Source of the DNA: a bacterium
Lineage (GTDB): Bacteria > Vulcanimicrobiota > Vulcanimicrobiia > Vulcanimicrobiales > SCRA01
Assembly (NCBI GenBank): GCA_004298675.1
Contig: SCRI01000053.1
Location: 1-54,882, forward strand
Direction: 5' to 3'
DNA: 54,882 bases
A program made the translations under genes and the position numbers. Positions 1 to 54,882 of the stretch are shown here, piece by piece. The notes beneath the pieces are model-generated. The model searched no databases and had not been told where the DNA came from. It saw nothing but the letters and a program-made list of their open reading frames with translations. Position 1 is the first letter of the stretch; each line of letters begins with the position of its first letter.

Positions 1-95
1 CGACAACCGGGGTCTTCCAATCGCTTTTCCAGTATCCGGGCCTACCTACGTCCGTCAGGGTGAGTGATCATGCCATCATGCAAGTCGCGCAATAG
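1..95 (+). CDS. TadE-like pseudopilin, C-terminal end (partial)
   Basis: Only the last 30 codons are inside the window; the reading frame starts at base 3 and stops with TAG at 93-95. The tail resembles the end of the next gene: both end in a hydrophobic stretch, then Pro-Thr, about 11 residues, a Met and a terminal Gln. TadE/TadF/TadG minor pseudopilins act in tight-adherence (Flp) pilus assembly. This frame has the highest third-position GC of the three plus frames in the first 63 bases. It overlaps the next gene by about 26 bases, a tight arrangement expected of tandem tad minor-pilin genes. With so little sequence, the assignment rests on the paralogy with its neighbour. Confidence 0.5.
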   Translation, partial: TTGVFQSLFQYPGLPTSVRVSDHAIMQVAQ

Positions 96-522
96 ATCCC
101 CACGGAGAGGTCAGCGAGGCAGCGGCACGATCGAATTCGCGCTTGTCGCGGCAGTCGCACTCGCGGTGGTGTTTGGCATCATCGAGTGTGGACGCGCCCT
201 CTACACCTACCACCTCGTGACCAACGCGGCGCGTCTTGGAACGCGCTATGCGATCGTGCGAGGATCGGCCTGCCGGTTGCCGGGCTGCCCGGCGACGAGC
301 GACCAGATTCAGGCTTACGTTCGCAGCGTCTCTCCGGGCATCGATCAAAACGCACTGACCGTGACGGCCACCTGGTCGGGCTCGACATTGTGCAGTGGCA
401 CTCAAGGGGCGGGCTGTCTGGTCACGGTACAGGTGCAGTACCCGTTCCAGTTCCTCACGCCGTATTTCCCCACGGCGACGTGGAACATCGCCAGTACCTC
501 CCAGATGGTGATCTCGCAGTAG
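70..522 (+). CDS. TadE-family minor pseudopilin
   Basis: The product is 150 aa and has TadE-like layout: a basic N-terminus (Arg/Lys-rich to about residue 17), a GTIEFA motif at 19-24 with the conserved glutamate, then a hydrophobic helix at about 23-40. A periplasmic region follows with paired cysteines (near 68/73 and two more near 110-118) that could form disulfides. TadE/TadG proteins are processed, inner-membrane-anchored components of Flp/Tad pili. The ATG at 70 is preferred over the GTG at 64 because an AGGGTG Shine-Dalgarno sequence ends about 7 bases before it. The gene follows the truncated TadE-like gene and precedes an unknown membrane protein. The rest of the tad locus would be upstream of the window. 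Confidence 0.8.
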   Translation: MPSCKSRNRSPRRGQRGSGTIEFALVAAVALAVVFGIIECGRALYTYHLVTNAARLGTRYAIVRGSACRLPGCPATSDQIQAYVRSVSPGIDQNALTVTATWSGSTLCSGTQGAGCLVTVQVQYPFQFLTPYFPTATWNIASTSQMVISQ

Positions 523-535
523 CGGGACGATCGTG

Positions 536-1948
536 ATGAGCGTTTACGAGGGTATGCTTGTCCCGTTGTCCGGACCGGAGGCGCTGCAGCCTAACGGCGT
601 GCCGTTCTCGGCCCGCGGCGGCATTCGCCTCGCCGGCGAAGGGCTAGGCCTCTACGCCTTCGTCGCGCTGGCGTGGCACGATCGCCGCCAGGGCGTTGCC
701 GCCTACGCGCTGCGCGTCGTCAACGGGACGGTGGAGCCGGCGCGCTGTTATTGCTTCGAAGTCCGCGCTAACGAGGTCGCGGCAGAGATCTACCCCATGC
801 CCCTCGTGGCCGCCGCCAACAGCGTCATGGACACGTTCGTGTTCGTGCGTACCGACCGCCGCGACGCGCTGCGGCGCCTGATCGTCGACGTCGCCGCTTG
901 CGGCGCGGCGCTGCGCGTCGAAGCTCCACCACCACCCCAGCGGCGGCCGCACGCGCATGTGCTGCTCGGCTGGAGCCTTTCGCTGCTGTTGCTCGTTCTG
1001 GCAGTTACCGTCGCAGCAACGGCGGCGCTTCCGCGCCTCACCGTCTTCGAGCCTCCCAGCCGCGCGACCGCCGGAACGGTGCTCGAGGTCCCCTTCGCTT
1101 ACCGCGGAGCTGGAATGCTGCAGTACAGCCTGGGCACGAGCGATGGCCGGACGATTGCCGCCAATATGCTCGACACGCGGGTGGGCATCGTGCGTGTACC
1201 GTTACCGAAGGAGAGTGCCGGGCAGACCTATCGCTTGAGCGTGCGCGCCGTCGGGCCCCTCGGCACCGACACGCGCGGTGCCGCCATTGCAATCACTGCC
1301 CCAACACAAACCAAGCGCGTGCGGCGAGAGGCGCCTCCCGCGGACGGCGCCGCGTTGATTGGCGAGCTCAGCGTGACACCGGCACCGGCGCTAGCCGGCC
1401 GCGACGTGCACGTCAACTACATCGCCGATGCAACGAGCGGAACGATCTGGCTGCTCGACCTTGCGGGGCGAGCCTGGGCCAGCGCGCCCTACTCCTCGCA
1501 GGGCAGCAGCATCCTACGTATTCCTCCAACGGCGGCCGGGCGCGAGATGCGCGTCGTGCTGCAAGTCGAACGAGGCGTGCAGCGCGCGTCGTCGAGCGTC
1601 GGGATCGTCGTTCAGCCCAGCGGCGCCCAACCGGCGGCGCCGGCAGTCGCAACCGCAGTACCGGCGGCGCGGCAAAGCGCCGACATCGAGCTGTCGCAGA
1701 GTAGCGTTATGGCGGGGCAAAGCGTCCACGTACGCATCACGGGCCCGCACGACGACGCACAGATTACGCTCACCGACACGAAGGGGCAGACAATCGAAGA
1801 GGGCGATGCGTCGGGTCAGGATCGCGGCCTCATGCTCACGGCACCGGCAGTGGACGCGCCGACGATCTACTACGTCGTGGCCTCCATTACGAGCGGCGTC
1901 GCCCAGACCAGCCTGGTGCGCAAGCTCGTGGTCATGCCCGCGCGTTAG
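536..1948 (+). CDS. Membrane-anchored protein of unknown function with Ig-like extracytoplasmic repeats
   Basis: I do not recognise the family. The 470-aa product has a cytoplasmic N-terminal part (about 1-135) containing the pattern seen in short unknown globular domains, a proline/arginine patch, one strong transmembrane helix at about 142-163, and a C-terminal part made of beta-rich segments. At least three segments there resemble Ig-like repeats: about 165-250, 280-360 and 390-470. They are separated by Ala/Pro/Arg-rich linkers. The third repeat begins with an ELSQSSVMAGQSVHVRI-like strand pattern typical of such folds. ATG at 536 directly follows a GTG at 533; GGGAC lies 7 bases upstream. 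It is 13 bases after the TadE-like gene, so a role at the pilus or cell surface is possible. Its 3' end overlaps the convergent flavoprotein gene by 4 bases. Confidence 0.7.
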   Translation: MSVYEGMLVPLSGPEALQPNGVPFSARGGIRLAGEGLGLYAFVALAWHDRRQGVAAYALRVVNGTVEPARCYCFEVRANEVAAEIYPMPLVAAANSVMDTFVFVRTDRRDALRRLIVDVAACGAALRVEAPPPPQRRPHAHVLLGWSLSLLLLVLAVTVAATAALPRLTVFEPPSRATAGTVLEVPFAYRGAGMLQYSLGTSDGRTIAANMLDTRVGIVRVPLPKESAGQTYRLSVRAVGPLGTDTRGAAIAITAPTQTKRVRREAPPADGAALIGELSVTPAPALAGRDVHVNYIADATSGTIWLLDLAGRAWASAPYSSQGSSILRIPPTAAGREMRVVLQVERGVQRASSSVGIVVQPSGAQPAAPAVATAVPAARQSADIELSQSSVMAGQSVHVRITGPHDDAQITLTDTKGQTIEEGDASGQDRGLMLTAPAVDAPTIYYVVASITSGVAQTSLVRKLVVMPAR

Positions 1949-3078
1949 GGTACGCCCGCGCAGGCATCCAGCAGCGCTTGCGCGGGGCGGCGGTGGGCGC
2001 ACGCGAACGCCAGCGCCGCGAGGGCCAAGCGATCGTTGCTGCGTAGACACCCGATGCAGGCACTAAGGACGCGCCGCGGCAGCCACGCGCGCCGGCACGC
2101 TCGCGCATACTCGCGCCACGCCTGCGCCTCACGAGCGCCGCCATGCAGCACGGCGACAATCGCGTCAGCGGCGTAGCGCGCGCCCTCCAAGGCCAACCAG
2201 ACACCTTGCCCTGTGAACGGGTCCAAGAACGTCGCGGCGTCGCCCACCAAGAGCGCTCCCGGTGCACAGAGTCGCCGCACGCGCCGGCGCAGCGGGCCCA
2301 CGGCCAGGCGCCCGCCACCGGCAGGGAAATCAGCGAATGCGGCGCGATCGTCGATCAGGCGCGCGATGCGCTCGCGCGCACGAGCGTCCACATCTCTGCC
2401 CCAGGTGGCAAGTTCGCGCTGCCGCAGTACCAACATCACGTTGGCACGCCCGCCACCCAACGGATTGACGGCGAAGTAGGCCCCCTCGCCGGCAAACATC
2501 GAGATCCAGCCATCGGACGTGTCGCCGTCGACATGTCCTCCCAAGGCGAAGCGCGCGTGGGTCGCGCGCACTTCGCCGGCGAGGCCAAGGCGGCGCGCGA
2601 CCGTCGAGTTGAGGCCGTCGGCCCCCACGCTTACGCGCGCGCGCCGCTCGCCAAGCGCACCCGGCGGCTCGCGCACCAGCAGGCCTGCAGCGCGCCCGCC
2701 TTCGACGATCGTACCGAGCACGCGCCCACGCTCGTGCACCGCGCCCGCGGCGCATGCCGCCGTCAACAGCTCGGCGTCTAACGCGGCACGCTCCAATGCC
2801 AGGGCACTGCCGCTACCGAGCGTCAGCGTCAGGGGACCGCCGCGCGTAGCGTAGAGCTTCACCCCACGGCACGGCGCGGCCAGGCGCTCGATACGCGGAG
2901 CGAGCCCCAACGCCTCTAGCTCACGCACGGCGCCGGGGCTGAGATACTCACCGCAGACTTTCGCACGTGGAAAGGCCGCCTGCTCCACGATACGCACGCG
3001 CACCCCGCCACGTGCCAGCCGCAACGCCAGCGCGCTGCCGGCCGGGCCGGCACCGGCGATGACGACGTCATCAGCCAT
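1945..3078 (-). CDS. FAD-dependent oxidoreductase, geranylgeranyl-reductase-like
   Basis: The product is 377 aa with a classic flavin-monooxygenase-type Rossmann fold. It has a GAGPAGSALA dinucleotide-binding motif at residues 8-17, a CGEYLSP motif near 42-48 typical of the geranylgeranyl reductase group, and the GDAA...DPFTGQG second FAD motif near 288-300. Members reduce or oxidise isoprenoid or polyketide lipids. The gene starts inside the 3' end of the methyltransferase gene (8-base overlap), so the two are almost certainly translated together. Methyltransferase plus flavoprotein pairs often follow a type III polyketide synthase in alkylresorcinol/alkylpyrone lipid clusters, but no such synthase is seen here. 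The exact substrate cannot be told from sequence. Confidence 0.8.
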   Translation of the reverse strand: MADDVVIAGAGPAGSALALRLARGGVRVRIVEQAAFPRAKVCGEYLSPGAVRELEALGLAPRIERLAAPCRGVKLYATRGGPLTLTLGSGSALALERAALDAELLTAACAAGAVHERGRVLGTIVEGGRAAGLLVREPPGALGERRARVSVGADGLNSTVARRLGLAGEVRATHARFALGGHVDGDTSDGWISMFAGEGAYFAVNPLGGGRANVMLVLRQRELATWGRDVDARARERIARLIDDRAAFADFPAGGGRLAVGPLRRRVRRLCAPGALLVGDAATFLDPFTGQGVWLALEGARYAADAIVAVLHGGAREAQAWREYARACRRAWLPRRVLSACIGCLRSNDRLALAALAFACAHRRPAQALLDACAGVP

Positions 3079-3757
3079 CGGTCAGCACCAACCGCAAGAT
3101 GCCTACGACGCGAACGCGCGGCTTGCGCCAACCCGCCGCGCGCGCAAGCGTCAGGGCCTCGTCAGGCGTGTAGGCACGCCGCACGGAGAGCGGGCCGTCG
3201 TGACGACTCAGGCGATCGCGAGCGAGCACGCGTGACCACAGCCACACCAACGCGTAGGGAACGGCGCCACGCACGAGATCGGCAACGACCGGCGTCACGC
3301 GTGAGACGCGACGCAGCTCGGCTAGCAGAAGCACGGCATCGGACGGCTCTACGTGATGGAGCATCAGCGTGCAGACGGCAACATCCGTACTGCGATCATC
3401 CAGCGTCAGCGCGCGCCCGTCACCCGCAACGAACGTGACTCCGGGAACGTCGCCATGCCGTTGACGCGCGAGGTCGAGGATTACCGGGTGACGATCGACG
3501 CAGAGCACCTCGATAGGCTCTCCCTGCCTACGCCCCCAGGCGACGATCGCCTCGGCCAAATCGCCGAAGCCCGCTCCCACGTCAAGCACATGCGCGACCG
3601 CCTTGCCATCGCGACGCAAGCGCCGCAGTTCCCGCAGCACCACGGCATGGCCGCCGAAGCGATGGTTCGCCGCCTCGAGGCCCCGCGCCGACGCGAGGAG
3701 CTCGGTGAAATCGACGCCTGGATCGTCGATCAGCTCCGGCGCCACCACACGCAGCAA
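3071..3757 (-). CDS. Class I SAM-dependent methyltransferase
   Basis: A 228-aa Rossmann-type methyltransferase: the SAM-binding motif I is HVLDVGAGFGDL at about residues 55-66, an acidic residue in CVDRH ends strand 2 near 85, and DGRAL marks motif II. The later LMLHHVEPSDAVLLLAEL segment is typical of UbiE/Methyltransf_11-like enzymes. A TTG codon at 3757 is the most likely start because a short G-rich Shine-Dalgarno stretch lies just upstream and the product then matches the usual N-terminus of methyltransferases found next to polyketide-lipid flavoproteins. The frame stays open further upstream without a better start. It lies 81 bases downstream of the acylase gene and overlaps the flavoprotein gene, suggesting a joint lipid-modifying role. 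Confidence 0.75.
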   Translation of the reverse strand: MLRVVAPELIDDPGVDFTELLASARGLEAANHRFGGHAVVLRELRRLRRDGKAVAHVLDVGAGFGDLAEAIVAWGRRQGEPIEVLCVDRHPVILDLARQRHGDVPGVTFVAGDGRALTLDDRSTDVAVCTLMLHHVEPSDAVLLLAELRRVSRVTPVVADLVRGAVPYALVWLWSRVLARDRLSRHDGPLSVRRAYTPDEALTLARAAGWRKPRVRVVGILRLVLTDG

Positions 3758-3838
3758 CGCATCACCCCCCTTGGCCGCGGGCTCCTTCGATAGACGGTCG
3801 CAGCAACTCCTGACCCTAGGCTGAAAGGCGCGCGCGGC

Positions 3839-6199
3839 TTAGCTCGCCGGCACCAGGAGCAAGGCGGAGCTAGCGCTCGCCGCTGCAGCGGGGCCATCCA
3901 GCGTGAGCGGCGCGAGCGCGCCCGCCGTCCAGGATTGCAGCAGGTCGCGATAGTGGGGCGAGCGAGGGCGCCCGCTCTCGCCAAGCGGCAGTGTCATGCC
4001 TCCACGATCCCAAGCCCCCGGCTCCCAGACGGCGCGGAAGCTCTGGCCGTAGACGGGGGTCTGCACCTTAACGGTGTAGGCATCGCCCCAGCCGGGGATC
4101 ACGCCGGGGTCGAAGAGCGTCATTCCCAGCTTGGCGAGCGGGTGATGCAGCGGCGTGGCGCCGGCGCTACCCCACGCCGGTGGCACTGCCCCGGCCGCGG
4201 CCTCGGCTTCACGCAGCGCGCGCAGCAGTAGTCCGTCCCCGTCGCCGTCGGCAAACCAACCCCGTGGCCGTTCGCGCAGCGCACGCAGCAGGGGCACCAG
4301 CGCCAGGGCGCCGGCATCATCGAGCCAAGCCTGTCCCAGCGCCGGGCCGAGCACCGCGACGGCGAAATCGCGCTCGGCGGCGACCCGCAGGTCAAAGGCC
4401 AGCGTGGCAGCGCGCGAGCTGCCGTCGAAGCGTCCCTCCCAACGCTCCAAGAGCCGCTGGTCGCGTACGTTGCCGGCCGCGCGCGGATGGCGCCGCACCG
4501 CCGCTAAGGCATCACGCACCAGCTCGAGCTCGGGGGCGGAGTAATCGTCGAGTTGGAGGCGCTCCATCGCGCGCACGGTCACCAGGCCGCGAGCATGCAG
4601 CAGCGCACGAATACGCGCGGCGCGATACGGCGGCCCGAAGGCATCGGTCAACCGGTAGCGATAGCCCGCGCCGTACATGCGGTTGTTGGCGGTGAAGACG
4701 ATGGCAGTGCGCGACGGTGCGACGTGCGGCAACGCATCGAACGGTACGTACCCGCGCCACGCGTCGACGACGCGCGAGCCGTCGACCGCGCGCGTACCCC
4801 ACACGCCGTCGTCCGGTATCGAGCCTGCCAAATGATAGGCCACGCGGCCACGGTCGTCCGCCAGCACGAAGTTCTGTGGTGGCCCCGGATAGCGCCGCAG
4901 GATGTCCAAGGCTTCCTCGAGCGTCGCGGCGCGATCCAAGCGCAGGAACGGCTCGAGCGGCGAGCGCGGATCGCGCTCGGCCACCCATGCCGCGGCGTAG
5001 GGCGTCGGCGTGCCGGATCCATCGACGACGATGAAACCGTGCCGGGTCGAGCGGCGCGTAAAGACCACCGCGCGCCCAGCGCGTACGGCGATACGCTCGA
5101 CCCGCGCGCCCATCGGCACCCAGCGGCGCGTCTGCGGATCGAGATAGGTTGGATCGCCGCGCGCGTCGCGCCCAACACGTTCGCGATAGAGCGTCACCGT
5201 CGAAACGGTGCCATTGGTAGCGCCCCAAGCGATGTGTGCATTGTGGCCCAAGATGATGCCGGGTGTCCCAGGCAGTGAGACGCCGACGGCATCGAGCCCG
5301 GGCGCGCGCAGCGCCAGGGCGTACCACACCATCGGTACGGTGTAGTCGAGATGGGGGTCGTTGGCCAAGAGGGCACGGCCGGCGCGCGTTTGGGCACCGC
5401 CCACGGCCCACTCGTTGCTGGCTTCCAGCGCGGCCGCGCGCGGGAGCCGTAGCGCGATCCGCAGCGCATCCCCGCCGCCGCGCGCACTGCCTGCAGCGCG
5501 CAGCGGCGGCATGGCCGTCACCGGCGCCGGCCGGCCCAAGAGCGGCGCATCGTAGGCGGGGTCTGTGATCGGGTAGAGCGCTTGGGCGGCCTGCGCGCCT
5601 AACGCAACGTCGATGGCTTGACGCAGCGCGATCTGGTTCCATGCGTGCGTGAGGTCGATGACCGTGGCCAAACCGCAGAGGATCGAGTCCTGCGGACGCC
5701 ACGGCGCGGGACGGTACAGCAGCACCTTGAACTCCGGCGGCAGCGGCCCGCGCGCGATCGCGGCGTTGACTCCTTGGGCGTAGGCATCGAGCGCCAGGCG
5801 CTCGGGCGGCGCGGCACGATCGTAGATCGCCTGCGCCAACGCTGCGCCGCCGATGTCACGATGGACGATGTCGACGCCCAACGCCCCCTTGCCGAAGATC
5901 TCGGCGAGGCGCCCGCCCACGAAACGGCGCAGTACGTCCATCTGGAAGAGGCGCGCTTGTCCCTCGAGATAGCCTTGCGCCTCATAGACGTCATGCAGCG
6001 ATCCCGCGCGCACGTACGGGATACCGCGGGCGTCGCGCCGCACGCTTACCGCGGCGTGAAGTCCGGGGAGGACGAGTCTTCCCGACCGTTGCGGAAGCGG
6101 AGCGAAGCGGCTCCAGGAGAGGAACCACGCGGCCAGTGCCAGAGCGGCCAGGAGGATCAGCACGCCCAGACCGGCGCCCGAGGCACGCAGCGTCCGCAT
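3839..6199 (-). CDS. Penicillin acylase family N-terminal-nucleophile amidohydrolase
   Basis: The 786-aa protein belongs to the penicillin amidase family, Ntn hydrolases that cleave amide bonds in penicillins, acyl-homoserine lactones and related compounds. It has an N-terminal signal/anchor helix (about 10-30), an alpha chain, then a spacer, and the self-processing junction ASNEWAVGG, whose Ser at about 262 would become the N-terminal nucleophile of the beta chain. The following NDPHL motif near 281-285 and later GRVAYHLAG and FTANNRM segments (with the family's conserved Asn) are also present. The ATG overlaps the TGA of the lipoprotein gene (TGATG), so it is translationally coupled. The protein probably acts in the periplasm. 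Its substrate cannot be inferred; lipid or lactone acyl-amides are as likely as beta-lactams. Confidence 0.88.
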   Translation of the reverse strand: MRTLRASGAGLGVLILLAALALAAWFLSWSRFAPLPQRSGRLVLPGLHAAVSVRRDARGIPYVRAGSLHDVYEAQGYLEGQARLFQMDVLRRFVGGRLAEIFGKGALGVDIVHRDIGGAALAQAIYDRAAPPERLALDAYAQGVNAAIARGPLPPEFKVLLYRPAPWRPQDSILCGLATVIDLTHAWNQIALRQAIDVALGAQAAQALYPITDPAYDAPLLGRPAPVTAMPPLRAAGSARGGGDALRIALRLPRAAALEASNEWAVGGAQTRAGRALLANDPHLDYTVPMVWYALALRAPGLDAVGVSLPGTPGIILGHNAHIAWGATNGTVSTVTLYRERVGRDARGDPTYLDPQTRRWVPMGARVERIAVRAGRAVVFTRRSTRHGFIVVDGSGTPTPYAAAWVAERDPRSPLEPFLRLDRAATLEEALDILRRYPGPPQNFVLADDRGRVAYHLAGSIPDDGVWGTRAVDGSRVVDAWRGYVPFDALPHVAPSRTAIVFTANNRMYGAGYRYRLTDAFGPPYRAARIRALLHARGLVTVRAMERLQLDDYSAPELELVRDALAAVRRHPRAAGNVRDQRLLERWEGRFDGSSRAATLAFDLRVAAERDFAVAVLGPALGQAWLDDAGALALVPLLRALRERPRGWFADGDGDGLLLRALREAEAAAGAVPPAWGSAGATPLHHPLAKLGMTLFDPGVIPGWGDAYTVKVQTPVYGQSFRAVWEPGAWDRGGMTLPLGESGRPRSPHYRDLLQSWTAGALAPLTLDGPAAAASASSALLLVPAS

Positions 6200-6852
6200 C
6201 ACGGCAGCGGCAGCAGCGAGCCCCCTGTGGCGGGAGCAACGGTACCGCTGGACTCCGGCAGCCCCGCCTCCACCACCTGGCGGTAGGCCAATAAGCGGTT
6301 GGTCCCACGGTTGGCCTCGGCGATCAAGGCGTAAGAGTCGCGGATCGCACTATCGAGATGCGCCGTGTCGTAGTCGTAACGGAACGTGTGCAGCTCCTTT
6401 TGCACCCGCTTGTTGAGCAGATCCAAGGCACGATACGACTGCGCAATCTGCGCCCCAGCCTGCGCGTAGGTGGGGAAGTTGGTGGCGATGATCTGCTTTT
6501 GGATCGAGGCCTGTTCGATCTTCTGCCTCAGCTCTTGAACCCGCACGCTCTGCGGATCCGCCTTCAGCGCGGTGTCGAGCGCGTCGAGGGCCTCGGTCAA
6601 TTGGCTCTCCTCGAAATACTTCTGCGCAAGGCTCGTCTGTACGAGGGCCAAGCCCTCGCGCACCGTCTTGTCATCCGGAGCCAAGCGCAGCGCCAGTTGA
6701 TATTCGCGCGCGGCGTCTGCAAGATTGCCGTCCGCAAGCGAACGCTGGCCCTGCGCGATGCGGGTCTGCACGACCCACTGCTGGATCGAGGAGGCGCACC
6801 CCGCCGTCGAAGCGAGCACGGCGATGAGGACGATGGCCGGCAACGGACGCAT
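6199..6852 (-). CDS. TPR-containing lipoprotein
   Basis: A 217-aa secreted protein with a lipoprotein signal: a hydrophobic stretch at 5-16 and lipobox STAGC with the lipidated Cys at 19. Residues 30-110 contain about two tetratricopeptide-like helical hairpins (DGNLADAAREYQLALRLAPDD pattern, then a second one around ESQLTEALDALDTALKADP). The rest is helical, with a coiled-coil-like stretch around 100-150 and a low-complexity Gly/Ser/Pro tail. Such proteins are often scaffolds in the periplasm. GAGGTAG lies about 7 bases before the ATG. It sits 6 bases after amj and overlaps the acylase gene, so these three genes are likely one transcript. A specific function is not recognisable. Confidence 0.75.
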   Translation of the reverse strand: MRPLPAIVLIAVLASTAGCASSIQQWVVQTRIAQGQRSLADGNLADAAREYQLALRLAPDDKTVREGLALVQTSLAQKYFEESQLTEALDALDTALKADPQSVRVQELRQKIEQASIQKQIIATNFPTYAQAGAQIAQSYRALDLLNKRVQKELHTFRYDYDTAHLDSAIRDSYALIAEANRGTNRLLAYRQVVEAGLPESSGTVAPATGGSLLPLP

Positions 6853-6858
6853 GTGAGT

Positions 6859-7755
6859 CTACCTCGTGAGCAGATGGGCAACGTAGGCGATGAGGTCGGT
6901 CGCCGGAATGAGGACGATTTGCGAGAGCAGCGTCCCCACCACCATCGTCAACGCCAGCCAGAGCACCATCGATTTGACGTCTTCGACCGGACGCTCGCCC
7001 TTTACCGCTTGATCGACGATGAAGGACGAGGTGGGGTCGACGACCAGCGTGAAGGCCACCGTTCCGATGCCGTTGATCAGACCGGAGAGGCCGAAGGCCG
7101 TACCAGCCGCGGCGGGGCGCATCACGCCGGCATAGTATGCCGCTACCACGCCGGCGGTGTAGACGGCGGTGACGACGACGTTGGAGATCAACAATTTGGC
7201 CGGCACCGCCTTGGGCTTGAAGCGCCGCACAATCGAGAGGCGTGGAACCCGCGCGCTGCGCCCGATCTCCGCCAATACGGCCGGATCCCCCAAACGCAGC
7301 AGTGAACGCGGAATCGAGCCAAGGCGCTCGTAGACCGCGATGCCACGCAGATAGACGTGGATGAAGACCGGGAGCAGCGCCGTTCCCAACAGCGCGCCGA
7401 ACGTCGCCGAGAGCAGAATCAAGCGCGACTGCGCGTCGAAGGCGCCGAGAGCCTGCGCGTGATCGACGGCGGGAGCATGCTCCATGATGCAGCGAGCGTG
7501 GTCGGAGAGCGAGGCGAACATGGGCGTATAGACGAGATTAGCCAGCCGGCTCGCGGTCACGAAGAGGTTGAAAAGGCTAATCGAGATCGCGACGCGGCCG
7601 GTGATCACGCCCGCCAGGCGCGCTCCGTACGCGCCCAGTTGAATGGCGGTTACGACGAGGTTGAGAGCCAGCGCCACCCACAACTGCCACGGGAACAACG
7701 GCAACGGCGGAGCAACCGCACAGAGCGCCGCCTGCGTGGCGATTGCGTGGGTCAT
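6859..7755 (-). CDS. amj: Amj-family lipid II flippase (DUF2837 type)
   Basis: The 298-aa polytopic membrane protein has about six to seven hydrophobic segments (near 20-45, 52-75, 112-135, 188-212, 215-240, 262-290). Its most telling region is around residues 40-80, with YGARLAGV, then ISISLFNLFVTASRLANL, which matches what I recall as the conserved core of Bacillus subtilis Amj (YdaH), an alternative to MurJ that moves the peptidoglycan precursor lipid II across the cytoplasmic membrane. A second conserved segment, VDPTSSFIVDQAVKG near 240-254, is in the C-terminal half. Length is in the family's range. It sits between an M16 peptidase and a TPR lipoprotein. The family identity is from recalled motifs, not a search. 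Confidence 0.78.
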   Translation of the reverse strand: MTHAIATQAALCAVAPPLPLFPWQLWVALALNLVVTAIQLGAYGARLAGVITGRVAISISLFNLFVTASRLANLVYTPMFASLSDHARCIMEHAPAVDHAQALGAFDAQSRLILLSATFGALLGTALLPVFIHVYLRGIAVYERLGSIPRSLLRLGDPAVLAEIGRSARVPRLSIVRRFKPKAVPAKLLISNVVVTAVYTAGVVAAYYAGVMRPAAAGTAFGLSGLINGIGTVAFTLVVDPTSSFIVDQAVKGERPVEDVKSMVLWLALTMVVGTLLSQIVLIPATDLIAYVAHLLTR

Positions 7756-7764
7756 GCAGCGGCC

Positions 7765-9027
7765 CTACGCGACGGCGGCCTGCGAGTCGAGGCACAGCCC
7801 GCCGGCGTCGACCGGGCCGAGCACGCACAGCCCGAGCTGCGCGGGGGCGAAGAGCTCGCGTGCCAGGGCTGCGACTTCTTCGCGCTCGACGGCGTCGACG
7901 CGCTCGATGATCTCCTGCGCGTCGACGCGGCGGCCGATTGCCAATTCGTCGCGCCCTAGGCGGATCATCCGGCTGGAGGAAGACTCGAGCGAGAGCGTCA
8001 GCGAGCCTTTGAGGTGTTCCTTAGCCAGCGTCATCTCGGCGTCGGTCGGGCCTTTCTCGGCCATCTCCGAGAGCTGCTCGCGAATGACCTTGACGCACTC
8101 CGGCGCATTGGCGGGACTGGTACCGGCGTAGACCCCGAACAGACCCGCGCCGCGATAGGATTGCTGGAACGTGTAAACGCTGTAGACCAGGCCCCGCTTC
8201 TCGCGGATCTCCTGAAACAGGCGGCTGGACATCCCGCCGCCGAGGATCGTGTCGAGCAGTGCCAGCACGAACCTACGCTCGTCACCGCTGGGCAAGCCAC
8301 GCGTGCCCAGGCAGAGATAGGCCTGCTCTGAGTCCTTGGCTCGAACCACCGTTGCGGGCTTGAGCACGGGCACGTCCGCAACGGGCGGCGTTACGCTGCC
8401 GGAGAACTGCGCGAAGTGCTCGCGCACCAGAGCGACGACGCGATCGTGCTCGACATTGCCCGCTACAGCAACCAGCGTGGTATTGGGGGCGTACCGGCAC
8501 CGCATGTACTCGCGCAGCTCGTCCGAACCTTGGGCGCTGACGGTCTGTGCGTAGCCGATCGTCGGTGCGCCGAGATTCGAGCCCTCCCACATCGTCTGGA
8601 TGAAGAGATCGTGGATCATCTCGTCGGGCGAGTCGTCGTACATCTTGATCTCTTCGAGCACCACCGACTGCTCGCGCTCGAGATCGTCGGGGGCGAAGAG
8701 CGGGCGCTGGTACATGTCGGCGAGCACGTCGATCGCCAGCTCCACGTGCGTGTCGATGACGCGCGCGTAGTAGCACGTCTGCTCCTTGTCCGTGAAGGCG
8801 TTCATCTGCGCGCCGACGCCGTCCATCGTCTCCGCGATCTCACGCGCGCTCCGGTGCGTCGTACCCTTGAACAACATGTGCTCGATCAGGTGCGAGATGC
8901 CCCGCTGCTCGGCCCGCTCGGCCGAGGAGCCGACGTCGGCCCAGATGCCGATGGAGGCGGAACGGACATGCGTCAACTGCTCGGTCACGATGCGCAGACC
9001 GTTCGGCAGCGTCGTCTTCAGGTACAT
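7765..9027 (-). CDS. M16 family zinc metallopeptidase (processing-peptidase-like)
   Basis: A 420-aa insulinase/pitrilysin-type peptidase. The inverted zinc motif HxxEH appears as HLIEH near residues 45-49, with the third ligand Glu about 75 residues later in a region VELAIDVLADM. The C-terminal half holds the R/Y pair region (LFQEIREKRGLVYSVYTF) typical of the family. It resembles single-domain bacterial enzymes such as Bacillus YmxG. The open frame extends 26 codons upstream, but the ATG at 9027 is chosen because AAGGGG lies 5 bases before it and the product then starts with the conserved YLKTTLPNGLRIV segment. It begins 10 bases after the small secreted-protein gene and precedes amj. Confidence 0.88.
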   Translation of the reverse strand: MYLKTTLPNGLRIVTEQLTHVRSASIGIWADVGSSAERAEQRGISHLIEHMLFKGTTHRSAREIAETMDGVGAQMNAFTDKEQTCYYARVIDTHVELAIDVLADMYQRPLFAPDDLEREQSVVLEEIKMYDDSPDEMIHDLFIQTMWEGSNLGAPTIGYAQTVSAQGSDELREYMRCRYAPNTTLVAVAGNVEHDRVVALVREHFAQFSGSVTPPVADVPVLKPATVVRAKDSEQAYLCLGTRGLPSGDERRFVLALLDTILGGGMSSRLFQEIREKRGLVYSVYTFQQSYRGAGLFGVYAGTSPANAPECVKVIREQLSEMAEKGPTDAEMTLAKEHLKGSLTLSLESSSSRMIRLGRDELAIGRRVDAQEIIERVDAVEREEVAALARELFAPAQLGLCVLGPVDAGGLCLDSQAAVA

Positions 9028-9037
9028 CGCGCCCCTT

Positions 9038-9529
9038 TTACGGCGCTCTCGCGTCAAACGCCTTCGCTCGCCAGGCCGGATCCCACCACATGGTGGCGGA
9101 CCCACCGCGGCGCTGCGTGCGCGTGAAGACGACCGCGCTGTCCGGCTGCGCCAGATCCCCCGAGACGAAGCGCGTCCCCACGCGCAGGTTCAGCGGAACG
9201 GTCGCCCAGATGTCGACCTCCGCCACGTGCGGGTCGGTTGCGAAGGCCAGGGCCGCCAGCCGGCTGACCTCGGCAAGCAGCGCTGGCCAGCGCGGCGCGC
9301 CGGCGTGGAGCTTGGTGCCGGAGAGCAGGATGCCGGCCACGGGCGCGATGCCGGCGGCTCCGTCGACGCGGACCTTGGTGATCGACGCCAGGCGCGGTCG
9401 CGCGAGGAGTGCTTGCGCGATCGCCGTCGCCTCGGCACGGCGATTTCCAGCGCTGCGCGCGGCCGCCTCATGGATCACCACGGGCGAGGGCGTGGCCGCG
9501 GCCAGCGCCAGCACGAGCGCGGCCAGCAT
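9038..9529 (-). CDS. Small secreted protein of unknown function
   Basis: I do not recognise the family. The 163-aa product starts with a short hydrophobic, alanine-rich export signal (residues 1-13) and is otherwise a soluble protein of mixed alpha/beta character. Repeated hydrophobic stretches (KVRVDGAAGIAPVAGILLSG, HVAEVDIWATVPL) suggest a compact beta-alpha fold. The ATG at 9529 overlaps the TGA of proS (TTGATG), so it is translationally coupled to the tRNA synthetase gene. It is followed after 10 bases by the M16 peptidase gene. The location between proS and a peptidase gives no functional clue. Confidence 0.65.
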   Translation of the reverse strand: MLAALVLALAAATPSPVVIHEAAARSAGNRRAEATAIAQALLARPRLASITKVRVDGAAGIAPVAGILLSGTKLHAGAPRWPALLAEVSRLAALAFATDPHVAEVDIWATVPLNLRVGTRFVSGDLAQPDSAVVFTRTQRRGGSATMWWDPAWRAKAFDARAP

Positions 9530-11016
9530 CAATACGAGCGCGCGAAGTAGGCCAGCGTCTGAGCCGGCCCGCCGCAGGCCACGCAGGTCAGCGCCTCGCC
9601 TTGCGCCAGCGGTACTTGATTGCGCGTGGTCGCCGAGGTTTCGCTCTTGATCTCCGCCTCGCAGGCGGGATCGTCGCAGAAGGGGATGCGCACGAAGCCG
9701 ACTTGGCGGCGCAGCAGATCGAAGAACTCCTCACGCGAGCTGACGTCGAAACGATGCGCGTCGAGAAACGCGCGCGCCTGCGCGTGCAGACCCTGCTGGA
9801 TGGCGTCGAGTAGCGCGTGCACGCCCAGCTCCAACTGCGCAACCGCCAGCTCCGTCTTCGCTCCGTCCTCACCTTTGCCGAGATCGCGGCGCACTGCCGT
9901 GACGCGCCCGCTCTCCACGTCTCGCGCTCCGATCTCTAGACGCAGCGGCACGCCGCGCAACTCCCACTCGCTGAACTTCCAGCCCGGCTTGTGTTCGTCG
10001 CGATCGTCCAGACGCACGCGCACGCCGGCTTTGGCGAGGCGCTCGCGCACCTGACGCGCGAGCGCGGCGATGGCCTCCTCACTCCCCTTCTTCGGAATCG
10101 GGACGATCACCACTTGATACGGCGCCAGCACCGGCGGCAGCCGCAGGCCGCGGTCGTCACCGTGCATCATGATCAATCCGCCCAGCATGCGCCAGGAGAG
10201 CCCCCAAGAGGTGGTCCACGCGTGCTTGGTCTGCTGGTCCTTGTCGACGAACTCGATGCCGTAGGCCCGCGCGAAGTTCTGACCGAGGTCGTGCGAGGTT
10301 GCCGCCTGCAGCGCCTTGCCGTCAGGCATCAAGGCTTCGATGGAGTGGGTGTGCAGCGCGCCCGCGAAGCGCTCGCTGGCAGACTTTTCGCCCGTTACCA
10401 CCGGCAAGGCGCAGACGTCTTCCGCCACCTCGCGATAGACCTCGAGCATCCGCGCCACCTCTGCCGCCGATTCCTCATGACTGGCGTGCGCGGTGTGTCC
10501 CTCTTGCCAGAGAAACTCCATCGTGCGCAGGAAGGGGCGCGTGGCCTTCTCCCAGCGCACCACGTTGTTCCAACAGTTGATGAGCACGGGCAGGTCGCGG
10601 TAGCTCTTCACCCAGCGCGCGTACATGACGCCGATGATGACTTCAGAGGTTGGCCGCACGGCCAGGCGTTCCGTCAGCTTTTCGCTGCCGCCCTGCGTCA
10701 CCCACGCGACCTCAGGGGCGAAGCCCTCTACGTGATCGGCCTCGCGCATCAGCAGCGACTCGGGGATGAAGAGCGGAAAGTAGGCGTTCATGTGCCCGGT
10801 AGCCTTGAAGCGGTCATCCAACTGCCGCTGCAAGTTCTCCCAGAGCGCATATCCGTACGGCCGCAGCGCGATCGAGCCGCGTACGGGCGTGTAGTCGAAG
10901 AGCTCGGCCTTCCAACACGCCGCCGTGTACCACTTCGAGAGATCGGCCGCCTTGGGCGGGATCTCCTTGACTAACGTCTCCTCGCCGTACTCCTGAACCG
11001 CGCGCTCCTCTGCCAT
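9529..11016 (-). CDS. proS: Proline--tRNA ligase, archaeal/eukaryotic-type (ProS type 3)
   Basis: The 495-aa class II synthetase charges tRNA-Pro with proline. It lacks the roughly 180-aa editing insertion of the E. coli-type enzyme and has the short form's architecture: a catalytic core with RPTSE near residues 123-127, the NVVRWEKATRPFLRTMEFLWQEGHTAH stretch (motif 2 region), an MMHGDDRGLRLPP motif 3 region, an anticodon-binding domain at about 300-400, and a C-terminal zinc-like domain with Cys residues in CDDPAC and CVACGG. That C-terminal domain is typical of the archaeal type. A Shine-Dalgarno-like AAGGCGGG precedes the ATG. It lies 42 bases downstream of the BTAD regulator gene and is coupled to the secreted-protein gene. 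Confidence 0.93.
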   Translation of the reverse strand: MAEERAVQEYGEETLVKEIPPKAADLSKWYTAACWKAELFDYTPVRGSIALRPYGYALWENLQRQLDDRFKATGHMNAYFPLFIPESLLMREADHVEGFAPEVAWVTQGGSEKLTERLAVRPTSEVIIGVMYARWVKSYRDLPVLINCWNNVVRWEKATRPFLRTMEFLWQEGHTAHASHEESAAEVARMLEVYREVAEDVCALPVVTGEKSASERFAGALHTHSIEALMPDGKALQAATSHDLGQNFARAYGIEFVDKDQQTKHAWTTSWGLSWRMLGGLIMMHGDDRGLRLPPVLAPYQVVIVPIPKKGSEEAIAALARQVRERLAKAGVRVRLDDRDEHKPGWKFSEWELRGVPLRLEIGARDVESGRVTAVRRDLGKGEDGAKTELAVAQLELGVHALLDAIQQGLHAQARAFLDAHRFDVSSREEFFDLLRRQVGFVRIPFCDDPACEAEIKSETSATTRNQVPLAQGEALTCVACGGPAQTLAYFARSY

Positions 11017-11040
11017 GACCCGCCTTGATTCGCAGGGAGG

Positions 11041-11066
11041 CGCCCTAATCCTAGGAGCCTAGGGCG
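11041..11066 (-). other. Stem-loop spanning the BTAD gene stop codon
   Basis: A perfect 7-base inverted repeat, CGCCCTA (11041-11047) and TAGGGCG (11060-11066), encloses a 12-base loop containing CCTAGG. The stop codon of the BTAD regulator gene (11059-11061) lies at the edge of the loop. No T-run follows on the minus strand, so it is not a standard intrinsic terminator. It could be an operator, an RNA structure separating the regulator from proS, or a chance palindrome. Confidence 0.35.
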
Positions 11067-12681
11067 ATACTTGCCGCCTCTGCAGAAGCCCGCCACGCAT
11101 CACGCGCAACACCCGTTCACGTCCCTCTCTCTGTGGACGCGGAGGTGCCGCCGCGAGCGCGCGCTCGACCAGGCTTCGTCCCCCGGCCGCGGCGGGATCG
11201 AGATTGAGGATGCGGTAGGCGCACTGGCGCGCAAGCACCGGCTCCCCCTTCGCGAGCCAACACTCGCCCTGGCGCTCCAGCTCGTGTAGGTAGAGTTCCT
11301 GATAGAGCGCGATACGCGGCGCGAACCACGGTGCCTGGGCGTCCTCCTGCAGCAGCGCGCCGCGGTAGAGCGCATCGGCGGCGCGGTAGCCCGCGATCGC
11401 CTCGTCGTGGTGGCCTTGTTCGTAGGCCGCGTCGGCAGCGGTGACGTGCATTTTGAATTGGTGGACGTCCAATACGATGTGCGAAAGGTTGAGCGAGACC
11501 ACCGCGCCCGTATCCAGATAGAGTTCGGCACCGCCGTTGCCCACCAGCGACGCGATCGCCTTGCGAATATTCGCGCACGCGGTGCGCAGACATTGGCCCG
11601 CCAAATGCGGATCGGCATGCGGCCAAAACGTGTCGACGAGCTCGCCGCGCGAGGCGCTTGCATCGCGCTTGAGCAAGAGATATTTGAAGAGATCCTGATC
11701 GCGCCGCCGCACCCACGGGATCGGTTGACCACCGATCTCGGCCTCGAAGCGGCCGAACATCCTCACCGCCAGCGGCGGTGCCGGCGTACCTTCAGCAGCC
11801 GCGAGGCCGAGTTCGCCGCCGCACAAGCGTGCGACGATGCGATACGGATGGTATCCGCTCTCGTCGTAACGCACGAAGAGTCCGGTGCTCTCGAGCCCGG
11901 GCAGTTCGGTACGGACGCCGCCGATCAAACGGCGGAAGGCATCACGTTCGCGCTCGCTGGAGAGCTCGAGCTCGCGCTTGATGAACTCACCGAAGAGGCG
12001 GCCTTGCTTGCGGAACCAATCTTCGAAGGCACCGCCCAGCGGGCGGCCGCTGCCCGCCGCATGGCGCAGGACGCCGGCCGTGACCACCGCCCAGCCTTCG
12101 CTCTCGCGCAGCAGCGCGGCGATATCTCCGGAGTTTGCGCAGACGTCCAGCGCCTGGGCTAGGCGCGCGGCCTCGTCCTCCTCGAACGCAAGCATCTGAG
12201 CATCACAGAGCACGGCTGAGCCGTTGGCAAGCATGCGGCTGATATCGACTAAGGCGCGTGAACGCGTCCCGACGATGATGTTCACCCCGGCGGGTGCCTC
12301 GTTGATCAGCCGGTCGATCTCCTCCAGCGCGTCCTCGGCCGCGAACGCTACGTCGTAGAACGCGATCTCCACGGGCGCACAACGGCACAGCGCAGCGAGC
12401 AACTCGTCGAATGTCGCCGGCGCCTTCGCGAGGCCAAGAGCGCGCGCCAGCCGCCGCCGCAGCGCCGCCAAAGGTTCCTCACGCTGGACGTGCAGGAAGG
12501 CACCACTGCCTCGCTCTTGCAGATAGGTAACGATCGCCGAGTATTTCCCCGAACCGGAGGGCGCCGCTAAGATGCGGACCGGCACCTCGGCGTGCCGTTT
12601 CAGCCATGACGAAAGTTTCGGTCTGGAAACAAGGTGCGGAGCTAGCCGGGGAAGGGGCGCCTCAGTTGATATGTCCGGCAT
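11059..12681 (-). CDS. ATPase/BTAD-domain transcriptional regulator
   Basis: The 540-aa protein has two parts. The N-terminal half is a STAND/MalT-like NTPase: the P-loop is PSGSGKYS at 41-48 (the usual final Thr/Ser region varied to Tyr-Ser), and IAFYDVAF near 106-113 is a Walker-B-like strand ending in Asp. The C-terminal half holds a winged-helix DNA-binding domain (about 305-400, starting VRMFGRFEAEIGGQPI) and a bacterial transcriptional activator (BTAD) helical repeat domain (about 405-540). This order is unusual: MalT-like regulators carry a LuxR helix-turn-helix at the end, and SARP regulators have the BTAD unit first. GGAGG lies 9 bases before the ATG. The target is unknown; it is upstream of proS and downstream of iclR. 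Confidence 0.82.
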   Translation of the reverse strand: MPDISTEAPLPRLAPHLVSRPKLSSWLKRHAEVPVRILAAPSGSGKYSAIVTYLQERGSGAFLHVQREEPLAALRRRLARALGLAKAPATFDELLAALCRCAPVEIAFYDVAFAAEDALEEIDRLINEAPAGVNIIVGTRSRALVDISRMLANGSAVLCDAQMLAFEEDEAARLAQALDVCANSGDIAALLRESEGWAVVTAGVLRHAAGSGRPLGGAFEDWFRKQGRLFGEFIKRELELSSERERDAFRRLIGGVRTELPGLESTGLFVRYDESGYHPYRIVARLCGGELGLAAAEGTPAPPLAVRMFGRFEAEIGGQPIPWVRRRDQDLFKYLLLKRDASASRGELVDTFWPHADPHLAGQCLRTACANIRKAIASLVGNGGAELYLDTGAVVSLNLSHIVLDVHQFKMHVTAADAAYEQGHHDEAIAGYRAADALYRGALLQEDAQAPWFAPRIALYQELYLHELERQGECWLAKGEPVLARQCAYRILNLDPAAAGGRSLVERALAAAPPRPQREGRERVLRVMRGGLLQRRQVSP

Positions 12682-12819
12682 AGATACGAGCCTCCCGTCC
12701 GCGCAACTTAGGGGGGAGGCTCCTAGTGTACCCCTGGCTCAAAAGTGTGACGTGGGTCAAAGGTCCCGCTAGACGTAAAGTTCCTGTCAAGCGGCGGCGA
12801 TGCGACCAACCCGGGGGGT

Positions 12820-12918
12820 CCATGGGCCCACGTCTCCTAGGCTGTTGGCCCCCATGGGCGTGCAGTACGCAGGCCGCGCGGCAGTCCAATGCCGGAAGAT
12901 GCCGCGACGTGTCCTAGG
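12820..12918. repeat. Direct repeats ACGTNTCCTAGG and flanking inverted repeat upstream of the BTAD gene
   Basis: The 255-base gap between the iclR-type gene and the BTAD gene holds two 12-base direct repeats, ACGTCTCCTAGG (12830-12841) and ACGTGTCCTAGG (12907-12918), 77 bases apart and differing at one position. The first is in the loop of an inverted repeat CCATGGG/CCCATGG (12820-12826, 12851-12857). A third, partial copy (CTCCTAG) occurs at about 12720-12725, just before the BTAD gene. These could be operators for the BTAD protein or the IclR protein. I see no convincing sigma-70 promoter pair in the gap, although a TTGACA occurs on the minus strand near 12784-12789. Confidence 0.4.
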
Positions 12919-12936
12919 TCCATCGACGGGATCGCG

Positions 12937-13731
12937 TCAGGCCAGAACGAGTTTGGCAAGGTCGCCGCCCAGCGTCCGGGTGGCTTGGCGGGCCGACTCG
13001 CGCACCGCGCGGATGCGATCCGCCTGCGCGGGCTCGAAGCGGTAGGTAGGCATAGAGACGGAGATCGAGGCGACGACCGTGCCCTGTGCGTCGAAGACCG
13101 GGGCACCGACGCAGCACACACCCTCGCAAAACTCCTCGAGATCGAGGCTGTAGCCGCGGGCGCGCGTGGTCTCGAGTTCCGCGTGGATCGCGTCGGGGTT
13201 GGTCTTGGTGGCCCGCGTCAGGCGCGCGGGCTCGTGCGCGATGTACTGGGCCCGGACCTCATGCCACGGCAGGTAAGCCAGCACCGCCTTACCGAGAGCG
13301 CGCGCGTGCAGATTCTCCACGTAGCCGGGATGCAATTTCTCGACCTTTACGGGCTGCATGCACTCCACGATCTCCGCGATCGCGATCTCCTGGTCTTCGA
13401 GCACCGCGAGATAAGCGTTTTCCGATGTCGTCCGCGAGAGCTCGACGACCAGCGGGCGCAAGGTCGGCAAGAGTGCAAAGCGCGCCGAGTATCCTTGCGC
13501 TAGGCGCCCGACGCTCGGCCCCAAGCGGAAGGCCGTGGTCGCGGCATCGCGCACGGCGTAGCCTTCCGACTCCAACGTGTTGAGGACGTGATAGCACGTG
13601 GAGATGTTCCAACGCAACGAGCGCGAGAGCTCTTTCGGTGTCGCTCCGTGGGGTTGCGTCGTGAGGTAATCGAGCGCGCGCAATCCACGCACGATCGTGC
13701 CCAGCAGATCCTTCTTTGGCTGTTTTGCCAC
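12937..13731 (-). CDS. IclR-family transcriptional regulator
   Basis: A 264-aa regulator with the IclR plan: an N-terminal winged helix-turn-helix (about 10-70, with TPKELSRSLRWNISTCYHVLNTLESEGYAVR) and a GAF-like effector domain (about 80-260) ending in the family's conserved SISVSMPTYRF block. A CVGAPVFDAQG segment is also typical. IclR proteins sense small organic ligands and control nearby catabolic genes. The start is GTG at 13731; the CGGAG ribosome-binding sequence lies within a palindrome (13741-13754). It is divergent from the cobalamin adenosyltransferase gene, which may be its target, though IclR regulation of that enzyme is not something I can show. Confidence 0.9.
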   Translation of the reverse strand: MAKQPKKDLLGTIVRGLRALDYLTTQPHGATPKELSRSLRWNISTCYHVLNTLESEGYAVRDAATTAFRLGPSVGRLAQGYSARFALLPTLRPLVVELSRTTSENAYLAVLEDQEIAIAEIVECMQPVKVEKLHPGYVENLHARALGKAVLAYLPWHEVRAQYIAHEPARLTRATKTNPDAIHAELETTRARGYSLDLEEFCEGVCCVGAPVFDAQGTVVASISVSMPTYRFEPAQADRIRAVRESARQATRTLGGDLAKLVLA

Positions 13732-13740
13732 GGCTGCTAG

Positions 13741-13754
13741 CTCCGTTTTCGGAG
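13741..13754. promoter_or_regulatory. Palindrome over the iclR-type ribosome-binding site
   Basis: CTCCG-TTTT-CGGAG is a perfect 5-base inverted repeat with a 4-base spacer, close to the 14-15-base palindromes bound by IclR-family regulators. It covers the regulator's own Shine-Dalgarno sequence, 10 bases before its GTG, so binding of protein to DNA or hairpin formation in RNA could both lower expression. The assignment as an auto-operator is inference. Confidence 0.4.
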
Positions 13755-13788
13755 TTTGAAGAGTTTTTCACACACACCCTTTTCCGGC

Positions 13789-13818
13789 AGAGTAGCATTC
13801 GCCGCACGCGGCTGTCAA
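13789..13818 (-). promoter_or_regulatory. Probable sigma-70 promoter of the iclR-type gene
   Basis: On the minus strand TTGACA (13813-13818) and TACTCT (13789-13794) are separated by 18 bases; a TG one base upstream of the -10 box adds an extended -10 feature. Transcription would start near 13782, giving a leader of about 50 bases that includes the palindrome at 13741-13754. Confidence 0.5.
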
Positions 13819-13851
13819 TGAAGCCGGCGCAGCCGCGGCGAAGCTTCGCGC

Positions 13852-14454
13852 ATGCCGAAGTTGACACGCATCTACACTCGTACTGGAGACGCCGGCACGA
13901 CCGCACTCGTCGGCGGCACGCGCGTTCCCAAAGACTCGCAACGCATCGCCTGTTACGGAACCGTTGACGAATGCTCGTCGATGATCGGTTTGGCGCGACG
14001 CGCACTGTCCGATCACGCGCAACACCCGCGCGCGCAGACGCTCGACCGCTGGCTCGCGTGGACGCAAGACTCACTCTTCAACCTGGGCTCAGATCTCGCG
14101 ACGCCGGCTGAGAAGCGCAATCCGGCGCGGCCGCAAGCGGACGAGAGCGACGTCACCTTTCTCGAGCGCGCGATCGACCGCTGCCAGCGGGATCTCGAGC
14201 CGCTCGCCAACTTCATCCACCCCGGCGGCTCATACGCAGGCGGCTATCTGCACATGGCCCGTACCATCTGCCGCCGCGCGGAACGCCTGCTCGTGGCCGT
14301 ACAACGCGCGGGCGAGGCTGAGGCGATAGCCGGAAAATTCCTCAACCGCCTCTCGGACGCGCTCTTCGTGTGGGCGCGCTGGATCAACAACGAGTTGGGC
14401 GAGCCCGAACACATCTGGAACCATCACCCGCAGCACCCCGAGATCCCGGAGTAA
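13852..14454 (+). CDS. Cob(I)alamin adenosyltransferase, PduO type
   Basis: The 200-aa enzyme transfers the adenosyl group of ATP to cob(I)alamin, making coenzyme B12. It shows the PduO-type N-terminal ATP-binding motif YTRTGDAGTT (about 8-17), a conserved GTVDECSS segment (about 36-43), DLATP, and the C-terminal block around RTICRRAERLLV and LNRLSDALFVWAR that forms the active-site helices. Length is normal for the family. It is transcribed away from the iclR-type gene and converges with the Nudix gene 12 bases downstream. No other B12 gene is in the window, so it may serve a B12-dependent mutase elsewhere. Confidence 0.93.
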   Translation: MPKLTRIYTRTGDAGTTALVGGTRVPKDSQRIACYGTVDECSSMIGLARRALSDHAQHPRAQTLDRWLAWTQDSLFNLGSDLATPAEKRNPARPQADESDVTFLERAIDRCQRDLEPLANFIHPGGSYAGGYLHMARTICRRAERLLVAVQRAGEAEAIAGKFLNRLSDALFVWARWINNELGEPEHIWNHHPQHPEIPE

Positions 14455-14466
14455 GCCTGGGGGACC

Positions 14467-15030
14467 CTACTCGATGCGCAAGATGTTGATGGCGAATGCA
14501 TAGCGCGCCAGCGCCACGACCGTATCGGCGTCCTCGATGCCGCCTTCGAGCGCCTCGTTGAGGGCCTCGTCGAGCGTCTTGCGCACCACGGCAATTGCCT
14601 CGCCACCGTCGGGCTCCGAGTCGATTTCCTTGAGCCCGGTGGCGGCGTAGAGGGTCGCACGCTCGTTGGTGATGCTGGGGAGCGCCAACCGCTCGCCTAG
14701 CGGCAGCAATCGCTTGGCGTCCAGGCCCGCCTCCTCGCGCAGCTCGCGGCGCGCCGCGGCCTCCGCGGTCTCACCCTCGTGACGCCCGCCTTTGACGATC
14801 TCGAGCACGTCGCGGCCGATGCCGTAACGCGGCTGACGGACCAGCAGTACGTCGCGACCGTCCACCGCCAGCACGCCTACGGCCGGTGGCAGGTCCACGA
14901 ACAGATGCTCGCCGGGCGTACCGTCGGGGCGTATCACCGTATGGTGCTCGAGCGCGCCCCACGGGTTACGGTAGAGGCGCTCGCGCTCGACCGTCGTCCA
15001 AGGGCCACGGTGGTTCTGCTGATCAACCAT
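14467..15030 (-). CDS. Nudix hydrolase, ADP-ribose pyrophosphatase-like
   Basis: A 187-aa Nudix protein with a complete signature at about residues 81-103: the glycine of GGRHEGE, then REL, REEAGL, giving the Gx5Ex7REUxEExGU pattern with all catalytic acids. The overall length and the N-terminal beta domain (VERERLYRNPWGALEHHTVIRPDG) match ADP-ribose/nucleoside-diphosphate-sugar pyrophosphatases. The ribosome-binding sequence before the ATG is weak. It is 29 bases downstream of the stalk-domain protein gene at the end of the ispG-containing run, so it may be the last gene of that transcript. Confidence 0.9.
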   Translation of the reverse strand: MVDQQNHRGPWTTVERERLYRNPWGALEHHTVIRPDGTPGEHLFVDLPPAVGVLAVDGRDVLLVRQPRYGIGRDVLEIVKGGRHEGETAEAAARRELREEAGLDAKRLLPLGERLALPSITNERATLYAATGLKEIDSEPDGGEAIAVVRKTLDEALNEALEGGIEDADTVVALARYAFAINILRIE

Positions 15031-15059
15031 CTCGCCGAGAGCCTCCCAGCGTTGCGCTG

Positions 15060-15536
15060 CTAACGATCGAGCCCTTGGGCTCCGGCCTCCACCATCCCCG
15101 GGACGGCGAAGTCGAGCCGGTAATGTTGCGAGTCGAACGAGACTCTCGCCCCCAGCTCGCGCTCCACGAAACTCACGGGAATCATCATCCGCCCCTGCTC
15201 GATAAAGGGAGCATGCGTCAAACCTACGCGTTTCCCGTCGATCTTCGCGATCGGCAAGCCGGCACGGAAGATCACGGTATCGTTACGGCTGACCGCCACC
15301 AAGCGCTGCCTGCGCGCATCGAAGGTGGTCTGCGCACCCAGCTCGCTCAGCAGGGCACGCGCCGGGACGAACGTCTCGTGCCAAGCCGTCACGGGCGGCA
15401 CGTCCAGCGGCACGCTGCGTCCGTCAACCGTCATCTCCACCGGGCGCCCCAATGCCAACACCAGCGACAGCGCCGCACTCAGTAAGACGGTCACCCAGAA
15501 GTAACGCTTGGACGGAAGGCGCAGCGAGGCAATCAT
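15060..15536 (-). CDS. Membrane-anchored copper amine oxidase N-terminal-like (stalk) domain protein
   Basis: The 158-aa product begins with a short cytoplasmic part and one hydrophobic signal/anchor (about 10-32), followed by a single stalk domain related to the N-terminal domain of copper amine oxidase. The tell-tale features are VDGRSVPLDVPPV, ETFVPARALLSELGAQTTFDARRQRL, and a second half-repeat MIPVSFVERELGARVSFD. Such domains are structural modules of cell-surface proteins; no oxidase domain is present. The ATG at 15536 overlaps the ispG stop (ATGA), which favours it over an in-frame start 21 codons upstream inside ispG. Confidence 0.75.
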   Translation of the reverse strand: MIASLRLPSKRYFWVTVLLSAALSLVLALGRPVEMTVDGRSVPLDVPPVTAWHETFVPARALLSELGAQTTFDARRQRLVAVSRNDTVIFRAGLPIAKIDGKRVGLTHAPFIEQGRMMIPVSFVERELGARVSFDSQHYRLDFAVPGMVEAGAQGLDR

Positions 15537-16672
15537 GTGGAGCTCGGCGTCAACAGCGTGAGCTCGTTGCGATAGTCGGGGTACTGCTCGTCGATACAAC
15601 GCTCGATCTCCAGCCGCAACGCTCCCAGCAACTCCGTCTCAGGGAACGTACCTACGAGCGTCCCCTTGCGATAGATCGCCCCCTTGCCCTTTCCGCCGGC
15701 GACGCCGACGTCGGCCATCTTGCTCTCGCCCGGCCCGTTCACCACGCACCCCATCACGGCCACCTTGACCGGCGCTGTATAGGCCTTGGCAATGGCTTCC
15801 ACGGCACGCGCCAACTCGACCACGGCGATCTCCGCGCGCCCGCACGATGGGCACGCCGTGATGTCCAGCCCCTTTTGGCGCAGGCCCAACGCCCGCAGGA
15901 TGCCCCACACCACAGGCACCTCCTCCACCGGATCGGCGGCCAGCGAGACGCGCACGGTATCGCCGATGCCCTCGGCCAGCAACATGCCGACAGCCATCGA
16001 TGACTTGATCGTACCCTCCCGGGGCAGTCCCGCCTCGGTCACCCCCAGGTGCAGCGGATACTCCACTCGCTTGGCCATCAGGCGATAGGCCTCGACGGTC
16101 GAACGAACGTCGTGCGCCTTGACGGAGATGACGATGTCCGTGTGGCCGAGGTTCTCGAGGATCGAAACGTGGCGCAGCGCCGACTCGACCATCGCCTCAG
16201 GCGTGTGCCCCATGCGCTTCTCGATGTCCGGATCGAGCGAGCCCATGTTCACGCCGACCCGGATCGGGCACTTGGCGTCGATCGCGGCCTGGACGACCTC
16301 GCGAATCTTCTTCTCGTCACGGATGTTGCCGGGATTGAGGCGCAGCTTGGCGACCCCCGCCTCGATCGCCGCCAGCGCCATCTTGTAATCGAAATGAACG
16401 TCCGCGACGATCGGTACCGGCGAGCGCGCGACGATCGCCGGAAGGCCCGCGGCATCCTTGGGATCCTGCACGGTGCAGCGGACCACTTCGCAGCCCGCCA
16501 TCTTCAATCCGTAGATCTGTTCGAGCGTCTTCTCGACGTCGGCGGTGTCGGTCGTCGTCATCGACTGCACGGCGATCGGGGCATCACCACCGATGGTGAC
16601 CGAGCTGGTATTCGTGCTGGAGGTACGGTTCTTGAGGACGACCGGCTTGGACTTACGGCGCAAATGAATCAT
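15533..16672 (-). CDS. ispG: 4-hydroxy-3-methylbut-2-enyl diphosphate synthase (flavodoxin/ferredoxin), IspG
   Basis: IspG (GcpE) catalyses the sixth step of the non-mevalonate isoprenoid pathway, a reductive ring opening using a [4Fe-4S] cluster. The 379-aa product starts with the conserved RRKSKPVVL and VTIGGDAPIAVQSMTTTDT, has the NPGNI motif near 118 of the TIM-barrel part, and the iron-sulfur cysteines in ACPSCGR and GCVVNGPGE near the C-terminus. It is 13 bases downstream of rseP and in the same run as dxr, another gene of the pathway. The ribosome-binding site before the ATG is weak (GAG). The run links isoprenoid supply to lipid and membrane genes. Confidence 0.96.
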   Translation of the reverse strand: MIHLRRKSKPVVLKNRTSSTNTSSVTIGGDAPIAVQSMTTTDTADVEKTLEQIYGLKMAGCEVVRCTVQDPKDAAGLPAIVARSPVPIVADVHFDYKMALAAIEAGVAKLRLNPGNIRDEKKIREVVQAAIDAKCPIRVGVNMGSLDPDIEKRMGHTPEAMVESALRHVSILENLGHTDIVISVKAHDVRSTVEAYRLMAKRVEYPLHLGVTEAGLPREGTIKSSMAVGMLLAEGIGDTVRVSLAADPVEEVPVVWGILRALGLRQKGLDITACPSCGRAEIAVVELARAVEAIAKAYTAPVKVAVMGCVVNGPGESKMADVGVAGGKGKGAIYRKGTLVGTFPETELLGALRLEIERCIDEQYPDYRNELTLLTPSST

Positions 16673-16685
16673 GCTATCTCGACGC

Positions 16686-17807
16686 TTACAGAATATTCTG
16701 GTGCAGCAGCAGACGCTGGATATCGTGGAAGGCGATGACTACCATGAGCGCCATCAGCACCACGAAGCCGACGACATGCACCAAGCCTTCCTTCTCTGGG
16801 TCGACCGGCTTTCCCCGCAATATCTCCGCAACGAAGAACGCCGCGCGACCGCCGTCGAGCGCGGGCAGTGGCAACAAGTTGAAGAAACCCAACAAAATCG
16901 AGATCGAGCCCGCGAAGACGAGGTACGGCCCCCAACCCTCCTGCTGCACTTGCGTCGCCACCTGGCCGATGCCGATGATTCCGGAGAGTTGCGGCGCCGT
17001 GTGTGCGAAGTTCGTCGCGAGTTGCACCAGCGAGCTAACGGTCGAGGCCAGCACGAGCACGGTCTGATCCCATGCCTCCGGCACGGCTCGCGCAATCGGG
17101 AGACGCGCGCTCGCGAATGCCGGAGAGAAGCCCGTCAAGCCGATGCGCCGCCCGTTGACATTCGTGGCCACCGGCGTCACGCGAATCGACAGCGTCGAGT
17201 CGCCGCGGCGCACGCTCATCACCAACGGTATGCCCGCGGAGCGATTGATCCGGCCCACCATCGCAGCGCCGTCATGCACCGGTTCGCCGTCGATGGCGGT
17301 GATGGTGTCGCCCGGACGCAACCCCGCCAGCGCGGCCGGCATGCTGGGCGAGCTGAGCGCTGCGACCGTGGTCGTCGGGAACTGCCGCCCAATGGCCGCC
17401 AACGCGACCACGAAGATCACGAAGCCCAGCACGAAATTCATGATCGGCCCGGCCAGCACGATCGCAAGGCGCGAGAGCACGGGCTTGCCTTGGAAATCGG
17501 TACCGTAGCGCCCGGGCTCCTCGGCTGGGTCGACCGGTGTCGCCGTCACGCCGGACTGCTCGGCCTTGCGCCCGTCCTCGCCCAGCATCAGGCAATAGCC
17601 GCCGACCAGGAACGGGTTGATGCGGTAGTTGGTGCCTTTGTAGCGGATGCTGATCAGCGAGGGGCCGAAGCCGATGGCAAAATCCGTCACCCGCACCCGC
17701 GCGAGCTTGGCGACGATGAAGTGTCCCCATTCGTGCAGCACGATCAGCACGCTCAGCGTGATCAGGAACGTGATGATGCGGAAGGTCAGGCCAAGGTCGG
17801 CGTGCAT
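16686..17807 (-). CDS. rseP: Site-2 intramembrane zinc metalloprotease RseP
   Basis: A 373-aa site-2 protease. The catalytic HEWGH is at residues 25-29 in the first transmembrane helix, a PDZ domain (about 170-240, with RPGDTITAIDGEPV) follows, and the second metal ligand lies in the NLLPLPALDGG motif near 320. Hydrophobic segments occur at about 5-25, 120-145, 285-310 and 340-370. RseP-type proteases cleave membrane-bound anti-sigma factors and leftover signal peptides. There is one PDZ domain, against two in the E. coli protein. It is 15 bases after dxr and 13 bases before ispG; a classic neighbourhood for this gene. Confidence 0.94.
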   Translation of the reverse strand: MHADLGLTFRIITFLITLSVLIVLHEWGHFIVAKLARVRVTDFAIGFGPSLISIRYKGTNYRINPFLVGGYCLMLGEDGRKAEQSGVTATPVDPAEEPGRYGTDFQGKPVLSRLAIVLAGPIMNFVLGFVIFVVALAAIGRQFPTTTVAALSSPSMPAALAGLRPGDTITAIDGEPVHDGAAMVGRINRSAGIPLVMSVRRGDSTLSIRVTPVATNVNGRRIGLTGFSPAFASARLPIARAVPEAWDQTVLVLASTVSSLVQLATNFAHTAPQLSGIIGIGQVATQVQQEGWGPYLVFAGSISILLGFFNLLPLPALDGGRAAFFVAEILRGKPVDPEKEGLVHVVGFVVLMALMVVIAFHDIQRLLLHQNIL

Positions 17808-17822
17808 GCGTACTCTGTTCCC

Positions 17823-19007
17823 CTACCGGTGAAGCGCTCTCGCGGTCTGCTGGGCAAAAGTGCGCGCCCAGCCGTCCGCCCGGCGCACGCTCTCCAGCGT
17901 CGCCCCCTCCGCTTCGTGCGCGTCGAGCACGGCTCCCACCAGGCGAGCGATCTCCGTGAACGCGATCTCGCCCTCGACGAAGGCGCGTACGGCCACCTCG
18001 TTCGCGGCCGAGAGCACGGCGGTGGCGGTGCCGCCCTCGCGCAGGGCGCGATACGCCAAGGCCAGGCATGGAAAACGGCGCTCGTCCGGCTCCTCGAACG
18101 TGAGCGCCGCTCGGCCGCTGCCGCCAAGCAAAGCAAGTGGATCGAGCGGCAGGGGCGAGCGCTCGAGCCGGCCGGGGTAGGCTAGCGCGAAGCCGATCGG
18201 CAGCCGCATGTCCGGTGCGGCCAGCTGCGCCTTCACGTTACCGTCGCTGAAAATCGCCATGCCGTGCACGATGCTCTGCCGGTGCACCAGTACGTGCACG
18301 CGCTCCGGGGGGAGGCCAAAGAGGCGGCAGGCCTCGATCACTTCCAACCCCTTGTTCATCATGGTGGCGGAGTCGATGGTGTTCTTCGTGCCCATCTGCC
18401 AGGTGGGGTGGCGCAGGGCATCGGCAACGGTCACCGCGTCGAGATCCTCGACCGCGTGCTCCCAGAACGGCCCGCCGCTCGCGGTCAAGACGATGCTATG
18501 CAGACGCGCCCGCGGTTCCCCCTCCAGGCACTGAAAGATGGCGCTATGCTCGGAGTCTACCGGCAGGATGCGCGCCCCCGAGCGCGCGGCCTCCGCCCGC
18601 AACGCCTCGCCCAGCGAGACGACGATCTCCTTGTTGGCCAAGGCCACGTCGATCCCGGCACGCACGGCGGCGAAGACCGCCTCCAGCGCCACCGCTCCGT
18701 CGGTGGCGGCCAACACCACCTGCGCGCGCGACTCCAAAGCGCACGCCAGCAGCCCCGCCGCGCTGTGCTCCACGCGCACGCCGGGCAGAGCATCGCGCAA
18801 GCGTCCCGACTCCTCGCTACCCGCCACCGAAACGACCGCAGGCGCGAATCTGCGCGCCTGACCCAACAGTGCGTCCACGCGGCGGCCGGCGGCCAAAGCC
18901 GCCACTTCGAAGCGCTCGGGGTTAGCGGCGATGACGTCGAGCGCTTGGGTCCCGATGGAGCCCGTGCTCCCCAGGATCGCGACGCGCTTGACGCGGGGAG
19001 CGCTCAT
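17823..19007 (-). CDS. dxr: 1-deoxy-D-xylulose 5-phosphate reductoisomerase
   Basis: Dxr makes 2-C-methyl-D-erythritol 4-phosphate with NADPH, the committed step of the non-mevalonate pathway. The 394-aa product has the NADPH-binding GSTGSIG motif at 13-19, the LANKE segment, PVDSEHSAIFQCL with the metal-binding Asp-Ser-Glu, and ATMMNKGLEVIEA near the middle, all typical. The ATG at 19007 overlaps the cdsA TGA (ATGA). An open frame extends 71 codons further upstream, but that stretch is an out-of-frame reading of cdsA and is rejected. Length agrees with the E. coli enzyme (398). Confidence 0.96.
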   Translation of the reverse strand: MSAPRVKRVAILGSTGSIGTQALDVIAANPERFEVAALAAGRRVDALLGQARRFAPAVVSVAGSEESGRLRDALPGVRVEHSAAGLLACALESRAQVVLAATDGAVALEAVFAAVRAGIDVALANKEIVVSLGEALRAEAARSGARILPVDSEHSAIFQCLEGEPRARLHSIVLTASGGPFWEHAVEDLDAVTVADALRHPTWQMGTKNTIDSATMMNKGLEVIEACRLFGLPPERVHVLVHRQSIVHGMAIFSDGNVKAQLAAPDMRLPIGFALAYPGRLERSPLPLDPLALLGGSGRAALTFEEPDERRFPCLALAYRALREGGTATAVLSAANEVAVRAFVEGEIAFTEIARLVGAVLDAHEAEGATLESVRRADGWARTFAQQTARALHR

Positions 19008-19855
19008 CGCGCGAAGGGGATGCCGCGCAGCAGATGGAGCATCCAGTAGTACGCGATACCGCTGAACAGGTACGAATCGAAACGATCGAGCACGCCGCCG
19101 TGGCTGCCGATCGCCGATCCGGCGTCCTTCACGCGCGCATCGCGCTTGAGCGCCGACTCCACGAGGTCGCCGAGAATCGCCGCGAGCGAGGTCACCGCGG
19201 CGATCAACGCAGCCTGCCACGGCGCGAAGCCGAGCGGCGCTTGCACTCCCATCAAGACCCCGACCGCCACGGCCGCCGCGAAGCCGCCTGCCGCCCCCTC
19301 CACGGTCTTGCGCGGCGAAATCGGCGTCAAACGATGGCGGCCGAAACGAATTCCCACCAGCATGCTCGCGGTGTCGGTCATCGCCACCAGCACCACCACG
19401 TAGACGGTCAGCGCAAGCCCGTCCGGCACCATGTTCCGCAAGACGATGTAGTAGGTGATGAGCTTGCCGATGTAGAGCACGGCGATCACCGTCACCGCCG
19501 CGCGCAGCAGGTAGCCGCTCCCCGCGCGCAAGAGCCCATAGATGAATGCGGCTAGGATGGTCAGGTCGAACAGGTGGCCCCCGTATTGCGGTAGTTTTCC
19601 GAACGCCGCCAGCGCGACGTACCCGCTGACGGCGGCCAGCGCCACCGGCCAGTGCAACGGAGTCCCCTTGCGTTCGGCGAGCTTGTGCAACTCCCAGAGC
19701 GCGCCGACCGCGATGACATACACCAAGATGTCGAAGGCCTGACGGTAAAAGATCGATCCGATTCCCACCACCGCCAGCGCCACACCGATCAGCACGCGCC
19801 GCTTGAAACCGCGCGTCGGCGCCTCGGCCTTGAGCAGCCGCTCCGATGCCGTCAC
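19004..19855 (-). CDS. cdsA: Phosphatidate cytidylyltransferase
   Basis: CdsA makes CDP-diacylglycerol from CTP and phosphatidic acid, feeding all phospholipid synthesis. The 283-aa integral membrane protein has about seven to eight hydrophobic segments and ends with the family signature SALKRDARVKD...HGGVLDRFDS near residues 230-260. Start is GTG at 19855, which overlaps the stop of the preceding 70-codon gene (GTGA). It is followed by dxr with a 4-base overlap. In many bacteria cdsA follows uppS; here the small unknown gene takes that place. Confidence 0.94.
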   Translation of the reverse strand: MTASERLLKAEAPTRGFKRRVLIGVALAVVGIGSIFYRQAFDILVYVIAVGALWELHKLAERKGTPLHWPVALAAVSGYVALAAFGKLPQYGGHLFDLTILAAFIYGLLRAGSGYLLRAAVTVIAVLYIGKLITYYIVLRNMVPDGLALTVYVVVLVAMTDTASMLVGIRFGRHRLTPISPRKTVEGAAGGFAAAVAVGVLMGVQAPLGFAPWQAALIAAVTSLAAILGDLVESALKRDARVKDAGSAIGSHGGVLDRFDSYLFSGIAYYWMLHLLRGIPFAR

Positions 19856-20063
19856 GGCAGCCGCTCGTAGCCTTCGTAGGAGACGATCACCGTGGGCCCG
19901 CCCTGAGCCTCCGCGCGATCCACCCGCAGCACGCGCAAGGCGCCGATGCCGAGCGCGGGGTGAGGGGGAGCCAGCACGATCAGCCGACCGATGGGGCCAA
20001 GGCTACCGCGCGCCTCGCACAGCGGGACCAGCATGCTCTCTCCATCGATCGCGTTCTCGTGCA

Positions 20064-20064
<1 letters not shown>
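19852..20064 (-). CDS. Small protein of unknown function between frr and cdsA
   Basis: A 70-codon frame with no family I recognise. It starts at GTG 20064 sharing one base with the frr stop codon (TAGTG) and ends in a 4-base overlap with the GTG of cdsA; such close fits on both sides support real coding. An alternative start is the ATG at 20034, with GGAGAG 1-6 bases upstream. The product is neutral, rich in Gly, Pro and Leu, with a possible beta-hairpin near the end (GGPTVIVSYEGY). It lies where undecaprenyl diphosphate synthase (uppS) is commonly found but is far too short to be that enzyme and lacks its motifs. Confidence 0.5.
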
Positions 20065-21998
<1,934 letters not shown>

Positions 21999-22029
21999 GC
22001 TGTTTTTCCCCGCTCGCTCCGCTCCGCCA

Positions 22030-22133
22030 CGCTCCCTCCGGGAGCGCAAGCGCGCGAGCCGCGATTGTTCCTCTTACGTGTTGCTTGTTGCTTGTCACTT
22101 GCACGAAAGAGAGGCCTTGATTCAGCCTCTCTT
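22030..22133 (-). other. Two stem-loops in the rpsB-tsf gap
   Basis: Two hairpins lie in the 167-base gap (21999-22165). One is AAGAGAGGC/GCCTCTCTT with a 9-base loop (22107-22133), the other CGCTCCC/GGGAGCG with a 3-base loop (22030-22046). Neither is followed by a T-run on the minus strand, so strong intrinsic termination is unlikely. Partial attenuation that lowers EF-Ts output relative to ribosomal protein S2 is possible; that is inference. Between the hairpins is a short near-repeat of GCTTGTTGCTTGTCACTTG type. Confidence 0.4.
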
Positions 22134-22165
22134 CGAGCGTTTTGGTCGTTAGCGATCCCCGCCGG

Positions 22166-22957
22166 CTATGCCTGCGCGGGTTCCTCGGCGTGCTGCTCCC
22201 CAATCGTCTCGGCGGTCTCGGTGTACGCTGCCTCGGCGCCCTCGCCCGCGGCATACGCGTAGGCGCTCTCGGTCTCCGTCTTACCCTCGACGATCGCGTC
22301 GGCGATCTTGCTGGCCATATAGCGGACCGAGCGGATCGCGTCGTCGTTGCCGGGTACCGGATAGTCGATCTCGTCAGGGTCACAGTTGGTATCGATGACG
22401 GCGATGATCGGAATGTGCAACTTGCGCGCCTCCATCACGGCGATCCGTTCCTTCTTCGGATCGATGATGAAGATGGCGTCGGGGAGGCGATGCATGTCTT
22501 TGATGCCGCCGAAGAACTTCTCCAGGCGCTCCATCTCGTCTTCGAGCTTGGCGACCTCCTTCTTGGGAAGGAGATCGAAGGTGCCTTGCTCCCGCATCCC
22601 CTCCAACTCGCGCAGGCGCGCAATGCGCTTCTGCATGGTCGAGAAGTTGGTCAGCGTGCCGCCCAGCCAGCGCTGGTTGACGTAGAAGGTACCGGCGCGC
22701 AGCGCCTCTTCCTTGATGACGTCCTGCGCCTGCTTCTTCGTGCCCACGAAAAGGATCACTTTGCCGGCTGCGGCCATCTGGTAGACGGCGTCGTAGACCT
22801 GGCGGAGCATGACGACGGTCTTGGCGAGGTCGAGAATGTGGATGCCGTTGCGCTCCTGGAAGATGAACGGCTTCATCCGTGGATTCCAACGGCGGGTCTG
22901 GTGCCCGAAGTGGACGCCGGCCTCGAGCAGCGCCTTCATCGAAACGTTGGCTGGCAT
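22166..22957 (-). CDS. rpsB: 30S ribosomal protein S2
   Basis: RpsB binds at the head-body junction of the small ribosomal subunit. The 263-aa product begins [26 protein letters not shown], with the S2 signature around residues 10-25, and includes the second family block near 160-185 ([20 protein letters not shown]). A 40-residue acidic Ala/Glu-rich tail extends past the usual end. The ATG at 22957 has AAAGGCGA just upstream; an in-frame ATG 19 codons earlier is not conserved and lacks a ribosome-binding site. It is the first gene of the housekeeping run and is preceded by a promoter at 23060-23068. Confidence 0.97.
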
Positions 22958-23059
22958 GGGTTCGCCTTTCTGGACCCCGGTTCGCCCCTCGTGGGCTCCC
23001 CGACTCGGGCCCATACCGCCCCCCGTCCATGGAGGGCGAAATGGGAATTCAACCGTTAG

Positions 23060-23068
23060 AGTATAGCA
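23060..23068 (-). promoter_or_regulatory. Extended -10 promoter of rpsB
   Basis: TGCTATACT on the minus strand fits an extended -10 (TGn plus TATACT). No good -35 hexamer is found 17 bases upstream, as is common for extended -10 promoters. Transcription would begin near 23053, leaving a GC-rich leader of about 95 bases before the rpsB start. Confidence 0.5.
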
Positions 23069-23094
23069 CGGCTGTCTAGGGGGCGGCCCGGCCT

Positions 23095-23736
23095 TCAGGC
23101 TCCCGCACGGCCTCGTTTCTCAAGCAGGAACCAGGTCAGATCGTCTTGCGGGGACTTGGCGTCCCGATGATACGCGAAGCCGTAGTTCACGAGTTCCAAC
23201 TCCGGATGACGATCCAACAGCTCGCCGGCGAAGTCCCGCTTGAAAAGCACGTCTTGATGGCCGCGATACGGGATGGAGACCGGCGTCGGATTGTAGTATT
23301 CGCAGACGCAGACGTAGCGCGCCGAACTTGCGGCCATCAGATCGTACACGATAGGCAACTTCTCCGGCGCGACGTGAATCAGCACACCCTTCGTGAACAC
23401 CAGATCCCAACGGCGTCGCGGAGCGAACTCCAACACGGACTGCTGGTACACCTCGACGCCGGGAAGCTTGCGCAGCTCGCCGGCAGCCGCGGCGTTGATC
23501 TCGACCGCAGCCAACTCCGCGTGCGGGACGAGCTGCCGCAGGGCGACGAGGTTCAGGCCGATATTCGCGCCAAGTTCGAGGATCGAGGTCACGTCGAAGG
23601 CGGTCCCGAGCACGTTTGAGAAAAATACGCGGCTCGAGGCCTGCAATGCCTCGCTGCTGTTTCGCGTACCATACTCGGTGCCGAAGGCGCCGCTCCAAAA
23701 CTGCTCTTGCACCGTCTCGTAGTGTGGCTCCGCCAT
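23095..23736 (-). CDS. Pseudaminic acid biosynthesis-associated methylase
   Basis: The 213-aa SAM-dependent methyltransferase matches the family found in Pse gene clusters. It contains [14 protein letters not shown] near the start, [18 protein letters not shown] (SAM motif I, about 51-68), [39 protein letters not shown] and [29 protein letters not shown]. The family's precise acceptor is not established; methylation of the nonulosonate or its derivative is the usual guess. The ATG shares one base with the stop of the preceding fusion gene. It is the last gene of the pse operon, and its stop is 27 bases before the rpsB promoter. Confidence 0.9.
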
Positions 23737-25796
23737 CAGGCCTCCGCGTTCGTGTTGCCGGCGCGGCCGTTGGGCGAGGCCAGCACCAAGAATTGCAGCG
23801 TCTTGAGCTCCTCCAGCTCGTCGTGCGTGACCCCCTTGAGCACGATCTTCCCTAGGTCGACGTCGGCGGCGGCTCCCGCCGGCGGCCCCACCACGGAGGC
23901 TAAGCGCACGTCCGGCGCCGCGGTCATCTTCGTAACCTCGTAGCCGGTCTCGTGGAAGAAACGCACGATCTCCGCTTTGGTGAAGAAGCGAATGTGCGTC
24001 ACGTCGAGCAGACCTGCCGGCTCATACCTCCATTGCCCCTGAGCGAGCCCTAGCAGCAAGAGGAGATTGCGGGTATTTGGGATGCTCGCGACGACCTGCG
24101 CGTCGGGTGCGAGCCATGGTCGCAGGCTCAGCATCGCAGCCCACGGATCGTAGAGATGTTCGAGCACGTCGGCGAGCACGACGGTGTCGATGCTGCCGGG
24201 CAGGATGCCCTCGGCTTTGAAATCCAAGTCCTCGAGCTTGCGTTCAAACACGCGGTCGATACGTCCAGCGGCAACCTGCGCGGCGGCGTGGTTCAACTCG
24301 ATGCCGAGCACGCGCGCGCCGGGATAGCGCTGCTTGATGGCCGCACCGGTGGCGCCGGTAAAACAGCCGACGTCCAGCACGCAGCGCGGCGCATGACCGA
24401 AGAGCGGGAAGAGCTCGCTGCGCGGCTGGTCGATGTAGCCGGCGTGGAGTTCCGTCCCCTGCTCCATCGAGAGCAGTTGCCAAGGATACGCCGGCTGACC
24501 GTCCGGATGCGCCTGCTCGGGAAGGCGAGCGTAGCGCGCCAGGGTCTCGGCGACGCGGGCCGCGGCGCCGCTCCCGGCATCGTAACGCGTACGCTGTGCG
24601 CGCATGCCGGCGAGCACGCCTTCTTTGAATCCTGGATTCGTGAGGATGCCGGCGACCGCCGCCGCCAGATCCGAATCCGTGGCCTGTACGATGCCGTCGT
24701 CCGCGCCGAAGAACGGCCCCAGCGTCCAACTGCGATCATCCCAGTAGTTGAGCGCGGGAACTCCGGCGATCATGGCCTCGATCGAGAGATTCGAGTCCAT
24801 GGAGACCACGACGTCGCTCGCGACGATCAAAGCCTCGGTGTCGGCGGTCGCGTAGCGGTAGGCATCGGGTGCGATACCGGTCTCCGCGGCTATGGCATCG
24901 AGGGCCGCCTTTCCGAAAGCGGCATTCGCCGGGCGATCCTTGATCACGACGTTGGCGCCGATGCCGGCGTCACGAATGATGCGCACCGCCTTCAGGAACG
25001 CACGCACCGTGCGCTCGTAGAGATCGCATATATCCTGGGCGCTCAGGCGAGCCGACCAAGTGGTACCGAAGAGCACCAGCGGCGCCTGCTCGTTCAAACC
25101 GTAATGGCGATAGACCTCGCGACGCACCGTCGCACGCTGTGCCACGAAGGCTTCGTACCGATCCCAGGCCGGATTGCCCACCACCGGCAGGCGCTGCTCC
25201 TCGATACCGAGATCCCGGTACGGCTCCGTACCCCGCGCTCCGAACGCCAGCATGGCATCGGCATGGAACTCACGATGAACGGTGTAGAGTTCGCCGAGAA
25301 TCTCGCTGTGCGCCAGATGGACGACCGGGATCTCGTGCGCTCGCGCCCAAAGGGCCGCCGTCTTCCCCAAGCTCGTCACGTCTTCGTTCACGACGACCAG
25401 CTCGATGGCGTGCTGGCGGCGTGCCACCTCCAGCGCCTCCACGAGCACGAGCTCCGGCAACAGCCGCTCCTCCAACTTGCGCGTCAGCAGGCCGCGGATG
25501 CGCTCGGCCTCGCACTCCAACTGCGCGCTGAACGCAGGCCACTGCTGTTGCTCCACGACGTGCGCGACCGTCGCCGCGCGGCGTCCGGCATCGGCGCGGA
25601 TCTCGTCGATCCGCCCTTCCGGCAGCAGCATCTCGAGCACCTGGACAGCGCCTCCGGCCTCCTGAATGGGGCGCGCAGAGGCGGCGTCGCTTCCCGCGAA
25701 TCCCGCCGGCATGAGAACCAGGCGGCGCCGGTGCGCTACGTAGTGCCGCAGGACGTCGGTGTTCTTGCCCCACAGCAGCGAGACGATGGCCTCCAC
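23736..25796 (-). CDS. Glycosyltransferase-like/methyltransferase fusion protein
   Basis: The 686-aa product has two parts. Residues about 1-430 look like a GT-B fold of the CDP-glycerol transferase/capsule type, with LVLFGTTWSA near 240 and a C-terminal nucleotide-sugar-like block, MDSNLSIEAMIAGVPALNYW near 333-352. Residues about 440-686 form a SAM methyltransferase (motif I VLDVGCFTG at 473-481, then DTVVLADVLEHLYDPWAAML and a RFFTKAEIVRFFHETGYEV segment). The GTG at 25796 is chosen: it directly follows the upstream gene's TAG and has GGGAG 9 bases before it; the frame extends 31 codons further but over the neighbour. In the pse operon it could transfer and methylate a sugar on flagellin or another surface glycan. 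The donor and acceptor are not known. Confidence 0.75.
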   Translation of the reverse strand: MEAIVSLLWGKNTDVLRHYVAHRRRLVLMPAGFAGSDAASARPIQEAGGAVQVLEMLLPEGRIDEIRADAGRRAATVAHVVEQQQWPAFSAQLECEAERIRGLLTRKLEERLLPELVLVEALEVARRQHAIELVVVNEDVTSLGKTAALWARAHEIPVVHLAHSEILGELYTVHREFHADAMLAFGARGTEPYRDLGIEEQRLPVVGNPAWDRYEAFVAQRATVRREVYRHYGLNEQAPLVLFGTTWSARLSAQDICDLYERTVRAFLKAVRIIRDAGIGANVVIKDRPANAAFGKAALDAIAAETGIAPDAYRYATADTEALIVASDVVVSMDSNLSIEAMIAGVPALNYWDDRSWTLGPFFGADDGIVQATDSDLAAAVAGILTNPGFKEGVLAGMRAQRTRYDAGSGAAARVAETLARYARLPEQAHPDGQPAYPWQLLSMEQGTELHAGYIDQPRSELFPLFGHAPRCVLDVGCFTGATGAAIKQRYPGARVLGIELNHAAAQVAAGRIDRVFERKLEDLDFKAEGILPGSIDTVVLADVLEHLYDPWAAMLSLRPWLAPDAQVVASIPNTRNLLLLLGLAQGQWRYEPAGLLDVTHIRFFTKAEIVRFFHETGYEVTKMTAAPDVRLASVVGPPAGAAADVDLGKIVLKGVTHDELEELKTLQFLVLASPNGRAGNTNAEA

Positions 25797-25798
25797 CG

Positions 25799-27070
25799 CT
25801 AGGCTCCCTCGGCGAACGCGCCGGCGGCGTCGAGCAGATCGCGCATGAGATCGTACTCCAAACCCGCGCCCAACGGAACGCCCGCGCATGTCAACGGTTC
25901 ACGCAAGGCCTCGTGCGCGTGCCACGACTGGACGAAGGCGTGCGCGGCACGATCGAGACCCCACTTGCGAACGAAGCTCCGCACGTCCGCGAAGTGCTCT
26001 GGCGCGAGCAGATCCCGGCCGTGCTCCGGCTCCACGAATGCCGCAAAAGCCGTGCAGAGATATGCCAGCATCAACAGGTTGCGGCGATGGCACAGATGCC
26101 CGTTCAACTCCTCCCGCCAGGCATCCAAACCACCGGGCAGCAACCCGGAGAGCGTGGCCGCAGTGAGGCCGCCGCTTGCCAGCGTCCGATTGAGGCGGCG
26201 GTTGCGCTCGAGCCACGCCGCGTTGGCGGCGCGATCGCTCTTACGTCGCAGCACCGCCATGAAACGTCCGGTCGTCTCCGTCGTCAGGTGCGCGAACAGC
26301 GACTCCTCGAGGAAGCGGCCGAACGCAAAGAGCGGTTCGTCGATCGCCATCCACGAGAGCAGGCGCTCCCAGAGGTAGCCCGACGCACGCGAGCCGTCGA
26401 GCCAGAAGTTACGGTTGCCGCCGCCGAGAACGGCGGCATACGGAACGACCGCGACCACCGCGAGCCCGAGCGCATCGGCCTGGTTGACCAGCTCCTCGGC
26501 CCGGACGCGCAGCGCATAGAGCTCCGTCTGCCGCTCCGCGGCCAGCAGATCGTCGACGGGCACGCCGTGAACGCGCGCCACCGCCTCGACGTGATCGAGG
26601 GCATGCACGTCAAAGATCATCACGCCGCCGGGGCGCACGACGCGAGCCCACTCGCGCAGCACGCCACGCCAGTGGGGAAAGTGTACCAGCACGTTGAGCG
26701 AGAGCAGCGTGTCGAAGGAGGCGTCGGGAAACGGCAAGCCGGCTAGGTCTGCCTGTAACAGCTCGATCGGCGCCGCGCCCGCCTCTTGCCGGCAACGATC
26801 GAGCATGGCCTGCGAGCTGTCGATCCCGGTGACCTGGAAGCCTTGCGCAAGTAGCGGAATGCTGCCGCGTCCGGTGCCGATGCCGACGTCGAGCACACGC
26901 CGGCCCTCGGCGTAACGCCGGCACAGCTCCACCTCGACGGCGTTCTTCAGCCGATTGGTGCCTTTGTTTTCGTGCATGCGGGCCGCGTACCACGCTACCA
27001 TCCTGGGATTGGTCCAGGCTTGGGTCTTCCACGCGATCAGCGACTCTTGGGGTCCGACAGCTGCGCCCAT
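25799..27070 (-). CDS. SAM-dependent methyltransferase in the pse operon
   Basis: A 423-aa protein. Residues 40-180 form a class I methyltransferase: motif I VLDVGIGTGRG at 59-69, VTGIDSSQAML near 78, LPFPDASFDTLLSLNVLVHF near 112 and a VVRPGGVMIFDVHALDH block. The second half (about 230-423) is helical and not recognised; it carries many Trp, His and Arg residues. The start ATG at 27070 has only a weak AAGAG before it. It lies 44 bases after pseI and is followed by the fusion gene, so it belongs to the pse operon and probably decorates the sugar or its carrier. Confidence 0.78.
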   Translation of the reverse strand: MGAAVGPQESLIAWKTQAWTNPRMVAWYAARMHENKGTNRLKNAVEVELCRRYAEGRRVLDVGIGTGRGSIPLLAQGFQVTGIDSSQAMLDRCRQEAGAAPIELLQADLAGLPFPDASFDTLLSLNVLVHFPHWRGVLREWARVVRPGGVMIFDVHALDHVEAVARVHGVPVDDLLAAERQTELYALRVRAEELVNQADALGLAVVAVVPYAAVLGGGNRNFWLDGSRASGYLWERLLSWMAIDEPLFAFGRFLEESLFAHLTTETTGRFMAVLRRKSDRAANAAWLERNRRLNRTLASGGLTAATLSGLLPGGLDAWREELNGHLCHRRNLLMLAYLCTAFAAFVEPEHGRDLLAPEHFADVRSFVRKWGLDRAAHAFVQSWHAHEALREPLTCAGVPLGAGLEYDLMRDLLDAAGAFAEGA

Positions 27071-27114
27071 CTCTTACGGTATCGCCCGTCCAGGCGGCAT
27101 GCTTGAGGGCGCGC

Positions 27115-28167
27115 TCACGCCAGCAGCTCCCACGCCAGCGGCGTGCCGCGTTTCACGTCGCGCGTTACTAGGCGACCTAAAACCTCCGGATAGTGCCGCG
27201 GCGCCAGCCCCTGCCCTGGGCGAATGACGCGAATATTGTCGGCCGTCAAGGCCTCGCCCGCACGCAGGTCGCGCGTCACGAAGATGGAGCGGCGAAAAAC
27301 CAGCGATTGCCGCTCCGCCGTGGTGGGACCGTAGCGCACGCCGCCCAACGCCTGCCAGGCCCGCTCGGTCTCTGCGGCCAACGCGGCCAGCTCCTGCGGC
27401 TCCAGCGAAAACGCCGCATCCACGCCGCCGTCGGCCCGCCGCAGCGTGAAGTGCTTCTCGATCACAGCCGCCCCGAAGGCTACGGCGGCAACGGCGACTC
27501 CAATGCCCAGCGTGTGGTCCGAGAGACCGACCTGGACGTCGAACAGCTCGCGCAGATGTGGGATGGTCCGTAGATGAGAGTCAGCGGGACTGGCCGGATA
27601 CGTGCTCGTGCATTTGAGCAGCACGATATCTTCGCAGCCTTCGGCGCGGATGGCACGCACTAGGTCATCGATCTCGGCGACCGTGGCCATCCCAACCGAG
27701 ACGATGACGGGTTTCCCGGTGCGCGCCACCAAGCGGATCAATGAAAGATCGGTGCTCTCGAACGAGGCGATCTTGTAACACGGCGCGTCCAGCCGTTCCA
27801 ACAATTCGACGGCACCGGCATCGAAGGGCGTGCTGAGCGGAATCAAGCCACGTGCGCGGGCCCGTTCGAAGATCGGCTCGTGCCACTCCCACGGAGTGTA
27901 GGCCTCTTGGTAGAGCTCATACAGCGTGCGGCCGCACCACGGGCTCGCGGGGTCCGAGATGCGAAACTCGGGGCGGTCACAGTCGATCGTCAGCGTATCC
28001 GCCGTGTAGGTCTGCAGCTTGACGGCATGAGCCCCGGCGGCGGCGGCGGCGTCGACGAGATCGAGCGCGCGCTGCAGCGACTGGTTGTGGTTGCCCGACA
28101 TCTCCGCGATCACCAGGGGCGGCATGTGCCTGCCCACCGTCTTGCCCGCGATCTCGAAATCTCTCAT
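27115..28167 (-). CDS. pseI: Pseudaminic acid synthase
   Basis: PseI condenses 6-deoxy-AltdiNAc (2,4-diacetamido-2,4,6-trideoxy-L-altrose) with phosphoenolpyruvate to make pseudaminic acid. The 350-aa product is an NeuB-family TIM barrel: PPLVIAEMSGNHNQSLQRALDLVDAAAAAGAHAVKLQTY at 16-54, STPFDAGAVELLERL, KIASFE near 137, the KCTSTYPASPAD segment near 187, and GLSDHTLGIGVAVAAVAFGAAVIEKHFTL near 217-245. Residues about 285-350 are the antifreeze-like SAF domain. It overlaps pseH by 4 bases (ATGA) and is the sixth step of the pathway in this operon. Confidence 0.95.
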   Translation of the reverse strand: MRDFEIAGKTVGRHMPPLVIAEMSGNHNQSLQRALDLVDAAAAAGAHAVKLQTYTADTLTIDCDRPEFRISDPASPWCGRTLYELYQEAYTPWEWHEPIFERARARGLIPLSTPFDAGAVELLERLDAPCYKIASFESTDLSLIRLVARTGKPVIVSVGMATVAEIDDLVRAIRAEGCEDIVLLKCTSTYPASPADSHLRTIPHLRELFDVQVGLSDHTLGIGVAVAAVAFGAAVIEKHFTLRRADGGVDAAFSLEPQELAALAAETERAWQALGGVRYGPTTAERQSLVFRRSIFVTRDLRAGEALTADNIRVIRPGQGLAPRHYPEVLGRLVTRDVKRGTPLAWELLA

Positions 28168-28724
28168 GGCGCTTCACCTCCGAACGCGGAACGCTCGAGC
28201 CGAACTTTCGACTCGAGCCATCGCTCACGCCCGAGCCCGAGTACCTTGACATCCTCGAAGCAGCTGCCCTTGTGCGCATGACGCGGCAGCGTCGCCTCGT
28301 CTTGAAAGCCGAGCTTGTGATGAAACGCCAGACTGCGCGCGTTGCTCGCCAGCACTTCCGCGCGCAGCTTCCGCAGCCCGATCCGCTCGAAGGCATAGGC
28401 TAACGCCAACACTCCCAGCTTCGAGCCTAGCCCGCGCGGCGGCTCCGCGGCAGCCAGATAGAACCCCCATGAGCCACTCTCCCGGCCGGCTTGGATGTCG
28501 ACGAAGTTCACGACGCCCAAGGGTTCGTCCGCGCACTCGAAGAGCAACAGCAAGGCGCTCTCCATCGTTTGCACGCGCTCGAACCACGTCACGTGCTCCA
28601 CTCGCGAGATGAGGTGATCCGTATACATCCAGCGCCGGATATGCGGGGCATTGCGCCAGGTCAACACCAGGTCCAGGTCCGCGCGCGTCAGCGGCCGCAA
28701 GCGGTAGGCATCAGCGCGTGCCAT
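28164..28724 (-). CDS. pseH: UDP-4-amino-4,6-dideoxy-N-acetyl-beta-L-altrosamine N-acetyltransferase
   Basis: PseH adds an acetyl group from acetyl-CoA to the C4 amino group made by PseC. The 186-aa GNAT protein starts with LRPLTRADLDLVLTWRNAPHIRRWMYTDHLIS, a typical PseH beginning, and has the GNAT core: GVVNFVDI, then RGLGSKLGVLALAYAFERIGLRKLRAEVLASNARSLAFHHKLGF. AAGGAGAG lies about 9 bases before the ATG. The start lies inside the pseG end (14-base overlap), and the stop overlaps pseI. Confidence 0.92.
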   Translation of the reverse strand: MARADAYRLRPLTRADLDLVLTWRNAPHIRRWMYTDHLISRVEHVTWFERVQTMESALLLLFECADEPLGVVNFVDIQAGRESGSWGFYLAAAEPPRGLGSKLGVLALAYAFERIGLRKLRAEVLASNARSLAFHHKLGFQDEATLPRHAHKGSCFEDVKVLGLGRERWLESKVRLERSAFGGEAP

Positions 28725-29808
28725 CCACGAGCTCTCCTTCCATCAATGTGCAGATGGCATCCAGCCAACGGGCACCGGCGCCGCGCATCAATGCCAGCGC
28801 TGCCCGCGACATGCGGCACACCTGCCCGGGCTCGCGCAGCGCCTGCACCAACGCACCGTACAGGCGCTCGCGCACGGACTCGTCTGGCTCGCCGAGATTC
28901 CAGGCCGCGCCCGCCGCCGCCACGTTGCGGGCCACCTCCGCCTGATTCTCCGCCAGCACCAGCATAATGGAGGGCAGACCCAAGGCACAGCGTTCCCACG
29001 CCGTGGTACCGCCCGCGCCGATCGCGAGATCCGCCGCACCCATGAGATCCGCCATGTGCTCGACGTAGCCGTGCAGCGTAACGTTCGGCATCTCCGCCGC
29101 TCTACGTGCCACGCTCTCGCGATGGGGATTCGACGGCGGCACGACCACGTCGATGGCAAGGTCTGGCGCGGCGAGCGCAGCAACCGCGGCGAGCGCCGCA
29201 GCGGTGAGGTTGCGCGGGTCGCTGCCGCCAAGCGTGATCAACAGCCGCCGGATGGCTCCGTCCCGCGGCACCGCGGCCCGAGCGGCTAGCATGAACTCTT
29301 CGCGCAGCAACGCGTACGCAGGGCCTAGCCACAGGCGCGTATGCGGCGCTACCAATCCGCGATAACGTGCGGCGGCGTCGGCATGCAGGCCCTGATCCAG
29401 CAAGCCTTCGCAGACGTGCGGCCGGTCGGCTAAATCGTCGATCGCCACGATACCCCGCACGCGTGGGCGCAATGCCGCCTCCCAACGCGCGTCCAACGCA
29501 TAGTGATCGACGATGAGCCAGCCCTGCTCTTCGCCGATGGCCGCCAGCGTCAGCACCGCATCCTCGGTCAGCGCCGCGCGCAGGCGGGCGAGCTGTCCGG
29601 ACGCGCTAGCGGCCGGCCCGATCCCCGGAAGCCGCCGCACCAGCCAGCCGCGCTCCTCGATCAGCGCAGTAATGTCTCCGGGCAGGCGGCGCGCGATGAA
29701 GGTGGCTTCGATGCCTCTGCGCCGCAACGCCTGCGCCACCGTCAGGCAGCGCATGACGTGCCCGGTTCCAAGGTAGCGCGACGAATCCGCCCGCACGAAC
29801 GCGCGCAT
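28711..29808 (-). CDS. pseG: UDP-2,4-diacetamido-2,4,6-trideoxy-beta-L-altropyranose hydrolase
   Basis: PseG removes UDP from the intermediate, giving the free altropyranose for PseI. The 365-aa GT-B fold protein starts with the conserved GTGHVMRCLTVAQALRRRG segment near residues 14-32, has LLITLGGSDPRNLT near 190-203, and the catalytic/nucleotide block MADLMGAADLAIGAGGTTAWERCALGLPSIMLVLAENQ near 255-290. It starts one base after the stop of the cytidylyltransferase gene and overlaps pseH. Length is near the family's usual 300-370. Confidence 0.93.
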   Translation of the reverse strand: MRAFVRADSSRYLGTGHVMRCLTVAQALRRRGIEATFIARRLPGDITALIEERGWLVRRLPGIGPAASASGQLARLRAALTEDAVLTLAAIGEEQGWLIVDHYALDARWEAALRPRVRGIVAIDDLADRPHVCEGLLDQGLHADAAARYRGLVAPHTRLWLGPAYALLREEFMLAARAAVPRDGAIRRLLITLGGSDPRNLTAAALAAVAALAAPDLAIDVVVPPSNPHRESVARRAAEMPNVTLHGYVEHMADLMGAADLAIGAGGTTAWERCALGLPSIMLVLAENQAEVARNVAAAGAAWNLGEPDESVRERLYGALVQALREPGQVCRMSRAALALMRGAGARWLDAICTLMEGELVDGTR

Positions 29809-29809
29809 G

Positions 29810-30529
29810 CTAGGCGCCCAACGTCTTCTGCCGCACGTGGCGATTGATCTCGGTCAGCTCCGGCCTGCGCCGCAGCAGCGCCAGTATCTCAGAGGTGGTA
29901 AAGAGCGCATCCTCTTGCCACAGCGCCTCGTAGACGGCCGTGATGAAGCGCAGATCCTCGGCCACGTCCAGCGTCCAGCGCAGCGCCGAGAGATCGCTCC
30001 CCTCGCGCGCGACGTTTTCGAGCGCGAAGCGTTCCGGATGGCCGTAGAAGTACGGCGTCACGTGTTCGCGCTCGTAGGGTTGCCGCGCCTGGGCGCATGC
30101 CAGCTCCAGCGCCACCGCGCGCACGACTTCCACGTCCAAACCGCGCGGATAGGTTCGAACCAGCGTGTTGCTGACGTAATCCGCTTGCGGCGCCTGCAGA
30201 AAATGGGTGTAGACGCGCTCCACGACGCGCGGATCCAAGAGCGGGCAATCCGCGGTGATGCGCACGACGGCCTGCGCGCGCAGCTCGCGCGCCGCGCCGC
30301 AGAAACGTTCGAGCACGTCGTCTTCGCTGCCGCGAAATACGTGTGCGCCGCAACGCTGTGCCTCGCTAGCCACCGCGTCGTCTGCGGCGGCCACGCTCGT
30401 GGCTACGGCCACGGCTTCGAGTCCCGCAGCCGCTTGCACACGGCGCAGCACGTGCTCCAAGACGGTGCGCCCGCAGATGCGCCGGAGCACCTTGCCCGGC
30501 AGGCGCGAAGAACCCATGCGCGCCTGCAC
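29810..30529 (-). CDS. SpsF-like cytidylyltransferase (probable CMP-pseudaminic acid activation step)
   Basis: The 239-aa nucleotidyltransferase resembles SpsF of Bacillus spore polysaccharide synthesis: it begins QARMGSSRLPGKVL, where classical PseF proteins have a PARGGSKR-type start. A VVRITADCPLLDP segment near 89-101 carries the metal-binding acid, and a YPRGLDVEVV stretch near 125 follows. It lies where PseF is expected, between pseC and pseG, and no other cytidylyltransferase is seen, so it probably makes CMP-Pse. Start is GTG 30529, five bases after the pseC stop; AGGGGC is 11 bases upstream. Its stop almost touches pseG. Confidence 0.82.
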   Translation of the reverse strand: MQARMGSSRLPGKVLRRICGRTVLEHVLRRVQAAAGLEAVAVATSVAAADDAVASEAQRCGAHVFRGSEDDVLERFCGAARELRAQAVVRITADCPLLDPRVVERVYTHFLQAPQADYVSNTLVRTYPRGLDVEVVRAVALELACAQARQPYEREHVTPYFYGHPERFALENVAREGSDLSALRWTLDVAEDLRFITAVYEALWQEDALFTTSEILALLRRRPELTEINRHVRQKTLGA

Positions 30530-30534
30530 GATCG

Positions 30535-33779
<3,245 letters not shown>

Positions 33780-33832
33780 CGGCGCGGCTACGGGGAAACG
33801 TCTTTGAACACGGCGAACGGACCCCTCCGACG

Positions 33833-34819
33833 ATGCGCCGCTATTTCACGCATTTCGGCTTGGCCCGGGATCCATTTCTCGACACGGCCGATCCCGAGTT
33901 CTTCTGCGAGACGCCGCACGTGCGCGAAGCGATCGGCCGACTGGAATCGTCGGTCGCCGACGGCCGCGGCCTCGTCGCCGTCACGGGGCCGGTCGGCGCG
34001 GGAAAGACTTCGCTCTCGGCGGCGTTCGAGTTGCGTTGCCTCAAAGACGACGCGATCACCTTCGGGAAGATCCTAGACCCCACGTTCGGCGGCGAGACCG
34101 AGATGCTCATCGCCATCGGCAAGGTCTTCGGCGTCAACTTGCCGCCACGCTCGAGCGCCTCGCTCAAGAACGCGTTGAAGAACCTCTTCTTCGACATGGG
34201 CGTGCTCGAGAACCGCACCATCATCCTCATCGTCGACGAGGCGCAACTGCTGGAGCCGTTTGGCTTGGAGATCCTGCGCCTCTTACTCAACTACCAGGTA
34301 CCCGAAAAGAAGCTGCTCAACGTGCTGCTCTTCGGCCAACCGGAGTTGGACGAGCGCATCCGCGCCAAGCAGAACGTGGCCGACCGCGTGGATCAGTGGA
34401 TCGAGTTACGCGCGCTCGATCCCTCGGAGTTGACGCTGCTGCTGCAGCACCGCCTCCATCGCGCCGGCCTGCCCGAGGGGCAGCGCATCTTCAGCGACGA
34501 GGCGCTGGCCGGCGTCGTCCACGCTAGCGGCGGCTACCCGCGGCGCGCCATCGTGTTGGCCCATGCGGCCATGGCGGCGGCGGCGGAGGCCGGCGCGGGC
34601 GGCGTCTTCACGGAGCACCTGGAAGAGGCTCTGCGCCGCACGGCGACCAGGGCGATCCCATTCGTCAAAGATGAGCCCGCTGCGGACACAGCGGCCACCG
34701 AGCCGGCCTCCGCCGCGCCCGCCTCCGAAGCTGCGCTCGAGGCCGCGCGCAAACCACAGGGCTGGTGGGCGGGCCTACTCCAGCGGCTCTTCCCCAGCAC
34801 CGCCGGCGAGCGGAGATAA
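33833..34819 (+). CDS. ExeA/MshM-like AAA ATPase
   Basis: The 328-aa product is an AAA_22-type ATPase similar to the general secretion protein ExeA and MSHA pilus MshM. It begins RRYFTHFGLARDPFLDTADPEFF, the common N-terminal pattern, has Walker A GPVGAGKTS at 52-60, Walker B IILIVDEAQ at 130-138, sensor LLFGQPELDER near 165-175, an arginine-bearing segment, and a lid domain to about 275. The last 50 residues are Ala/Glu/Pro-rich, ending in a tryptophan- and leucine-bearing helix. No peptidoglycan-binding domain is present. A strong ribosome-binding site is not seen. ExeA-type proteins assist assembly of envelope-spanning machines; the partner here may be the following unknown protein. Confidence 0.85.
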   Translation: MRRYFTHFGLARDPFLDTADPEFFCETPHVREAIGRLESSVADGRGLVAVTGPVGAGKTSLSAAFELRCLKDDAITFGKILDPTFGGETEMLIAIGKVFGVNLPPRSSASLKNALKNLFFDMGVLENRTIILIVDEAQLLEPFGLEILRLLLNYQVPEKKLLNVLLFGQPELDERIRAKQNVADRVDQWIELRALDPSELTLLLQHRLHRAGLPEGQRIFSDEALAGVVHASGGYPRRAIVLAHAAMAAAAEAGAGGVFTEHLEEALRRTATRAIPFVKDEPAADTAATEPASAAPASEAALEAARKPQGWWAGLLQRLFPSTAGERR

Positions 34820-34829
34820 CGCGGTAACG

Positions 34830-36383
34830 ATGGAGCACCGCGAGGTCAACGCGGAGCAGAGCGCCGACATGCGGCTCGTGGAACTGCAACGCAAGCGCTT
34901 GGAGCTTGCGGAGCGGCCGCGGCGTTGGGCGCCGGACCCCAAAGCGCTGGAAGAGAGCTTCGACGGCGCCGCCCCGGTCGACGTCGCGACCCCACAACTC
35001 CAAGAGGCGGTCATCCTGGGTTCGCTCCACGTCTCGCCCGCGCGCGGCCTCATCCCCGGCGCCTTGGTCACCGTCAGCCTCGTCGCCGAGAACGCGGGTG
35101 GCGCTCCCGCCGCCGTGCGGGCACGCCTGACCGTCTCGCTCGACGCCGGTTACCGCCCGGGCACCACCACGCTCGACGGCCGCGAGCTATCCGACGTGGA
35201 CGAGGGCAGTGCGGCTCTGGGACCGGCGGGCGCCGACCTGGGCACGATCGCGCCGGGCGAGCGGCGCCGTCTGGCTTTGGCGGTGAAATTGGGCGCGGGG
35301 CCCGGGCCGTTTCGTGCCACTGCCACGCTCGACGCCGGCGGCGCCCCGGCGCTGGGCGTACGGGCGCTGGAGGTGGAGCGCAGCGGCACCAGCGCCTTCG
35401 CGCAAGCACTCGCGCAGCAGCTCGAGCCGCCATCCTACGAGCTGGAGTTGGACGAGGAGCTCGTGTACGAAGCCGCCGATGCGGCACTCTCGGAGCAGAC
35501 GCCCCCGGTCCTGACTCCGGAGCCGGAGCCCGAGCCCACGCTCGAACCCGAGTCCACCGTGGCCTGGGCCGCCCCCGCAGCCGCGCCAGCAGCCGCACCC
35601 GCAGCCGCACCCACCACCGCGTCTGAAAGCGAAGCCAGCGCGGAGAGCGCCCCAGCCGTCACGCCCGCGCCACCCGCCGAAACGGCGCAGGTGCCTGCCG
35701 GCTTGGTGATCTGGAACACCATCGACGTCTCCACGGTACGGTTTCTCGGCCGGGTGCTCAAGGACGGTTCGGCATTAGGGCTGCTCGGTCACTTTATGGT
35801 GGCCAATGGGCTGAGCGCGCGCTTCGCGCCGCTGAACTCCGGCGGCGGAGACTCGCTGGGTCTGGGAAAGTTCTCCGCCGATCAAGCGGGGCTGCTCAAC
35901 CGGCTCATGCTGCAGGCGCGCATGAAACGGGCGACCTCGCTCGAGCACTACGCCACGGCTCCACCCTTGGAGAGTCTCGCGCGAATCGCGGAACTCCCCT
36001 CCGTAGATACCGCCGCACTCGACGCCGCACTGCCGCCCGCACAAGCGGGGAGCCTGGTACTCTACACGACGCTGAGCCCCTCCGAGGTGTCCTTTCTCCA
36101 GCGCACGGCCTCTACGGAGAAGACGCCGCCGTTCGTGCGCAACCGCCAGATCACCGCGGCACTGTTGCCCTGCCACGCCCGCCGCGGTAGCGACGAGGAC
36201 GGGCCGGCGGGCGCTCTGTTGGCGGCCTACGCCGCGGCGAGCCTGGCGGCGATCACACGTTTCTTCGTCCAACTGCGCCTCTCGCCGTCACTGCTCCCGA
36301 CCACGATTCGCGACGACGAGCTGGAGCGCGCAGCCTCCGCGCTGCTGCTTGGTCTGGAAGAGACGCTGCGTCAGAGTCCATGA
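34830..36383 (+). CDS. Large protein of unknown function with Ala/Pro-rich linker
   Basis: I do not recognise the full-length family. The 517-aa product has an N-terminal charged helix (1-45), a CARDB/repeat-like beta domain (about 65-185: VSPARGLIPGALVTVSLVAENAG, GPFRATATLDAGG), an acidic segment (about 195-240), an Ala/Pro-rich linker (about 245-290), and a C-terminal mostly helical domain (about 290-517). The open frame extends upstream of the ATG at 34830 but over the ATPase gene, so that part is rejected. No signal peptide or membrane helix is seen. It sits 10 bases after the ExeA-like ATPase gene and overlaps the next glycosyltransferase gene by 4 bases. Confidence 0.7.
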   Translation: MEHREVNAEQSADMRLVELQRKRLELAERPRRWAPDPKALEESFDGAAPVDVATPQLQEAVILGSLHVSPARGLIPGALVTVSLVAENAGGAPAAVRARLTVSLDAGYRPGTTTLDGRELSDVDEGSAALGPAGADLGTIAPGERRRLALAVKLGAGPGPFRATATLDAGGAPALGVRALEVERSGTSAFAQALAQQLEPPSYELELDEELVYEAADAALSEQTPPVLTPEPEPEPTLEPESTVAWAAPAAAPAAAPAAAPTTASESEASAESAPAVTPAPPAETAQVPAGLVIWNTIDVSTVRFLGRVLKDGSALGLLGHFMVANGLSARFAPLNSGGGDSLGLGKFSADQAGLLNRLMLQARMKRATSLEHYATAPPLESLARIAELPSVDTAALDAALPPAQAGSLVLYTTLSPSEVSFLQRTASTEKTPPFVRNRQITAALLPCHARRGSDEDGPAGALLAAYAAASLAAITRFFVQLRLSPSLLPTTIRDDELERAASALLLGLEETLRQSP

Positions 36384-37156
36384 AGATCTTTATCGGCGTG
36401 CCCTCGCGTGGAAACCCGGCGGCCCCGTTCACCGAGAGCCTCAAAGGCTTGGCGGCCGATCCAGCTTGGGAGCTCGAGCACTCCGTCGTTCTCGGCGACT
36501 TCGTCCCGGCGCAGCGCGAACTCTTGGCACGCATGGCTCTCGCTGCCGGCAGCGATCTGCTCTTCTTCATCGACGACGACATGGTGTTGCCGCCCAACGC
36601 ACTGCTGGAGCTCGAGCGAGCCTTCAGCGATCCGTCCGTCGCCGTCGCCGGCGCGCTCTACTATACGCGCGACGGCACCAAGCCACTGGCGGTGTCGCGT
36701 TGGAGCTCGCGGCGCACGACCGCTGGAAGCATCCCCGCGTTCGACCATTCCGTCACGCCGGTCGACGGGGTAGGCTTCGGATGCGCCGCGGTCTCCACCG
36801 CTTGGCTGCGGCGCCTGGAGACGCCGCTCTTCTCCGCGCAGATCTACATAGAAGCGGCGACGCGCCGCGTACGCCTTTGCAATGAAGACTATCTCTTTTG
36901 CGAGCGCATGCGTGAAGCCGGCGGCAACGTGCTGCTGCACGCGGGGGTGCGCTGCGGTCACTACGACCGCGCCTCCGGACGTCTCCAACCCGAGCGCTGG
37001 GAGCCGGACGAGGCCACGCAGGTCGAGCGCATGCTGGTACGCCGCGGCGACGGATCCACCGCCCTCACACCTTTCGACGGCTCGCTGCCCGAGGCCGACG
37101 ATCGCTTGGAACGCTGTTCGGTCGAATACCTCTGGGCGGGGGCGCAGGCGCGCTAG
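36380..37156 (+). CDS. Family 2 glycosyltransferase
   Basis: A 258-aa GT2-type protein. The N-terminus MKIFIGVPSRGN is a typical first beta strand. FIDDDMVLPPNALLELERA near residues 63-81 supplies the metal-binding DDD. VDGVGFGCAAVSTAWLRRL near 128-146 and NEDYLFCERMREAGGNVLLHAGVRCGHYD near 166-195 provide the acceptor-side acids and the metal-binding His. No membrane helix. Its ATG overlaps the stop of the unknown protein gene (ATGA), and its end overlaps the convergent fliT-like gene by 4 bases. Placed within the flagellar/glycan locus, it probably builds a surface glycan. Confidence 0.82.
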   Translation: MKIFIGVPSRGNPAAPFTESLKGLAADPAWELEHSVVLGDFVPAQRELLARMALAAGSDLLFFIDDDMVLPPNALLELERAFSDPSVAVAGALYYTRDGTKPLAVSRWSSRRTTAGSIPAFDHSVTPVDGVGFGCAAVSTAWLRRLETPLFSAQIYIEAATRRVRLCNEDYLFCERMREAGGNVLLHAGVRCGHYDRASGRLQPERWEPDEATQVERMLVRRGDGSTALTPFDGSLPEADDRLERCSVEYLWAGAQAR

Positions 37157-37512
37157 CGGCGTATATCCACGACCGCTGCGCGCGTCTCACGCGCTCGCAG
37201 CCGCGCGGCCAGCATGCGGCGCGCACGCTTGGCGCGCGCGATCTGACGCCCGAGATCGTTGCGGCGGGCGGTCAGCATTTGCTGGCGACGCCGGTTTTCG
37301 CGTTCGAACTCCACCACGCGGCGCGCGGCGCCGGCCCTGGTCTGGTCATCGGCTCCTTCGAGCGACCAGGCAATGGCCGCCAGCACCTGCCGGATGCCGG
37401 CGATGGCCGTGGCAAAATCGTCGTGCCTGCGCTCGGCAATCGCGGCTTCGCTCAAGCGCCCCAGTTCATCCAGGGCGTCGAGTTGCGCCTCCAGTTCCTC
37501 CGGAACCAGCAC
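37153..37512 (-). CDS. FliT-like flagellar protein
   Basis: The 119-aa, almost entirely helical product is likely a coiled-coil dimer. Its position directly after fliS (start GTG 37512, two bases past the fliS stop) is where the small FliT-type export chaperones lie. Two helices (about 5-60 and 65-119, the latter Arg-rich) fit that size and shape, but the sequence has no motif that proves it. A basic C-terminal region (KRARRMLAARLRARE) differs from classical FliT. The last 4 bases overlap the converging glycosyltransferase gene. Confidence 0.5.
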   Translation of the reverse strand: MLVPEELEAQLDALDELGRLSEAAIAERRHDDFATAIAGIRQVLAAIAWSLEGADDQTRAGAARRVVEFERENRRRQQMLTARRNDLGRQIARAKRARRMLAARLRARETRAAVVDIRR

Positions 37513-37514
37513 GG

Positions 37515-37970
37515 CTACGCCGAGAGACCGGCCACGGCCGAGGTATCACGCTGACCACGCCGCTCGAGACGAAACTTCTGCACCGCCTCCGCCCAGGTCT
37601 CACGCATCGTGACCATGTGGGGCAGCACCGCTTCGACGCGCGCCGTCTTCTTCTCCATGTTGGCCATCACCAACTCGTGATGCCACCACTCGTAGAGCCT
37701 GAACAGATTGCGCGCCAACTCACCGCCGGCCTCGAAATCGAGGGAGCCCATCAGTAACGCCAAGGCTCGCTGCGAGCGAACCAGCGCATCGCTGACTCCG
37801 GCGATGTCCATCGTCGCGAAGCTCTCGCCCCCGGAGCGTATCTTCTCCATGCCTTTCTTGGCGAAGAGGATCGCGATATCCATGCACTTGACGATCAGCT
37901 CTTCCGGCGACGACGAGAGGATCGACGTCTCGAGATATTTGAACTGTCCATCACCGTTGTGCGTTTTCAC
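37515..37970 (-). CDS. fliS: Flagellar export chaperone FliS
   Basis: FliS binds the C-terminus of newly made flagellin and keeps it unfolded until export. The 151-aa product is helical with the recognisable core: ILSSSPEELIVKCMDIAILFAKKG near residues 17-40, ATMDIAGVSDALVRSQRALALLMGSLDFEAGGELARNLFRLYEWWHHELVMAN near 52-104. The start is GTG at 37970 with GAGGAA about 9 bases upstream. It is 27 bases downstream of fliD, the standard order. Confidence 0.9.
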   Translation of the reverse strand: MKTHNGDGQFKYLETSILSSSPEELIVKCMDIAILFAKKGMEKIRSGGESFATMDIAGVSDALVRSQRALALLMGSLDFEAGGELARNLFRLYEWWHHELVMANMEKKTARVEAVLPHMVTMRETWAEAVQKFRLERRGQRDTSAVAGLSA

Positions 37971-37997
37971 GAAGGCGTTCCTCTACGTCCGCCCGTG

Positions 37998-39983
37998 CTA
38001 ATGCCCGGAGCCGCTCGACGTGAGCTGAACACCGAGCTGAGAGAGCGCGGCGTTCCCGGTACTCTGAAGCATGGCGATCTGCGACTCAGCCTGATTGAAC
38101 TCGTACTGGAGCTGCTTCTGCTGCAGGGCCACCGATTGGTTGATCAAGTCCAGATTCTGGTTCAGGAACGAGACCTGCGTGTTGTTGTTGTCCACGTACG
38201 ATTGCAGGATGCCCTTCGCCGGCGGCAACGGTAGCAGTGGCTGTCCGGTGATGAACGGGAGGCTTGCCGGAAGCCCGGTCACCGTCTGCGTGAAGCCGGC
38301 GATCTGTTGTACGATACCAAGTTGACCCTGCAGGCCGTTGAGCAGGTTATTGACCGCCTGGGGATTTTGCTGGAGCGCAGCGGCGAACTTGACGGTGTCG
38401 AAGGCAAGCTTGCCCGTGGTCCCCGTGTACGTGGTGCTCGGCGTACCGGAGCTGCTGCTGGAGGAGGAGCTGGAGCTCGACGAGCTGCTCGCGCCGACTG
38501 TCGCGGAGTCGAGCGTGAGGCCGATCGAGGACAGCGACTGAAACGCGCCGCTTCCCACAATCTGCTGTACGAGCTGATCGAGCCGATCGCGCAGATCTGA
38601 GACGCCGAAGTTCGAGGCTAGCGGGCCCCCGTTCGAGGTCTGCTGCGCCGTCGATCCAGGCGCGGATCCCGTGGAGAAGCTCGCCGGCGCCGTGTCCTTA
38701 TTGATGTCGTCGATGACCTGATTGAAAGCTGTCACGAAACTCTGAATGGCGGCCGTAGCGGGCTGCGCGTTGGGGCCGACGGTCACGGTAAGTGGTGTCG
38801 TGGTCGGAGCGAGCAGCGTCATCGTCACACCGGGGATCACGTTGGTGACGGTATTCGAGTTGCTGTAGTAGAACTGCCCACCGGCCTGCACTACCGCCTG
38901 TTTCCCTGAGACCATCGTCGCGGTTGACGGCGTCAGCTTCACCAGGCTCAGGAAGTTGCTGGTGTCCGAAGGCGAACCGAGCACGATGCTTTGCGGACCC
39001 GGAGTGGCGGAACTCAGCGTGATCGTATCCGTATTCTGATTGTAGGTTGCGATCACGCCGGCACTCGATTGGTTGATCTTCGTCAGGACGTTGGCTACGG
39101 AGTCCGAGTTTGGGTTGATCGTGATCGTCACGCCGTTGATGGTGAACGTGGTGCCGGCGTTGATCGTACCCGCGGCGAAGTTGGTGGCGTTCAGCGCCTT
39201 GTTCTGCTGGAGGCTGCCAACTTTCGTCCCGTTCAGGGTATAAGGCCCGCTCCCGGTGATAGGCGAGTTGGTCAGCGCCATGACCTGAAGGATGTTGCCT
39301 TTGTCGGAGGGACTACCAAGCGTGATCTGCTTGGTATCCGTCATCGTGAAGGTGTCGCTGCCCGAGTTGTAGGTGAGGTTAAAGTTGGTATCACCGGCTG
39401 CGTGCAGCGCAGAGTTGATGTTGGTGACGATCGTGGACATCGACTGCGTCGTCACGTCATAGGAGACCGCGACGCCGTTGATGGTCACCGAACCTTGGGC
39501 GTTGGGGAGCCCCTGCGTGCTGGTGCCGTTCGTCGCCTGGATACCCGTCGGCTGCGCCGAAAGCGGCGCCGTGCTGTAATACGGGGAGAACGAGGCCCCC
39601 AGCGCCACGCTGCTGGTCGCCGTGGTGGCCGTCGCCAGCGCGACGCTTTGAATGGTCGTGGTGCCCGGCGCGGCGGTCTGACCCGTCGTCTGCTGCGCGG
39701 TGAGAATCGAGGTCTGCGAACTGGTCGCGCTCTGTGCGAAGTAATTCGACGTCGTGGCCAATCCAGCGAGGGAACTCTGCAGCGATTGGAAATCGGAGAG
39801 CAGCGTCGTGTACGCCGTATTCTGGCCGGTGAGCGTGGCGATCTTGCCCTGGATCTGGACCGCCGGGATCTGCGCGATCTGCGTCAGTTGCCTGAGGATA
39901 CCTTGCCAGTCGATGCCGCTGACCAAGCCGGAGAACTGGATGGGCGGCAGCCCGCTGCTGCCGGTCGATCCGATGCCTGCCAT
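37998..39983 (-). CDS. fliD: Flagellar filament cap protein FliD (HAP2)
   Basis: FliD caps the filament tip and guides flagellin folding. The 661-aa product starts with the FliD N-terminal domain (PIQFSGLVSGIDWQGILRQLTQIAQIPAVQIQGKIATLTGQNTAY at 14-58) and ends with a helical FliD C-terminal domain (DNNNTQVSFLNQNLDLINQSVALQQKQLQYEFNQAESQIAMLQSTG). The middle has two hook-IN-type repeats, each with a TING(V) strand and an LGSPSD motif. A run of 14 serines near residue 500 separates parts of the C-terminal half; mixed AGC, TCC and TCG codons show it is not a simple DNA repeat. AGGAGC precedes the ATG. It is followed by fliS. Confidence 0.93.
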   Translation of the reverse strand: MAGIGSTGSSGLPPIQFSGLVSGIDWQGILRQLTQIAQIPAVQIQGKIATLTGQNTAYTTLLSDFQSLQSSLAGLATTSNYFAQSATSSQTSILTAQQTTGQTAAPGTTTIQSVALATATTATSSVALGASFSPYYSTAPLSAQPTGIQATNGTSTQGLPNAQGSVTINGVAVSYDVTTQSMSTIVTNINSALHAAGDTNFNLTYNSGSDTFTMTDTKQITLGSPSDKGNILQVMALTNSPITGSGPYTLNGTKVGSLQQNKALNATNFAAGTINAGTTFTINGVTITINPNSDSVANVLTKINQSSAGVIATYNQNTDTITLSSATPGPQSIVLGSPSDTSNFLSLVKLTPSTATMVSGKQAVVQAGGQFYYSNSNTVTNVIPGVTMTLLAPTTTPLTVTVGPNAQPATAAIQSFVTAFNQVIDDINKDTAPASFSTGSAPGSTAQQTSNGGPLASNFGVSDLRDRLDQLVQQIVGSGAFQSLSSIGLTLDSATVGASSSSSSSSSSSSSSGTPSTTYTGTTGKLAFDTVKFAAALQQNPQAVNNLLNGLQGQLGIVQQIAGFTQTVTGLPASLPFITGQPLLPLPPAKGILQSYVDNNNTQVSFLNQNLDLINQSVALQQKQLQYEFNQAESQIAMLQSTGNAALSQLGVQLTSSGSGH

Positions 39984-40010
39984 GCTGCGCTCCTGTTCCT
40001 TCCGCTCTTG

Positions 40011-40352
40011 CTACGCGTGACCGTCGAGCACGACGCCCTGTGGGGAGTCGAACATCTCGGCAAGCTGCTGAATGATCGGCGGAGGCACGGAGAAGAGCTC
40101 CTGTCCGCTGATCGGATCGAAGAACGTATAGACGATCTCATCCGGATGATGGACGATCTGAAAGCTCACGTTCATCGCTTGGGACACGCCGGTGAAGATC
40201 TGCGCAAACGCGGCCGGTAACTGCAGCTGCCCGCTCGCCGGGGGCGCGTCCCCGAGACCAGGCTTGGGCAACAGCGTCGTCAGCCCCTGAGCGAAAGCTG
40301 GGTCGGGGGCTCGCGCGACGACCGCCGCAGCGAGCAGCGCCTGTACATCCAT
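40011..40352 (-). CDS. flaG: FlaG-like flagellar protein
   Basis: The 113-aa product has a FlaG-type core at about 57-100: MNVSFQIVHHPDEIVYTFFDPISGQELFSVPPPIIQQL, matching the pattern of a beta hairpin, a D-x-x-(S/T)G-x-x-(I/L) turn and an IPP motif. FlaG proteins influence filament length. The N-terminal 55 residues are Ala/Pro-rich and variable. It lies 27 bases before fliD, the common flaG-fliD-fliS-fliT order. Confidence 0.78.
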   Translation of the reverse strand: MDVQALLAAAVVARAPDPAFAQGLTTLLPKPGLGDAPPASGQLQLPAAFAQIFTGVSQAMNVSFQIVHHPDEIVYTFFDPISGQELFSVPPPIIQQLAEMFDSPQGVVLDGHA

Positions 40353-40374
40353 GTATCCGATGCTCTCTCCTTAC

Positions 40375-41601
40375 CTACTCGGTATCGGCCGCCGGGGACC
40401 CGCCCTTGAGGCTCGCCAACCACCCGCGCAATTCCCGCCGGGAGGCGCGAGCCAACCCCGTGGGATCTCGGCCTTGCGCCCCCACCAGCGCCTCCCGGGC
40501 TCCAAGACCGTCGAATCGAGGCGGCTCTCCGGAGACGCTCACGTAGACCTCGGCTGCCTGCTCCTCCGGGATGCCCTCGCGCTCCAACAGCCGCTCGATG
40601 CGCCGCCGCAGTGTCGCTTCACCCAGCCCCGCTTGGTCCCAGATGACGAGATCGACCGGATCCTCGGGCGCGAACGCCCTAGCGTACCGCCGGACGAACG
40701 CCGAAGCGGTTTGCCAGTCTGCCTCCTCCGCCAGCACCGCGTGGAGGCGCCCCTGACGTGGCGGCGGCAGCTTGGGCAACGTGGAGGGGGCGTAGCGTTC
40801 CAAGGAGACGCGGTGGCGCTGGGGATCGAAGGGCCGCGCCAGGGCCTGCGCGGTCTCGTAGCCCCCGCGGTTGACGGGATCGAGGCCGTATTTGGCGGAG
40901 AAGAGTCCCCAGTTGCGTTCCATCGTCGCCGCATAGTCGATTTTCGCCGCGGCAAACGTGCGGTGCCCGTAGTGATGGATGAAGACGTCGTCGGCCATCC
41001 AGACCTTGTAACCGGCTAGGCGCGCCCGCATGCAGTAGTCGTCATCCTCGAAGTTACCGGTACCGAACGTCTCGTCCAAACCCCCGATCGCGGTGATCAC
41101 GCGCCGGTCGATCAGCATGCAGAAGCCGATGACGCGGTCAAGATACGTCCCACATCCGTGCAGCTCGCTGCGCCGCCGCGCCGCAAAGCGATGCATCTCT
41201 TCGATCGACTGATACGGCACGTCGAGCTGCTGGACGCCCGCGACCTTGTTGCTGCGCGGGCCGACGAGGCCGATCTCGACGTCGCGCTGAGCGGCAGCCA
41301 GCATATCCTCCAACCAGTGCTCCGTGACCACCACGTCGTTGTTCAAGAGCATCACGTAGCGGCCGCGGCTAGCGGCGATACCCTGATTGCAGCCGCCGGC
41401 GAAGCCACGGTTCTCGGAGTTGTAGATCACCGTCGCGTCGCCTAGCGTACGCAGGTACTCTACGGTCGGAGCCTCGCTGCCGTTGTCGACGACGATCAAC
41501 TCGCACGGCAGCTTGGTGAAGCGCCGCACGCTCTCGAGCGTGATGCGCGTGTACTCCAGCGCATTCCACGTCAAGAGCACCAAACTTACCAAGGGAATCA
41601 T
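40375..41601 (-). CDS. Family 2 glycosyltransferase
   Basis: The 408-aa protein has an N-terminal GT2 domain: VSLVLLTWNALEYTRITLESVRRF near residues 5-28, LIVVDNGSEAPTVEYLRTL near 36-54, YVMLLNNDVVVTEHWLEDML (DxD-like NND) near 84-103, and NFEDDDYCMRARLAGYKVWMADDVFIHHYGHRTF near 183-216, with ED(D) general base and metal-binding His. The roughly 150-residue C-terminal part is unknown. ATG 41601 overlaps the stop of the GT2-TPR gene; an open frame 78 codons upstream is an out-of-frame reading of that gene. It is between the flagellin-linked glycosyltransferase and flaG. Confidence 0.82.
   Translation of the reverse strand: MIPLVSLVLLTWNALEYTRITLESVRRFTKLPCELIVVDNGSEAPTVEYLRTLGDATVIYNSENRGFAGGCNQGIAASRGRYVMLLNNDVVVTEHWLEDMLAAAQRDVEIGLVGPRSNKVAGVQQLDVPYQSIEEMHRFAARRRSELHGCGTYLDRVIGFCMLIDRRVITAIGGLDETFGTGNFEDDDYCMRARLAGYKVWMADDVFIHHYGHRTFAAAKIDYAATMERNWGLFSAKYGLDPVNRGGYETAQALARPFDPQRHRVSLERYAPSTLPKLPPPRQGRLHAVLAEEADWQTASAFVRRYARAFAPEDPVDLVIWDQAGLGEATLRRRIERLLEREGIPEEQAAEVYVSVSGEPPRFDGLGAREALVGAQGRDPTGLARASRRELRGWLASLKGGSPAADTE
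40382..40408 (-). promoter_or_regulatory. Weak sigma-28-like promoter before flaG-fliD
   Basis: GCCGATAC (40382-40389) inside the end of the preceding glycosyltransferase gene matches a sigma-28 -10 box. The -35 at the right spacing is CAAGGGCG (40401-40408), with only three matches to the consensus. It could drive flaG-fliD-fliS-fliT, but the box also falls in a normal Ala-Asp-Thr coding context, so chance is quite possible. Confidence 0.3.
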
Positions 41602-43397
41602 GGCCGCACCGCCAGCGCCACGTCGGCGACGCGGCGCGCCTCGTCGCTGCGGCCAAAGGCCAAGAGGCGCCCCGCCAAGTTTGCGAGCGCGCCCTGCGAA
41701 GACGCGGCGCTCGTACCCGCGCCAGCGCGACAGATCGACTCTGCTACCCGTTCCAAGTGCTCCACGCTGCGCGCCGCCACGGCCGTGAGGATAGCCGCCC
41801 CGCGTGGGTCGCCGGCGCCCAAACGGTAGGCGCACAGCACACGCAGGCGGTCTTCGTCGACGCCATCGGAAGAGAGTTGCGCGAGGAGATCGGCGGCTTC
41901 CCCAAATGCATCGTCCTGAAGAGCTTTCCCAATGCGCTGACGCAGTTGCGCGTCGGGCGAAAGCTCGGTATCCGCAGCCATCAGAGCGGTGGTTGCGCGC
42001 GCTAGTTCCGCCGCTGCTATGTTGGCGGCAAGCTGTGCGCGCGCTTCGAGCAGGGTTTCACGGTCGCGAGCTTGCCCCACGCGCGCCAGCGCTTGCTCCA
42101 GGACTTGCGTGGCGTCGGCGTGGCGTCCACGCCGGAGCAGGTAGTTGACGTTTTGCAACGCGGTATCTGCGGCGGGGTACCGCTGATAGGCTTCGTCGAA
42201 GACGCGCCCGGCGTCGTCGATGCGGCCGGCCTGCTCCAGGACGTGGCCGAAGTTGATGCGCAGCGCCGGCGCAGCGGGGGCGCGGGCTATTCCCTCCTCC
42301 ATCACCGCGATCGCCTCGTCGTGGCGCTGCAGCGAGGAGAGGAAGACGCCCAGCTCGCAGCGTGCTTTCCACTGGTACACTTGATCGTCGATCACCGCGA
42401 AGTTCTTGGGATCGACCCCCTCGGCGCAGGCGGCGCGAAAAGCCGCGATCGCTTCCTCCGCCCGCCCTGCTTTGCGCAACGCCTGTCCGAGCGAGAACAG
42501 CGCGTTGGGATAGCCGGGAGAACGCTCCAGCGATTCGCGCGCGCGCTGCTCGGCCAGCTCGTACTGCTCTTCCTGACCGTAGATCTCGGCGAGGACCGCC
42601 AAGCCGTGCGCGATGATGCCGCGCTTGTCGCCGGGTAAGGCGCATGTGCGCATGCGCTCGAAGGGCTCCTTGGCCTCCGCGCGCCGCCCCATGAATGCGT
42701 AGGTCTGTCCAAGGCCGTACCAGTGGAAGGGATCATCGGGATGCTTCTCGACTGCCGCCAGCGCGATGGCGAGGTTGCGTTCGGGCTTCTTCTTCTGTTG
42801 AACGATCGAGTTAAGGTAGCCGCTGTGCCGAATGTAGGCCTCTATCGTTGCCGACCGCAAGACCTTCCCCGGGAGCGTGCTGCGCGGGTCGCTCACATAT
42901 TCATGGAGCGGCTGGACGAACTCAACCTCAGGATCATTGGGGAAGAGACGCAAGACCAAGTGCGAGGTCTGCCCGAGGCCGCCGTTCTCATCGACCTCGT
43001 TGATACAGTGAAAATTGAAGCCGATACCGCGTGGCTCGCTGGCTACGATTGCCCGCACGAGCGGGATGCTCTCCTGCTCCAACACCTCGTCGGCATCGAG
43101 GAAGAGTACCCAACGCCGCGTGGCCAGCCGCAGCGAGGCGTTGCGTGCGGCGGAGAAGTCGTTGGCCCAGGGCACCTCGCGAACGCTAGCGCCGTAAGCG
43201 CGCGCGATCGCGATGGTCCGATCGACGGAGCCGGTGTCGACGATGCAGATCTCATCGGCAACCGCGCAGACGCTGCTCAGACACCTGTCGAGCAGCGCCT
43301 CCTCGTCGCGAACGATCATGCAGAGCGAGAGACCCGGCTGCGGGTTGCGGCGCGATCCCGTCGCGGGGCGACCTGCGCCGACGAAATGAACCGGCAT
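41598..43397 (-). CDS. Family 2 glycosyltransferase with C-terminal TPR domain, linked to flagellin
   Basis: The 599-aa product has a GT2 catalytic domain at about 20-230: LSLCMIVRDEEALLDRCLSSVCAVADEICIVDTGSVDRT, FSAARNASLRLATRRWVLFLDADEVLE with the DAD metal motif, and a WxGLGQTYA segment opening the TPR part. Residues about 230-440 are TPR-like (HWYGLGQTYAFMGRRAEAKEPFERM; ALFSLGQALRKAGRAEEAIAAF; FGHVLEQAGRIDDAGRVFDEAYQRYP), and about 450-599 are helical repeats. It starts 95 bases after the flagellin gene. GT2 plus TPR proteins are known flagellin glycosyltransferases in other bacteria; that role is inferred here. Confidence 0.85.
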   Translation of the reverse strand: MPVHFVGAGRPATGSRRNPQPGLSLCMIVRDEEALLDRCLSSVCAVADEICIVDTGSVDRTIAIARAYGASVREVPWANDFSAARNASLRLATRRWVLFLDADEVLEQESIPLVRAIVASEPRGIGFNFHCINEVDENGGLGQTSHLVLRLFPNDPEVEFVQPLHEYVSDPRSTLPGKVLRSATIEAYIRHSGYLNSIVQQKKKPERNLAIALAAVEKHPDDPFHWYGLGQTYAFMGRRAEAKEPFERMRTCALPGDKRGIIAHGLAVLAEIYGQEEQYELAEQRARESLERSPGYPNALFSLGQALRKAGRAEEAIAAFRAACAEGVDPKNFAVIDDQVYQWKARCELGVFLSSLQRHDEAIAVMEEGIARAPAAPALRINFGHVLEQAGRIDDAGRVFDEAYQRYPAADTALQNVNYLLRRGRHADATQVLEQALARVGQARDRETLLEARAQLAANIAAAELARATTALMAADTELSPDAQLRQRIGKALQDDAFGEAADLLAQLSSDGVDEDRLRVLCAYRLGAGDPRGAAILTAVAARSVEHLERVAESICRAGAGTSAASSQGALANLAGRLLAFGRSDEARRVADVALAVRP

Positions 43398-43439
43398 CTC
43401 TAGAATATTCGGCCGGCCACGGCAGCCATGTTAGAACGA

Positions 43440-43467
43440 GAAGAGAGCCGCCGTAGCGACCCTCTTC
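43440..43467 (-). terminator. Weak hairpin after the flagellin gene
   Basis: GAAGAG/CTCTTC (43440-43445 and 43462-43467) can form a stem with an internal loop in the flagellin transcript 26 bases past the stop. There is only a short T-poor tail (TCGTTCT), so it may be a partial terminator that lets some transcript reach the glycosyltransferase gene. Confidence 0.25.
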
Positions 43468-43492
43468 ATGTTGCTGTCTACGAACGCAGCGT

Positions 43493-44782
43493 TTAGCGGA
43501 GCAGTGTCAGCACGCTCTGCGGTTGCTGGTTCGACTGCGCCAGGACGGCCGTGCCAACCTGGACGAGCACCTGCAAGCGGGTGAAGTTCGTGGTCTCCTG
43601 ACCGACGTTCACGTCGCGGATCGACGACTCCGAAGCCTGGAGGTTGGTCTGGGTGATCTGGTCGTTACCCGCGTCCTCGTTGAGGCGGACGATGGTCGCA
43701 CCCAGTGCGGCGCGCTGCGAGAGCAGCGAGTCGAGTGCGTGGTCGACCTGACCGATCGCGTCCTCGGCGCCGATCGACGGATTCACCGACGTACCGGAGG
43801 CGAGGTTGATGTTGCCGATGCGCAGCGTCGAGGCGTTAGTGGCCTGAAGGCCGAGCTGAACGACGTCGCCCTCGCTGGCACCCGACTGGAAGTTGAACAC
43901 CGGGTTGCTCGAGGCGGCAACGAACTGCGAGACCTTGACGAAGGTCGTCGCACCGACGTCGCCCGAGGTCACCGTGTTCAGGTTGATGCTCAACGCCTGC
44001 TCCTGGCTACCCGCGAACGCCGACAGTTTGATCGTCTGCGCGTTCACCTGATTGCTGGTGGCGCTGGTCGAGACCAGACCCAACACCGTGGTCGTGTTGG
44101 TCGAGGAGTCGAACTCCGAGACTTGGATGGCGATCGTCGGCTCGCTCACCGACTGACCGTTGACCGTGACGAGCGTCGTGCCGGTCGTCACGACCTGCAG
44201 CTCGATGGTGCCGTCGCTAGCCGAGACACCGACCGCCGCGGACGACTGCGCCGCCGTGGACAGGGCCACGGTGGTGACGAGCTGGCCGGGGCTAGCCGTC
44301 AAGAACGAGTCGGCCGTCAGCGTGGCAGTGGCGGACTGCGCCGGCTGGAAGCCGGAGTGGGTGCCGTCGAGTAGGTTCTGCCCGTTGAAGTTCGTGTTGC
44401 CGGAGATCGTGTTGACCTCCTGGATCAACTGCTGAACTTCGGTCTGCAGATTGGCCTTGTCGGTCGGCGACGAGGTGTCGTTCGCGGCCTCGACGGCCAG
44501 CGAACGGATGCGCTGGAGGATATCCGTGGTCGTCTGCAGGGCGCCTTCCGCCACCTGCGCGGCGTTGTTGGCGTTCTGGACGTTCTGGACAGCCTGCTGG
44601 AAGCCGTTGACCTGTGCCTGCAGCGCCTCGGAGATGGCCAGACCAGACGGATCGTCGGCGGCGGTATTGATGCGCAGGCCGCTGGAGAGGCGGCTCACCG
44701 ACGTATGGAGGGCGTCTTGGTTCCGCGAAAGATTGAGATTCGCGGTATTCGCCAGAAGATTGTTGGCGATCGAGAGGGACAT
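43493..44782 (-). CDS. fliC: Flagellin
   Basis: The filament subunit, 429 aa. The N-terminal D0/D1 region is highly conserved: LSIANNLLANTANLNLSRNQDALHTSVSRLSSGLRINTAADDPSGLAISEALQAQVNGFQQAVQNVQN, then an SGNTNFNGQNLLDG loop near residue 135. The C-terminal D1/D0 region runs from about 340 (IGQVDHALDSLLSQRAALGATIVRLNED) to LQVLVQVGTAVLAQSNQQPQSVLTLLR. The middle 190 residues are Thr/Ser/Val-rich D2/D3, a likely O-glycosylation target. AAGGAGG lies 10 bases before the ATG and overlaps CsrA-type GGA motifs; the promoter is at 44855-44881. Only one flagellin gene is in the window. Confidence 0.96.
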   Translation of the reverse strand: MSLSIANNLLANTANLNLSRNQDALHTSVSRLSSGLRINTAADDPSGLAISEALQAQVNGFQQAVQNVQNANNAAQVAEGALQTTTDILQRIRSLAVEAANDTSSPTDKANLQTEVQQLIQEVNTISGNTNFNGQNLLDGTHSGFQPAQSATATLTADSFLTASPGQLVTTVALSTAAQSSAAVGVSASDGTIELQVVTTGTTLVTVNGQSVSEPTIAIQVSEFDSSTNTTTVLGLVSTSATSNQVNAQTIKLSAFAGSQEQALSINLNTVTSGDVGATTFVKVSQFVAASSNPVFNFQSGASEGDVVQLGLQATNASTLRIGNINLASGTSVNPSIGAEDAIGQVDHALDSLLSQRAALGATIVRLNEDAGNDQITQTNLQASESSIRDVNVGQETTNFTRLQVLVQVGTAVLAQSNQQPQSVLTLLR

Positions 44783-44848
44783 GTGCGGTTATCCTCCTTG
44801 ATGGTTTAGCACACGTGTGGCTGAGAAAGACGTCCTGTCTCTCCCATG
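44783..44848 (-). promoter_or_regulatory. Flagellin mRNA leader with CsrA-type GGA motifs
   Basis: From the expected start of transcription near 44848, the leader carries four GGA trinucleotides: 44842-44844, 44833-44835, and two within the AAGGAGG ribosome-binding site (44795-44797 and 44792-44794). CsrA dimers typically bind one GGA at the Shine-Dalgarno and another upstream, the mode by which B. subtilis CsrA blocks hag translation. A perfect 10-base palindrome CACACGTGTG (44810-44819) lies between. The fliW and csrA genes are immediately upstream. Binding is inferred, not shown. Confidence 0.5.
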
Positions 44849-44854
44849 CTCAGG

Positions 44855-44881
44855 GTATCGGCGGCGTACTCGCGTACTTTA
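44855..44881 (-). promoter_or_regulatory. Sigma-28 (FliA-type) promoter of flagellin
   Basis: TAAAGTAC (44874-44881), an 11-base spacer and GCCGATAC (44855-44862) match the sigma-28 consensus at 13 of 16 positions with exact spacing. The TAA of the -35 box is also the stop codon of csrA. Transcription would start near 44848. Confidence 0.85.
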
Positions 44882-45169
44882 GACGTCGCCGGGCTCGCGC
44901 CCATGCTCTCGCACCCCACTCGGGCGGGGGGAAACGGTACGCACGGGGCGTGTACGGGCCTTCTCCGCAAGAGGAGGGGTTACCACCTCACCCGCCGCGG
45001 CACGGTTGACGCGCTGGATCTCGTCGTAAACTTCGGAGCGGTGCACGGGGATCTCGCGCGGCGCGTCGATTCCCAATTTGACCTGCTCCCCGTCGATCGC
45101 AACGACCACGATGCGGACGTTGTCACCGATCATGATCGCCTGATTTGGCTTCCTCGTGAGAACGAGCAT
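44879..45169 (-). CDS. csrA: Carbon storage/translational regulator CsrA
   Basis: CsrA is a small dimeric RNA-binding protein that controls translation, in flagellated Gram-positives mainly of flagellin. The 96-aa sequence begins [52 protein letters not shown], the complete core including the RNA-contacting first strand and the [12 protein letters not shown] region. About 35 further residues, basic and disordered, extend beyond the usual 60-75 aa. AGGGAGGG is 7 bases before the ATG and itself contains GGA, allowing autoregulation. It follows fliW, whose product antagonises CsrA. Confidence 0.95.
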
Positions 45170-45192
45170 GCCACAGCCCTCCCTGGCACGAA

Positions 45193-45212
45193 GCCGGCAG
45201 CGCTCTGCCGGC
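45193..45212 (-). other. Perfect hairpin in the csrA leader
   Basis: GCCGGCAG (45193-45200), a 4-base loop and CTGCCGGC (45205-45212) form an 8-base-pair GC-rich stem in the 57-base gap between fliW and csrA, 23 bases before the csrA start. No T-run follows. It could slow ribosomes or transcription, reducing csrA relative to fliW, or mark an RNA processing site. Confidence 0.45.
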
Positions 45213-45226
45213 GCGGGGGCCTTCGG

Positions 45227-45700
45227 CTATGAGTGGAGGGCTTCCTTGGGGGCTGCACTGCGCGGAATCGGCTGGCGCACGGAGTAGGGAGAGCCCTCGA
45301 GCATCACCTGGCGGGCCCGTCGTGCCTTATGGTTGATGACCACGGGCGCCAGCAGATTGATGGTGAGGTCCTCGGCTCCCGCCGTGCAGACCACCACGCA
45401 GTAGATCGCGAAATCGGCGGGGTTCACGAGGTCGAGCGCCACCCGCGCGTAGTAGGGAAGCGCCGGCCTGTAGTCGGCGAAGATCTGCCACGGATCGACG
45501 ATTGGAAGGGCGACCTTGGGGTCGTCGAGGCTCTGAAGCCAGAGATACGGCGCCTGCTCGTCGAGCGCCAGGACCAGGAAGCGCCGGTGGTCGGCAAAGC
45601 CGGGCAGACCCCACGGAAACTCGATGACGTCGTCGTCGGCGTAGGTCGCCTCGCCGAAGCGGGGCAGGACAACCTGATGCGGCACGATGGTGGTCCTCAT
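45227..45700 (-). CDS. fliW: Flagellar assembly factor FliW
   Basis: FliW binds flagellin and CsrA in a partner switch that couples flagellin translation to export. The 157-aa product has IEFPWGLPGFADHRRFLVLALDEQAPYLWLQSLDDPKVALPIVDPW near residues 27-72 and the LTINLLAPVVINHKARRARQVML segment near 113-135, both diagnostic. The ATG at 45700 shares a base with the flgL stop (TGATG); a GTG one codon earlier is possible. It is the partner of csrA 57 bases downstream. Confidence 0.95.
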   Translation of the reverse strand: MRTTIVPHQVVLPRFGEATYADDDVIEFPWGLPGFADHRRFLVLALDEQAPYLWLQSLDDPKVALPIVDPWQIFADYRPALPYYARVALDLVNPADFAIYCVVVCTAGAEDLTINLLAPVVINHKARRARQVMLEGSPYSVRQPIPRSAAPKEALHS

Positions 45701-46977
45701 CACTGGAGATAGTCGAAGAGCGAGTGCTGTTCCAGCCGCGTGGTCGTCCCATACGCGGCCTGCAACGCCGCCTGCGTCTGGGTAAACTGCGTGGCTACTT
45801 TAGCTACATCGGCATCTTCGATCCCCGAGATAGTCTGGGTGTTCTGGACGACGGCGGCGCTGTTGAGGGTCTCGACCTGCGCGAGCGACTGGAGCGTAGA
45901 GCCCACCATGGCGCGGGCATTCAGCATCGCGGTGAGCACGTGGTCGACGTCGCCGATCTGGGTGCTGACGTCGGTGGCTGCGCTGCCCTGGGTCTGCAGA
46001 CCGAACGCGCTGAGAAAGTTACCGGGATTGCCCACGGCCCCTGGAGTCAAGGAGTCCACGACGGTAAACGGCTTGCCGTTGGTGGAGGTCAACGTCAGAC
46101 GTTCCTGCTTGTAATCGAAGGCGGCGCTCACGTTGCTCGTGACGGAAACCGCGTTGATCGCGGCCACCACGGAGGCAACCGTCGCAACGGCTGGGTTGAC
46201 GGACACGCTTACGCCGTTGATTTGGAAGCTCGCCGATCCGGATGAATCAGCGCTGAGCGGGGTGGCGAACGCGGCTGAGGAGACGATCGTTGCGGCGGAG
46301 ATCACCGCACCGGGCACGTTGAGCTGGCTCGCGCTCCGGTCGACGATCGATTGACCACTGAGCGTGTTGCGCAGCGCGATCAGCATCTGGAAGACGTCCG
46401 GCGAGCCATCGGTCGAATTCAAGTTGAACGCCTGCTGTGCGGTCACGCCCACCGTGTAGCTCTGTCCGTTGATGAAGATCTGCCTCGTGGACTGTTCGTT
46501 CCCGCCGAACGCCACCGAGGTGATAGGACTGCCCACGGTTTGAAACGGAGCCGCCCCCTGCGTCGTCCCCGAGAAGAGATAGGCGCCCCCCGCCTCAGTG
46601 TTCCCGATGCCGACGGCCTGCTGCAGCAGATTATCCACCTGCGTGGCGAGGTTGGCCCGCTGCTGCGTGCTCAGCGTATCGTCGGCTCCCTGCACGGCGA
46701 TCTGGCGGGCGCTCTGGAGAATGCTCGTTAGTCCCGAGAGCGCGCCGTCCAACGTGGAGAGTTGCGACTGCGCGTTCGTGAGCGTGGCGCTCGTGGTCTG
46801 ATCGTAGGCCTGCGTCGCCCGTACCAGGAGATCCTGGCCGATCCGGGCCGGATCGTCGGAGGGCAGGTTCACCTGCTTGCCCGTCGAGAGCTCGGTTCCG
46901 AACTGCATCTGTTGAGCCGCGAGATCGTCGATCGCCAGCGTCTGCTGATTGTAGACCTCCGAGGTCGAGATACGCAT
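45700..46977 (-). CDS. flgL: Flagellar hook-filament junction protein FlgL (HAP3)
   Basis: The 425-aa junction protein has flagellin-like ends: MRISTSEVYNQQTLAIDDLAAQQMQFGTELSTGKQVNLPSDDPARIGQDLLVRATQAYDQ at the N-terminus and a long C-terminal helix (VDHVLTAMLNARAMVGSTLQSLAQVETLNSAAVVQNTQTISGIEDADVAKVATQFTQTQAALQAAY). It is longer than the usual ~300 aa because the middle contains a hook-IN-type domain (INGVSVSVNPAVATVASVVAAINA, then FLSAFGLQ), the same kind as in FliD. GGAGGC is upstream of the ATG. It follows flgK by 19 bases and overlaps fliW. Confidence 0.92.
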   Translation of the reverse strand: MRISTSEVYNQQTLAIDDLAAQQMQFGTELSTGKQVNLPSDDPARIGQDLLVRATQAYDQTTSATLTNAQSQLSTLDGALSGLTSILQSARQIAVQGADDTLSTQQRANLATQVDNLLQQAVGIGNTEAGGAYLFSGTTQGAAPFQTVGSPITSVAFGGNEQSTRQIFINGQSYTVGVTAQQAFNLNSTDGSPDVFQMLIALRNTLSGQSIVDRSASQLNVPGAVISAATIVSSAAFATPLSADSSGSASFQINGVSVSVNPAVATVASVVAAINAVSVTSNVSAAFDYKQERLTLTSTNGKPFTVVDSLTPGAVGNPGNFLSAFGLQTQGSAATDVSTQIGDVDHVLTAMLNARAMVGSTLQSLAQVETLNSAAVVQNTQTISGIEDADVAKVATQFTQTQAALQAAYGTTTRLEQHSLFDYLQ

Positions 46978-46996
46978 CGAATGCTGCCTCCGTGCC

Positions 46997-49090
46997 CTAC
47001 TTGACCGTATCCAGTACGGTCTGGATCATCTGTTCCATGACGCCCAGCGTCTTGGCCACGGCCTGATAGGCGTTCTGGAACTTGATCAAGTTCTGCGTCT
47101 CCTCGTCGACGTTGATGCCGTCGATGCTCTGACGCGCGCTGTCGATCTGCTGCGTCACCGTTGCCTGGCCCTTGGCGCCGTTGATCGCCGTCTGCGCGTC
47201 GAATGCGATCTGCGTCACCACGTTGGAGTAGTAGGCGCCCAAGCTCGTCGTGGCCGTTGCCTGAACCGTCGCCGTCGCGGCATGCGGCTTGGTAAACGCC
47301 GCCGTAAACGAGCCCGCGGCGTAGTTCACGCTCTGGACGACCACGTTCTCCTGATTGGGCGTACCGGCGTCGATTGTCAGCGTCGCTCCGGGTTGGATGC
47401 CGGTGAGCGAACCCGGGGTCACGCTGAACGTGCCCGCTCCCGCCACCACCGTGCCGATGGTCGTGGGCGTGAAGTACGGAATGGGTACCGGCGCCTGCAA
47501 CGTTGCGAGCATGGCGTTGGTGCCGGCATTGTCGGCCTTCCCCAGCGCGTTGCCGGCGTTCTGATCGACGCCGTTGATCGCCCCGGCCCCGATCGCGCTC
47601 AAGAATGAAGGCGGCGGGCCACCTCCGGTAATGGCGTCGGTAATCGTGAAATCGGGCGTGGGGACGTAGGCGGAGGTGCTTCCCAGCACGAGGCTCTCGC
47701 TCGTGGGATCGCGCTGGAAGACGACCCGCTGCGAGGTTGCGTCGAAGCTCATGGAAACGCCCAACTGCGCTGCGTTGAACTGAGAGATGAACTGATCGAG
47801 CGTCGTCGCTGCGTTGAGCGTGTAGTTGAAGGTTTCCTTTTGACCGTCGACGCTGACCGTCATGATACCGTTGTAAACGCCCGCCGGAACGACGCTGGCG
47901 TACGAGCTGTTCCCCTCGATCGTCTGCGAGCTCGACACCACGTTATTGGCCGAGTTCAGCGCCGTGATCAGCGTCCCCGCCGCCGTATTGGTAAGACCGC
48001 TCGTGACCGCCGCCGGACTCGTGATCCCGACGCGAATCGAGGCCGCGGTAATGGGGTTGCCCGGAGCACTGGGGATGAACAGCGCCGCTCCCGCGACGCC
48101 GTTCGCGTCATACGACGACTGCGCGACCCGGTTCGCGGCGTTCGCGAGCCCATTTGCGACGTCGTCCAAATTCTGGAGATAGGGCACCAGCTTCGCGTTG
48201 TACGCGTCCAGCAAGCCGCCTAGCTCGCCTCCGCTGATCGGTACCTGCGAGGGATTGTTGGGACTTGGATCGTTGGCGAAGCCGATGACGAGCTGCAGCG
48301 GCGTTCCCGCCGCCATGGGCTTGGCCACCACGGGAGCCGCCAGGTGGTACGCAACGGTATCGTTGACCAGCGCCCGCCCTCCGACGGTCACGAGCGTGGA
48401 GCCGTTAGCCTGCACGGAAGTCTGCACGTTGAGGAAGCCGGAGAGCTGATCGATCAACTGGTCGCGCTGATCGAGCAGTTGATTGGGATTGTCGCCGACC
48501 GCCGTCGATGCACGAATCTGCCCATTGAGCGAGGCGATGTGATCGAGGATCGTATTGACCTGCGCCACGGCATTGGCGGCTTGACCCTGGACCTGCGACT
48601 CCTGCGTCAAGATCGCTTGAGAGGCGGCATTGAGCGTTCCGGACAACGTCTGCGCGGCGCTGAGCACGCCCGAGCGTTGCGCGATCGAGGTCGGCTGTGC
48701 CGCCAACTGCTGCAGCGACGAGAGGAAACTCGAGAGCGCGGCATTGATGCCCAGACCGCCGGGCTCGCTGAAGTTCGCCTGCGTGACGTTGAGAATGTTC
48801 TGTTCGGCCGTGAAGAAGCCGCCGATCGAATTGGAGTTACGGTAGAGCGTGTCGTAGGAATCCTGGTGGACGCGCTGGATCGACTGTACGGAGACACCCT
48901 CCCCGAGCATGCCGGGTCCAAAGTGCATGGGAAAGCCGGGCTGCGCGATCGGCGTCGACTCCACGAGCTGCACCATCTGCCGGGAGGCGCCCGGCGTGTT
49001 CGCGTTGCTGATGTCCTGCGAGGTCACGTTGGCCGCGGTCTGATCGCTCTCGAGGGCGTTCCCCAACAAGCTAATGCCAAAGAAACTCAT
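46997..49090 (-). CDS. flgK: Flagellar hook-associated protein FlgK (HAP1)
   Basis: FlgK is the first hook-filament junction protein. The 697-aa product starts with a rod-type motif, LESDQTAANVTSQDISNANTPGASRQMVQLVE near 13-45, and ends with a conserved block, SIDGINVDEETQNLIKFQNAYQAVAKTLGVMEQMIQTVLDTVK. Between them, helical (about 80-230) and beta-rich domains occur, including a region with VSVDGQKETFNYTLNAATTLDQFISQFNA and FLSAIG, again resembling the hook-IN-type repeats of FliD and FlgL. AAGGCG precedes the ATG, overlapping the flgN end; flgN stops three bases upstream. Confidence 0.94.
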   Translation of the reverse strand: MSFFGISLLGNALESDQTAANVTSQDISNANTPGASRQMVQLVESTPIAQPGFPMHFGPGMLGEGVSVQSIQRVHQDSYDTLYRNSNSIGGFFTAEQNILNVTQANFSEPGGLGINAALSSFLSSLQQLAAQPTSIAQRSGVLSAAQTLSGTLNAASQAILTQESQVQGQAANAVAQVNTILDHIASLNGQIRASTAVGDNPNQLLDQRDQLIDQLSGFLNVQTSVQANGSTLVTVGGRALVNDTVAYHLAAPVVAKPMAAGTPLQLVIGFANDPSPNNPSQVPISGGELGGLLDAYNAKLVPYLQNLDDVANGLANAANRVAQSSYDANGVAGAALFIPSAPGNPITAASIRVGITSPAAVTSGLTNTAAGTLITALNSANNVVSSSQTIEGNSSYASVVPAGVYNGIMTVSVDGQKETFNYTLNAATTLDQFISQFNAAQLGVSMSFDATSQRVVFQRDPTSESLVLGSTSAYVPTPDFTITDAITGGGPPPSFLSAIGAGAINGVDQNAGNALGKADNAGTNAMLATLQAPVPIPYFTPTTIGTVVAGAGTFSVTPGSLTGIQPGATLTIDAGTPNQENVVVQSVNYAAGSFTAAFTKPHAATATVQATATTSLGAYYSNVVTQIAFDAQTAINGAKGQATVTQQIDSARQSIDGINVDEETQNLIKFQNAYQAVAKTLGVMEQMIQTVLDTVK

Positions 49091-49093
49091 ACT

Positions 49094-49573
49094 CTACGCC
49101 TTGCTGCTCACGAGGAAGGAGCTGCCGCCGTTACGGCGGCGGCGCCGCTGGTAAGTACCTAGCTCGTGTTCCTGCGCCGCTTGTGCGATCTGGGCGATGC
49201 GAACCAAGCGCCGCAGCCCCTGTGCGATGAGCGCTTTGTTGTTGTTGTTGCTGATCGCCAAGCCCGCCGCGCCCACCGCCAGCTCGGAGATACGCTGCCG
49301 CAAGCGCGGCCGCAACGCACGCGGGGCATACTCCACCACCTGCCGCAGCGTGCGCTGGCCGAAGCCTCGCTGCTGCATCGCACGCCGGCGCCCCAGCGCG
49401 CTCTGGTGCGCAATGCGCGCATCCTCGACCACACGACGCGCGGCCTCGACGTGCTCGAGGTCGTTACCGATCAACGCCCCGGTAAGCACGCGGGTCTGCT
49501 GCGCGAGCGCCGTCATCGCGGCGCACTCCGCGTCGAGCGTCGCCGCAAACGCCTCCCATGAGTCCCCACTCAT
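49094..49573 (-). CDS. flgN: FlgN-like export chaperone
   Basis: FlgN-type chaperones deliver FlgK and FlgL to the export gate. The 159-aa product is helical: an N-terminal helix (SWEAFAATLDAECAAMTALAQQTRVLTGALIGND), a second around 40-60, then an Arg-rich middle part and a helical C-terminal half with an unusual run of four Asn (near 110). Sequence similarity across this family is low; the call rests on size, helicity and position between flgM and flgK, where flgN is expected. GGAG is 10 bases before the ATG. Confidence 0.7.
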   Translation of the reverse strand: MSGDSWEAFAATLDAECAAMTALAQQTRVLTGALIGNDLEHVEAARRVVEDARIAHQSALGRRRAMQQRGFGQRTLRQVVEYAPRALRPRLRQRISELAVGAAGLAISNNNNKALIAQGLRRLVRIAQIAQAAQEHELGTYQRRRRRNGGSSFLVSSKA

Positions 49574-49646
49574 TGCGCTGCGCTCCAGGCGTGGGGGCCC
49601 CGACTCTTGAACGGTTCCCGCGCACTCGCGCCGGGTTTAGCGTCTC

Positions 49647-49928
49647 TCAAATCATCGAGTCGACGGTCAACCGCCCGAGGATCTTCTCGACGATCTCTTC
49701 CGTCGGAATGTAATACTTGCCCTCGCTCACGCGACGGCGCAACTCGCGCACCCGCTCGTCGCGCACGTCGGGAAGCCTGTCGTAGGCCCTGCGTATCGCC
49801 AAGAGTGCGGCTCCGTCTAGCGAGATCTCCGCCGCATCCGCCACCACCGCGCCGCCCCGCGAGCGGAGCATACCACCGGTCTTGTAGACGGCGATCACGC
49901 TCTGCAGCTCCGTAGCGCTGATCCTCAT
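49647..49928 (-). CDS. flgM: Anti-sigma-28 factor FlgM
   Basis: FlgM holds sigma-28 inactive until the hook is finished and it is exported. The 93-aa product has the C-terminal sigma-binding helix pattern: DAAEISLDGAALLAIRRAYDRLPDVRDERVRELRRRVSEGKYYIPTEEIVEKILGRL. The last part, KYYIPTEEIVEKIL, corresponds to the conserved (G)xYxVdseeIAeKml block. AAGGGTGG lies 7 bases before the ATG. It follows the rod-binding protein gene by 96 bases, with a sigma-28-like promoter candidate in the gap. Confidence 0.9.
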   Translation of the reverse strand: MRISATELQSVIAVYKTGGMLRSRGGAVVADAAEISLDGAALLAIRRAYDRLPDVRDERVRELRRRVSEGKYYIPTEEIVEKILGRLTVDSMI

Positions 49929-49971
49929 CGTTGCGCCACCCTTCTCGAGAACCGCCTCTCCATACTTGGGA

Positions 49972-49999
49972 CCATCGGCTCCCCGAGGAGGCCAGTTTA
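49972..49999 (-). promoter_or_regulatory. Possible sigma-28 promoter of flgM
   Basis: TAAACTGG (49992-49999) and GCCGATGG (49972-49979) resemble sigma-28 boxes, spaced 12 rather than 11 bases. The start of transcription would be near 49965, with a 37-base leader to flgM. flgM having its own sigma-28 promoter is the common arrangement; the extra spacer base and two -10 mismatches make it moderate. Confidence 0.4.
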
Positions 50000-50024
50000 G
50001 GGAGGTGCGTGCCTCTCCTATCCA

Positions 50025-50363
50025 TTAGAATTCCCCCTCTACGCGCTTGGCCTTCGCCTCAGCAGGGGCATTCGAGAGGACGGCTCCCCGCAGCTCACGC
50101 TCGACGATCCGGGCGATGCCCAGGCTACCGCTCGAGGCGATCTGATCGGCCCGCTGTTGGTCCAGCATCTCGGAGAAAGTCTGCTCGGAGGCGGATGCCT
50201 TCCCGAAGATTCCGTCCGTTGGCGCCGTTTTGCGCATCTCGCGCATCAACATCCCCACGAAGACCCCCTCAAACGCCTTTGCCGCCGCATGCAGACGCGA
50301 GAGAGCCTGCTGCTGTTCGGTGGTCAGCGCTTGCGACGGTTGGCCGGTTGCTTTGATATCCAT
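50025..50363 (-). CDS. flgJ: Flagellar rod-binding protein, FlgJ N-terminal domain only
   Basis: The 112-aa product matches the rod-binding domain of FlgJ: AAKAFEGVFVGMLMREMRKTAPTDGIFGKASASEQTFSEMLDQQRADQIASSGSLGIARIVEREL near 27-90. The muramidase domain of gammaproteobacterial FlgJ is absent, as in many phyla, so rod passage through peptidoglycan must use another enzyme. Its ATG shares a base with the flgI stop (TGATG). flgM is next, after a 96-base gap. Confidence 0.85.
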   Translation of the reverse strand: MDIKATGQPSQALTTEQQQALSRLHAAAKAFEGVFVGMLMREMRKTAPTDGIFGKASASEQTFSEMLDQQRADQIASSGSLGIARIVERELRGAVLSNAPAEAKAKRVEGEF

Positions 50364-51511
50364 CAGATGATCTCGAGATCGGCCTGCAGGGCACCGGAGG
50401 CGTGGAGCGCCTGCAGGATGGCGATCAGGTCGCGCGGGGAGACACCCAAGGTGTTGAGGGCGCGGACCACGCGCGCGAGCGTCGGCTCCCCGTTAAAGTA
50501 GACCAAGCGACGCTTCTCTTCGTTGACGGTGATCTTGGTATTGGTCTGCGTCTGGCCGGGGGCATTGGAGAAGGGCCCCGACGGGACGGCGGTATTGGTG
50601 GTGGTAATCGTGATCGAGAGGTTGCCGTGAGCGATCGCCACCGGCGCCAGCGTGATATCGCCACCCATGACCACGGTACCGGTGCGCTCGTTGAGCACGA
50701 CTTTAGCAACCTGACCGGCGCTGACGTCGAGGTCTCCCGCCTGTGCCAGAAACTCGACCTCATCGCTGCGGTACGGAGGCGGGAGCTGCACCGCCACCGT
50801 GCCCTCGTCCACGGCATGGGCCGTGCCGCCGCCGAAGCGCCGGTTGAGCGCGCGCGCAAGATTAGCCGCGGTGTTGAAATCGGGCTGAAGCAAGACGTAG
50901 TTGAACGAGCCGTCGTTCTGCTGCAACGGTGTGGTCACCGTGCGCGCGATCAGGCCTCCGCCGGGTATGCGTCCGGCCGCGGGATGGTTCTGAGTGACGG
51001 AGTTCGCGCCGGCGCCGAGGTTCTGAACGGAGAAGCCGCCGATCGAGACCGCGCCCTGAGAAGTCGCGTAGACTTGATTGTCGGCGCCCCGTAACTGCGT
51101 GAGCACGAGGGTCCCGCCCTGGAGCGAGGTCGCGTCACCCAGCGAACTGACCGTCACGTCGACGTTGTCGCCGGAGTGCGCGAACGGCGGCAGCGAAGCC
51201 GTGACGACGACCGCGGCAACGTTGCGCGTACGCACGTCCTGCGAGCTCGTGGAGAGCCCAAACTCCGTCAGCAGATTCTGAATGGTCTTGCTCGTGAAGA
51301 CGACCGACGTGGAATCTCCCGTGCCGGCGAGGCCGGTGACCAAGCCATAGCCCACCAGCTGGTTGTTCGCCACACCCTGCACTTTGGCGACGTCCTTGAC
51401 GCGCACGGTCTGCGCCTGTGCGGCCGGAGCAATGGCCGCGAACGCGATCACGGCGCAGAGCACCGCGACCACCCGCATCACCATCACGTCAAACCGCTGC
51501 ATCATCATCAT
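50363..51511 (-). CDS. flgI: Flagellar P-ring protein FlgI
   Basis: FlgI forms the ring around the rod at the peptidoglycan layer. The 382-aa product starts with a signal peptide (cleavage likely after AAQAQ, about residue 35), then VRVKDVAKVQGVANNQLVGYGLVTGLAGTGD, a perfect FlgI signature, VVVTASLPPFAHSGDNVDVTVSSLGDATSLQGGTLVLTQLRGAD near 100-145 and a VVLNERTGTVVMGGDI segment. It ends VSPRDLIAILQALHASGALQADLEII. The start has four successive ATG codons; AGGA lies just upstream. A second start at residue 10 or 12 would also leave a good signal peptide. Follows flgH by 6 bases. Confidence 0.96.
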   Translation of the reverse strand: MMMMQRFDVMVMRVVAVLCAVIAFAAIAPAAQAQTVRVKDVAKVQGVANNQLVGYGLVTGLAGTGDSTSVVFTSKTIQNLLTEFGLSTSSQDVRTRNVAAVVVTASLPPFAHSGDNVDVTVSSLGDATSLQGGTLVLTQLRGADNQVYATSQGAVSIGGFSVQNLGAGANSVTQNHPAAGRIPGGGLIARTVTTPLQQNDGSFNYVLLQPDFNTAANLARALNRRFGGGTAHAVDEGTVAVQLPPPYRSDEVEFLAQAGDLDVSAGQVAKVVLNERTGTVVMGGDITLAPVAIAHGNLSITITTTNTAVPSGPFSNAPGQTQTNTKITVNEEKRRLVYFNGEPTLARVVRALNTLGVSPRDLIAILQALHASGALQADLEII

Positions 51512-51517
51512 CGCATC

Positions 51518-52126
51518 CTAGAATAGGAAGTAGAGTAGCTTACGGATCAATCCGCGATGCGGCTCTTGGAACTGACCCTCGAACTTCGCGTCCACGTCGG
51601 CGACTTTGCTCGAGGCCACGGAGTTGGTGCCGTCGATGTCTTCGGGACGAACCACGCCGGAGATGTCCAGCGTCTGCGGCTGACCGTTGACGATCAAGCC
51701 CTGGCGCCCTTTGATTTCGAGGTTTCCGCTGGGCAGCACGTTGACGACGGTCGCTTCCATCACCGCGTTGAGCGATTGCTGACCCACGCGGCTCTGGCTG
51801 GTATCCGCGGCGGTATTGCCGCTGGTACCCGTGGCAAAGCGCAACGGCCCCAGCGCAAGGTTGCCCAAGCCCTGTCCAAGGTTGAGCGCATAGTCCTTCT
51901 TGTCCGTGGCGGTGTTGACCGAGTTGCTCGCCACGGAGAAATTGAAGATGACGGTTACCAGATCGCCGACGGCGCGCGCGCGATGGTCGCTGAACAGGTC
52001 CAGTGGGCGCGCAGGGCCGATCTGCGGGCCCGGCTGATACAGCGTATCGGCGGCCGACGGCAGAGCCAACGCCGTCGCCGCGAGCATGACGGCTGCCGCG
52101 GCGATCTCACGAACTCGCTGCCACAT
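51518..52126 (-). CDS. flgH: Flagellar L-ring protein FlgH, apparently not a lipoprotein
   Basis: FlgH forms the outer-membrane ring. The 202-aa product has SLYxxG-like TLYQPGPQIGP (about 29-38), LDLFSDHRARAVGDLVTVIFNFSVASNSVNTATDKKD, the QQSLNAVMEATVVNVLPSGNLEIKGRQGLIVNGQPQTLDISGVVRPEDID signature, and VADVDAKFEGQF. The signal peptide (about 1-27) ends in LPSAADT, with no cysteine, so the lipobox normal for FlgH is missing. ATG 52126 has GGAGGG 4 bases upstream; a start five codons earlier does not add a Cys either. Its start overlaps the flgA end by 20 bases. Confidence 0.9.
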   Translation of the reverse strand: MWQRVREIAAAAVMLAATALALPSAADTLYQPGPQIGPARPLDLFSDHRARAVGDLVTVIFNFSVASNSVNTATDKKDYALNLGQGLGNLALGPLRFATGTSGNTAADTSQSRVGQQSLNAVMEATVVNVLPSGNLEIKGRQGLIVNGQPQTLDISGVVRPEDIDGTNSVASSKVADVDAKFEGQFQEPHRGLIRKLLYFLF

Positions 52127-52850
52127 GTTGCCCTCCGGCATCTCCGTTTAGACTGACGTCCAGTTCCACGCGCCCGGGTGCGACGACGATTGCGCTCAGC
52201 GCGTGTTTGGTCTGCTCCACGTAGATCGCCACCGTTTGGCCAAGCACTCCGTCCTGACGCGAGAGCGCCTCCGCCGTCACACGTATGCCATCGTCGACCA
52301 CGATCAGCATGCAGGGCTGCCCCGCGCGAACCAGCGGGACCGCCGCCGTCATCTCGAGGAAGACCGGCGTCCCCTCTGGGACCCCGGCCAGCGTGCGGCG
52401 TCCAAGTAATTCATCGGCCGTTGCGGGGATGCGCCCAAGTGCCGGCAGCCGCTTCAGCACGAGATCGCCGGCGGCGAGTACGGTCCCAGCGGATAGGCTG
52501 CGGGCGGCCACGGGCACCGTCACGAACGTCGTCACGCGATACCCCACGAAGACGGTCCGAGCCGTCCTCCCATCGACGCTGACGACAACCGGGATCGAGA
52601 CGTAGGTGGCGCTGGGCGCCGGCAGTGCCCCGCGCGAGAGCGACACCGCTCCCGCCGGCAGCTCGAGATCCGGGACGCCGGAGGCCAGGTCGACTTTGCG
52701 ATCCGGTCCGCCTGCGGTAGCTTCGGCAATGCGTGTGGCAAAGGCCGCGATGCGTGCCCCTGAGACATGCTGCAGCGCCGCCGCCGATGCGGGCCTCCCC
52801 AACCCCAAGACCGCGAGCAGCGCGACGGCCGCGAGCAGACAGCGGATCAT
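52107..52850 (-). CDS. flgA: Flagellar P-ring assembly chaperone FlgA
   Basis: FlgA is the periplasmic chaperone for FlgI assembly. The 247-aa product has a signal peptide (MIRCLLAAVALLAVLGLGRPASA) and, in the C-terminal half, a SAF-type domain: VPVAARSLSAGTVLAAGDLVLKRL near 115-138 and an EEL-like LGRRTLAGVPEGTPVFLEM segment, then VRAGQPCMLIVVDDGIRVTAEALSRQDGVLGQTVAIYV, which fits the family. ATG 52850 is chosen because it opens the signal peptide and lies just after the flgG stop; an open frame 27 codons earlier overlaps flgG out of frame. Confidence 0.88.
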   Translation of the reverse strand: MIRCLLAAVALLAVLGLGRPASAAALQHVSGARIAAFATRIAEATAGGPDRKVDLASGVPDLELPAGAVSLSRGALPAPSATYVSIPVVVSVDGRTARTVFVGYRVTTFVTVPVAARSLSAGTVLAAGDLVLKRLPALGRIPATADELLGRRTLAGVPEGTPVFLEMTAAVPLVRAGQPCMLIVVDDGIRVTAEALSRQDGVLGQTVAIYVEQTKHALSAIVVAPGRVELDVSLNGDAGGQHVAASS

Positions 52851-52854
52851 TCGA

Positions 52855-53640
52855 TTACCGGACGATCTGCACCGCGGTCGAGAGCATCTGATCGCTCGTG
52901 GCGATGGCCTTCGAGTTCGCTTCGTAGGCACGCTGCGCCACGATCATGTTGACGATCTCGTTGACCACCTGCACGTTCGAGTTCTCGAGGAAGCCCTGCT
53001 GCAGCGTGCCGGCGCCGTTGATACCTGGCTGGCTGATCACCGGCGCGCCCGACGCCCCCGTCTGCGTGAAGAGGTTCTTCCCCAGCGGCGACAACCCGGC
53101 CGGATTGGTGAAGCGTACGAGCGAGACTTGCCCCAGCGTCTGCGGCAACTGCGACCCCGGGATCAGCGCCGTGACCGTGCCGTCAGCACCCACGTTCACC
53201 TGCGTGGCATTCTGCGGAACGGTGATCTGCGGTGAGAGCAGATAGCCGTCCGCCGTCACCAGCGTGCCGTTGGCATCACGTTTGAAGGAACCGTCGCGGG
53301 TGTACGCAGCGGTGCCTTCCGGCAGCGTCACTTGGAAGAAGCCGTCGCCTTCGATCGCCACGTCGAGCGGATTGCCGGTCTGCTGCAGCGAGCCTTGGTT
53401 GAAGTTCTTCTCCGACGACGCGATCTTCACGCCCAGTCCCACGTCCTGCCCGGTAGGTACGACGGAGGCGCCAACGGGCGCACCCGGCGCGCGCAGCGTT
53501 TCGTAGATCAGGTCTTGGAAGCGTGCCTGGTTTCCTTTGAACCCCTGCGTATCGATGTTGGCCAGATTATTCGAGATGGTGTCCATGTTGTATTGCTGGG
53601 CAATCATCCCGGTGGCTGCGGTGTACAGTGCTCGCATCAT
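52855..53640 (-). CDS. flgG: Flagellar distal rod protein FlgG
   Basis: The 261-aa distal rod subunit. N-terminus MMRALYTAATGMIAQQYNMDTISNNLANIDTQGFKGNQARFQDLIYETLRAPGA, with the rod signature NNLANIDTQGFK at 24-35; middle VAIEGDGFFQVTLPEGTAAYTRDGSFKRDANGTLVTADGYLL; C-terminus LENSNVQVVNEIVNMIVAQRAYEANSKAIATSDQMLSTAVQI, all standard FlgG. Length matches the family (about 260). It follows flgF by 30 bases. Confidence 0.96.
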   Translation of the reverse strand: MMRALYTAATGMIAQQYNMDTISNNLANIDTQGFKGNQARFQDLIYETLRAPGAPVGASVVPTGQDVGLGVKIASSEKNFNQGSLQQTGNPLDVAIEGDGFFQVTLPEGTAAYTRDGSFKRDANGTLVTADGYLLSPQITVPQNATQVNVGADGTVTALIPGSQLPQTLGQVSLVRFTNPAGLSPLGKNLFTQTGASGAPVISQPGINGAGTLQQGFLENSNVQVVNEIVNMIVAQRAYEANSKAIATSDQMLSTAVQIVR

Positions 53641-53670
53641 GGTAGCGGTGGATTCCTCTCTGGTCGCCCG

Positions 53671-54456
53671 TCAGCGCACGGAGCCGACCGATTGCACGGC
53701 CAAGCCCAGCGCTTGATCCTCGAGTGTGACCGCCTTGCTGTTCGCGTCGAAGAAACGCTCGGCGGAGATGAGATCGACCATCGAGCGCACGACGTTCACC
53801 GTCGACTTCTCGAGGTATCCCTGTTGCACGGCCGTGGCCGTATCCGGCGCGGCACCCGCACCCTCGTCCACGAAGAGGTTGTCACCCTGTGGACGCAGAT
53901 TGCGCAGGCTATTGAAGCGTACGATGGAGAGTTGCCCCACGGGCGCGCCGCTCTGGCGCACCGTGCCGTCGCCGTCGACGCTGAAGGGGCCCTGCGCGAG
54001 TACGATCGGCGCACCGGTGGCCGAGAGCACCGGCTGCCCCGCTTGCGTCACCAGCATACCCTGCGGGTTGCGCGCGAAGCCTCCGTCGCGCGTGTACCGA
54101 TCGCCGGCGGGGGTTGCGACACGAAAGAAGCCGGGACCGGTGAGCGCGAGATCCAGCGGATCGCCGGTCTTCTGCAGCGCACCCTGTTCGAAGCTGGTCG
54201 GCGTGTCGTACACTTGCGCTCCCAGCCCGAGCACGCCGACGTGCTCGCGCGCGGGAACGCCGCGCGTACCGTGACCTTGCACCTGGCCCGGCTCCACCTG
54301 ATAGCGGTACAGGTCGAGCACCGGCGCAGATTCCACTTGCAGCACCGCGCGCTTGAAGCCGCTGGTGTCGACGTTGGCGAGGTTGTTCGCGGTGGCGTCC
54401 ACCTGCGATTGCGCAACCAGCATGCCGCTGGCCGCCGAGTAGAGCCCGCGTATCAC
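53671..54456 (-). CDS. flgF: Flagellar proximal rod protein FlgF
   Basis: A second rod protein, 261 aa, paralogous to FlgG but with the FlgF/FlhO-type beginning MIRGLYSAASGMLVAQSQVDATANNLANVDTSGFKRAVLQVES, middle LALTGPGFFRVATPAGDRYTRDGGFARNPQGMLV, and ending STVNVVRSMVDLISAERFFDANSKAVTLEDQALGLAVQSVG. The start is GTG at 54456 with AGGAGGG about 10 bases upstream. It is the first gene of the flagellar run on this strand, preceded by a sigma-28-like promoter and about 97 bases of leader. Confidence 0.93.
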   Translation of the reverse strand: MIRGLYSAASGMLVAQSQVDATANNLANVDTSGFKRAVLQVESAPVLDLYRYQVEPGQVQGHGTRGVPAREHVGVLGLGAQVYDTPTSFEQGALQKTGDPLDLALTGPGFFRVATPAGDRYTRDGGFARNPQGMLVTQAGQPVLSATGAPIVLAQGPFSVDGDGTVRQSGAPVGQLSIVRFNSLRNLRPQGDNLFVDEGAGAAPDTATAVQQGYLEKSTVNVVRSMVDLISAERFFDANSKAVTLEDQALGLAVQSVGSVR

Positions 54457-54559
54457 GCGCCGCTGCCCTCCTAAGCGAAAGTCTCCACGCTAGGACCCTC
54501 AATCGATCGGGTCCCGGACGGCTTCCGCCACGAGGGCAGTCCAGCCGTTGTCTCTTGGT

Positions 54560-54586
54560 GTATCGGCTCCGCTCGCGTGCAATTTA
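54560..54586 (-). promoter_or_regulatory. Sigma-28-like promoter of the flgF operon
   Basis: TAAATTGC (54579-54586), an 11-base spacer and GCCGATAC (54560-54567) match the sigma-28 consensus at 12 of 16 positions with exact spacing, on the strand of flgF. Transcription would begin near 54553. Confidence 0.6.
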
Positions 54587-54603
54587 GCATGCCGTGGTTG
54601 CGG

Positions 54604-54728
54604 AGTTGGAGCATCCTGCGGGGACGCCCGTCGCGGCGCTCTCCTGCGCCGCTCCTACTTCCCTCGTCCTCGCTCTCGCCATCCATGGCTCCGCTCGGAC
54701 CTCGGAGACCCCGCAGGATGCTCCAACT
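54604..54728. repeat. Long inverted repeat upstream of the flgF promoter
   Basis: Two 20-base arms, 54604-54623 and 54709-54728, are perfect reverse complements (AGTTGGAGCATCC...CGGGG). They extend imperfectly outwards to 54596 and 54737 through GGTTGCG/CGCAACC with a two-base bulge. The 85 bases between are GC-rich and hold no gene. It could be an intergenic repeat element, the end of a small mobile element, or a bidirectional terminator with a large loop. Only one copy is complete in the window. Confidence 0.65.
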
Positions 54729-54882
54729 CTCGCAACCTAGCGCCGAGGGATAGCGGCGGAGCGTTCGGGGATGGTTATCTCCCGCAGGGGCTCTCGCGAA
54801 CGAGCGCACTCAGGATGAGGGAGCGAGTGAGCGTGAGAGTGAGCCGGAGCAGGACGCGGAGGCGAACGTCCCCGGAGCGGGG

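Follow-up and report, generated by a model that had tools for sequence, protein, structure and literature searches.

How flagellin is decorated in bacteria that lack a Maf transferase is largely open, with FlmG providing one answer. The question is raised again by the locus studied here, a window of 54,882 nucleotides (the whole stretch of DNA that was analysed), in which a protein combining a glycosyltransferase (GT) with a methyltransferase is encoded among genes for the synthesis of pseudaminic acid (Pse). What does this fusion protein do, and is it a replacement for Maf, as the first-pass annotation of the window had proposed?

The fusion gene is part of a tightly packed pse operon

The gene belongs to a run on the minus strand in the order pseB, pseC, pseF-like, pseG, pseH, pseI, MT2, fusion, TIGR03587 methylase and then rpsB. 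For PseB, PseC, PseG, PseI and TIGR03587 the curated cut-offs of NCBI were applied.

31704..32690, minus strand: PseB dehydratase (TIGR03589, 534 bits, above curated cut-off)
30535..31707, minus strand: PseC aminotransferase (TIGR03588, 537 bits, above curated cut-off)
29810..30529, minus strand: PseF-like CTP-dependent cytidylyltransferase (PF02348; below the TIGR03584 cut-off)
28711..29808, minus strand: PseG hydrolase (TIGR03590, 277 bits, cut-off 154)
28164..28724, minus strand: PseH-like GNAT acetyltransferase (Pfam)
27115..28167, minus strand: PseI, pseudaminic acid synthase (TIGR03586, 484 bits, cut-off 340)
25799..27070, minus strand: MT2, SAM methyltransferase with an extra all-helical C-terminal domain, 423 aa (Pfam, predicted structure)
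23736..25796, minus strand: GT-B glycosyltransferase/SAM methyltransferase fusion, 686 aa, GTG start at 25796, stop at 23736
23095..23736, minus strand: Pse-biosynthesis-associated methylase TIGR03587 (268 bits, cut-off 112)

The fusion gene is separated from MT2 by 2 bases and its stop overlaps the start of the TIGR03587 methylase gene by one base (TGATG), in agreement with the co-translation that had been claimed for it. The earlier description of the operon had the pse genes and the methylase right but omitted MT2, which lies directly upstream of the fusion gene in nearly every relative locus. In the predicted structure of MT2, matches were found for the methyltransferase half only; its all-helical domain of about 140 residues matched nothing in structure or family libraries. 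No second cytidylyltransferase, including the CDP-alcohol or CDP-amino-acid types, was recognised among the operon genes, and no other candidate for a Pse transferase was found in the operon. A longer PseB ORF reaching to 33278 is over-extended, as the PseB match starts at ORF residue 197. Of note, the pse operon region (22166-33278) runs directly into rpsB, an unusual site for a glycosylation cluster, and this linkage is kept in several relatives from the Eremiobacterota (L008, L009, L011, L013).

The fusion is a genuine single gene with a methyltransferase half and a GT-B half

The reading frame contains no internal stops, and a Shine-Dalgarno-like GAGGGAG is present upstream of its GTG. A 717-aa version starting at an upstream ATG is unsupported, since the homologues start at the same "M..AIVSLLW" as the 686-aa form. 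Since 7 genomes of the class and about 20 betaproteobacterial ones share the fusion, it is no assembly artefact; together with the ORF, Pfam matches and the structural model described below, this bears out the two-part protein seen in the first-pass annotation. Its domains are:

24501..25796, minus strand: N-terminal GT-B domain, residues 1-432 (conserved residues and AlphaFold model)
23770..24440, minus strand: C-terminal class I SAM methyltransferase domain, about residues 453-675 (motifs VLDVGC and DVLEHLYDPW)

The C-terminal half is a class I SAM methyltransferase, with Methyltransf_23 (E=3e-15, residues 457-622), _12, _11 and _25 all above the Pfam cut-off and 3cc8 as closest solved structure (E=1e-32). 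Searches of phages and plasmids returned stray matches to the methyltransferase domain only. In genome G026, the methyltransferase half occurs once more as a free-standing gene (51% identical) that adjoins the fusion gene (L013:8717-9544). An antisense open frame of 548 aa (24156-25802, plus strand) crosses the fusion gene and is probably a by-product of coding sequence with high G+C.

Residues 1-430 have no significant Pfam match of their own. The fold prediction and structural search that had been suggested for them gave a confident result: the AlphaFold model, based on an alignment of 27 homologues (pLDDT 87, pTM 0.84), predicts a GT-B fold, i.e. two Rossmann-like domains with the nucleotide-sugar site in the C-terminal one, which places the protein among the GT-B glycosyltransferases. 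The nearest solved structures found by Foldseek are UDP-GlcNAc 2-epimerases and related GT-B enzymes (TM 0.55-0.58), the best matches being GT-B-fold UDP-sugar enzymes with E down to 1.6e-11. A sequence search of the PDB with the GT-B profile yielded nothing convincing, and a viral fold library only generic glycosyltransferases. Invariant or nearly so are N137-E138, H163, T246-W247, K286-D287-R288 with P289, D328, S335 and E340. The fold matches had also prompted us to consider an active epimerase of the NeuC/WecB type; the residues conserved in this family in particular (NE138, KDRP, TTW) and its fusion to transferases speak against that reading.

The GT-B domain scores far below all curated family cut-offs. 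Among the 27 family members, 20 match NF046086 (BFO_1060 glycosyltransferase, a Tannerella-named GT family), although the best value of 4e-10 is far below its cut-off, and weak family-level matches were obtained to Epimerase_2 (1e-6) and TIGR04396. Glyphos_transf (PF04464) is matched weakly by three of the 27 (best E=2e-4) and Capsule_synth marginally by a single one (E=0.09); the window protein itself does not match PF04464 and hence does not reach the Pfam gathering cut-off for a TagF-like CDP-glycerol transferase. A distant relative (L042) is the sole one above the PF04464 cut-off (3e-12). The label "capsule/CDP-glycerol-transferase-like" was thus a fair guess at the N-terminal half, but membership in these families does not hold at their cut-offs.

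CMP-Pse is the likely donor

The GT-B CMP-ulosonate transferases KpsC, KpsS, WbbB, KrkA and KpsS1 (GT107, GT99, GT140, GT118) carry an HP motif at the CMP site, and in CMP-using GT-B transferases this motif binds CMP (PMC12887879). KpsS1 (GT118), as cited in that paper, provides a precedent for a Pse transferase. Among the retaining Kdo/Pse transferases, GT99, GT107 and GT140 combine the HP motif with QXXXD. This combination was not found in the fusion: the QXXXD nucleophile of the Kdo transferases is not conserved in the family, the first strand of the C-terminal GT-B subdomain reading T-T-W-x-A without a conserved Q or D. At the HP position most family members have R-P and two have HP, i.e. 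the KDRP motif (residues 286-289) is nearly invariant and the two read KGHP instead. KDRP occupies the K-x-H-P position of TagF/KpsC-type CMP/CDP enzymes. Because of this motif, the surrounding pse operon and the lack of another recognisable cytidylyltransferase among its genes, CMP-Pse is the likely donor. We infer this specificity for a CMP-sugar in a domain whose best structural matches are UDP-sugar epimerases and glycosyltransferases. As some relatives carry synthases of the NeuB type rather than the PseI type, the donor may also be another nonulosonate.

The structural matches to UDP-sugar enzymes and the weak PF04464 matches would also suit a GT-B domain that decorates Pse itself, by attaching to it either a UDP-sugar-derived hexose or, as has been proposed for CD0244/FgtA, a phospho-group taken from a CDP-compound, with subsequent methylation by the other half. 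There are precedents in FgtA (PA1091), a fusion of GT2 with a TagF-like phosphotransferase that acts in flagellin glycosylation beside a separate methyltransferase (PMC10714395, PMC11833859), and in Fgi-1, which extends Pse in Aeromonas (PMC7874193). However, the operon has neither a recognisable cytidylyltransferase for a CDP-alcohol or CDP-amino acid nor a further enzyme to transfer Pse, and the fusion gene tracks PseI within the class (see below), which makes such a role unlikely.

The fusion gene co-occurs with PseI and with flagella

The class was sampled with 117 genomes including that of the window (3.0 Mb, 98.5% complete), and the fusion is present in seven of them. PseI above cut-off was found in five genomes, all of which carry the fusion (Fisher p=1e-7, a value that ignores shared ancestry); in the sixth fusion-bearing genome PseI is truncated at a contig end beside the fusion, and the seventh has NeuB-type synthases. 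PseI above its curated cut-off is accompanied by flagellin in the window's own genome too, the combination by which we recognised Pse-dependent flagellin glycosylation. Flagellin is encoded in 7/7 fusion-bearing genomes versus 50/117 overall (p=0.002, again ignoring shared ancestry). Full-length relatives are found in Eremiobacterota and Betaproteobacteria (Hydrogenophilales, Gallionellaceae, Rhodocyclus tenuis, Xenophilus), where nonulosonate-synthase genes lie beside the fusion at about 26 distinct loci that share its architecture. The Rhodocyclus order was sampled with 300 genomes, of which 47 have PseI above cut-off, and the regions around their pseI genes were searched; in 16 of the 47 a long form of the fusion (about 1,590 aa) is encoded no further than about 14 kb from pseI. 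The long-form gene is followed after 108-350 bp by the start of fliC in ten distinct genomes, while more than half of the long-form loci show no fliC within the available downstream room. The distant relative in the Actinomycetota contig L042 sits between a NeuB-family gene and fliC. In the window, the operon lies about 15 kb from fliC, next to rpsB and outside the flagellar operon.

Because the synthase genes adjoin, all PseI-positive genomes of the class carry the fusion and fliC is near in Betaproteobacteria, the fusion is very probably part of a Pse flagellin glycosylation system. The acceptor might alternatively be a surface polysaccharide (O-antigen, capsule or exopolysaccharide), the flagella being coincidental. 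Pse does occur in capsules and O-antigens elsewhere (PMC7591256), some PseI-positive Betaproteobacteria lack both the fusion and a nearby flagellin, and a conserved divergent cluster with GT2-like and ATPase genes adjoins the pse genes in the window and in relatives. Yet the flagellated state of all fusion-bearing genomes of the class, the fliC starts within 350 bp in ten betaproteobacterial genomes and the position of the L042 relative render a polysaccharide acceptor rather improbable. The divergent cluster itself (about 33040-37757, plus strand), present also in G001, G002 and G054, comprises a GT2-like frame inside ORF 31746-33779 as well as genes for an AAA_22 ATPase, for a protein of 606 aa that matches no Pfam family and for a GT2-like protein.

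Absence of Maf does not single out the fusion gene

No Maf was found in the window's own genome, and the absence noted in the first-pass annotation thus extends to homologues elsewhere in the genome. The fusion protein has no match to PF01973 (MptE-like) or PF20157 (Maf_flag10_N) and is not a Maf by these domains, although it is proposed to act in the same pathway, i.e. the addition of nonulosonates to flagellin. The PF01973 search detects a real bacterial Maf (L129 carries both Maf domains), whereas PF20157, unmatched in the own genome, is likewise unmatched in 14 control genomes and therefore says little. However, Maf is absent from all 117 genomes of the class and hence its absence does not point to the fusion gene. 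The suggested check for co-occurrence with pse genes in genomes lacking Maf confirmed the link to PseI, but Maf is missing throughout the class regardless. In PseI-positive Betaproteobacteria, Maf was found in 0/16 genomes with the fusion versus 4/31 without (p=0.28, a weak test). We therefore rejected the absence of Maf as evidence for the role of the fusion. Nor would pseudaminylation without Maf be a first, since FlmG is already known to do so (PMC7591256); systems of the FgtA type are a further example of flagellin glycosylation that bypasses Maf.

A GT2-TPR protein is a stronger candidate than the fusion for linking glycan to protein

The fliC region of the window encodes:

43493..44782, minus strand: flagellin FliC, presumed final acceptor
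41598..43397, minus strand: GT2 and TPR protein beside fliC, candidate protein-linking enzyme
40375..41835, minus strand: GT2 glycosyltransferase in the fliC-fliD cluster (maximal ORF; true start probably near 41600)

TPR repeats bind flagellin in FlmG and in Maf-1 (PMC7591256, PMC13317340). Of the 50 flagellated genomes in the class, 45 encode a member of the GT2-TPR family; 38 of the 45 have neither PseI above cut-off nor the fusion, and in 40 genomes the GT2-TPR gene lies within 3.5 kb of a flagellin gene (34 of them without the fusion). Because it is found beside fliC and in 45/50 flagellated relatives, mostly without pse genes or the fusion, the GT2-TPR protein is a better candidate than the fusion for the protein-linked step and probably the general flagellin-linking enzyme here. 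The GT2 part of the window protein weakly resembles SunS peptide glycosyltransferases. At two betaproteobacterial PseI loci without the fusion (L188, L206), a GT2-TPR-like protein of 980 aa adjoins fliC instead, which suggests another arrangement for the same task.

These findings bear on the direct substitution of Maf, in which the GT-B domain would move Pse from CMP-Pse to Ser/Thr of flagellin and the other half would methylate it. Maf is missing from the own genome and from 29 of the 30 fusion-bearing genomes (the other has one marginal match), fliC adjoins in ten betaproteobacterial genomes, and FlmG sets the precedent of a GT-B enzyme capable of direct transfer (PMC7591256). On the other hand, no TPR or other flagellin-binding module is recognised in the fusion, in contrast to FlmG and Maf-1, the GT2-TPR protein occupies the place beside fliC in flagellated relatives, Maf is lacking class-wide anyway, and relatives are fused to chain-extending glycosyltransferases. 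Hence, what survives of the original proposal is the link to Pse-dependent flagellin glycosylation, through the pse genes and, across relatives, the flagellin genes; transfer directly onto flagellin in place of Maf is improbable.

Long forms in Betaproteobacteria point to the building of a glycan chain

The betaproteobacterial long form carries three more modules after the GT-B/methyltransferase part: the first is GT2-like, the second is another GT2, and the last, at the C-terminus, has no Pfam match but reads like a GT-B transferase. The second GT2 module is the one matched by the window gene 40375-41835, i.e. a module fused to the protein in Betaproteobacteria is encoded in the fliC-fliD cluster here. 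Xenophilus (L032) encodes the chain in two adjacent genes, one for a 690-aa GT-B/methyltransferase protein and the next for a protein whose final 900 residues align colinearly with the remainder of the long form (about 39% identity). A quick tree, for which distant long relatives served as root, places the short forms of Eremiobacterota within the long betaproteobacterial ones; therefore, the short form of the window has probably lost its tail or had it split off, an event that may have followed a transfer from one phylum to another. The copy of the fusion protein used in the tree (which prints as 704 aa) and in the module comparison probably carried alignment gaps; a few trimming points are shifted by them, with no evident effect on matches or conclusions. 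The fusion with GT2 and GT-B modules points to the building of a chain, with the fusion enzyme adding a later sugar.

A modular route to methylated Pse on flagellin

Our preferred reading, to which we assign a probability of roughly one half, is that the protein is a nonulosonic acid (Pse) transferase joined to a methyltransferase in cytoplasmic flagellin glycosylation, which places Pse onto a flagellin-bound sugar, followed by methylation. We infer donor, acceptor, methylation site and order of the steps, the acceptor being the weakest point of the model, as follows. The pse operon would make CMP-Pse. The GT2-TPR enzyme would bind flagellin and attach the first sugar, which the neighbouring GT2 perhaps extends. 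The N-terminal GT-B domain would then transfer Pse from CMP-Pse to the flagellin-bound sugar. Methylation of the added residue or the glycan before export would fall to the C-terminal domain, probably together with the methyltransferases encoded on either side. The first sugar would thus be placed by GT2-TPR in all these bacteria, the pse operon and the fusion adding a methylated Pse cap in a few. It is also conceivable, though we consider it doubtful, that this is a new family of CMP-nonulosonate transferases whose betaproteobacterial members form a five-module polypeptide (GT-B, methyltransferase, GT2, GT2, GT-B) building and methylating the whole nonulosonate-containing glycan of flagellin, whose counterparts in Eremiobacterota would be encoded by separate genes.

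The proposed order of GT2-TPR before the fusion follows the same modular principle as FgtA (PA1091) of P. aeruginosa, CD0240-CD0244 of C. difficile (type A/b-type flagellin glycan) and GtfS. In the former two, GT2 places the core sugar, which the TagF-like enzyme and a methyltransferase decorate (PMC10714395, PMC11833859); as in the window, GT2, a TagF-like GT-B and a methyltransferase occur together, and as in the fusion family GT modules are joined in one protein. They differ in the proposed transfer of phospho-(di)methylthreonine from a CDP-compound, whereas the pse genes of the window supply CMP-Pse, and the methyltransferase is separate from FgtA but fused to the GT-B domain here. GtfS of Tannerella forsythia (Tanf_01245) is a GT-B Pse transferase that is encoded directly after pseI and caps the S-layer glycan (PMC6120980, PMC6388019). 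It shares with the fusion the GT-B superfamily, the nonulosonate and the gene position 3' of pseI, but is a stand-alone protein of 445 aa without methyltransferase, acting on an O-glycan that is not flagellar. FlmG of Caulobacter likewise has a GT-B domain, a Pse donor pathway and a flagellated host without Maf; by domain layout, however, it consists of TPR and GT without a methyltransferase, while the fusion has a methyltransferase and no recognised TPR and so lacks the FlmG-type layout of N-terminal TPR and C-terminal GT-B. In Shewanella flagellin, O-methyl groups are found on a nonulosonate-linked residue, Maf-like genes being present (PMC3765264). The fusion probably represents a new family of enzymes within an established type of pathway, FlmG, CD0244, PA1091, GtfS and KpsS1 having been compared by description only.

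If true, the preferred reading would provide a second Maf-free route for nonulosonates, shared by a phylum with hardly any cultured members and by Betaproteobacteria (among them a named strain of Rhodocyclus tenuis), and a new GT-B family with a ready-made methylating fusion for producing methylated Pse conjugates. It would also assign a likely role to large proteins known only by generic domain matches. Still larger fused transferases of about 1,970-2,550 aa, with extra inserted modules, are encoded at L028:9818-15973, L029:9953-15877 and L082:1320-8987.
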